NCBI GenBank assembly: GCA_017464345.1
Contig: JAFUAH010000016.1
Coordinates: 1-36,083, forward strand
Direction of reading: 5' to 3'
From: Bacteroidaceae bacterium
GTDB lineage: Bacteria; Bacteroidota; Bacteroidia; Bacteroidales; Bacteroidaceae
Length of the DNA: 36,083 nucleotides
Shown here: positions 1 to 36,083 of the stretch, piece by piece
Numbering within the stretch: the stretch's first letter is position 1
Layout of the letters: every line of letters starts with the position of its first letter
Translations under genes and position numbers: made by a program
The notes under the pieces: model-generated
The model's database searches: none
The model's input: the letters and a program-made list of their open reading frames with translations, nothing else
Told to the model about the DNA's origin: nothing

Positions 1-3000
1 GCACGCTGGCTGCCGTCGGCATTGCCGAGTCCCGCCACACGGTCATGACGGGTGTTGAACATAAGATTCTTGAACTGGTGACTTTCGTCCACGAAGATGT
101 GATCGATGCCCATCTGCCGGAAGTCCACGAAGTCATCCGTGCGTGACCTGATCTGATGCTCTATCTTCTCCAGCTTGGCTTCGAGGTTCTTCTTCCTCAC
201 CTCCAGCCCCGTCAGCATACGGCGGCTGACCTCCTTGCCCTGCATCTTCAAGGCGTTCAGGTTCTCGTCCACCGCATCCAGTTCCTGTGTAAGAATCTCC
301 TGCTGCATCTCCGGCGACTGCGGTAACTTGCCGAACTGGTCGTGCGACATGATGACACAGTCGTAGTCGTTATTCTTGATGTTGTGGAAGAAACGAACAC
401 GGTTGGCCGTGGAGAAGTCCGTCTCCGAGGCGTAGAGAATGCGGGCATTGGGATAGGCCGCCTGATAGGTGGCGGCAATCTCCGACACGTTCGCCTTCAG
501 TCCGATAATCATAGGCTTGTGCGCCAGTCCCAAACGCTTCATTTCATGCGCCGCGATACACATAATCAGCGTCTTGCCCGTTCCGACCTCATGGTCGCAG
601 ATGCCGCCGCCGTTCTGTTTGAGCATCCACACGCAATCCTTCTGCGAGGGATAGACAGAGGTGATGCCGTACTTACTGCCGAGGCTTTTCAGGTCGAGGT
701 CTGGAAATGTCTGGTGAGAGCCGTCGTACTTCGGGCGCACAAAGCAGTTGAACTTGCGGTTATACATATCTGCGAGGTTATCCTTGAACTCCTGCGACTG
801 CTCCATGAGCCAGTCGGTGAAACCGTTGCGGATGTCGTCAATCTTGGCATTGGCAAGCTGGATGGCCTCGGCATCGCGCACACGGATGTCGTTGCCGTGT
901 TCATCGTGTCCGATGCACTTCATCATGTTTGGCACAGTGTTGTGCAGGGCATGACGCAACAGGGCAATGCCGTCGCACGACTTGTAATAGCCCTTCACGA
1001 AGTACTCATCCGTCACCTTCGCGTTCTTCTTTCCCTCAAACTCAATGTTGAACTCGTCGAGGCTTTCCGTATAGGAAATGGTGATGGGCATGTCGTAGAG
1101 CCAGCTCATATACTTGGAATACATGCCGGTAGGTATCCACCGCTCGCCGAAATTGAAGTCCAGGTCGTTGAACTCAATCGGGTTGGGTATCGACTCCTTC
1201 AGTGCCTCATACGACTCACGCGCCTTTGCCGCCATCGGATGGTCGGCGTTGTCCTGCAGCCAGAAATCCACACGCTCCATCTTGGCAATCACGTTTCCGG
1301 CAATGAACTTGTCACGGATCTGGTATTCCCGTTCATAGGGGTTATAGTAGATATGCCCCTTCAACTGCTCTATCAGTTCATCCTCGGTGCTGTCGGTGAG
1401 TGCCGTCATATAGCCGAGATTCACCCCGCCATACTTGTTGAGCGATGCCGAGAGTGCATCGACGGGTGTATCGACGTGCGTAATCTCGTTGAGGGAAAAG
1501 GCGACGGGATGGTCGAAGATGTCGGCCTTGATGAACTGCCCTTCCTCAGCCCGCTCCAGTCCCAGCACGTCCCGCCCGCTGGCATCCGTGAGAATCAGTT
1601 TAACGTTCCGTTTCTCGTTCAGACAGCCATAGGCGGCTACAAACTTGTCATAGACCTCGTTGAGCCGTTCACGCAGGGGCTTGTGTTCCTCATGGTTGTC
1701 CGCCTCGTAGGCATAGAGTTTCTGGTAGGTGTCGCGCAGTTCCACGTATTGGCGCAGTTTCCCGGCATCCCTGTCCGAAACGTCCAGCGGATGGAAGGTC
1801 GCACTGTATGGCGTGACACCCCGCAGGAAGCCCAACTGTCCGTTCTTGTCAATGACGACAGAGTTGTCACGGTAGAAAGGCTTGTGCTCTCCTTCAAAGT
1901 CCCGTGGTTCCAGAGAGCCATATTTCCTCATCGCCTCCCTGCTGGGGACAAACTTCGGGTCGAGCGTATCCTTCTGGCCTGACTGCCGCAACTGCTCCTG
2001 CCTGTGTTCCTCCGCCTTTACCCGCAGGGCTATTCGCTTTTCGGGCGTGAGGTCCATCATCGTCTCATAAAAGCCGTTGATGGGCGGATTGTCCTCCCAA
2101 TTGATGACCGAATACGGGTCGTCGGGATTGGCAAGCACGGCCTGTTCGGGCAGTATCGCAGCATCGTCCTTGCCCGTGAACATGCTGACGGTCTTTACTG
2201 CTTTCTCTTTTGGCTTGGGCTTCTTCTCCGTCTTTTTCCTCTGCTTGGGCTCCACGTGTTCCTTACGCTCCGCCTCCGTCATGTTCCAGAGGTCGAAGAG
2301 GGACAACTGCCCGCTTTCGTCAGCCTGCAAGGGCTTTACTTTCTTTTCGGGTTCCTCCGTTATCTCCTCTGCCTCCGCCTCCTGTATGTCGGGAGCAGTG
2401 GCAGGGATGGCGGGCATGGCGACCTGCTCACCGGCTCCCTGATAGAGTGACAAGTCCAGTCGTTGCAGGATGTCCTCGTTGAGCATACGGCGCAGGTCGG
2501 CGGCAATACCCTCCACACCGCCGTCGTGCAGGTATTCCATGGCGGGTTGTCCATAGGGATTGGTTCCCACCTTGGCGGTAGTGTGTACAATCCTGTCGGG
2601 ATGGTCTAACATGTAGGCATTCTGCAGAATGTCCGCATCACTGCGCAGCACAGACGACACCAGCAGTCTTTCCTCTCTGGTGTTCTCCACCTTGCGGCTG
2701 TCTTTCTGCAACACGATGAGGTCACTGCTCACCTCGGTATTGGCATCCTCCTTGAAGAGATTGTTGGGCAGGCGGATGGCCGAAACCAGACGGGCATGTT
2801 TCATCATCTCGTCGCGAATGGCGAGACGGGCACCGTCCAACACGCCTTGCGACGTGATGAAGGCCACGATGCCGCCGTCACGCACACAGTCCAGCGATTT
2901 CAGGAAGAAATAGTTATGGATGCTCTTCGCCGCCGCCTTCCTGCCGTAGTCATGGCTCAGCGTAAAGGACGGGTCGAATACCGCCACGTCGCCAAACGGA

Positions 3001-3590
3001 ATGTTGGAGACGGCCAGGTCAAAATGGTTGTTGAAGGGCTGCTCAATCTTCTCAAAGCCCTGCACACGCACCTTCTTGTCCGGGTACAGTTGGCTGAGTA
3101 TCGTACCCGTCAGCAGGTCTTTCTCAAATGCCATCACGTCGATGCCGCCGTCGTTCCGCCCGAAGGCATCCATGAAGGCACCGCGTCCGGCCGACGGCTC
3201 CAGCATCGTGTCAGGTCGTACCTTGTTCTCATGCAGCACGTCGGCAATGGCCTGTGTAATCGGCTGTGGCGTGTAGAAGGCTGTCAGCACCGATGCCTTC
3301 AGGCTGTCCACATACTGCTTGTACTCACGTTCACTGCCCGACAGGTCTTTCAGCATCCGGTGGAGTTGGAGGGTCGGGGCAAACAGGTCACGCTCCGATT
3401 TCGGCCACTCTGCGGCATCCGCCAGTTCCCTTGCAGGATAGAGGATGCATTTCAGACCGCCGAAACCGCAATACTTCTCCATCACGGCACGCTCTTCTGC
3501 CGTGGCAGTCCGTCCCTCGCGCCGCAGGGTCAGGGCTGTCCGTATCGCTTCGATATTACCGGCGAGCCGCGCCTTACGGTTAAACGCCAT
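1..3590 (-). CDS. ICE-encoded N6-DNA methylase / SNF2-like helicase fusion (3' end outside window)
   Basis: The minus strand is open from the ATG at 3590 to the window edge, giving about 1,196 residues with no stop. Near residues 120-200 lies an N6-methylase-like domain: motif I LEPSAGRGAFMDAF and motif IV SNIPFGD, where NIPF replaces the usual NPPF/Y. A charged linker rich in K, E and P follows. Near residue 1000 is the Walker A sequence HEVGTGKT, and DESHQ at about 1168-1172 is the DEAH-type box of a superfamily 2 helicase. Such methylase-helicase giants of roughly 1,900 residues are standard cargo of Bacteroidetes ICEs; their role in defence or DNA processing is not settled. The ATG overlaps the end of the DUF1896 gene by 11 bases, so the two are probably co-translated. 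Confidence 0.9.
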   Translation of the reverse strand, partial: MAFNRKARLAGNIEAIRTALTLRREGRTATAEERAVMEKYCGFGGLKCILYPARELADAAEWPKSERDLFAPTLQLHRMLKDLSGSEREYKQYVDSLKASVLTAFYTPQPITQAIADVLHENKVRPDTMLEPSAGRGAFMDAFGRNDGGIDVMAFEKDLLTGTILSQLYPDKKVRVQGFEKIEQPFNNHFDLAVSNIPFGDVAVFDPSFTLSHDYGRKAAAKSIHNYFFLKSLDCVRDGGIVAFITSQGVLDGARLAIRDEMMKHARLVSAIRLPNNLFKEDANTEVSSDLIVLQKDSRKVENTREERLLVSSVLRSDADILQNAYMLDHPDRIVHTTAKVGTNPYGQPAMEYLHDGGVEGIAADLRRMLNEDILQRLDLSLYQGAGEQVAMPAIPATAPDIQEAEAEEITEEPEKKVKPLQADESGQLSLFDLWNMTEAERKEHVEPKQRKKTEKKPKPKEKAVKTVSMFTGKDDAAILPEQAVLANPDDPYSVINWEDNPPINGFYETMMDLTPEKRIALRVKAEEHRQEQLRQSGQKDTLDPKFVPSREAMRKYGSLEPRDFEGEHKPFYRDNSVVIDKNGQLGFLRGVTPYSATFHPLDVSDRDAGKLRQYVELRDTYQKLYAYEADNHEEHKPLRERLNEVYDKFVAAYGCLNEKRNVKLILTDASGRDVLGLERAEEGQFIKADIFDHPVAFSLNEITHVDTPVDALSASLNKYGGVNLGYMTALTDSTEDELIEQLKGHIYYNPYEREYQIRDKFIAGNVIAKMERVDFWLQDNADHPMAAKARESYEALKESIPNPIEFNDLDFNFGERWIPTGMYSKYMSWLYDMPITISYTESLDEFNIEFEGKKNAKVTDEYFVKGYYKSCDGIALLRHALHNTVPNMMKCIGHDEHGNDIRVRDAEAIQLANAKIDDIRNGFTDWLMEQSQEFKDNLADMYNRKFNCFVRPKYDGSHQTFPDLDLKSLGSKYGITSVYPSQKDCVWMLKQNGGGICDHEVGTGKTLIMCIAAHEMKRLGLAHKPMIIGLKANVSEIAATYQAAYPNARILYASETDFSTANRVRFFHNIKNNDYDCVIMSHDQFGKLPQSPEMQQEILTQELDAVDENLNALKMQGKEVSRRMLTGLEVRKKNLEAKLEKIEHQIRSRTDDFVDFRQMGIDHIFVDESHQFKNLMFNTRHDRVAGLGNADGSQR

Positions 3591-4026
3591 ACGCCTCGAT
3601 GTAAAGGGCGACGGCACCCGTCAGTTCGTTATACAGGTCATCGTACTCCTTCGACTGGCTGAAACCGCCGTCCGTCAGGTCGTAGATGGCAAACACCTCG
3701 TCCATCTCCGGCAGCACTCTCTCCATGAACGCCTCACGGTCAGCGTCGCCTACCTCATGGCTGAACTCATTGGCAACGACTTCCTCCATCACGTTCCAGC
3801 GTGAGAGGCCCAGCCCCTCAGTCAGGACAGCCATGGCCATCTCCTGTGCGCCGTCGGCAGGATAGCCGTCGCGACGGGCCTGCTCGTAGGTGTCGGCAGC
3901 ACGGTCGGCACGGGCATTGATGAAGGCTGCATCGTCAGCCTGCGGGAAACGGTTTACTTTCAGATACCTCAGCAGATACAGGCTGTAATAGCCGAGGTCT
4001 GTGCTCACATTGCTTTTCTTGCTCAT
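3580..4026 (-). CDS. DUF1896 family ICE protein
   Basis: This 148-aa acidic soluble protein begins MSKKSNVSTDLGYYSLYLLR and matches the DUF1896 family, a small protein nearly always found between topoisomerase III and the methylase/helicase in Bacteroidetes ICEs. No catalytic motif is visible. It is mostly helical, with many D, E and A residues and a DREAFMERVLPEMDEVFAIYD helix region. The 3' end overlaps the start of the methylase/helicase by 11 bases. A hairpin at 4060-4088 separates it from topB upstream, so its expression relative to topB may be reduced. The function is unknown. Confidence 0.85.
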   Translation of the reverse strand: MSKKSNVSTDLGYYSLYLLRYLKVNRFPQADDAAFINARADRAADTYEQARRDGYPADGAQEMAMAVLTEGLGLSRWNVMEEVVANEFSHEVGDADREAFMERVLPEMDEVFAIYDLTDGGFSQSKEYDDLYNELTGAVALYIEAYGV

Positions 4027-4059
4027 TTTATGCGAATTTAATGGTGATATAAAACTAAA

Positions 4060-4088
4060 GGCACTCCGGGTATCCCTCCCGAAGTGCC
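4060..4088 (-). terminator. Hairpin between topB and the DUF1896 gene
   Basis: Read on the minus strand, GGCACTTCGGG and CCCGGAGTGCC pair over 11 positions (one G-U) around a 7-base loop, followed by TTTAGTTTTA. On the plus strand the same position would be a C-A mismatch, so the structure favours minus-strand RNA. It looks like a weak intrinsic terminator or attenuator inside the operon. Confidence 0.6.
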
Positions 4089-4168
4089 ACCACTAAATCC
4101 ACAATCAAAATGCGTATTCCAATAAAGAAAAACGGTCTATGACTGTGAACCAGTGGCAAAATTACAAA

Positions 4169-6253
4169 TTATTTACGAGACTTCGGACGTTTTGAGCCGT
4201 TTTTCGCTTCGGGGAACACAAAAACGGTGTTGAAGTCGCTGTCGAACACCACATTGGCGTCGAAACTCTTGCCCTGCTTGCTCTTGAAACCGCGCAATAC
4301 GCCCGTGGCTCCTGTCTGGATGAGCTTCGTCACTTCGGCATCGGTGAGCAGGCGCCCGGCCTTCTGCCGGAAGAGGGGCAGCCCGCAGTCGGGATTGTCA
4401 CAGCGGACGACCTTGCCCAGAAACTGCATGTGACCTGTCCCGCACTTGGGACAAAGACAGTCAGAGGACTTGTGGGCAAAGAGTTTGTCTGAGGACAGCA
4501 GTTCGGAGGTGATGCAGACGGTGTACTGTTCAATGCCGTGGTTGAACTCGTCAACAGCCATCTCACCATGCTCGATCTGTGCCAGGGACTTCTCCCATTC
4601 GCCCGTCATCGTCACGTCGGCAATGCTCATGTCCTTCACGACGGAGTAGAGGGCAAGCCCCTTCTCCGTAGGGACGAGTGACTTTTTCACACGCTCCACG
4701 TAGCCACGGGCAAAGAGCGTTTCAATAATGGAGGCACGGGTGGCAGGTGTGCCTATGCCACAGTCCTTGATGGCTTGTCTGAGCGTTTCATCCTCTATTT
4801 CCTTGCCGCAGGTCTCCATAGCCGCCAGCAGGGTTGCCTCGGTATGAAGGGGCTGTGGCTTGGTCTTTCCCTCGGTGATGGAGGCTCCAGAGATTTTCAG
4901 GCTTTCGCCCTCTTTCCAGTCCGGCAATACAGTGTCGGCATCATCGCCATAGACAAAGCGCCAGCCTTTTTGCTTCATGACGGAGCCGCGGACGGAGAAG
5001 TCCATATCCCCGGCAGTGGCAATCACGCTGGTGACTTCCTTGACACACTTTTCGGCAAACGCCTCAATCATGCGACCTACTATCATGTCATAGACAGTCA
5101 TCTCGTCCTTTGAAAGCAGGGCAGGCTTCTCACCCGTGATGAGCAGGGCGTGATGGTCGGTTACCTTCGAATCGTCCACACTGTGACGTGAGAGTGTGGA
5201 AAGCATCATCGCCTTTGTTCCCCATTTCTCGCTGCCTTGAAGGGTAAGCAGCAACGAGGGGATTTCCGCGAACACGTCTTCGGGAATATAGCTGCTGCCT
5301 GTTCTCGGATAGGTGATGATTTTCGACTCATAGAGTTTCTGCGCTATCTGGAGGGTCTGGTCTGCCGTGAACCCATGCTTGGCATTGGCTTCCTTCTGGA
5401 GCGAAGTCAGATCATAGAGCAAGGGCGGTTCCTCGGTCTTTTCCTTGCGTTCCACTTTGTCAACCGTGGCAGTCCTGGCGGCCTTCAATCGAGTATAGGC
5501 GGTATCGGCTTCAGCCTTGTCCTTCCACTTCTCAACGGATGACAGCTTTACGGTTCCGCCGTCTGCCATACCAGTGGCAAAGTGCAACTGCCAGAAGGCT
5601 TCAGGCGTAAAGCGCTTGTTCTTCCAGTAACGGTCACAGACCATTGCCAGCGTAGGTGTCTGCACACGCCCGAGGCTGTAGGTGCCGCGCCCTGCGGCAA
5701 TGGTGATGGCCTGTGTGGCATTGATGCCTACGAGCCAGTCGGCTTCACTGCGGGCCTTGGCGGCAAGGTAGAGGTTGTCGTACTTGCTGCCGTCTTCGAG
5801 GTTGCGCAAGCCCTCACGGATGGCCTTGTCGGTCAGTGAACTGATCCAGAGCCGCTTGAACGGTGTCGAGCATCCGATATAGTTATAGAGATAGCGGAAA
5901 ATCAGTTCTCCCTCACGTCCCGCATCGGTGGCGACAATGATATACTCGCTATCGGCAAACAGTTTTCCAATACAGCGTATCTGCGCTTCCACACCGGGGT
6001 CGGCGGCATAGCCTTTGCCACCCTTCGACTGCCGGGCCGTCAGTTGGAACACATCGGGCAGGATGGGCAGACTCTCCTTCTGGAAGCCCTTGAATCCGTA
6101 TGCTTCGGGCATGGCAAGCTGCACAAGGTGGCCAAAGGCCCATGTGACATAGTAGCCGTTACCTGTGATATAGCGCTCCTCACGCTGGGTTGCACCCACA
6201 ATGCGGGCTATCTCACGTGCCACGCTGGGCTTTTCTGCAATGATTGTCTTCAT
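4169..6253 (-). CDS. topB: DNA topoisomerase III (type IA), CTnDOT Exc-like
   Basis: The 694-aa protein is a complete type IA topoisomerase. The TOPRIM domain starts MKTIIAEKPSVAREI and carries DAGREGE at 110-116. The catalytic tyrosine is Y315 in IITYPRTGSSYIPE. A C-terminal zinc-ribbon-like segment near residues 597-625 has CLCPKCG and CDNPDCG. The enzyme passes single DNA strands through a transient 5'-phosphotyrosine break. In CTnDOT the equivalent gene is exc, the last gene of the excision operon, whose product has topoisomerase III activity. Here it follows the Orf3-like gene in the same order, supporting that assignment. The C-terminus is basic (KNGSKRPKSRK). Confidence 0.95.
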   Translation of the reverse strand: MKTIIAEKPSVAREIARIVGATQREERYITGNGYYVTWAFGHLVQLAMPEAYGFKGFQKESLPILPDVFQLTARQSKGGKGYAADPGVEAQIRCIGKLFADSEYIIVATDAGREGELIFRYLYNYIGCSTPFKRLWISSLTDKAIREGLRNLEDGSKYDNLYLAAKARSEADWLVGINATQAITIAAGRGTYSLGRVQTPTLAMVCDRYWKNKRFTPEAFWQLHFATGMADGGTVKLSSVEKWKDKAEADTAYTRLKAARTATVDKVERKEKTEEPPLLYDLTSLQKEANAKHGFTADQTLQIAQKLYESKIITYPRTGSSYIPEDVFAEIPSLLLTLQGSEKWGTKAMMLSTLSRHSVDDSKVTDHHALLITGEKPALLSKDEMTVYDMIVGRMIEAFAEKCVKEVTSVIATAGDMDFSVRGSVMKQKGWRFVYGDDADTVLPDWKEGESLKISGASITEGKTKPQPLHTEATLLAAMETCGKEIEDETLRQAIKDCGIGTPATRASIIETLFARGYVERVKKSLVPTEKGLALYSVVKDMSIADVTMTGEWEKSLAQIEHGEMAVDEFNHGIEQYTVCITSELLSSDKLFAHKSSDCLCPKCGTGHMQFLGKVVRCDNPDCGLPLFRQKAGRLLTDAEVTKLIQTGATGVLRGFKSKQGKSFDANVVFDSDFNTVFVFPEAKNGSKRPKSRK

Positions 6254-6321
6254 TTTCTTGATTGGGTTTTGATTTCAATTCGGATAATTGGATTTAGTGG
6301 TGGTACTTCTTGCTATATCCC

Positions 6322-7905
6322 TCAAAGTTTCGGGCCTCCTTTCTTCTGCTTCTTGGCGGGTTTCGTGTCTTCACCATTAGCCTGCTCCTGCTGTGCCTTC
6401 TGCTTTTCGTCCTTAGGCTTCACCTGTCCTTTCTGCAAAGGCTCCTTCACGCCCTTGGTCTCTTCGTTGGTCTTGCCTTCGTTGTTCACGGCTACCTGCG
6501 TCTTGCTCTCATTTGAGGGACCGAGCACCTTGCCGGGCTCTGGCGGAGTGGTGGAACTGTACGGACGGCCTTTCTCCTTGTTGAACTGCACGTATAGGGT
6601 GCAGGGCTGTCCTTCCTTGTCGGTCATGTTCTCTAACTTGATGACCTTGCCGTCCAGATAGTCCTGCTTCTGCTGGTCGTCAAACTCGCGACTCTTCCAT
6701 TTGGTGATTGGCTTGGGACTGCCGTCCTCCAGCGTCCAGTCGAGGCGTTTCTTCTTTTCTTCGCCGTCGGCTTTCTGCTGTCGGCTTTCCGATGCAGGGG
6801 CTTGTGTCTGTTCCTGTGTCTTTTCAAGGCTGCGGCTGGTGCCCGGGACGAACTCAATGCCTTTCTGGTCGGCATTGACCTGCAGGGTGACGGTGAACTT
6901 GCGGCCATTGGCAAGTTCAACTTCCTTGTTGGGAAGAGGCGCACCGGTCTTCAAGATGTCCTGCTCCTCCTTTGTTAAGGGCGTGGTGCCGATCTTGTCA
7001 CGGAGATGCAGCTTGCTGGCCGGGTAGGTCAGAATCTCGTTGGTCTTTCGGTCAATGCTGATATATGAGGGCACCATCTCGCCCGTTTCCAGATTTGCCA
7101 CTTCCGCAATATGTCCGAGGTTGCCTGTCGTACGCAGCGCCTTTTTGTCCTCATCCGTGAACGTGTAACCTCGGAACTCCACATTGAGGTTGGGCTCCAT
7201 ACGGATGAAGTGGGGTTTGATTGTGATGCTTCCGTCTTGCTGGGTCTTCAGGGAGAAGCGCATAGCCATGTCGTACTTCTCACCGTCGAAAGTCGGCTGT
7301 GCGGCAATGAGGTTGCTCTTGCCGTAGTTCAGCATCCTGTCAAGGTCGCCCGACTTCTGGAGTGCTTCGCGTGAGATACCCCACTTCTTTTCCATGTCCG
7401 GCCAGTTGATTTTGCTCTCGTCAAGCGGCTGATAGCCGTTGCGACGTCCTTCTGCCTGCGTCTGGGCAGGCTGTTCCTGTTTCTGTTCCATTTCTTTTTC
7501 CTGTTTTTGATTGTTAATGTTTTCGGGCTCCTGCCCGTTCTTTTCCTGTTGCACCTTCTTCTCGTACTCCGACGTGTCAATCTTGTGGGCGGCAAGGACC
7601 TCCTTGTTGGCTTCGGGATCTTTCAGAAGGTCTTTCATCACGTCGAGCAGCGCATCCACCTTGTCGGCTGCCAGACGGTAGAACCCGAAGCGTGACGGCT
7701 CCTTGTACTGGCGGAAGAAGTTGGTGAAGAAGTTGTCGAGTACGTCGCCGCCACGGTCAAAGTGGAGGAAGTCGGGCGAGTTCTCCAACTTGGCGGGCTT
7801 GGTTTTCGGTGTGCCGTCCCGTGAAAGGCTGGACACCACGCTGATTTCACCCGTCTGTTCATCGCGGACTATCAGCACGTCCTTTTCGTCTTTTTTCTTG
7901 TTCAT
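6322..7905 (-). CDS. DUF3945/DUF4099-like ICE protein (CTnDOT Orf3-like)
   Basis: This 527-aa hydrophilic protein has an N-terminal segment (residues 1-110, LHFDRGGDVLDNFFTNFFRQ) typical of DUF4099 proteins, a Q/E/K-rich linker (about 115-160) and a central DUF3945-like region (about 165-350) with GYTFTDEDKKAL and GEMVPSYISIDRKTNE. A second segment around 395-460 repeats the DUF3945 style (GKVIKLENMTDKEGQPCTLY). The tail is lysine-rich. No enzyme motif is seen. These proteins sit just upstream of topB in CTnDOT-type excision operons and may aid DNA processing, but the activity is unknown. The start ATG lies 7 bases after the stop of the upstream HTH gene. Confidence 0.85.
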   Translation of the reverse strand: MNKKKDEKDVLIVRDEQTGEISVVSSLSRDGTPKTKPAKLENSPDFLHFDRGGDVLDNFFTNFFRQYKEPSRFGFYRLAADKVDALLDVMKDLLKDPEANKEVLAAHKIDTSEYEKKVQQEKNGQEPENINNQKQEKEMEQKQEQPAQTQAEGRRNGYQPLDESKINWPDMEKKWGISREALQKSGDLDRMLNYGKSNLIAAQPTFDGEKYDMAMRFSLKTQQDGSITIKPHFIRMEPNLNVEFRGYTFTDEDKKALRTTGNLGHIAEVANLETGEMVPSYISIDRKTNEILTYPASKLHLRDKIGTTPLTKEEQDILKTGAPLPNKEVELANGRKFTVTLQVNADQKGIEFVPGTSRSLEKTQEQTQAPASESRQQKADGEEKKKRLDWTLEDGSPKPITKWKSREFDDQQKQDYLDGKVIKLENMTDKEGQPCTLYVQFNKEKGRPYSSTTPPEPGKVLGPSNESKTQVAVNNEGKTNEETKGVKEPLQKGQVKPKDEKQKAQQEQANGEDTKPAKKQKKGGPKL

Positions 7906-7912
7906 GTTTTAA

Positions 7913-8278
7913 TTATTTATTTGGTTTGACAATTCTGGCGAAATATTCGCCGATTTCATTCTCTGATATACCGGGTACCTGACGGCGGAGGAAACGGCTG
8001 ATGTCTGACTCCTTGAAGTAGGCTTTCTTGCGCAGTTGGACGTAGGGGAGCACACCGAGCAGACGGTAGCGCTGGATAGTGCGCTTGCTGACATGGAGCA
8101 TCAGGCAGAGGTCTTCGGTGTCGTAAAGCCGTTCACCGTCGAGCGTGGGGCCGATGCCGCTGCCTGCCGTTTCCCTGCCTTCGAGCAGACGGGCAATCAG
8201 TTCGTCCTGCGCATCGAGACGGCGGAACATCTGCTGCATGGCATTGATGAAGGTCTGACGGTCAAGTGTCTCATTCAT
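7913..8278 (-). CDS. Helix-turn-helix excision/regulatory protein (Xis2d-like)
   Basis: About 121 aa. It contains a MerR/excisionase-type winged helix (DTEDLCLMLHVSKRTIQRYRLLGVLPY... YFKESDISRFL), the fold of DNA-bending recombination directionality factors. Its place, second in a minus operon before an Orf3-like gene and topB, equals that of xis2d in CTnDOT, whose product is needed for excision and also influences transfer gene transcription. The start at 8278 (MNETLDRQTF) is chosen because GGAGGA lies 7 bases upstream; an in-frame ATG at 8293 is possible. The gene begins just after the stop of the upstream HTH gene. Confidence 0.85.
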   Translation of the reverse strand: MNETLDRQTFINAMQQMFRRLDAQDELIARLLEGRETAGSGIGPTLDGERLYDTEDLCLMLHVSKRTIQRYRLLGVLPYVQLRKKAYFKESDISRFLRRQVPGISENEIGEYFARIVKPNK

Positions 8279-8294
8279 GCTCGTATCCTCCATC

Positions 8295-8645
8295 TTATTC
8301 CGTTTTCCTGTTATTGCCCGTCCGCACACGGTAGGTATGACTGATCTGGTCGAGGGTGTGCTGTTCAGTCGGCACTTGGTTGGACTCAATGACACGGCGG
8401 ATTTCCGCGAGTCTGTAGCGACAGGAATTTCCGACAAGCGAGTAGGCTATGTCATTGCGGGAGCGCATACGCTGGAGCGTGCGCTGGCTGACGCCAAGGA
8501 TTTCGGCGGCCTCAGTACTTGACACCCACCTGTCGGTTTGTTCATGCGGATGCCGGACAGAACTCTGGCGGATAAATGCCTCAATGATGTCCAAACGCTC
8601 CATCAAGTTCTGGTATGCCTTGCTCTCAATGGTTATAACTTCCAT
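8295..8645 (-). CDS. Helix-turn-helix excision/regulatory protein (Xis2c-like)
   Basis: About 116 aa. The N-terminus MEVITIESKAYQNLMERLD is a short coiled segment typical of this ICE family. A MerR-like HTH follows (WVSSTEAAEILGVSQRTLQRMRSRNDIAYSLVGNSCRYRLAEIRRVIE). It is the first gene of the minus operon and corresponds by position and type to Xis2c of CTnDOT, an excision factor. A longer form starting at 8666 (seven more residues) is possible; the shorter start is preferred from the family N-terminus. A candidate promoter lies at 8676-8683. Confidence 0.85.
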   Translation of the reverse strand: MEVITIESKAYQNLMERLDIIEAFIRQSSVRHPHEQTDRWVSSTEAAEILGVSQRTLQRMRSRNDIAYSLVGNSCRYRLAEIRRVIESNQVPTEQHTLDQISHTYRVRTGNNRKTE

Positions 8646-8849
8646 ATTTTTTGCTGCTTTATTCATTTACGGGTGCAAAGGTCGGAGGAAAAAACGACTT
8701 CGGTTCCCAACTCCCGCGGGACTCCCGTGAGATTTTTGTGGATAATGTCGCAAGTGTCGCGTTTTTGGGCGACAAATCGCGTCACGGCATGGTTTTTCAG
8801 TCGGTAACGGGCGTAAAGTGTGTACTTTCGCGGAAAAAACGAAAGTGAC
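8646..8849. promoter_or_regulatory. Divergent control region of the ICE excision genes
   Basis: This 204-bp gap separates divergent HTH gene pairs. For the minus operon the -7-like element GACCTTTG lies at 8676-8683. For the plus genes TACTTTCG lies at 8823-8830, one base off TAnnTTTG. Between them are short inverted repeats, including TGTCGC/GCGACA around a spacer near 8755-8775. Such elements could be operators for the flanking HTH proteins; no binding site is proven. Confidence 0.5.
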
Positions 8850-9131
8850 ATGGAAATCGTGATACTGGAACGTGAGGCGTTCGATGCCTTGATAAACGGA
8901 ATACAGGTGCTGACGGCAAAGGTCGGTTGCCTGTCGGAGATGTGCCAGGACAAGGGACTCGGCAAGTGGATTGACAATGAGACGGTTTGCAGGATGCTGA
9001 GGATAAGCCCCCGTACCTTGCAATATATGCGCGACACGAGGAGCATCCCGTTCACGCAGATAAACCGAAAGTTCTACTACAGGCCGGAGGACATACGCCC
9101 CCTGCTGAATGAAGAGGGAAAGGAGGCGTGA
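8850..9131 (+). CDS. Helix-turn-helix ICE protein, divergent pair gene 1
   Basis: About 93 aa, starting MEIVILEREAFDALINGIQ, the same style of N-terminus as the minus-strand Xis2c-like gene. The HTH is NETVCRMLRISPRTLQYMRDTRSIPFTQINRKFYYRPEDIRPLL. The family is excisionase/MerR-like, and the likely role is DNA binding in excision control or transcription. It is divergent from the excision operon and followed after three bases by a second HTH gene, as with the orf2a/2b genes near the CTnDOT integrase. An upstream in-frame ATG at 8820 overlaps the candidate promoter, so 8850 is preferred. Confidence 0.8.
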   Translation: MEIVILEREAFDALINGIQVLTAKVGCLSEMCQDKGLGKWIDNETVCRMLRISPRTLQYMRDTRSIPFTQINRKFYYRPEDIRPLLNEEGKEA

Positions 9132-9134
9132 GGG

Positions 9135-9428
9135 ATGGCAGAGAAGATTTACACGATGAACGACGCGGTGATAGCCGATGCGCTGTCGTCGATGAGGAAA
9201 GCGATGCGCAGGGCTTCGGCAATGATGCAGGAGTGCCGCCCCGTGATGGACGGGGAACGGTATGTGACGGACAAGGAACTGTCGGAGGTGCTGAAGGTGA
9301 CGCGACGCACGTTGCAGCAGTATCGCAACGACGGCATCATTCCGTACATCACGATGGGCGGCAAGGTGCTCTACAGGGAGTCGGATGTGAAGGCATTGCT
9401 TGAAAGAAACTACGTGCCAGCGATGTGA
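9135..9428 (+). CDS. Helix-turn-helix ICE protein, divergent pair gene 2
   Basis: 97 aa. The HTH segment is YVTDKELSEVLKVTRRTLQQYRNDGIIPYITMGGKVLYRESDVKALL, again excisionase/MerR-like. AGGG just before the ATG can act as a ribosome binding site, and the gene starts three bases after its partner. The four HTH proteins of this region share the fold but differ in sequence, suggesting old duplications. A strong hairpin follows at 9435-9474. The exact role in excision or regulation is inferred from position only. Confidence 0.8.
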   Translation: MAEKIYTMNDAVIADALSSMRKAMRRASAMMQECRPVMDGERYVTDKELSEVLKVTRRTLQQYRNDGIIPYITMGGKVLYRESDVKALLERNYVPAM

Positions 9429-9434
9429 AACGGG

Positions 9435-9474
9435 AAAGGCGGAGGTCAGGACATTGTGCCTGACTTCCGCCTTT
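9435..9474 (+). terminator. Intrinsic terminator after the plus-strand HTH pair
   Basis: AAAGGCGGAGGTCAGG pairs with CCTGACTTCCGCCTTT (16 positions, one G-U in plus-strand RNA) around an 8-base loop, with TTTT at its end. It lies between convergent genes (the HTH gene ends at 9428, the RhuM-like gene at 9479) and may work less well in the other direction. Confidence 0.8.
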
Positions 9475-9478
9475 TGTC

Positions 9479-9850
9479 CTACGATGAGCAGAAGGAACTC
9501 CTGCCGAGCGTCAGAATGTAGGAGATGCCGCCGCCCGCAGGCTTGTCGGTGAGCCTCGTCAGCAGCCACTTGCGGAACAGGTCCGTATAGCAGGTGTCTA
9601 TCCTGAAACTCACGGCGACAATCATTTCGAGGCTGTACACGTCGATGCTGACGACGGGACTCACGCGGTCGGTGCGCACGGCATCGCGCTCTTTCAGCAG
9701 TCCCGAGCGCAGCACACCCTTGATGGCGGTGTTGACGGCGGTGGCCGTGGTGTTGAAGATTTCGGCTATCTCGCCAGCCGTCATCCATACATTGTTTCCT
9801 GTCACGGAGAACGTCTTGCCCTCCACTTTGATGATGTTTCTCGTTGTCAT
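9479..9850 (-). CDS. RhuM-like small protein next to the integrase
   Basis: About 123 aa from MTTRNIIKVEGK. The segment VWMTAGEIAEIFNTTATAVNTAIKGVL resembles the N-terminal DNA-binding-like part of RhuM proteins, and DVYSLEMIVAVSFRIDTCYTDLFRKWL matches the RhuM pattern of YSLDMI-ILAIGFRV followed by a QFR-W helix. It lacks the C-terminal half of full RhuM proteins. The longer reading that begins at 9901 overlaps the integrase end and is less likely. It lies downstream of the integrase on the same strand. The function is unknown; a DNA-binding accessory role is a guess from the fold. Confidence 0.7.
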   Translation of the reverse strand: MTTRNIIKVEGKTFSVTGNNVWMTAGEIAEIFNTTATAVNTAIKGVLRSGLLKERDAVRTDRVSPVVSIDVYSLEMIVAVSFRIDTCYTDLFRKWLLTRLTDKPAGGGISYILTLGRSSFCSS

Positions 9851-9878
9851 AGTCGTTACTGTTTTCGTTACCTTATTA

Positions 9879-11111
9879 TTATATACTGCTGCAGATGGCA
9901 CTCTGCATCGTCCCCAGCTTCTCGGACAGGCGCTCCACGTCGCGGCTGATCTTCTCGCCCGTAATCTTGGCGTAAATCTGCGTCGTGCGGATGCTCTTGT
10001 GACCCAGCATCTTCGATACGGTCTCGATGGGCACGTCGTTGGAGAGGCAGATGGTCGTGGCGTAGGTGTGGCGGCTCATGTGCCAGGTCACGTTCTTGTC
10101 GATGCCGCTCAGCGCAGCCACCCGCTTCAATGCCGCGCGGCAGGTGTTGTAGTCGGCCACGGGCAGTATGCGTCCGTCCTTGCCCAGCCCCTTGTACTTC
10201 TCAATGATGTGCAGGGGTACGTCCAGCAGGCGGATGTCGCTCTCCACGCCGGTCTTCTGTCGCTTGGTCTTTATCCACAGGTGACCGTCGAAGGCAGTCT
10301 GTAGGTGCTGCTCCGTGAGGTTGCGCATGTCAATCCATGTCAGCCCCGTGAAGCAGCAGAACACGAACAGGTCGCGGATGACCTCGTAGCTTTTCCTCTT
10401 GAACGTCGTCGCAATCATCTTCTCAATGTCCTCGCGGGTGAGGAAGCCACGCTCCGTGTCCTCCTTCGTGATGCTGTAGGCATAGAACGGGTCGCGCTGC
10501 AGCCAGCCGTTGTTGATGGCCGTGTAGATGATGGCCTTGAAGGGCATCATGTACGTCCAGATGGTGTTGGTGCAGAGGCCCTTCTCCGTGCGCAGGAAAA
10601 TTTCGAAATCGGTGATGAAGGCGGGAGCCAGTTCCTTCAGCGCGATGTCGCTGACCTTGTAGCGCTGGCGGATGAACTCTTCCAGATGCTTATACACGAT
10701 GCCGTATTTCAGATAGCTCCGCTCGCTCTTCATCTTGCCCACCTGTTTCAGATAGTCCTCGTTGTGCTGACGGAACACGGCCAGCAGTGTCTTGTGCGTC
10801 ATGCCCATGCCGAGATATACGTTGCGCACCTTCTCGGCAGTCACATAACTGTCGTTGTCCACGACCTCCTGATAAGCCTTGTTGATGCCCACGCGGATTT
10901 TGTCGAGCGCACGGTTACCCTCCACGGCGGCCTGACTGCGCCCGGCAAGTCTGCCCAATTCCACGCTCCACATTTTTTCCTCCACGTCCAGCTTGCAACT
11001 GAACTGGCACACCTTCCCGTTCACCGTAATACGGCACATCACTGGAATCAGTCCGTTCTTTTTCGGCGCATTGCGCTTGAGGTAGAACAGCACCTTGAAA
11101 GTTGATCTCAT
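9879..11111 (-). CDS. IntDOT-like tyrosine recombinase (ICE integrase)
   Basis: 410 aa, against 411 for IntDOT. It has an N-terminal arm-binding domain (1-100), a SAM-like core-binding domain (about 105-205) and a catalytic domain (about 220-410). Visible active-site residues are R284 and K286 (TKRQKT), H344 and R347 (HMSRH), H371 (LGHKS) and nucleophile Y380 (TTQIYAK). The usual first arginine is absent: the motif reads TGLTWIDMRNL with T258 at that place. IntDOT also lacks this arginine (serine there) and still recombines. It integrates and, with Xis factors, excises the element. Transcription likely starts from TAATTTTG at 11133-11140. Confidence 0.95.
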   Translation of the reverse strand: MRSTFKVLFYLKRNAPKKNGLIPVMCRITVNGKVCQFSCKLDVEEKMWSVELGRLAGRSQAAVEGNRALDKIRVGINKAYQEVVDNDSYVTAEKVRNVYLGMGMTHKTLLAVFRQHNEDYLKQVGKMKSERSYLKYGIVYKHLEEFIRQRYKVSDIALKELAPAFITDFEIFLRTEKGLCTNTIWTYMMPFKAIIYTAINNGWLQRDPFYAYSITKEDTERGFLTREDIEKMIATTFKRKSYEVIRDLFVFCCFTGLTWIDMRNLTEQHLQTAFDGHLWIKTKRQKTGVESDIRLLDVPLHIIEKYKGLGKDGRILPVADYNTCRAALKRVAALSGIDKNVTWHMSRHTYATTICLSNDVPIETVSKMLGHKSIRTTQIYAKITGEKISRDVERLSEKLGTMQSAICSSI

Positions 11112-11112
11112 A

Positions 11113-11152
11113 CTCTACATTTTTTTAGTTTGCAAAATTATTCCTTGTAGAG
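11113..11152 (-). promoter_or_regulatory. Integrase promoter with flanking inverted repeat
   Basis: On the minus strand TAATTTTG (11133-11140) fits the Bacteroidetes -7 box, 22 bases before the integrase ATG at 11111. It is bracketed by CTCTACA (11113-11119) and TGTAGAG (11146-11152), a perfect 7-bp inverted repeat. This layout suits an operator or recombinase arm-type sites. From 11153 to 11455 I see no gene; that stretch is AT-rich, as ICE ends usually are. Confidence 0.5.
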
Positions 11153-11455
11153 TTGAAAGCCAAAAACGAAATATAGAAGAACGGTGAAAACAAATCACGG
11201 TCGTTACTTTTTACAGTCCGTCACCCTGATTGTTATAGTCCCAGCCACTCAAAAGCCCTGTAGAATCAGCCTTTTTCCTACTCCGGGCACCTTCCTTTCC
11301 GTTATGCTTTTGGTAACGCAATAGTAACGAAACTCTGTCCTAACCTGTCTTTTTTGTGGCTTCACCTGTCCATCTTCGCATCAGGCCCAAATCATAAAAA
11401 TCCCTTTATTTTTAGTGATTTAACCCCATTTTTCACCATATCTCGAATTTTTGTT

Positions 11456-11465
11456 GTATCTTTGC
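11456..11465 (+). promoter_or_regulatory. nadC -7 promoter box that doubles as a CTnDOT-type attachment core
   Basis: GTATCTTTGC fits both the CTnDOT att core GTAnnTTTGC and the Bacteroidetes -7 box TAnnTTTG (11457-11464). It lies 28 bases before the nadC ATG and about 345 bases beyond the integrase start. If it is the crossover site, the upstream -33 region of nadC now comes from the ICE end. This is inferred from known IntDOT site preference. Confidence 0.6.
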
Positions 11466-11493
11466 AAGGAATAGTAATTAAACTCTTTTTATT

Positions 11494-12372
11494 ATGCTAA
11501 GCGTTAGTGAATTGAACGACCGCCTGATAGACCTCGCTTTTGCCGAGGATATTGGCGACGGAGACCATACCACATTGTGCTGCATTCCTGCTGACCAGAT
11601 GGGGGAGAGCAAGTTGTTAATCAAGGAAGAGGGCATTTTTGCCGGCGTGGAGATTGCCAAGCAGGTGTTCCACCGCTTCGACCCCACGATGGAGGTGGAA
11701 GTTTATATCAAGGACGGTGTACACGTGAAGCCGGGCGATATCGTGATGTCGGTAAAGGGCAAGGAGCAAAGCCTCCTGCAGACAGAGCGCCTGATGCTGA
11801 ATATCCTGCAACGCATGTCGGGCATTGCCACGATGACCCACAAGTACCAGCAGGCGCTCATCGATGCCGGCACGAAGACCCGCGTGCTGGACACCCGCAA
11901 GACGACGCCCGGAATGCGCATGTTGGAGAAGGAAGCCGTGAAGATTGGCGGCGGCATGAACCACCGCATCGGACTCTTTGACATGATACTGCTGAAGGAC
12001 AACCACATCGACTTCTGTGGCGGCGTGCACAACGCCATCTCCCGAGCCAAGCAGTACTGCAAAGCCCAGGGCAAGGACCTGAAGATAGAGTGCGAGGTGC
12101 GCGACTTCAAGGAATTGGAGCAGGCGCTGGCCGAAGGTTGCGACCGCATCATGTTCGACAACTTCACGCCCGAGGACACTCGGAAGGCCGTGGAGATGGT
12201 GGCTGGCCGAGCCGAGACGGAAAGCAGCGGCGGCATCACCTACGACACCATGATACCCTACGCCAAGGCTGGAGTCGATTTCATCTCCTTCGGTGCCCTG
12301 ACCCACTCGGTGAAGGGCCTCGACATGAGTTTCAAGGCCGCGGGGAGCGATAAATTGAAGATTAAAAATTAA
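11494..12372 (+). CDS. nadC: Nicotinate-nucleotide pyrophosphorylase (carboxylating)
   Basis: 292 aa, the normal length for NadC (quinolinate phosphoribosyltransferase). It converts quinolinate and PRPP to nicotinate mononucleotide, CO2 and pyrophosphate in de novo NAD synthesis. Diagnostic segments are LNILQRMSGIAT, DTRKTTPGMRMLEKEAVKIGG, NHRIGLFDMILLKDNHI and, near the end, FISFGALTHSVKGLDMSFK. The N-terminal half is the alpha/beta sandwich and the rest is the barrel. It follows a clear promoter at 11457-11464. The last residues (KLKIKN) and the stop are encoded by a 7-bp repeat tract that continues into the methylase start. Confidence 0.97.
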   Translation: MLSVSELNDRLIDLAFAEDIGDGDHTTLCCIPADQMGESKLLIKEEGIFAGVEIAKQVFHRFDPTMEVEVYIKDGVHVKPGDIVMSVKGKEQSLLQTERLMLNILQRMSGIATMTHKYQQALIDAGTKTRVLDTRKTTPGMRMLEKEAVKIGGGMNHRIGLFDMILLKDNHIDFCGGVHNAISRAKQYCKAQGKDLKIECEVRDFKELEQALAEGCDRIMFDNFTPEDTRKAVEMVAGRAETESSGGITYDTMIPYAKAGVDFISFGALTHSVKGLDMSFKAAGSDKLKIKN

Positions 12373-12377
12373 GAATG
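12355..12377 (+). repeat. AT-rich heptamer tract at the nadC/methylase junction
   Basis: TTGAAGA, TTAAAAA and TTAAGAA follow in register. The tract contains the nadC stop (12370-12372), and its end touches the methylase ATG (12375-12377). It belongs to the same 7-bp class seen at 27819, 30461 and 33866. Confidence 0.6.
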
Positions 12378-13931
12378 AAGCAGAAGAACAGATACGGACA
12401 ATATTTCACGGAGCCGGTGATGGCAGACTTTATGGTCTCGCTGATAAGGCATCCGCATGATGCCCGTATTTTGGAACCGTCCTGTGGAAAAGGTGTCTTT
12501 CTGGATAAACTGGCAGACTACGGTTTCGGTGATGTCTCTGCTTATGAAATAGATAAAAGCCTCTCATGCGCTCAGCCTTTTGTCCGATATGAGAGTTTCG
12601 TATCCTCCCCTCTGTCTGAGAAATACGATGTGGTTATAGGGAATCCGCCCTATATACGCTGGAAGAATCTGGAGAAAGAACTGAAAGACGAACTTTTGAC
12701 AAATAGTCTTTGGAATAGATTCTTCAATAGCCTCTGTGATTATCTGTTTATATTTATTCTCAAGAGCATAGAGCAATTGAACGATGGGGGAGAACTCGTC
12801 TTTATTTGCTCAGACTATTGGATGAATACCACACATTCACAGACACTGCGAAACTATATGTGTCAAAATGGATATTTCGAACGCATATACCATTTCAAGG
12901 AGGCACCACTATTTGAGAAAGTATGTGCCTCGTTCGTCATATTCCGCTATATAAAGTCTGCTGAACGGAAACCGGCCATAGAACTTTTCTCTTATAATCA
13001 GAGAGGAAAACCGACAAAAGAGGAACTTACAAGCGGAACCTGTTTCACACGCCAAGAAATACCTCAGTTTGCAGCCAACCGGCGATGGCTCTTTGCCACG
13101 GAAGAGGTGCAGCGAGACTTGGATGCTTTTGAGAATGCCTGTATTAAAGAAGACAATCTGTTTGCATCCGAATTGTCGCGCTTGGGGGATGTGTGTGACA
13201 TTGGTAACGGAATGGTATCGGGAATGGATGCTGCTTTTAAAGTGCGCAGGGACGAAGAGATACAGTTTAATGAAAATGAGCGCAAATGCCTGATAAACGT
13301 GCTGAAGGCAAAGAACCTGAATAGTTACACCTATCTGTCATCAGATAAGTATATCTATGTTCCATCGGATATATCAGAAGAGACGTTTAATAAGGAATAT
13401 CCCCACTTTGCCAGTCATTTTGAGCCACATCGCGACGGCCTGAGTAAACGGTACAGTTATGGGCGCGATTTGCCATACTGGGAGTTTGCCTTCCCCCGTA
13501 GCAAGAGCCTGTTTGAACGTAAATGTCCAAAGATATTTATTCCATGTAAGGAACGTATTTCCCATAAATCATACTTCCGTTTTTGTTATTCCCCGGAAGG
13601 ATTCTATCCGCTGCAGGACGTTACGGGCATTGTCCCCAAGAAAGAGTGCAGGGAAACGGTGGAGTACGTACTTGCCTATTTAAACCTTCCGTGCGTGTTT
13701 GTCTGGCTTAAATACAATGGCATCGTCAAGGGGGAAATCGTTGAATTCTCGGAATCTCCGATAGCCAGCATTCCCTACATGCGGATAGACTGGAAAAATG
13801 AGCGAGAGACATCTTTGCACGACAATATAACCTGGGAGACAAAGCAATATCTTCAGGATAAGGACGAGAGACATCGGGAGGTTATAAACAATCTATTTAA
13901 CCAGTTGTTCTATGAGAAGAGTAAACTTTGA
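12375..13931 (+). CDS. Type II N6-adenine DNA methyltransferase (HincII-type system)
   Basis: 518 aa, gamma-class amino-methyltransferase order: motif X-like QYFTEP (9-14), motif I EPSCGKGVF (34-42) for S-adenosylmethionine, motif IV GNPPYIRW (89-96) with catalytic NPPY, then a C-terminal recognition region (about 250-500). It resembles TaqI/HincII-type enzymes that protect host DNA. Its partner is the overlapping HincII-like endonuclease, so methylation of the adenine in GTYRAC is predicted. The gene starts two bases after nadC and may share its transcript. Base composition is visibly AT-richer than in neighbouring housekeeping genes, a sign of transfer. No controller gene is present. Confidence 0.92.
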   Translation: MKQKNRYGQYFTEPVMADFMVSLIRHPHDARILEPSCGKGVFLDKLADYGFGDVSAYEIDKSLSCAQPFVRYESFVSSPLSEKYDVVIGNPPYIRWKNLEKELKDELLTNSLWNRFFNSLCDYLFIFILKSIEQLNDGGELVFICSDYWMNTTHSQTLRNYMCQNGYFERIYHFKEAPLFEKVCASFVIFRYIKSAERKPAIELFSYNQRGKPTKEELTSGTCFTRQEIPQFAANRRWLFATEEVQRDLDAFENACIKEDNLFASELSRLGDVCDIGNGMVSGMDAAFKVRRDEEIQFNENERKCLINVLKAKNLNSYTYLSSDKYIYVPSDISEETFNKEYPHFASHFEPHRDGLSKRYSYGRDLPYWEFAFPRSKSLFERKCPKIFIPCKERISHKSYFRFCYSPEGFYPLQDVTGIVPKKECRETVEYVLAYLNLPCVFVWLKYNGIVKGEIVEFSESPIASIPYMRIDWKNERETSLHDNITWETKQYLQDKDERHREVINNLFNQLFYEKSKL

Positions 13932-14688
13932 TTCTTTGTTGGTTGCTATGCGGGGTAGGGAAGTGGAGCGCCCTAACCGTGCATCGGGCGGAACTCTGTC
14001 CGGCCATGCAACTGGTGAACCGTTCGAGAAAAGCGTTTACCACATACTAAAGCAAAGTTATCCTTCGGCTATATTCAAGCAATACGAGTTTCTGAACGAC
14101 TTATATACAAAGAATCCGAAAGTCATTTCTGTACGTGACAGATATGCCTTGTTGGACTCACCGACCGTGCTATTCCTCATTAGCAGAGGTGATAAGGCAA
14201 CAAAAGAATGGTCCTTGGATCATTTGTTTGAAGAGAAGCAAAACGATACGGCGGATATCCTTTTTCGCAAGGATGGGTATTATGACCTTATAGATGTAAA
14301 AACACGCAACATCGTGAAAGATGCCCAAGCCCCTAACATCATATCGGCATATAAGTTGGCAAGAACATGTGCGTTGATGATAGACAATGAGGAATATGAC
14401 ACGTTTGGGATGAAGTATATAGGGATTGACTGGGAAGAAAATGGCGATAATCTGAGGTGTACCGATGCACATTTTGGCGATTTATTCCTAGCCAATCCAG
14501 ACACCCTATACATTAATTGGTCTGCTGGCCTACAAGTCCAATTCCACGTCTGTGACTTGGATCAGTCCTGGCAAGGAAGTCGGGAAGAATGGGCGCGAGT
14601 ATATCTGAGCATGTTTGTGAGAAGTGCAGAGCATCGGTGCCAGTATATGAGAGATAGGTTTATAATGCCTTTTGTCAAATATTTGTAA
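13912..14688 (+). CDS. HincII-family type II restriction endonuclease
   Basis: 258 aa, close to the length of HincII. Nearly every HincII landmark is present: GTLSGHATGEPFEK, FKQYEFLNDLYTKNP, LFEEKQNDTADIL, DVKTRNIVKDAQAPNIISAYKLA and DLDQSWQGSREEWA. By alignment from memory, D115, D128 and K130 correspond to catalytic D114, D127 and K129. Q139 and N142 match Q138 and N141, residues at the DNA interface at the centre of the site. The predicted target is GTYRAC, cut bluntly. The start overlaps the methylase end by 20 bases, a common restriction-modification arrangement. The specificity is inferred, not shown. Confidence 0.93.
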   Translation: MRRVNFDSLLVAMRGREVERPNRASGGTLSGHATGEPFEKSVYHILKQSYPSAIFKQYEFLNDLYTKNPKVISVRDRYALLDSPTVLFLISRGDKATKEWSLDHLFEEKQNDTADILFRKDGYYDLIDVKTRNIVKDAQAPNIISAYKLARTCALMIDNEEYDTFGMKYIGIDWEENGDNLRCTDAHFGDLFLANPDTLYINWSAGLQVQFHVCDLDQSWQGSREEWARVYLSMFVRSAEHRCQYMRDRFIMPFVKYL

Positions 14689-14708
14689 ATAAAATAAATA
14701 CAGAATAT

Positions 14709-16357
14709 ATGAAGAAAAGACTTTTTATTTTATTCTTGGGAGTATTAACTTTCAACTTTCAACTTTCAACTCTGCTCTTGCCTGCACGAACCTGATAGTC
14801 GGCAAGAAAGCATCGGCCGATGGCAGCGTGATTGTAACCTATTCGAGCGACGACTACGGGGCTTACGGTTTCCTCTTCTACCAGAAGGGCGGCAAGCACC
14901 AGCCGGGCGAGATGCGCAAACTCTATCACTACGAGTCGAACAACTATCTGGGTGAAATCCCCGAAGCCGATTCCACCTTTGCCGTTATCGGCCTGACCAA
15001 CGAACACCAGGTGACCATCCACGAAACCACGTGGGGCGGTCGCGAGGAACTGGCCGACTCGACCGGCCTCTTCGACTATGGAAGCCTGATGCAGGTGACC
15101 CTCCAGCGTGCACGCACGGCTCGCGAGGCCCTGAAGATAATGACCGACCTCGTGGCTCAGTACGGCTACCAGAGCGAGGGCGAGTCGTTCACCATTGCCG
15201 ACCCCAACGAGGTGTGGGTGATGGACATGATAGGCAAGGGCCCCGGCGGCGGCGCTCCCGTTTGGGCGGCCGTGCGCATCCCCGACGACTGCATCTCTGG
15301 CCATGCCAACCAAAGCCGCATCCACCAGTTCCCCCTCAAGGACAAGGAGAACTGCATCTACTCGAAGGATGTCATCACGTTTGCCAAGAAGAAGGGTTAC
15401 TTCTCGGGCAAGGATAAGGACTTCTCCTTTGCCGATGCCTACAATCCCCTGGACTTCGGCGGCGCGCGCTATTGCGAGGCTCGCGTGTGGAGTTTCTTCA
15501 ACAAGTGGGGCAGTGAGGACATGTCGAAGTACCTCAAGTATGCCATGGGCGAAGACCTCAATGCCGAACCGTTCCCCCTCTACATGAAGCCCAAGAAACT
15601 GCTCTCGGTGCAGGACGTGAAGGACATGATGCGCGACCACTACGAAGGCACGCCGATGGAGATTCAGAGCGACCTTGGCATGGGCCCGTGGGAGATGCCT
15701 TACCGCCCCACGCCGCTGACGTGGGAGGTCGACGGCAAGAAGTATTTCAACGAACGCCCCATCTCCACCCAGCAGGCCAGTTGCATCTACGTGGCGCAGA
15801 TGCGTTCGTGGTTGCCCGACTACGTGGGCGGTGTGCTGTGGTTCGGCAACGACGATGCCAACATGGTGGCCATGGTGCCCATCTACTGCTGCACTGTGGA
15901 TGCCCCCGAGTGCTTCAACGAGCGGACGGGCGACACGTTCACCTTCTCCTTCAAGAGTGCCTACTGGATGCAAAACTGGGTGGCCAACATGGTCTATCTG
16001 CGCTATTCGTTGCTCTTCCCCGAACTGGCGAAGGTGCGCGACGGCTTGGAGAGCGAATTTAATCGTCTGCAGCCGGAAGTGGAGAAGAATGCCCTCTCGA
16101 TGACTGAGGCTGAGGCTCGCAAGTACCTCTCGAACTACAGTTATATGCAGAGCGCGAAGATGATGGACGCGTGGATGAATCTCGCCCAGCACATTGTCGT
16201 TCGCTACAACGATATGGCCCAGAAGAAGATGGACGAGAACGGCCAGTGGCTGAAGACCCCCGGCGGCAATCAGGTTCCCGTCAGTCGTCCGGGCTATCCC
16301 GAACGCTACAGAAAGGCGATTGTGAAAGAAACAGGAGATAAATACCTTATTAAATAA
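14709..16357 (+). CDS. Secreted C69-family dipeptidase, frame broken by a 7-bp repeat
   Basis: The body (from about 14771) is a peptidase family C69 dipeptidase: CTNLIVGKKASADGSVIV, with the mature N-terminal Cys as nucleophile, then GLTNEHQVTIHETTW and NEVWVMDMIGKG. The ATG at 14709 opens a signal peptide (MKKRLFILFLGVL...), but three copies of ACTTTCA at 14748-14768 put the two halves in different frames, and the upstream frame stops after 28 codons. With one copy the peptide would read ...GVLTFNSALA before Cys21; with four copies an intact 551-aa protein also results. As written the product is off. Alternatively translation could start internally at GTG 14828, but that would lose the catalytic Cys and the export signal. 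Confidence 0.85.
14748..14771 (+). repeat. ACTTTCA heptamer, three copies plus ACT, in a signal peptide
   Basis: Copies lie at 14748, 14755 and 14762, with a partial unit at 14769. The unit length is not a multiple of three, so each copy shifts the frame. The same heptamer recurs on the coding strand of uvrA at the right edge of the window. Confidence 0.9.
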
Positions 16358-16360
16358 TAG

Positions 16361-16536
16361 AATGGAAGGGAAGTTAAAAGGGAGTTAAAGGGAAGTTCTT
16401 GGACGAGCCAAGCGGCAAAACCGAGCGAAAAGGACGAATGTATTAGACTGATTGAAAGCATTATCATTGAAAAATTATCGATTATCAATCGTAAATAGTG
16501 TCGTCCCTTTAACTTCCCTTTAACTTCCCTTCCATT
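16361..16536. repeat. Long inverted repeat between the C69 gene and pgm
   Basis: The left arm from 16361 begins AATGGAAGGGAAGTTAAA; the right arm (16505-16536) is its near-perfect reverse complement over about 31 bases, with a further CCCTTTAACTT unit after it. The arms are built of 10-11-bp units (AAGTTAAAGGG). The roughly 110 bases between them hold a small hairpin, CGATT-ATC-AATCG, and no gene. Confidence 0.75.
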
Positions 16537-16560
16537 CCCTTTAACTTCAAAATTTGTATT

Positions 16561-18381
16561 ATGGATAACGAGTTAATCAAGAAATGCGAAGCCGAGGCCC
16601 AGAAGTGGCTCGCTTCCAATGTGTACGATGCCGACACGAAGGCCGAAATCAAGGCCATGCTCGACAACGAGGACAAGTCGCAGTTGGTGGATGCCTTCTA
16701 CCAGACGCTGGAGTTCGGTACGGGCGGACTGCGCGGCATCATGGGTGCCGGCACCAACCGCATGAACAAGTACATCGTGGCCATGGCCACACAGGGCTTT
16801 GCCAACTACATCAACAAGGCCTTCCCCGAGGGTGGCAAGAGTGTGGTTGTAGGTCACGACTGCCGCAACAACGGCCGCATGTTTGCCGAGACCGTGGCCA
16901 ACATCTTCTCGGCCAACGGCCTGAAGGTTTATCTCTTCGAAGGCCTGCGCCCCACGCCTGAGATTTCCTTCGCCATCCGTCACCTCGGTGCCGTGGCCGG
17001 TGTGAACGTCACCGCCTCGCACAACCCCAAAGAGTACAACGGCTACAAGGCCTATTGGGAGGATGGCGCACAGGTGCTGGCTCCCCACGACAAGGGCATC
17101 ATCGACGAGGTGAACAAGGTGGCCATCGAGGACGTGAAGTTCGAGGGCAATCCCGACCTCATCAAGATTGTGGGCGGCGAGATTGACTACGACTACATGA
17201 CGGCCGTCAAGGAAGCCATGGTCGACCAAGACGTCATCCTGCGCCAGAAGGATCTGAACATCGTCTACAGTCCCATGCACGGCACGGGCCGCGTCATCAT
17301 CCCCCTGTGCCTGCGCTCTTGGGGCTTCCAGAACATCAACGTCGTGCCCGAGCAGATGGTCATCGACGGCAACTTCCCGACGGTGGTCAGCCCCAATCCC
17401 GAGAACGCCGAGGCCATGACCCTGGGCATGAAACTCGGCACGAAACTCAATGCCGACCTCGTCATCGCCTCTGACCCCGATGCCGACCGTCTGGCCATCG
17501 TCTGCCGCGACCCGAAGGGCGAGTGGATCATCATCAACGGCAACCAGACCTGCATGATGTTCTGCTACTACATCATCAAGAACAAGATAGCCCTCGGCCA
17601 GTTGAAGCCCAGCGACTTCCTTGTGAAGACCATCGTCACCACCGAGGTCATCGCCGAGATGGCCAAGAAGAACAACGTCGAACTGCGCGACTGCTACACC
17701 GGCTTCAAGTGGATTGCCCGCGAGATAGCCATCAGCGAAGGCAAGCAGAAGGCTGCGGGTGAGCGAGAGGAGAGTCAAATGAGTTTGAACTCTTCCGAGC
17801 ATGAGCAGGCTCGGCCAAAGGCCAGGTATATCGGCGGCGGTGAGGAGAGTTTCGGCTTCCTGCCCTACGACAAGGTGCGCGACAAGGATGCCCCAGCCAG
17901 CATCTGCCTCATCTGCGAGATAGCCGCATGGGCCAAGGACCAGGGCAAGACGCTCTACGACCTCTTGATAGACATCTATAAGGAATATGGCTTCTCTTAC
18001 GAGCACACCATCAACGTCGTTCGCCCCGGTAAGTCGGGTGCCGACGAAATCAAGCAGATGATGGTGGATTTCCGCGGTGCCAAGGCTCCCAAGGACATCG
18101 CCGGCAGCAAGATTGTCTGCACCAAGGACTTCCAGGCTCTGACGGCCACCGATGCCGAGGGCAACGTCACGAAACTCGACATGCCCGCCACCTCGAACGT
18201 CCTCCAGTGGTTCTGCGAGGACGGCACGAAGGTTTCCGTCCGTCCCAGCGGCACCGAGCCCAAGATTAAGTTCTACGTCGAGGTGAAGGGCCAGATAGGT
18301 TGTGCCGACTGCTATCCCGGAGCCGTGGCCGAGGCCCAGAAGAAGGTAGAGGCCATCAAGGCAAGCCTGGGGCTGGAGTAA
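16561..18381 (+). CDS. pgm: Phosphoglucomutase / phosphomannomutase
   Basis: 606 aa alpha-D-phosphohexomutase, interconverting hexose 1- and 6-phosphates. Domain landmarks are FGTGGLRGIMGAGTNRMN near residue 52, the phosphoserine loop TASHNP (about residues 150-155), the metal loop DPDADR (about 308-313), the sugar loop GGGEESFGF (about 423-431) and the phosphate loop RPSGTEPK near 560. Between GKQK397 and RYIGGGEE lies an apparent extra segment of about 24 residues (AAGEREESQMSLNSSEHEQA...), just before the sugar-binding loop, not expected from the family. A hairpin terminator follows at 18418. I find no clear TAnnTTTG box upstream. Confidence 0.95.
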   Translation: MDNELIKKCEAEAQKWLASNVYDADTKAEIKAMLDNEDKSQLVDAFYQTLEFGTGGLRGIMGAGTNRMNKYIVAMATQGFANYINKAFPEGGKSVVVGHDCRNNGRMFAETVANIFSANGLKVYLFEGLRPTPEISFAIRHLGAVAGVNVTASHNPKEYNGYKAYWEDGAQVLAPHDKGIIDEVNKVAIEDVKFEGNPDLIKIVGGEIDYDYMTAVKEAMVDQDVILRQKDLNIVYSPMHGTGRVIIPLCLRSWGFQNINVVPEQMVIDGNFPTVVSPNPENAEAMTLGMKLGTKLNADLVIASDPDADRLAIVCRDPKGEWIIINGNQTCMMFCYYIIKNKIALGQLKPSDFLVKTIVTTEVIAEMAKKNNVELRDCYTGFKWIAREIAISEGKQKAAGEREESQMSLNSSEHEQARPKARYIGGGEESFGFLPYDKVRDKDAPASICLICEIAAWAKDQGKTLYDLLIDIYKEYGFSYEHTINVVRPGKSGADEIKQMMVDFRGAKAPKDIAGSKIVCTKDFQALTATDAEGNVTKLDMPATSNVLQWFCEDGTKVSVRPSGTEPKIKFYVEVKGQIGCADCYPGAVAEAQKKVEAIKASLGLE

Positions 18382-18725
18382 GTCCAGAGCCATACATACT
18401 CTTTTGGATATTGTTTACCAAACCTTGGAACGTGCGTTCCAAGGTTTGGTTTTTGTATTCCAAGGTTTGGAACGCACATTCCAAGGTTTGCACTTGTTTA
18501 TGCATCGTGTACCTATACATTATGCACTCCAATCCTTCCGCTGATGCATCCTAAAGTTATTGCCTTTGTTTCGGGGCGCTTGTCGCTTTACATTGCGCCG
18601 TGGAGGCATTGGCTCCACAGCGTAACATTGGCGGCTTCCTAAGGCAATGTTGCGTGCTTCGCGAAATAAATCGCCCTGTCCCCTTGCTACCAAGCCTTGG
18701 GACGCGCGTTCCAGGGCTTGTTTTC
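18382..18725. repeat. Gene-free region of hairpins and TTCCAAGGTTTG repeats
   Basis: 344 bp without a credible gene. TTCCAAGGTTTG occurs at 18437, 18458 and 18479, exactly 21 bp apart. A related hairpin at 18691-18720 (CAAGCCTTGGGACG with CGTTCCAGGGCTTG, two G-U pairs) is followed by TTTT. A third stem, GTGGAG/CTCCAC, lies near 18595-18621. A 26-bp stretch at 18660-18685 recurs imperfectly at 20129-20154 on the other side of the ATPase gene. Confidence 0.65.
18418..18454 (+). terminator. Perfect hairpin terminator of pgm
   Basis: CCAAACCTTGGAACG and its exact reverse complement are separated by two bases and followed by TTTTT at 18450-18454. It lies 37 bases after the pgm stop. Confidence 0.85.
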
Positions 18726-19928
18726 CTAATACATCATGCCGAAGAGCCATAGGGGGATTTTGTTGCCTAGGACATATTCCTCGTTGTCGGCAGCAATGTA
18801 GCCGTCAGGAAGTCCTGCTATCTGTTTGCCTCCCTTCGAGCGGCCGCCTACCTCGATGGTGTACTGGCCGTCAATGGTGAAGTCGGCCGAGGACTTGCTG
18901 TATTCCACCCGGTGTGCATAGGACAACTGATTGACAAAAAACGCTTCACGCGCCGTGCCCTCATTGAGCACCCCGAACGACAGGGCGTGCAGGAGGTTGG
19001 TGTTTTCCAGATAAATCTTGTCAGGCTTTTGCATGCGCTTGACGTTGGCAAGGTCGGAGTAGAGCAAGTTGATAATCTGGGCATCGTTGAGATGCTGGAG
19101 ATACTGGAGTAGGGTGGTGCGTGAGAGTTCGGCCATGCTCGCCAACTTCACCGTATCGACGGCAAACGGCACATTGGAGGCCAGGACAGCCAGCAGGGCT
19201 TTCAGTTTGCGGATGTTGCCCACGTCGAGTTTGCGCATCTGTGGCAGTTCGCTTTCCAGTGTCATATTAACGACGTTCTCGATGCGCAGATGGTAATTCT
19301 CCAAGCCTTCCACAAAGAAGGGGTAATAGCCCTCCCGGAGGTATTGGGCAAAAAGGGAAAGCGGACGGATACGGGAATTCACCTCTGCGCAGATGCTGTT
19401 CCCGTTGGTGAGGATGTCCTGCAATGACAGGGTGGGGAAGATCTGGCGGTGGGCGAGTTCCAGGTATTCCCGGAACGAAAGTCCCTGCATCTTGTACGAG
19501 ATGCAGCGACGCGAAAGGTCTGCCTCGCCCGCCATGATGTTTATCAGTGAAGAACCGCTCAGCGTGAAGTGCATGTCCGGGAACTCGTCGTAGGCATTCT
19601 TGATTTCCCTGCTCCATCCTTCGTACTTGTGTACTTCGTCCAGGAACAGGTGTTTGCCGCCTTGCGCGTGAAATTGTTCGATGAAGTCGAGCAACTGGTG
19701 GTTGCTGAAGTAGATGTTGTCCAGGCTGATGTAGAGCACCTCGGTCGTGTTTGTCGGGCCAAACTCCGAGAGGATGCGCTGCAGCATCAGGGTGGTCTTG
19801 CCCACGCCGCGCTGCCCCTTAATCATAATCAGGCGTTCGTGCCAGTCGATGAGTGTCATTGTGCTGCGCACAAAGTTGAGATCGACCGTGCGCATTCTGT
19901 TGAGGTGTCTTTTAATCAGTGATTCCAT
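18726..19928 (-). CDS. AAA_14 / DUF4143 family ATPase
   Basis: 400 aa. The N-terminal AAA_14 domain has Walker A GQRGVGKTT (about residues 38-46) and Walker B HLFLDEVHKYEGW (about 93-105). The C-terminal DUF4143 region (about 200-380) ends with ADFTIDGQYTIEVGGRSKGGKQIAG, which resembles a nuclease-like fold seen in this family. Such orphan ATPases are abundant in Bacteroidetes and their function is mostly unknown. It is monocistronic with its own promoter at 19952-19982. Imperfect 26-bp direct repeats flank it at 18660 and 20129, hinting that it may be a mobile or variably present unit. Confidence 0.9.
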   Translation of the reverse strand: MESLIKRHLNRMRTVDLNFVRSTMTLIDWHERLIMIKGQRGVGKTTLMLQRILSEFGPTNTTEVLYISLDNIYFSNHQLLDFIEQFHAQGGKHLFLDEVHKYEGWSREIKNAYDEFPDMHFTLSGSSLINIMAGEADLSRRCISYKMQGLSFREYLELAHRQIFPTLSLQDILTNGNSICAEVNSRIRPLSLFAQYLREGYYPFFVEGLENYHLRIENVVNMTLESELPQMRKLDVGNIRKLKALLAVLASNVPFAVDTVKLASMAELSRTTLLQYLQHLNDAQIINLLYSDLANVKRMQKPDKIYLENTNLLHALSFGVLNEGTAREAFFVNQLSYAHRVEYSKSSADFTIDGQYTIEVGGRSKGGKQIAGLPDGYIAADNEEYVLGNKIPLWLFGMMY

Positions 19929-19951
19929 ATCGAAGCATCGTATTTGTGCCG

Positions 19952-19982
19952 TAAAGGTACGTAAAAAGTTTTACATGCAAAA
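19952..19982 (-). promoter_or_regulatory. Bacteroidetes-type promoter of the ATPase gene
   Basis: On the minus strand TTTTG (19978-19982) is followed after 18 bases by TACCTTTA (19952-19959), close to the TTTG / TAnnTTTG pair. It lies 24 bases before the ATG. Confidence 0.65.
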
Positions 19983-20432
19983 CATTTTTATGTGGAATGT
20001 GTTCAATACACAAAACATTTTTTCGATATTTGTTGCTTTATTACCCTATTTGTTCAGCGTGTAATACAGATTTTGCATAAATATGTTAAGTATGCTGAAC
20101 ACGTGTGTGGCAATAAAGTGTATGGTCTCGCGAAAAAAGTCGCCCAATCCCCTTACGCTTTCACTTTTATTTTGTACTTTTGTATCGTGTTCTTTGGGAC
20201 ATAGACATTTTATTTGCTCAATTCTCCGACGAACTGCAACCTCAAAAGAGATTTTCGGGCAATATCAATGTACATTGGAGTTGCGCTTATAGGCGTAGAC
20301 TTCAACCATAGTACATTGAGGCTGTTGCAGGCCTGTCGGAGATATGGAAGGTCTGCGCTTTTCTTGTGCCTGTAAGGTTAGTGCTGACTGGGCGAGAGAT
20401 GAAAGATCGTATTAACCTAAATAGCAAACAAA
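19983..20432 (+). promoter_or_regulatory. Long leader region before the DUF3298/TonB-like gene
   Basis: No credible gene. TACTTTTG at 20175-20182 is the best -7 box, giving a leader of about 240 bases. The stretch near 20265-20320 repeats the word TACATTG twice. The 26-bp direct repeat copy at 20129-20154 lies just upstream of the box. I see no recognisable riboswitch. Confidence 0.4.
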
Positions 20433-22156
20433 ATGAAAAAAAGTATTCTTATCCTCTTTCTGCTTGTTCTGTATACTCCGATATTAGTCGTATTCGCAGA
20501 GTCGCATGAATTGATTACTAAGCATTTGTCGCGCTCTGCTGATGGAAAGTGGACCGTGTTCATAGCCAATCTACGTTATCCCATGCAGAGTCCGAATCTG
20601 GAGAAAGAATGCTGTCTTTGGCTCTTTCAGGACAGCACAAGCAATACCTTGCGTGAGGCAGTAGGAAAGTTAGAGTCTGCCTATGTGGAATCAAGACCCA
20701 TTCCCAAGAGGATAAGAATATGGGAAACCGATGATTCCTTATCAATGTTAAATGACGATGAAATAGGATTATCTGCGTACGAACTCAGCATGGGCTTGCA
20801 AGCTGGTCAATGTCAGAGTTATTATATGAAGCGAGAAGAGAAAGTGGACGGAAAAATCTATTACTGGTCGCAATCATTCATCTATGACTCCAGACTGGAG
20901 AAGATTTTGACCGTTGATGATATCTTTGTCCCCTCAGTGGCTGATTCGCTGAAGGCCCGGGCAAATCTCAACGCCATATCTATGCACATTTCCCGCAGCC
21001 GCTTTGCTGAATCTTTACCTCAGGATGAAATAAAAATCCAAATCGACGACGACCCCATTATTACCATCAGTAAGGATATTCTTCAATGTTCCGACGAGTT
21101 TACCGAGGATTTCAAAATCTCGACTCAAATTCAAGAACGTTTCGAGGCTGCCGTTAAAAGTATGCGAGAGGCCGCAATAAATGAAGATAGAAAACGTTTT
21201 GAAGGTGTGATAAAAGACTGGGAGGAAGCACAAACAATGCCTCCAAAAGAGAAAGAGAAAATAAAAAAACTCGTTGTCAAGATGACTCCTAAAATAGAGA
21301 AAAAGTTGAGAGATTTGATTGCAAAAGATTACGAAGAAGAGATTGGCGAGGGGCTAAAATATGCAAATGTGGATGAATTTGTGGACAACCGACAATGGTT
21401 GCCAAACTATGCAGAGAAATTGCTTGAGATGACTGTGCCGAGAGACTATCATACTCATTTTCCTAAATTGTTGATAAGCACAGACGACGAAGGGAATATT
21501 TCAGATGTTACCACCACATTACCATGGCATGTAAAGAACATTGCCATCATGAAAAGTCTCCCCCATTGGTATACATGTAAAGCCTATCGCAAAGGCAAAA
21601 CTTCCCGGTGGGTATGGAAACTTATTATAGATGACTGGGATAGATATTATTACCTTAATGAATGGAATAGAAGGTATTATTACCTTAATGAGAGTTTTGA
21701 GGATTACTATCCACAAATGGATGAACTGATAACCGACAAAATGATGGCATACAAAGAACCGACTTTCGCCGACGACATACTTCTGCCAAAGTCCACTAAA
21801 GGGGAAGGCAAGGAGAAAGTGGCAGCACTGAGAGATTCGGTTAACGGCAATCCGATAGTAGTCATTCCTGAAGAAAACGCAGAATTTCCTGGAGATGTAA
21901 ATGCATGGTTGAATAATAATTTGAAATATCCTCGCTATTGTTCGCAAATGAATATTCAGGGGCGTGTTTCTGTTCAATTTACAATAGCAGAGGACGGGCA
22001 ATTATAAACATAAAGACATTACGTAGCCCCGACCCACATTTGGCTGCCGAGGCTGAGCGCCTTATAAAATCCATGCCTCGATGGAAACCAGCGCAGAGGG
22101 ACGGAAAACCTGTACGTCAGCGCTTCGTATTTCCGGTAATGTTCCGACTCAATTGA
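20433..22156 (+). CDS. Secreted DUF3298-like / TonB C-terminal domain protein, frameshifted near the 3' end
   Basis: The first frame (20433-22007, 524 aa) starts with a signal peptide (MKKSILILFLLVLYTPILVV). A region with YYMKREEKVDGKIYYWSQ and LEKILTVDDIFVPS resembles DUF3298/RsiV-type domains. The C-terminal part (NPIVVIPEENAEFPGD... QGRVSVQFTIAEDGQL) begins a TonB C-terminal domain. The rest of that domain (INIKTLRSPDPHLAAEAE...) is in another frame up to 22156. One added base near 22001 would join them into about 574 aa. No slippery heptamer is seen, so a mutation or a sequence error is more likely than programmed frameshifting. A tandem YYYLNE repeat encoded around 21640-21700 is also present. 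Confidence 0.75.
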
Positions 22157-22171
22157 CCGACCAGCAAACAG

Positions 22172-22274
22172 CATTTTCGCTCATTTAATTGTGTCTTTGA
22201 ATTGCATTCTAAGATACTACCATTCGGAAAATTGCAAGTAAACTTGCATTTTCACTCATTTAATCGTATCTTTA
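22172..22274 (+). promoter_or_regulatory. Duplicated promoter segment before the coiled-coil operon
   Basis: CATTTTCnCTCATTTAAT followed by a -7-like box occurs twice: 22172-22200 (TGTCTTTG form) and 22247-22274 (TATCTTTA), about 75 bases apart. A small hairpin, TGCAAGT-AA-ACTTGCA, with a following TTTT overlaps the second copy and could terminate the upstream gene. Confidence 0.6.
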
Positions 22275-22295
22275 CGACTCAAAATTAATCTTACT

Positions 22296-23198
22296 ATGAT
22301 GAAAAGAGTATCGATACTGATAGTTTTCTTAGTAGCCCTGCTACCTGTGCTGGCGCAGACGGACGAGGCGGTATTGCAGTCCATAAAGGACGACATCCAG
22401 GCCGTGAAGGCACGGACGCGCGAGACGAAGAGCCTGCTGCGCGACCAGGAGCGCGAACTGCGGAAACTGACGGCGGAACTGGAGCGCACACGAGCCACCA
22501 TACAGCAGAATAAGCAACGGGCTCGCGATGCCAAGAAGAGCGGAAAGTCGTTTACTCCGAAACCCGTGGAGCGCACCTACACCAGCGTGTATGCCCATCC
22601 GGAAACACCAGATGCCGGAGCAAAGCCTGCAACTGACGCAAAGTCTGCCGCACCAACTGCAAGACCTGCAAAGTCTGGCAAACCCGCAAAGTCTGACAGC
22701 AAGACTGCAAGCAAGAAGAAAGAGAAGACAATGCAACAAACTCCGAAGCAGGAAGAGAAGACAAAGGACACAGAGAGCGCAGAGAACACAGGGGGGGCAG
22801 AGAAGAAGACTGAAAAGGTGCCTGAGCAGAAAGCCGTTCCCGGGGCAACCGGCTCCAACCGCCGTATCAGCGACAAGGAGGCCCTGCGCCAACAGAAGCA
22901 GCGTAATAAGTATTACGAAGACCGCCTGAAGGAGAAGCAGAAGGCGGCCAAGGAAACCGAAAAACAAGCGGCCAAGGAGGCAGCCCAGGCCCAGAAGGAG
23001 AAGGAAAAGGCGGAGAAAGAGGCTGCCAAGGCTCGCAAGAAGATGGAGAAGGAAAAGAAAAAGTCCGAACCTCCAGTGGCCTCTGCCCGTCGCCAGCGTG
23101 ATACCAAAAGCACAGAGGACGCAGAGAAGTCTGACCAGTCCGACAGGTCTGACAGGTCCGACAAGCCAAAGCCCACAGAGAAGAAAGGCAATGACTGA
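22296..23198 (+). CDS. Secreted K/E/A-rich coiled-coil protein, unknown function
   Basis: 300 aa. It has a signal peptide (MMKRVSILIVFLVALLPVLA, then QTDE). A coiled coil spans about residues 24-75 (ERELRKLTAELERTRATIQQ), then a low-complexity A/K/S/P region, then a second long K/E/A helix (about 200-270). The tail SDQSDRSDRSDK is encoded by a 9-bp repeat. The family is not recognised; such proteins are often envelope-associated. It is first in a tight operon with nudC, a four-helix protein and an UshA-like phosphatase. Simple-sequence content is high (a G7 run near 22791 and CACAGAG/GCAGAG repeats), so frame stability may vary between strains. Confidence 0.75.
   Translation: MMKRVSILIVFLVALLPVLAQTDEAVLQSIKDDIQAVKARTRETKSLLRDQERELRKLTAELERTRATIQQNKQRARDAKKSGKSFTPKPVERTYTSVYAHPETPDAGAKPATDAKSAAPTARPAKSGKPAKSDSKTASKKKEKTMQQTPKQEEKTKDTESAENTGGAEKKTEKVPEQKAVPGATGSNRRISDKEALRQQKQRNKYYEDRLKEKQKAAKETEKQAAKEAAQAQKEKEKAEKEAAKARKKMEKEKKKSEPPVASARRQRDTKSTEDAEKSDQSDRSDRSDKPKPTEKKGND
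23129..23164 (+). repeat. 9-bp repeat GTCyGACmr, four copies, end of gene 1 of the operon
   Basis: Units start at 23129, 23138, 23147 and 23156. In frame they encode SDQ/SDR/SDR/SDK near the C-terminus of the coiled-coil protein. Confidence 0.85.
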
Positions 23199-24039
23199 TT
23201 TGTACTTTGCATATTGTCAGGGCGACGTGCTACTCACGAAAGGGGAGCAGGGCGTGACGATACCTTCGGGCGACAGGCCTCCCATAGAGTTCCAACCGTG
23301 GGAACAGGTGACAACAGTTCACAGTTCACAGTTTACAGTTCACAGTTATAGGTGTCACATCTATCGCCTCGACCGTCCCGTCACGGGCCGCGACGACTTG
23401 CAGATGATGGGACTCAGGAAGTCGTACGACGTACTGCCTGCCGACCTCTATCAGTTGGCCGGGAAGTGCGCCGAGTTGGTCTATTGGGACCAGAACTCTA
23501 AGTTCTGTGGTTGCTGCGGTGCCCCGATGCGGTGGGACACGGACATCTCGAAGCGATGCACCGAGTGCGGCAAGGAACTGTGGCCACAACTCCAGACGGC
23601 AATCATCGTTAGGGTGACGCGGGGCGAGGAAGTCCTCCTCGTCCATGCCCATAACTTCCGGGGCACGTTCTACGGACTGGTGGCGGGCTTCGTGGAGACG
23701 GGCGAGACGCTGGAGGAGTGTGTCTGCCGCGAAGTGTGGGAAGAAACGCACATCCGAATAAAGAACATCCGCTACTTCGCCTCCCAGCCGTGGCCCTATC
23801 CCGCAGGGTTGATGGTGGGCTTCACGGCCGAATACGAGAGTGGCGAACTGCAACTCCAACGTTCCGAACTGGCGGGTGGGGGGTGGTTCCGACGCGACAA
23901 CCTGCCCGAGATACCAGGGCCTGTAAGCCTTGCCCGGCGGCTCCTGGACGACTGGTTGAGGACTTCGTCTGACAAGTCCGACTTGTCAGACCTGTCCGAC
24001 TTGTCAGACGAAACAACAACTAAAACAAAAGAACTATGA
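23191..24039 (+). CDS. nudC: NADH pyrophosphatase / NAD-cap hydrolase
   Basis: 282 aa from MTDLYFAYCQGDVLL; the ATG overlaps the previous stop. A zinc ribbon uses C106, C109, C123 and C126. The Nudix box runs 166-188 (GFVETGETLEECVCREVWEE), with His187 where Gly is usual. SQPWPYP (198-204) is the signature of NudC enzymes, which hydrolyse NAD(H) and NAD caps on RNA. Residues 42-53 (TVHSSQFTVHSY) come from four copies of AGTTCAC, which add 21 bases over a single copy and keep the frame. The C-terminal SDKSDLSDLSDLSDE is from a 9-bp repeat. Confidence 0.95.
   Translation: MTDLYFAYCQGDVLLTKGEQGVTIPSGDRPPIEFQPWEQVTTVHSSQFTVHSYRCHIYRLDRPVTGRDDLQMMGLRKSYDVLPADLYQLAGKCAELVYWDQNSKFCGCCGAPMRWDTDISKRCTECGKELWPQLQTAIIVRVTRGEEVLLVHAHNFRGTFYGLVAGFVETGETLEECVCREVWEETHIRIKNIRYFASQPWPYPAGLMVGFTAEYESGELQLQRSELAGGGWFRRDNLPEIPGPVSLARRLLDDWLRTSSDKSDLSDLSDLSDETTTKTKEL
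23316..23343 (+). repeat. AGTTCAC heptamer, four copies, inside nudC
   Basis: Copies lie at 23316, 23323, 23330 (AGTTTAC) and 23337. With a single copy the peptide would read VTTVHSYRCHIYRL; the three extra units add seven residues without shifting the frame. Confidence 0.9.
23967..24011 (+). repeat. 9-bp repeat GTCnGACnn, five copies, end of nudC
   Basis: Units start at 23967, 23976, 23985, 23994 and 24003. The first units form a perfect hairpin (GTCTGACAAG with CTTGTCAGAC around TCCGA). Confidence 0.85.
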
Positions 24040-24632
24040 CACAGGCTCAGGGATTCCTGCCACTGCGGGGAGGCTACCGAAAACTCCGCGTCTACCGGGT
24101 GACGGAAATCGTCTATGATCTCACATACTATTTCGCCCATCGCTACCTTGTCAAGGGCGACCGCACGATAGACCAGATGGTGCAGGCGGCGCGGAGTGGC
24201 AAGCAGAATATAGCCGAAGGAAGCAAGGCCTCGATGACTTCGCGGGAGACGGAAATCAAACTGACAAATGTGGCAAAAGCCAGTCTGGAAGAACTACTGG
24301 TGGACTATGAGGACTATCTTCGAGTACATGGTTTGGCGCAATGGGGCGAAGATCATCCCCGATATTCGCGCATGAGAAAGTTTGCCCAAAGTAACGACCT
24401 ACAGCGGAAGTATGACGAGTTGAAGGAGAAACTTAGCGACGAAGAATTGTCCAACCTGTGCATAACCTTGATAAACCAGGCCACCTACATGTTGCGGCGA
24501 CTGATCGCCCGTCAGGAAGAGCAGTTCCTGCAAGAGGGCGGCATCCGCGAGCAGATGACCAAGGCTCGTCTGGAGTATCGTCGGATAGGTCCGACCAGTC
24601 CGACAGGTCTGACTAGTCAGACAAAACAATAA
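24036..24632 (+). CDS. Four-helix-bundle suffix-domain protein (S23/IVS-like)
   Basis: 198 aa. The core TEIVYDLTYYFAHRYLVKGDRTIDQMVQAARSGKQNIAEGSK and TEIKLTNVAKASLEELLVDYEDYLR match the four-helix-bundle proteins related to the S23 family, first seen in 23S rRNA intervening sequences. No catalytic role is known. Here it is a chromosomal operon member: its ATG overlaps the nudC stop as ATGA and the next gene starts six bases after its end. The C-terminal tail GPTSPTGLTSQTKQ is encoded by a 9-bp repeat read in a different frame from the other two copies. Confidence 0.85.
   Translation: MTQAQGFLPLRGGYRKLRVYRVTEIVYDLTYYFAHRYLVKGDRTIDQMVQAARSGKQNIAEGSKASMTSRETEIKLTNVAKASLEELLVDYEDYLRVHGLAQWGEDHPRYSRMRKFAQSNDLQRKYDELKEKLSDEELSNLCITLINQATYMLRRLIARQEEQFLQEGGIREQMTKARLEYRRIGPTSPTGLTSQTKQ
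24589..24624 (+). repeat. 9-bp repeat GTCnGACnn, four copies, end of the four-helix gene
   Basis: Units start at 24589, 24598, 24607 and 24616. GTCTGACTAGTCAGAC (24607-24622) is a perfect palindrome. Confidence 0.85.
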
Positions 24633-24637
24633 CTACT

Positions 24638-26497
24638 ATGAAAAGCCTACTTTTAGCAATGCTGTTAATGACAAGCCTGCCTCTTTCGGCCAAGCCGAAG
24701 GAGATGCATCTCAAGTGGATACATACGAGCGACGTACACGGGTCGCTGTTCGGCTACGACTACCTGCGCAAGCGTGAGGTGAGCGGTGGGCTTTCGGCCA
24801 TTTATGCCTATACGCAGGAACAGCGACGGCAGTTTGGCGACCGCCTTATCCTGACCGACGGTGGCGACTGCCTGCAGGGGCAGCCCACGGCTTACTACTA
24901 TAACTTTGTCGATACCCTCTCGCCGCACCTCGTGGCTGAGGCCATGAACATGATGGACTACGACTGCGGAGCCATGGGCAATCACGACATTGAGACGGGA
25001 CATGCCGTCTACGACCGCTGGGTCAGACAGTGCCATTTTCCGGTGCTCGGAGCCAATGTCATAGACACCTGGACAGGTAAGCCCTATCTGCAACCCTACC
25101 ATGTCATTGAGCGCTCAGACGTGAAGATTGTCGTCCTCGGAATGCTCACTCCCGGCATCCCCAATTGGCTGCCCGAACAGCTGTGGGCAGGCCTGCGCTT
25201 TGAGGAAATGGTCCGTTCCGCCCGCAAGTGGGTGAAAATCATTCAAGAGCGTGAGCAACCCGACCTGCTCGTCGGTCTCTTCCACAGTGGTTACGACGGT
25301 GGTATTGTGAACATCGGCGAGGACGGCGTGAGTGAGATTCACGAGAATGCAACCAAACTCGTGGCCGAACAGGTGGAGGGCTTCGACCTCATCTGCTATG
25401 GGCACGACCACCAGCCAGCCGTCAACCGTCTGAAGAATCCCCGTGGCGAGGAGGTCGTGGTGATGGGCCCCACCAGCCAGGGGCGTCGCATTGCCGAGGC
25501 TGACATCTATCTCACACTCGACAAGAAGGGCAGGGTAGCGGGTAAGCGCATTGAGGCGAGCACGCCATTTGTAAGTGGTGAGAAGAGAGAAGTGAGAAGT
25601 GAGAAGAGAAATGTATTAGATAATCAAGAAGCAGAACAAACCTCTTCTCACCTCTCACTTCTCACTTCTCACCAAGCCCCCCCCTCCACTCTCCACCAAT
25701 TCGAAGAGAACTTTTCCTCCCAGCGCCAGACGCTGAAGGAATGGGTCGACCAGCCCATCGGCACGCTGACCAAGCCCCTCTACGAGCGTGATGCCTTCTT
25801 CGGCCCGTCGGAGTTTATCGACCTCATCCATCAGATGCAGCTCGACCTGACGGGAGCCGACGTTTCGTTTGCCGCTCCCTTGTCCTTCGACTCTCGACTG
25901 CAGGCCGGCACCATCCGCGTCAGCGACATGTTTGCCCTCTACAAATATGAGAACTTCCTCTACACCATGCGCATGACGGGTCGCGAAATCAAAGGCTTCC
26001 TGGAGATGTCCTACGGCCTGTGGACCAACCAGATGACGGGCCCCGACGACCACATCATGCTCCTCGACAGCATCCTCGATAATGGTCGTCGGCAGGGCCT
26101 CAAGAACCTGTCCTACAACATGGACTCGGCCGCAGGCATCCTCTATGTGGTAGATGTGTCCAAGCCCGAGGGCGAGCGCATTGTCATCGAGTCGATGGCC
26201 GACGGCACACCCTTCGACCTCGACCGCGAGTACAAGGTGGCCATCAACAGTTATCGGGGCAACGGCGGCGGGGAACTTATCACGCGTGGGGCCGGCATTC
26301 CGCACGAGGAACTGAAAAGCCGCATCCTTGCGAGCACCGAACAAGACCTGCGCTTCTATCTCATGCAGCGCATCATCCAGCAGAAGACCATCACCCCAAA
26401 GAAACTCAATCACTGGCACTTTGTGCCCGAAGAGTGGGCTCCGGCCGCCATTGAGCGAGACCGCAAGATACTCTTCCCAAACAGCCGTTGGCAGTAG
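24638..26497 (+). CDS. Secreted UshA/CpdB-like 5'-nucleotidase / metallophosphatase
   Basis: 619 aa. It has a signal peptide (MKSLLLAMLLMTSLPLSA), then a calcineurin-like domain with metal ligands SDVHGS (D32, H34), DGGDCLQG (D74 region), GNHDIE (N115, H116, D117), LVGLFHSGYDGG and CYGHDHQP. The C-terminal 5'-nucleotidase domain includes DVSFAAPLSFDSRL and YKVAINSYRGNGGGE for substrate binding. It probably frees phosphate or nucleosides from extracellular nucleotides or cyclic nucleotides in the periplasm. Between the domains (about residues 314-350) is an in-frame insertion made of 7-bp repeats in inverted orientation (KREVRSEKRNVLD... SSHLSLLTSH). Last gene of the four-gene operon. Confidence 0.92.
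   Translation: MKSLLLAMLLMTSLPLSAKPKEMHLKWIHTSDVHGSLFGYDYLRKREVSGGLSAIYAYTQEQRRQFGDRLILTDGGDCLQGQPTAYYYNFVDTLSPHLVAEAMNMMDYDCGAMGNHDIETGHAVYDRWVRQCHFPVLGANVIDTWTGKPYLQPYHVIERSDVKIVVLGMLTPGIPNWLPEQLWAGLRFEEMVRSARKWVKIIQEREQPDLLVGLFHSGYDGGIVNIGEDGVSEIHENATKLVAEQVEGFDLICYGHDHQPAVNRLKNPRGEEVVVMGPTSQGRRIAEADIYLTLDKKGRVAGKRIEASTPFVSGEKREVRSEKRNVLDNQEAEQTSSHLSLLTSHQAPPSTLHQFEENFSSQRQTLKEWVDQPIGTLTKPLYERDAFFGPSEFIDLIHQMQLDLTGADVSFAAPLSFDSRLQAGTIRVSDMFALYKYENFLYTMRMTGREIKGFLEMSYGLWTNQMTGPDDHIMLLDSILDNGRRQGLKNLSYNMDSAAGILYVVDVSKPEGERIVIESMADGTPFDLDREYKVAINSYRGNGGGELITRGAGIPHEELKSRILASTEQDLRFYLMQRIIQQKTITPKKLNHWHFVPEEWAPAAIERDRKILFPNSRWQ
25578..25672. repeat. Heptamer inverted repeat inserted in the phosphatase gene
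   Basis: The left arm 25578-25608 (units AGAAGTG) and the right arm 25642-25672 (units CACTTCT) are 31 bases each and complementary at 29 positions, around a 33-base loop. The whole stretch is read through in frame. Confidence 0.9.
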
Positions 26498-26815
26498 AGC
26501 GGGAGAACTTCTTGAATTTCTAAAGCAGATATTATAATATAAGGAACGCGCACACGTACGTGCGTACGCGAACGTTGATAGGTCGGGCCGTCGTCCCGTA
26601 CAGGTTTCCCCTCCAAGCTGGGCAGGTTGGGGCCTAAAGCTGTACAGGTCGGCGGCCCGACCTGTGCGGGTCTGTTTCCCCCCCCCGGCAGGGGAGCCGT
26701 GTTGGGGGGGGCCAAAAGGCCTTCAGCATCCTACTATTTCGTCTTTTTTTGTCAAATATGTCCTGAAAAGGATAAGTTTTGTAGGGTGTAGAGGTGATAA
26801 TACGCGGATTTTGTG
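26498..26815. other. GC-rich gene-free region with hairpins and C/G runs
   Basis: No credible gene. It contains ACGTACGTGCGTACG near 26558, the word GTACAGGT or GCAGGT several times, a hairpin ACAGGTCGG-CGGC-CCGACCTGT (from about 26643), a run of nine C (26678-26686) and a run of eight G (26704-26711) that can pair with it. It lies downstream of the phosphatase gene and may terminate that operon. Confidence 0.55.
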
Positions 26816-26823
26816 TAACTTTG
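26816..26823 (+). promoter_or_regulatory. -7 box of the PCMD protein gene
   Basis: TAACTTTG fits TAnnTTTG and lies 32 bases before the ATG at 26856. A matching -33 box at the right distance is not clear. Confidence 0.5.
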
Positions 26824-26855
26824 TAGTCGATTTGTGAAAAAATAAATACGGAAAG

Positions 26856-27806
26856 ATGAAAACAAAAAGACTGATATGGATAGTCGCCATGGCCGTGATG
26901 ACGCTGGGCGCACAGGCTCAGGAAGAGCTGATGAAGTACGGCGACTTTGAGACCTGGGTGACACGCTCCATCAAGGAGAGTGCCATCATCGGCGGTAAGA
27001 CGAAGACGTTGGTGGAGGTGGGCCCGAACATGAAATATACGCCCAAAGTGTATAAGAATCAGGGCGGTTCGCCCTGGGCCACGAGCAACATTTATGCCCA
27101 CGTCAGCGGTATCTCGAAGACGAACACCAGCGTCTATCGCGATACGCACAACGGCGGTTCGTGTATCAAGTTGCGTACCCACGTGGAAGGCGTGAAGGTG
27201 CTGGGCGTGGTGAATATCCATGTGATTGCCGCTGGCTCTGTCTTCACGGGCGAGATGGTGGAACCCATCACCAGCAGCAGCAACCCCTTCCGCTACTTGA
27301 ACCTGGGTATCCCCTTCACCCGTCGGCCCAAGGGCGTGAAGTTCGACTACAAGGTCTTCCTGTCCGACTCCACCTGCACGCGCATGACGGGCTTTAGCCG
27401 CAAGAAGGAGATGCCCTATAAGGACTATCCCGACGTGCAGTGCGTGCTGCAGAAGCGCTGGGAAGACGAGGAGGGCAACATCCATGCACTGCGCGTGGGA
27501 ACGCTCATCCACCGCTTCACCTCTCCCACAAAGACATGGCAGGAGGGCCGTACCTTCGACATACACTATGGCGACATCACCGGACAGAGTTTCTATCGCA
27601 ACTATATGGGACTCATCACGGGCGATGCCACCATGTACGCCACCAACAGCAAAGGCAAGCAGGTGAAGATCATGGAGGAAGGATGGGCCGATGCCAATGA
27701 GACACCCACCCACCTGATACTGAAGTTCAACAGCAGTTGCTGCGGTGCCTACATCGGCAGCCCCGGCAATACGCTGTGGCTGGACAATGTGAAACTGGTG
27801 TACTGA
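26856..27806 (+). CDS. Secreted PCMD-domain protein
   Basis: 316 aa. A signal peptide (MKTKRLIWIVAMAVMTLGAQA, then QEE) is followed by a beta-rich region starting YGDFETWVTRS and ending GSPGNTLWLDNVKLVY, the form of the PCMD (putative carbohydrate metabolism domain) family of Bacteroidetes. Inner markers are VFTGEMVEPITSSSNPFRYLNLGIPF and PKGVKFDYKVFLSDST. The family is exported, probably binds glycans, and no enzyme activity is established. There is no N-terminal lipoprotein cysteine. Own promoter; a heptamer tract separates it from nspC. Confidence 0.85.
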   Translation: MKTKRLIWIVAMAVMTLGAQAQEELMKYGDFETWVTRSIKESAIIGGKTKTLVEVGPNMKYTPKVYKNQGGSPWATSNIYAHVSGISKTNTSVYRDTHNGGSCIKLRTHVEGVKVLGVVNIHVIAAGSVFTGEMVEPITSSSNPFRYLNLGIPFTRRPKGVKFDYKVFLSDSTCTRMTGFSRKKEMPYKDYPDVQCVLQKRWEDEEGNIHALRVGTLIHRFTSPTKTWQEGRTFDIHYGDITGQSFYRNYMGLITGDATMYATNSKGKQVKIMEEGWADANETPTHLILKFNSSCCGAYIGSPGNTLWLDNVKLVY

Positions 27807-27818
27807 TGGGGTGAATAA

Positions 27819-27842
27819 TTAAGAATTAAGAGTTAAGAATTG
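27819..27842 (+). repeat. TTAAGAA heptamer tract running into the nspC start codon
   Basis: TTAAGAA, TTAAGAG and TTAAGAA at 27819-27839; the TTG start codon of nspC (27840-27842) begins the next degenerate unit. Confidence 0.75.
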
Positions 27843-29047
27843 GAAATAAAAACACCATATTATCTGGTAGAGGAGAGGTTGCTCAGACGCAACCTCTCGC
27901 TCATTCGCGATGTGGCGGAGAAGAGTGGGGCAGAGGTGATACTGGCCTTCAAGGCCTTTGCGCTGTGGCGGACGTTCCCCATCTTCCGCGAGTACATCAG
28001 CCACACCACGGCCAGCAGTCCCTACGAGGCGCGGCTGGCCATGGAAGAGTTTGGCAGTCCGGCGCATACCTACAGCCCGGCATACACGGAGGAGGACATG
28101 CCCACCATCCTGCGCTGTAGCAGCCATGTCACGTTCAATAGTCTCAGCCAGTTGCGCCGCTTCCGTCCGATGGTGGAGGACTACAATCGCGAACATCCCG
28201 AGAAACCCGTTTCCTGTGGGCTGCGCGTGAATCCCGAATACAGCGAGATAGAGACCGAACTCTACAACCCTTGTGCCCCTGGCTCGCGCTTCGGTGTCCT
28301 CGCCGGCGACATTAATTCTTCACTCTTCACTCCATTCCCGACCGATGGTCGCCTACCCATAGCCTTTCACTCTTCACTTCCCATTGAGGGCTTCCATTGT
28401 CACAACCATTGCGAGAGCTCGGCAGAGGCGCTCCAACGCAGTCTGCAGCATCTGGAGGAGAAGTTCGGCCAGTGGTTGCCCAGGCTGAAGTGGCTGAACC
28501 TGGGCGGTGGCCATCTGATGACGCGCCAGGACTATAATGTCCCCCTGCTGATACAACTTATCCAGGATCTGCGCCGCCGCTATCCCAATCTCCGCATCAT
28601 ACTGGAGCCCGGCTCCGCCTTTGCCTGGCAGACGGGCCCCCTCGTATCCTCCGTGGTAGATATTGTGGAGAACCACGGCATACGCACTGCCATCCTCGAT
28701 GTCTCCTTCACCTGCCACATGCCCGACTGTCTGGAGATGCCCTATCAGCCCGTGGTACGCGGAGCGCAGATAGTAGAGGATTCGGAAAGTCACCTCTCAC
28801 CTCTCACCTCTACAGGTTGGGTGGCAACAGCTGTCTCTCGGGGGACGTCATGGGCACGTGGGACTTCGACCACGACCTGCAGGTGGGGGAGAAGGTCATC
28901 TTCGAGGATATGATACACTACACCACGGTGAAGACCACCATGTTCAACGGTATCCACCATCCGAGCATCGTCCTTCGCCACTGCGACGGCAGCATCGAGC
29001 TCCTCCGACAGTTCCGTTACGAAGACTATCGCGACCGAATGTGCTAA
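27840..29047 (+). CDS. nspC: Carboxynorspermidine decarboxylase, frame broken by a 7-bp repeat
   Basis: PLP-dependent fold III decarboxylase of polyamine synthesis. Landmarks are EVILAFKAFALW with lysine K38 for PLP, CGLRVNPEYSE, GFHCHNHCES, LNLGGGH, ILEPGSAFAW and, in another frame, LGGNSCLSGDVMG, FEDMIHYTTVKTTMFNG and FRYEDYRDRM. The first frame runs from TTG 27840 to 28913; the true C-terminus is in a shifted frame to 29047. The break is at TCACCTC x3 (28790-28810). One or four copies would restore a protein of about 400 aa that reads ESHLYRLGGNSC or longer. As written the conserved active-site cysteine region is lost. A second heptamer-bearing insertion lies at 28318-28378. The only upstream start is TTG. 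Confidence 0.88.
28318..28378 (+). repeat. Paired CTTCACT heptamers inside nspC
   Basis: CTTCACT occurs twice at 28318-28331 and as TTTCACT-CTTCACT at 28365-28378. They bracket residues between GSRFGV and EGFHCHNHC, a spacing that looks about 15 residues longer than I expect for the family. The frame is kept. Confidence 0.7.
28790..28812 (+). repeat. TCACCTC heptamer, three copies, at the nspC frameshift
   Basis: Copies lie at 28790, 28797 and 28804, followed by TACAGG. The downstream coding frame differs by +2 from the upstream frame, which one extra unit or two fewer units would correct. Confidence 0.92.
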
Positions 29048-29082
29048 TTTTTGCACTTTAAACGAAAAAAAAGGTGTAAAGT

Positions 29083-29113
29083 TTTGCAGGTTCGGAAAAA
29101 TGTTGTACCTTTG
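29083..29113 (+). promoter_or_regulatory. Promoter of the tRNA cluster
   Basis: TTTG (29083-29086), a 19-base spacer and TACCTTTG (29106-29113) match the Bacteroidetes consensus well, 33 bases before the first tRNA. Confidence 0.75.
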
Positions 29114-29146
29114 CACTCGCTGTTCGGAGGAACGGCTTGCAGAAAT

Positions 29147-29219
<73 letters not shown>

Positions 29220-29245
29220 CTTGCAAAGATTGAAAAACTAAAGAT

Positions 29246-29329
29246 GCCCAGGTGGCGGAATGGTAGACGCGCTCGTTTCAGGTGCGAGTGTTGAGAGACG
29301 TGCAGGTTCGAGTCCTGTTCTGGGCACCA
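29246..29329 (+). tRNA. tRNA-Leu (CAG)
   Basis: A class II tRNA with a long variable arm. Acceptor GCCCAGG/TCTGGGC, anticodon loop TTCAGGT, T loop TTCGAGT. CCA is encoded at 29327-29329. Confidence 0.95.
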
Positions 29330-29344
29330 TTAATAAAAACCGAT

Positions 29345-29425
29345 GGAGAGGTGGCGGAATGGTAGACGCGCTACTTTGAGGTGGTAGTGCCGCGAGGCGT
29401 GGGAGTTCGAGTCTCCTCCTCTTCA
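29345..29425 (+). tRNA. tRNA-Leu (GAG)
   Basis: A class II tRNA. Acceptor GGAGAGG/CCTCTTC, anticodon stem CTACT/GGTAG with loop TTGAGGT, T loop TTCGAGT, discriminator A. CCA is not encoded. Confidence 0.95.
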
Positions 29426-29452
29426 CATCAGTTTCGACATTTCGTTTCACTA

Positions 29453-30442
29453 TCAAATATTGGCATCCCCCGTAGAGGGGATTTTTTCGTATGGTGGAGT
29501 ATAGCTTTCTTGCTCCTTTCTCCATAGTTGCCAACTATTCCAAACATTGTGCCAAATGCTGTAGAAACCGCCAGCCAAGCTGGTGACAGGGTTCATGAAG
29601 GTGTAGCCCATCCAGATGGCAAAGACGGTATTCTTCTGTCCGAAGGCTTGGGCCGCACTGATGGCATCATCATATTTGCATCCCAGCCATCGTCCGATTC
29701 CAAATTGCAGGAAACATGCCAGCAGCGAAGCCAGTGCGATGCCCATCTGATAGATCCAGGGCAGATGAGTGTGTACGATGCTCTTCGTGGTCACGGCGAT
29801 GGCAAGCGAAAGGGATATGGCCCATAAATAAAAGGGAAGGTCTCGGCATTCCGCCAATCGTTCGGCGAGTCTAGAGGCATACCGCCGCGTGAGCATGGCC
29901 AAGAAAAACGGTCCCAAAAGCAGTGGAAAAACACGCCCGATGATGGAGAGAAACGAACGTACAAAGGAGTATTCGGGGTGGGGACGCATCAATGGGATAC
30001 AGGCCGGGACCACTAGTGCCACAGCCAGGTTGATGAGAATTGTATAGGCCATTAGCGATCCCGTATTTCCTCCTAGTTTGCGTGTGACCACGGCCGCCGC
30101 CGTGGCTGTAGGGCATATCATGCACAGCATGGCCCCTTCCAGTACAACGTGCCAGTTTTGCAAGGGCAGAGTGTGTAGCCATAGGGCTCCTAGTACGAAA
30201 CTGGCTATCTGCAATAGGAGCATCCAACCCTGCCAGGGTGATAGACGGAGGTCGCGGGGCCGCACCTTGCAGAAAGTGAGGAACAGCATCAGAAAGATAA
30301 GCGAGGGCTGGACGATGGCCAACATGTGGTTGGCTATCTGGTGGGTAGCGTCAAGTGCGGGTATGCTGACGTATAAAAAATAAGCCGCCACACCAGCCAG
30401 CATGGCAAGAGGGAGTGTCCAATTTTTTAGGAATACAATCAT
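29453..30442 (-). CDS. SBF (bile acid:Na+ symporter) family membrane transporter
   Basis: 329 aa, strongly hydrophobic, about nine or ten membrane spans. Family-like segments are MLCMICPTATAAAVVTRKLGGN, near the two-helix crossover, and AAQAFGQKNTVFAIWMG, matching the conserved pattern in SBF/BASS carriers. It probably exchanges or imports an organic anion with sodium; the substrate cannot be read from sequence. The minus -7 box TATCTTTG at 30451-30458 ends only 8 bases before the ATG, so the mRNA probably has almost no leader. The 3' coding end overlaps the tRNA terminator. Confidence 0.88.
   Translation of the reverse strand: MIVFLKNWTLPLAMLAGVAAYFLYVSIPALDATHQIANHMLAIVQPSLIFLMLFLTFCKVRPRDLRLSPWQGWMLLLQIASFVLGALWLHTLPLQNWHVVLEGAMLCMICPTATAAAVVTRKLGGNTGSLMAYTILINLAVALVVPACIPLMRPHPEYSFVRSFLSIIGRVFPLLLGPFFLAMLTRRYASRLAERLAECRDLPFYLWAISLSLAIAVTTKSIVHTHLPWIYQMGIALASLLACFLQFGIGRWLGCKYDDAISAAQAFGQKNTVFAIWMGYTFMNPVTSLAGGFYSIWHNVWNSWQLWRKEQESYTPPYEKIPSTGDANI
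29465..29487 (+). terminator. Terminator of the tRNA cluster, inside the SBF gene 3' end
   Basis: ATCCCC-CGTAGA-GGGGAT followed by TTTTT. It ends tRNA transcription while lying within the last codons of the convergent SBF transporter gene (stop at 29453). Confidence 0.8.
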
Positions 30443-30450
30443 AGTGGATG

Positions 30451-30458
30451 CAAAGATA
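30451..30458 (-). promoter_or_regulatory. -7 box of the SBF transporter gene
   Basis: TATCTTTG on the minus strand, 8 bases before the start codon. AT-rich heptamers occupy the adjacent -33 area (30461-30492). Confidence 0.7.
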
Positions 30459-30501
30459 GTAATTTTTAATTTCTAATGTTCAATTTTTAATTTATTATTC
30501 G

Positions 30502-30509
30502 TATCTTTG
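30502..30509 (+). promoter_or_regulatory. -7 box of the gene at 30553
   Basis: TATCTTTG, 43 bases before the ATG. The stretch between the two divergent -7 boxes is built of TTTTTAA/TTTCTAA-like heptamers. Confidence 0.7.
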
Positions 30510-30552
30510 CACTCACAAAAACGAATTAGAAACAACAGACAAATCCTATTGT

Positions 30553-31101
30553 ATGAACTTATACCTCCGATTCTTTAATGATGAGGTGCTGGTGGAGACT
30601 GCCGAGCAGGCCATAAACTTCCTGTCACAAATTCCAGAGATAAAGATTGACGACACATTATGTCGTGAGTTGACAAGTTATGCCGAAAGTGGCAATCCAT
30701 TTCCGAAACGCTTTAAAATCGGCCCCAAGGTATACTTTATTGTCATCAAGACCAATGCTGCCACGATGGAGGAGTTCAAAGCTTATGCTGGCAACGTTGC
30801 CAAGGAAGGTACACCAGAGTCACTGCCTCAGGAGAAGGCTGTGGCCCAGAGTGAATATTGTACTGAACAGCCTGGTTGGTATCAGGTGCTGATGAAGTTT
30901 AAGCGTGTACTCCCAGTGGAAGGTACAGGTAAATTCCGCTATGTAGATACGGATTTTGAGGTGAAGCTGAAGGCACATAGTGTGCAGGATTGCTATAATC
31001 GCGTGGTAGATCACCTACGTGCCCGTGCCGATGTAGACACGCGTAGTCAGTTTCCTTCCATTCGTGGACGTAATTTTCAGGCCGAGTATCTAGGACTTTG
31101 A
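30553..31101 (+). CDS. Conserved-looking hypothetical protein
   Basis: 182 aa, soluble, no signal peptide or membrane span. It begins MNLYLRFFNDEVLVETAEQA; other features are YESGNPFPKRFKIGPKVYFIVIKT-like basic and aromatic patches, a WYQVLMKFKRVLPVEGTGKFRYVDTDFEVKLKAHS segment that looks beta-rich, and DHLRARADVDTRSQFPS at the end. I do not recognise the family. It has its own promoter, normal codon use and a stop four bases before the convergent lysozyme gene, so it is very likely a real gene. Confidence 0.8.
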   Translation: MNLYLRFFNDEVLVETAEQAINFLSQIPEIKIDDTLCRELTSYAESGNPFPKRFKIGPKVYFIVIKTNAATMEEFKAYAGNVAKEGTPESLPQEKAVAQSEYCTEQPGWYQVLMKFKRVLPVEGTGKFRYVDTDFEVKLKAHSVQDCYNRVVDHLRARADVDTRSQFPSIRGRNFQAEYLGL

Positions 31102-31105
31102 TGGG

Positions 31106-31906
31106 CTATTTCTTTTTTATGAGAATGTCACGTAGACTATAGTTGTCCACAAAACAACTGCGGTCTACGGCTCCTTTTATCCCCTTTACACGTCCGCTTG
31201 CACTATATTGCCACATAGCAAAACGGGGAGTACCATTCAATTCAGGCATTTCCTCGCTGTACTTCGCAATCATGAAGAGATAGTCCTCAAAATATCCGGC
31301 GAGATAGTCATTGTAGAAATTCTGTCCGGTATAAATAATGGGACGGATGCCATAGTAGTTCTCCACGCCTTTCAAAAATTGTTTAAGGCGACTGCGCAGT
31401 TCGGCTGCAGACGTTCTACGCCCTTTCACCTCAACGTCTATCATTGGCACCAAATCGTGCTTTTTCAGGTCGGGGACGGCCGAGGTCATGTTTTGTAATT
31501 GTGCTAGCGGTGCAGCCGTGGGGCTGAAGAAATGGTAGCAGCCGACAGGTATGCCCACACGGTGAGCCTCACGTAAGTTCACTTGGAACTTGCTGTCTAC
31601 CAGTCCTGCATGTTCTGTAGCCTTGATGTAGACGTAGCTGACATCATGGTCTTCGGCTACGGCATCCCAGTTGATATGGTCCTGGTAGTGCGAAACGTCT
31701 ATGCCACGTTTGCCTGTGGTATGGCGCCGGCGGATGGTGACCTCGTGCTGTCGTACCAGTGGTGGGGCGGAAGGCAAAGGGGACATCTGCGCATCAGGCT
31801 CATGCAGAGAGGGCTGAAAGATGATACCCACGGTTCGCTTCTTTTCGGCCTGAACAGACAGCGTAAGTACTGTGAGGCATATGAGTATTAGGCTGATTCG
31901 ATGCAT
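31106..31906 (-). CDS. Secreted glycoside hydrolase family 25 lysozyme
   Basis: 266 aa from MHRISLILICLTVLTLSVQA, a signal peptide; a longer upstream reading has no such signal and is rejected. The GH25 domain has RGIDVSHYQDHINWDAV (catalytic-site Asp), YVYIKATEHAGLVDSKF, GCYHFFSP, the DxE motif in PMIDVEVKG and IIYTGQNFYND, and it ends FAMWQYSASGRVKGIKGAVDRSCF. It cleaves peptidoglycan between N-acetylmuramic acid and N-acetylglucosamine, in the envelope or outside the cell. It lies downstream of rng on the same strand but behind a hairpin at 31964-31996. Confidence 0.93.
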   Translation of the reverse strand: MHRISLILICLTVLTLSVQAEKKRTVGIIFQPSLHEPDAQMSPLPSAPPLVRQHEVTIRRRHTTGKRGIDVSHYQDHINWDAVAEDHDVSYVYIKATEHAGLVDSKFQVNLREAHRVGIPVGCYHFFSPTAAPLAQLQNMTSAVPDLKKHDLVPMIDVEVKGRRTSAAELRSRLKQFLKGVENYYGIRPIIYTGQNFYNDYLAGYFEDYLFMIAKYSEEMPELNGTPRFAMWQYSASGRVKGIKGAVDRSCFVDNYSLRDILIKKK

Positions 31907-31963
31907 TGCTCTTCGGGGGTTGTACTTCGGGGCTTTTCTTCGGGGACTGTTCTGAAAAGATAG

Positions 31964-31996
31964 GGCCTCCCTGCCCTGAAGAAGGGTGGGGAGGCC
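31964..31996 (-). terminator. Terminator of rng
   Basis: GGCCTCCC pairs with GGGAGGCC, with an inner CCCTT/AAGGG stem. It lies 14 bases after the rng stop on the minus strand; the tail CTATCTTTTC is only moderately T-rich. Confidence 0.65.
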
Positions 31997-32009
31997 GTTT
32001 AGTTGCACT

Positions 32010-33584
32010 TTACTTAATCTCGATTTCCTCTTTCATGTCGATTTCTTCTCCCTTCTTGTTGTAGAATTCGTACTGAAGGAAGGCCAGCTTCTGGCTGGGA
32101 ATGACCCGTACGCCCAGTCCGTACTTCATTTGCCATTGGCGCTTGATAGACCAGAGTCCCTGGTTGATGTAGGCCATGACGAAGGGGTGGACGTGGAGGG
32201 TGAAGGAACGAATGTTCAGTTTGTTTACGAGCATGTCTATCTTGTTCTCCAGAACGTCGGTGAACATGAAACTGCTCTTGATGGTGCCCTTACCGTGGCA
32301 GGTGGGACAGGTCTCATCGACGTTCACCTCAGTGGCAGGACGGACGCGCTGTCGTGTAATCTGCATCAACCCGAATTTGCTTAGTGGCAGGATGTTGTGG
32401 CGTGCGCGATCCTGTTTCATGTTCTCGCACATGCGTTCGTAAAGTTTCTGCCGGTCTTCCGCCAGGTTCATGTCGATGAAATCGACGACGATGATGCCGC
32501 CCATGTCGCGCAGTCGCAGTTGGCGTGCCAGTTCGTCGGCGGCTCCCAGGTTCACGTCCAGGGCGTTGGCTTCCTGGCCGTCGCTGTTGCGGGTGCGGTT
32601 GCCGCTGTTCACGTCAACCACCCACAGGGCCTCCGTGTGTTCGATGATCATGTAGGCACCGCGCTTGTAGGAAACGGTCTTTCCGAATGAACCCTTGATT
32701 TGGCGTGTGATGTCGAAGTTGTCGAAAATGGGAAGGTTACCTTTATAGAGCTTCACGATACCGGCCCTTTCGGGGGCGATGAGGGTGACGTAGTCCTTCA
32801 CTTCGTGGTAGATGTTCTCATTATCGACGTAGATGTTCTCATAAGAGGGGTTGAACAGGTCGCGTAGCATACCCACGGCCCGGCTGGTCTCTTCATAGAC
32901 CATGGTCGGCAGGTCTTTGGCAGCAACTGCTCGTTTCAGGGCTTCTTCCCATCTGTTCACGAGGACGCGCATTTCGGTGTCCAGTTCGGCCACGCGCTTG
33001 CCTTCGGCTACGGTTCTGACGATAACGCCGAAGTTCTGCGGCTTGATGCTCTGTATCACCTGTTTCAGTCGGGCACGCTCGGCGCCGGACTTGATTTTCG
33101 ACGATACGGATACCTTGTCCTGTAAGGGGATGAGCACGAGGTAGCGTCCGGGGAACGATATTTCGCAGGTCATGCGCGGGCCTTTGGTGGAGATGGGTTC
33201 CTTCACCACCTGCACCAGCACCTCCTGGCCTTGCTGAAGGATGTCTTGGATGCTGCCTTCCTTGCCCAGTTCCTTTTCCAGCCGGAACTTGGAGATGGGG
33301 AGTGGGGCCTTTTTACCGTTTCGTACCTGTTTGAGGTACTTTTCGTAGGAGAGGAATTGAGTACCGAGATCGAGATAGTGAAGAAACGCATCGCGCTCGT
33401 GGCCTGCGCTAACAAAGCAGGCGTTGAGCCCGGGCATCAGTTTGCGCACCTTCGCCAGGTAGATGTTACCGACGCTGAAGGCGGTGCTCTGGCCTTCCTC
33501 CTGGAACTCCATGAGTCGCTTGTCCTCGGTGAGGGCGATGGAGATTTTCTTGGGGGTGGCGCTGATGAATACTTCGCTTGTCAT
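32010..33584 (-). CDS. rng: Ribonuclease G / E family endoribonuclease
   Basis: 524 aa, the size of RNase G. An S1-type RNA-binding domain lies near residues 35-130 (VGNIYLAKVRKLMPGLNACFV, HYLDLG). Catalytic metal ligands are the Asp in VVDVNSGN (about 325) and the Asp in IIVVDFIDM (about 368). The zinc-link motif CPTCHGKG is near 425. RNase G matures 16S rRNA 5' ends and cuts AU-rich mRNAs. It lies behind a tiny COX24/mS38-like gene, possibly a ribosomal protein, and a hairpin at 33620-33668 separates them. Confidence 0.95.
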   Translation of the reverse strand: MTSEVFISATPKKISIALTEDKRLMEFQEEGQSTAFSVGNIYLAKVRKLMPGLNACFVSAGHERDAFLHYLDLGTQFLSYEKYLKQVRNGKKAPLPISKFRLEKELGKEGSIQDILQQGQEVLVQVVKEPISTKGPRMTCEISFPGRYLVLIPLQDKVSVSSKIKSGAERARLKQVIQSIKPQNFGVIVRTVAEGKRVAELDTEMRVLVNRWEEALKRAVAAKDLPTMVYEETSRAVGMLRDLFNPSYENIYVDNENIYHEVKDYVTLIAPERAGIVKLYKGNLPIFDNFDITRQIKGSFGKTVSYKRGAYMIIEHTEALWVVDVNSGNRTRNSDGQEANALDVNLGAADELARQLRLRDMGGIIVVDFIDMNLAEDRQKLYERMCENMKQDRARHNILPLSKFGLMQITRQRVRPATEVNVDETCPTCHGKGTIKSSFMFTDVLENKIDMLVNKLNIRSFTLHVHPFVMAYINQGLWSIKRQWQMKYGLGVRVIPSQKLAFLQYEFYNKKGEEIDMKEEIEIK

Positions 33585-33619
33585 TTCTCAGTTACTGTAG
33601 TTAGTGTTGGTTCTTACAC

Positions 33620-33668
33620 AAAGAACAAACTCTCGCGGGATGAATCGGTCGCGGTGAGTTTGTTCTTT
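33620..33668. terminator. Strong hairpin between the mS38-like gene and rng
   Basis: AAAGAACAAACTC (33620-33632) is perfectly complementary to 33656-33668. The 23-base loop contains a further CGCG pairing. It has no good T run on the minus strand, so it could be an attenuator or an RNA processing site rather than a full stop. Confidence 0.6.
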
Positions 33669-33712
33669 ATCATGGCTCACAAGCAAGGATGTGAGACGCA
33701 GACACTCACTTG

Positions 33713-33802
33713 TTACTTGCTCTTGTGTCTGTTCTTACGCAGTCTCTTCTTACGCTTGTGAGTGGACATCTTGTGTCTTTTCTTCTTCTTTCCGCTTGGC
33801 AT
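33713..33802 (-). CDS. 29-aa AURKAIP1/COX24-domain (mS38-like) basic protein
   Basis: The 29-residue product MPSGKKKKRHKMSTHKRKKR... ends RKNRHKSK and is almost all Lys, Arg and His. It matches the small AURKAIP1/COX24-domain proteins conserved in Bacteroidetes, related to mitochondrial mS38 and mycobacterial bS22, so a small-subunit ribosomal role is likely by family. The -7 box TATCTTTG at 33852-33859 is 49 bases upstream. Being so short it is easily missed in annotation. Confidence 0.85.
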   Translation of the reverse strand: MPSGKKKKRHKMSTHKRKKRLRKNRHKSK

Positions 33803-33851
33803 AGCTTCAATGTTTTTATAAGTTAATAATCATTTTTACGCTTTTCGGCTG

Positions 33852-33859
33852 CAAAGATA
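33852..33859 (-). promoter_or_regulatory. -7 box of the mS38-like gene
   Basis: TATCTTTG on the minus strand. AATTAGA/AATTAAA heptamers (33866-33897) fill the space towards the divergent mutY promoter. Confidence 0.7.
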
Positions 33860-33913
33860 CAACATTTAATTAGAAATTAAAAATTAAAGGTTAAAAAAAT
33901 CGCGAATTATGCG

Positions 33914-33921
33914 TATCTTTG
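33914..33921 (+). promoter_or_regulatory. -7 box of mutY
   Basis: TATCTTTG only five bases before the mutY ATG at 33927, implying a leaderless or nearly leaderless mRNA. Confidence 0.7.
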
Positions 33922-33926
33922 CACCG

Positions 33927-34955
33927 ATGAATACTGAACGTTCCCATTTCTCCGGCCTGCTGTTGGCATGGTACGCCCAGAACGGGCGCGACCTGCCGTG
34001 GCGCCAGACCCGCGACCCGTATCGGGTGTGGGTGAGTGAGATAATCCTGCAACAGACACGCGTGGCGCAGGGCTACGACTACTTCCTGCGCTTCGTGGAG
34101 CGCTTCCCTACAGTGGAGGCGCTGGCCGGGGCCACGGAGGACGAGGTGCTGCGCCTTTGGCAGGGGCTGGGCTACTACAGCCGGGCCCGCAATCTGCACA
34201 AGGCGGCTCGTCAGGTGGTGGAGATGGGCGGTTTCCCCACGGAGTACGAGGGGATAAGGTCATTGAAGGGCGTGGGCGACTATACGGCTGCAGCCATAGC
34301 CTCACTGGCTTTCGGACTGCCATACGCGGTGGTCGATGGTAATGTGTATCGGGTGCTGTCGCGCTACTTCGGCATAGACGTGCCCATCGACTCCACCGAG
34401 GGACGGAAACTCTTTGCCGCCATGGCCCGGGAACTGCTGGACGCACGTCGTCCTGCCGACTACAATCAGGCTATTATGGACTTCGGGGCACTGCAATGTA
34501 CGCCCAAGTCGCCCGACTGCATGGCCTGCCCCTTGACAGATACCTGTCAGGCACGGGCCGAGGGCCGGGTGGAGCAATGGCCCGTAAAGCAACATGTCAC
34601 GCGTGTGCGCGACCGCTATTTTACATATGTGTATGTGCGCTGTGAGGGCTATGCCCTGTTGCAGCGGCGTGGCAGCGGCGACATCTGGCAAGGGCTCTAT
34701 CAGCCGCCTCTGTGGGAGACCGGGCGCCCCATGACGTTGCGCGAGTTGCAGGAGCAAGTGGGGACGTACGGCACGCTGCAACTGTTGCGCTCCCATGTCG
34801 TACACCAACTGACTCACCAGCGCCTGCACGCCCAGTTCTATCTGTTGGACTGCCTTCGCCGACTTCCGCTCGAAGGAGTGTGGGTGGCGGAACGAGAGGT
34901 CGGCAATGGGTATGCCGTACCCCGTCTGGTGGAGGAACTACTGGCGTGCCTGTAG
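33927..34955 (+). CDS. mutY: Adenine DNA glycosylase
   Basis: 342 aa. It removes adenine mispaired with 8-oxoguanine. Landmarks are RDLPWRQTRDPYRVWVSEIILQQTRV (catalytic Glu in SEIILQQT), a helix-hairpin-helix LKGVGDYTAAAIASLAF, catalytic Asp in VVDGNVYRVLSR, and an iron-sulfur loop with C191, C198, C201 and C207. The C-terminal half carries a MutT-like domain that reads 8-oxoG. The ATG at 33927 is preferred over 33909, which lies before or inside the -7 box. Convergent with uvrA, 15 bases apart. Confidence 0.96.
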   Translation: MNTERSHFSGLLLAWYAQNGRDLPWRQTRDPYRVWVSEIILQQTRVAQGYDYFLRFVERFPTVEALAGATEDEVLRLWQGLGYYSRARNLHKAARQVVEMGGFPTEYEGIRSLKGVGDYTAAAIASLAFGLPYAVVDGNVYRVLSRYFGIDVPIDSTEGRKLFAAMARELLDARRPADYNQAIMDFGALQCTPKSPDCMACPLTDTCQARAEGRVEQWPVKQHVTRVRDRYFTYVYVRCEGYALLQRRGSGDIWQGLYQPPLWETGRPMTLRELQEQVGTYGTLQLLRSHVVHQLTHQRLHAQFYLLDCLRRLPLEGVWVAEREVGNGYAVPRLVEELLACL

Positions 34956-34970
34956 GCCGGCATTGCCAGT

Positions 34971-36083
34971 TTATTCTCTCTGCTTTTCTTTCAGTTTTTC
35001 TTTCAGGAACTGTCCCGTATAGCTCTCGGCGCATGTGGCTATGGTCTCGGGCGTGCCCTGTGCCACAAGGTTGCCGCCGCGGTTGCCACCCTCGGGCCCC
35101 AGGTCGATGACGTGGTCTGCCATCTTGATGACGTCCAGGTTGTGCTCGATGATGACGATGGTGTGGCCTTTGGCAATCAGCGCATCGAAGGCGGCCAGCA
35201 GTTTCTTGATGTCGTGGAAGTGCAAGCCCGTGGTGGGCTCGTCGAAGATGAAGAGCGTCGGCTCGTGTTTCTCCTGCCCCAGGTAGTAGGCCAGTTTCAC
35301 GCGCTGGTTCTCGCCGCCCGACAGGGTGGAGGAGGATTGGCCGAGCTTGATGTATCCCAGACCAACGTCCTGCAGGGGCTTCAGCCGACTGACGATGCGC
35401 TGTTGCTTGTGCTCGCCGAAGAACTCGATGGCCTGGTTCACCGTCATGTCCAGTATGTCGCAGACGTCCTTGTCGTGGAACTTCACTTCCAGCAGTTCCT
35501 TCTTGAAGCGCTTCCCGTGGCACGACTCGCACTCCAGCACCAGGTCGGCCATGAACTGCATCTCCACGGTCACGGTGCCCTCGCCCTTGCACTCCTCGCA
35601 TCGGCCGCCCTCGGTGTTGAAACTGAAGTAGCCTGGCGTATAGCCCATCTGTTTGGCCAGTGGCTGTTCGGCGAAGAGGCGGCGTATCTCGTCCCAGCCC
35701 TTCACGTAGGTGACGGGATTGGAGCGCGTAGATTTGCCGATGGGGTTCTGATCGACGAAGTCGATGTGGCGCACCTGCTTCATGTCGCCCTCCAGCGCCA
35801 GGTGTTCGCCCGGTCGGTCGGCTGGCTCGTCGAAGTATCGCTTCATGGCCAGGTAGAGGATGTCGCGTACGAGGGTCGATTTGCCGCTTCCGCTGACACC
35901 CGTCACGCAGGTCATTACGTTCAGTGGGAACTTCACATCGATGCCCTTCAGGTTGTTGGCGCGAGCGCCCTTCACCTCTATGAAGTTGTTCCAAGGCCGG
36001 CGGCTCGACGGCACGGGCAGCGTGTCCTGGCCCGAGAGGAAGCGAAGGGTGTAACTTTGAGTTGAAAGTTGAAAGTTGAAAGT
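34971..36083 (-). CDS. uvrA: UvrA excinuclease ABC subunit A, C-terminal part (5' end outside window)
   Basis: About 370 residues of the C-terminal half are visible. They include the second ABC domain with Walker A GVSGSGKST, a zinc finger (CEECKGEG ... CESCHGKR), signature LSGGENQR and Walker B LFIFDEPTTGLHFHD. UvrA finds bulky DNA damage and loads UvrB in nucleotide excision repair. The coding frame is open to the window edge, where the residues TFNFQLSTQ are encoded by ACTTTCA repeats just before SYTLRFLSGQ, the linker ahead of this ABC domain. Confidence 0.96.
   Translation of the reverse strand, partial: TFNFQLSTQSYTLRFLSGQDTLPVPSSRRPWNNFIEVKGARANNLKGIDVKFPLNVMTCVTGVSGSGKSTLVRDILYLAMKRYFDEPADRPGEHLALEGDMKQVRHIDFVDQNPIGKSTRSNPVTYVKGWDEIRRLFAEQPLAKQMGYTPGYFSFNTEGGRCEECKGEGTVTVEMQFMADLVLECESCHGKRFKKELLEVKFHDKDVCDILDMTVNQAIEFFGEHKQQRIVSRLKPLQDVGLGYIKLGQSSSTLSGGENQRVKLAYYLGQEKHEPTLFIFDEPTTGLHFHDIKKLLAAFDALIAKGHTIVIIEHNLDVIKMADHVIDLGPEGGNRGGNLVAQGTPETIATCAESYTGQFLKEKLKEKQRE
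36063..36083 (-). repeat. ACTTTCA heptamer, at least three copies, in the uvrA linker
   Basis: On the coding (minus) strand three full ACTTTCA units reach the window edge; more may lie beyond. It is the same heptamer as in the C69 gene at 14748. Confidence 0.85.

Follow-up and report, generated by a model that had tools for sequence, protein, structure and literature searches.

Why should a conserved gene of polyamine synthesis be divided between two reading frames exactly at three copies of a 7-bp repeat, and is such a division a switch, the start of decay, or a fault of the assembly? The question is raised by nspC, which encodes a carboxynorspermidine/carboxyspermidine decarboxylase (the full family name of TIGR01047), in a 36,083-bp stretch of DNA from a Bacteroidaceae bacterium. 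This whole stretch, called the window here, is contig C4 of a 1.9-Mb genome that is assembled in 37 contigs and is 61% complete. The nearest named matches of the gene are in genomes of uncultured Prevotellaceae and Bacteroidales, with several further ones in genomes named for the gut or rumen of ruminants, and the host bacterium is probably from the gut or rumen.

The 5' part of nspC is read in frame A (27840-28789, +) and matched PDB 36gy_A with 448 bits; the translation of 27840-28796 matched positions 1-291 of the 380-position TIGR01047 profile with 377.5 bits. The 3' part (28811-29047, +), which runs from YRLGGNSC to YEDYRDRMC and the stop codon, lies two bases on (frame A+2), matched profile positions 304-379 with 111.2 bits, aligned to residues 302-378 of 36gy_A, and is translated without an internal stop. 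Neither piece alone reached the TIGR01047 cut-off of 409.05 bits, which applies to the whole protein in one frame. Between the pieces are three exact tandem copies of TCACCTC (28790-28810, +), reported by TRF with period 7, 3.1 copies and 100% match and forming a pure array of 22 bp, which parts the first ~290 residues from the conserved last 78. The TRF result and the TIGR01047 matches thus confirm the earlier note's claim that a single nspC gene is split at three TCACCTC copies with its 3' part in the +2 frame. In frame A, translation continues from the array to a stop as a wrong-frame tail (28811-28913, +), so that the predicted product of the open reading frame 27840-28913 has 357 amino acids, the wrong tail included. 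The locus is a simple sequence repeat whose unit is not divisible by three, placed inside nspC and flanked by different frames; the array itself reads S-P-L-T-S-H-L in all three frames. An array of AATTAAG/GAGTTAA type (27814-27841, +) lies in the interval after the preceding gene and runs into the first codon of nspC.

Alignment with relatives defined two loops, loop 1 between RFG and GFHCH and loop 2 between CLEMPY and YRLGGNSC, both of which would lie on the protein surface. Both hold arrays in the window. Loop 1 (28296-28388, +) is 93 nt long and in frame, with TTCACTC-type arrays (28312-28332 and about 28365-28379) that flank a short core; it is 45 nt in most relatives read. Loop 2 (28746-28810, +), which holds the TCACCTC array, is 65 nt long (mod 3 = 2) and out of frame, its length being a multiple of three in the other genus genes read. 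Readable genus sequence was obtained for loop 1 in 71 genes and for loop 2 in 66, with 15 loci, 5 of these from outside the genus, lacking one or both loops; in this set only loop 2 of the window had a length that is not a multiple of three. Searching the loops at lag 7 identified arrays in 13 genus nspC genes, 12 of them in frame, a proportion with P = 1.7e-5 if length were random modulo three, and the same search gave 2 genes at lag 8 and none at lags 4-6 and 9-11. The heptamer occupying the same loops changes with the species: TCACCCC in G016, TTTTCAA and TCTCACC in G131, TTTCAAC in G144, GTCAATC in G132, and GGAGCAA and ATGGTAA in G156. In this comparison of nspC across relatives, which the earlier note had named as a check on its proposed switch, the window alone is frame-broken at a loop array. 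The core between the loop 1 arrays of the window (28332-28365) resembles the core between the loop 2 arrays of G155 (L220), as if one element had landed in both.

Over 139 genomes of the genus, nspC scored above the cut-off in one frame in 115; the other 24 had no nspC match (11), weak matches only (8) or partial ones (5). The partial genes are those of the genome under study (G000, with the break described above), G123, G018, G117 and G136. The gene in G123 is split by a frame change where no array was seen, and those in G018, G117 and G136 were rejected as frame breaks because contig ends cut the gene. In G117 (end of L224) and G018 (start of L049), the contig stops at nspC loop 2 beside CCCTCCCT-type palindromes, and repeats at this site may break the assemblies of both genomes. 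The genomes compared comprise one per species, and the best DNA match among the 61 searched was 78% identical.

A chance repeat was excluded by the excess of period 7 over other periods and over a Markov copy. A 436-kb sample of this genome contained 26 exact arrays of period 7 (match run of 12 or more) and 0-5 at each other period between 3 and 15, apart from period 14, twice seven, with 16; one first-order Markov copy had none at any tested period. Frame was then scored from codon use over 1,588,475 bases from seven genomes holding 231 heptamer arrays. This scoring placed 34 arrays in frame inside genes, 3 at shifts and 4 at edges, and left 190 in a class, not all of it read, of intergenic arrays and arrays that the strict test could not place (including those of the peptidase C69 gene described below and of nspC loop 1). 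The same scoring of 21,000 random positions gave 12,019 in frame and 27 shifts, which makes an odds ratio of 39 for shifts at arrays (p = 1e-4), arrays within one gene not being independent; more than half of the random shifts (14, unread) are from G016. Apparent shifts with an ATG close by were left out of the count (42 random positions and 1 array). The three strict shifts are confined to two of the seven genomes, where 3 arrays were shifted and 17 in frame, as against 16 shifted and 3,668 in-frame random positions. At periods 5, 8, 10, 11 and 13 there was at most one in-frame array each, without any shift; tested periods divisible by three gave 20-49 in-frame arrays each and no shift, and shifted arrays at the 11 other periods numbered 0; seven is the only tested unit length not divisible by three that had more than one in-frame array inside genes in these 1.59 Mb. 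The idea that frame breaks gather at heptamer arrays was borne out by the odds ratio and by two more breaks in the relative G016. Three of the five 'frame differs' cases (L149 4819, L149 15699 and L152 4601) were rejected as array-linked breaks because they lie between genes, and L150 8101 because an ATG follows.

Such arrays occur across the genus and, in most genes that allowed a judgement, keep the frame. They are dense in some genomes, G156 having 51 in 120 kb, G139 60 in 260 kb, G000 54 in 436 kb and G016 47 in 400 kb, and sparse in others, G003 having 4 in 118 kb and G008 5 in 99 kb. The pure runs of the 34 in-frame arrays span 13-33 bp. Inverted pairs within 120 bp take up 20 of the 54 arrays of the window's own genome (10 pairs) and 0 of the 47 in 400 kb of G016. 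Three tandem copies of TCACCTC occur in 17 of the 139 genus genomes, and a reversed control pattern was counted at 28 places, spread over 6 of these 139 genomes; since the reversed pattern also forms arrays, TCACCTC is one heptamer among many. Among the matches listed for TCACCTC there are at least 27 distinct arrays (47 overlapping places): 3 of these are shifted, 9 were read as keeping a single open frame, and the remainder are between genes or unassigned.

We consider it probable, at roughly 0.7, that nspC contains one member of a heptamer repeat family carried in tolerated loops, and that slippage recently put the gene out of frame. The frame break in nspC is genuine and tied to an array that belongs to a widespread family of heptamer repeats. 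In this species, as in others of its genus, a dispersed family of 7-bp tandem arrays occupies intergenic sites as well as loops, linkers and signal peptides, where arrays with lengths divisible by three are translated as repeating heptapeptides, and one such array fills the variable nspC loop before the GGNSC motif. Slippage, most likely from four copies in frame by the loss of one, would have left the three copies at which translation now departs from the nspC frame and forfeits the last 78 residues, including the part predicted to complete the active site of the partner subunit; further slippage may reverse the break. The direction is suggested by the lengths of loop 2, which is 69 nt in G016, G001, G025 and G020, 63 nt in G131 and G144, and 72 nt in G132, with a range of 39 to 282 nt in other genus genes. 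As the seven relatives (63-72 nt) are nearer to the 72 nt of four copies than to the 51 nt of one, loss of one copy appears likelier than gain of two, a leaning and not a proof, and the state of two extra copies ('+14') that the earlier note gave to this array looks the less likely. Counting against this explanation is that one genome stands behind the break, so that a rare variant or a consensus error is possible. Our estimate overlaps with those for a switch and for decay below, because these two are possible sequels of the slippage.

The frame break would entail loss of enzyme activity. In CASDC, the beta-barrel domain gives residues including Cys306 to the active site of the partner, and there are two variable regions, one of them the alpha9/beta12 loop, as stated in the structural passages of PMC11866407. 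The GGNSC motif of the window would be the Cys306 equivalent, and loop 2 appears to correspond to the alpha9/beta12 variable loop. Both window parts match CASDC/NspC (PDB 36gy, 9eaf, 3n29) in sequence, with the difference that the frame in the window is broken before the motif taken as the Cys306 equivalent. The same passages make spermidine more likely than norspermidine, which the earlier note had named, as the product of NspC (PMC11866407).

If copy number at the nspC array changed frequently and reversibly, the array would be a contingency locus that switches spermidine synthesis, a possibility put forward in the earlier note and about which we are doubtful. The unit is not divisible by three, nspC is off in this assembly, and its 3' part has kept clear of internal stops. 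Three other genes share this frame state, each at an array of similar type. The first is the peptidase C69 gene of the window (14709-16357, +; PF03577, 291.5 bits over 14828-16357), in which the ATG is out of frame with the mature part: from the ATG at 14709 to the mature Cys codon at 14783 there are 74 nt (mod 3 = 2). An AACTTTC-type array lies in its signal peptide (14743-14774, +), the same place in G001 and G019 being taken by in-frame arrays of different units (TTTTCAA, TGTTCAA). The mature frame before the Cys codon contains no ATG and, by eye, no GTG or TTG, and among the 27 N-termini read from 30 loci (3 unread), 26 have an in-frame ATG and that of the window does not. The earlier note's observation that a gene 14 kb away shares the frame state of nspC is upheld, its reading of the nspC state as +14 being the part that became less likely. 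The other two genes are in G016, where TCACCTC x3 divides a GH127 gene, whose domains fall in two frames, and a double ABC ATPase. The GH127 ortholog in G156 is unbroken, and both ATPase halves are read in a single open frame in 7 other genomes among the 41 searched. In nspC, GH127, the ABC ATPase and C69, the 3' part is always in the +2 frame, a common sense that is weak evidence (chance 1 in 8).

The case for frequent switching is opposed by the small number of copies at nspC, three being short for a hypermutable locus, by the in-frame state of 12 of the 13 genus arrays in nspC loops, and by arrays in the housekeeping genes alaS, radA, mfd, mnmE and folC, where switching makes little sense. 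The hmw repeats of H. influenzae act from upstream of the adhesin gene. The nspC array differs from those of hmw1A in that it lies inside a metabolic gene, would act by frame, and has three copies only. The likeness to such 7-bp contingency loci is that a tandem unit is tied to a gene and its copy number can alter expression, as described for hmw1A in passages of PMC8262952. Should slippage at these heptamer arrays be common, frame switching would not be confined to surface antigens but would extend to the core metabolism of bacteria of the gut and rumen, the supply of polyamines included.

It is also unlikely that nspC is a young pseudogene in a lineage that is losing the pathway, with the break permanent. 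A speA match was absent from this 61%-complete bin, with matches above the cut-off in 55 of 61 genus genomes (this one counted); two PF03435 matches in it are, judging by their first residues, presumably TrkA-like and short-chain-dehydrogenase-like rather than carboxyspermidine dehydrogenase; and G072, the closest genome at alaS (97% over part of it), has a weak nspC match only. These absences of polyamine partners tell little, however, because the bin is 61% and G072 80% complete. The substitution rates point both ways. Between the window and seven relatives, dN ranged over 0.090-0.110 in the 5' part and 0.121-0.194 in the 3' part, compared with 0.103-0.115 and 0.094-0.126 in four pairs of relatives; between the window and G016, the dN/dS ratio of the 3' part (0.22) exceeded that of the 5' part (0.07), dS being saturated in many pairs. 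The excess of dN in the 3' part, which favors a pseudogene, could mean recent relaxation, but both parts still appear to be under constraint. Since the 3' part still looks constrained, the break looks recent, and an old pseudogene was rejected on the same ground.

More speculative, and decidedly unlikely, is that 7-bp arrays in the genus are generated, spread and replaced at recurrent protein sites by a sequence-independent process, a small share of the array-bearing genes, nspC included, being out of frame at any time and able to return by slippage. As seven is not divisible by three, every such array is a potential frame switch, and if the proposal is true, dozens of frame switches lie in ordinary metabolic and housekeeping genes. 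Among the observations that favor the preferred explanation, a repeat family with slippage at nspC, different heptamers occupy one site in different species in the nspC loops, the C69 signal peptide, GH127, FolC and the ABC linker; the FolC genes of G016 and G139 have in-frame arrays of different units at the same site. In-frame TCACCTC arrays occur in RadA, Mfd and MnmE (the last cut by a contig start) of various species, as well as in a QueG-like gene below the cut-off, a CobJ/precorrin-8X fusion and a precorrin-6A reductase/CbiD fusion. The genome of the window has further in-frame arrays in alaS, purM, pdxB, purB (a cut piece), a MATE transporter and a beta-galactosidase-like gene. Within the window, an ACAGTTC-type array is in frame in an NAD(+) diphosphatase gene (23312-23348, +), and an inverted pair (25578-25611 and 25644-25674, together 25578-25674, +) is in frame in a 5'-nucleotidase/phosphodiesterase-like gene.

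An assembly or sequencing artefact, with the true nspC in frame, is improbable: the assembly is a single draft, and an AGTTGAA array at the very end of the window suggests that arrays may interfere with assembly, but the 22-bp array at nspC has unique flanks and is shorter than ordinary reads and assembly k-mers, and G016, another assembly, shows the same type of break twice. Recoding, in which ribosomes shift by -1 or skip the array to make full-length NspC, is very hard to credit, since although all four breaks would need the same net shift, the 34 in-frame arrays require none and no X XXY YYZ slippery site was seen by eye at the nspC array.

The preferred reading, a repeat family that occupies tolerated loops and slipped at nspC, finds partial parallels among known repeats. 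Passages of two papers describe 7-bp direct repeats that are distributed genome-wide and in many cases intergenic, TAACTGA in Beggiatoaceae, cyanobacteria and some Bacteroidetes, with genic copies mainly towards protein ends (PMC4679880), and GGGAATC in Xanthomonas, with related repeats in Nostoc (PMC4692102). The nspC unit is neither of these, and the present family differs in that the unit varies by species at one gene site and stands in frame inside core enzymes. The palindromic elements of Rickettsia are similar in being small in-frame repeats in unrelated metabolic genes, but they are about 150 bp long with conserved peptides, according to passages of PMC10969869, whereas the units here are 7-bp tandem repeats. 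The 10 inverted array pairs of the sampled genome, some of them in frame, add to the likeness. In-frame insertion into housekeeping genes, as with the Rickettsia elements, was seen for other arrays (the 34 in frame); nspC loop 2 is itself shifted, a single array without an inverted partner and hence not a palindromic unit. No report of in-frame heptamer arrays in Prevotella-type genomes was found in titles and the beginnings of abstracts of the open literature searched, for broad queries among the top matches listed. In 2015, 7-bp repeats were described in a passage of PMC4692102 as over-represented in many bacteria and without a detailed literature; their origin and spread are now open to direct comparison. 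Even without switching, the family is unusual in having different sequences at the same sites in different species.

The alaS loop carries inserts that differ between species (28 of 30 loci aligned). In the genome of the window, the alaS insert (L161:4518-4627) is an in-frame segment of ~33 amino acids in which two heptamer arrays, inverted relative to each other, flank a short core. Similar elements are present in pdxB and elsewhere in the same genome, in G072 (97% identical) and in G017; most of the 116 bp of the insert was matched in these three genomes, and the other matches listed mostly covered one array. A second repeat family in the window has period 9 (GTCCGACAA and GTCAGACTT types; 23127-23165, 23976-24009 and 24587-24624) and lies near or within the ends of neighbouring genes, where it keeps the frame because nine is a multiple of three. 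The AGTTGAA array that ends the window occupies 36060-36083, and at the opposite end, 1-11111 carries what we take to be genes of an integrative-type element, namely a large helicase/methylase-type protein, a topoisomerase, excisionase-like proteins and a tyrosine recombinase.
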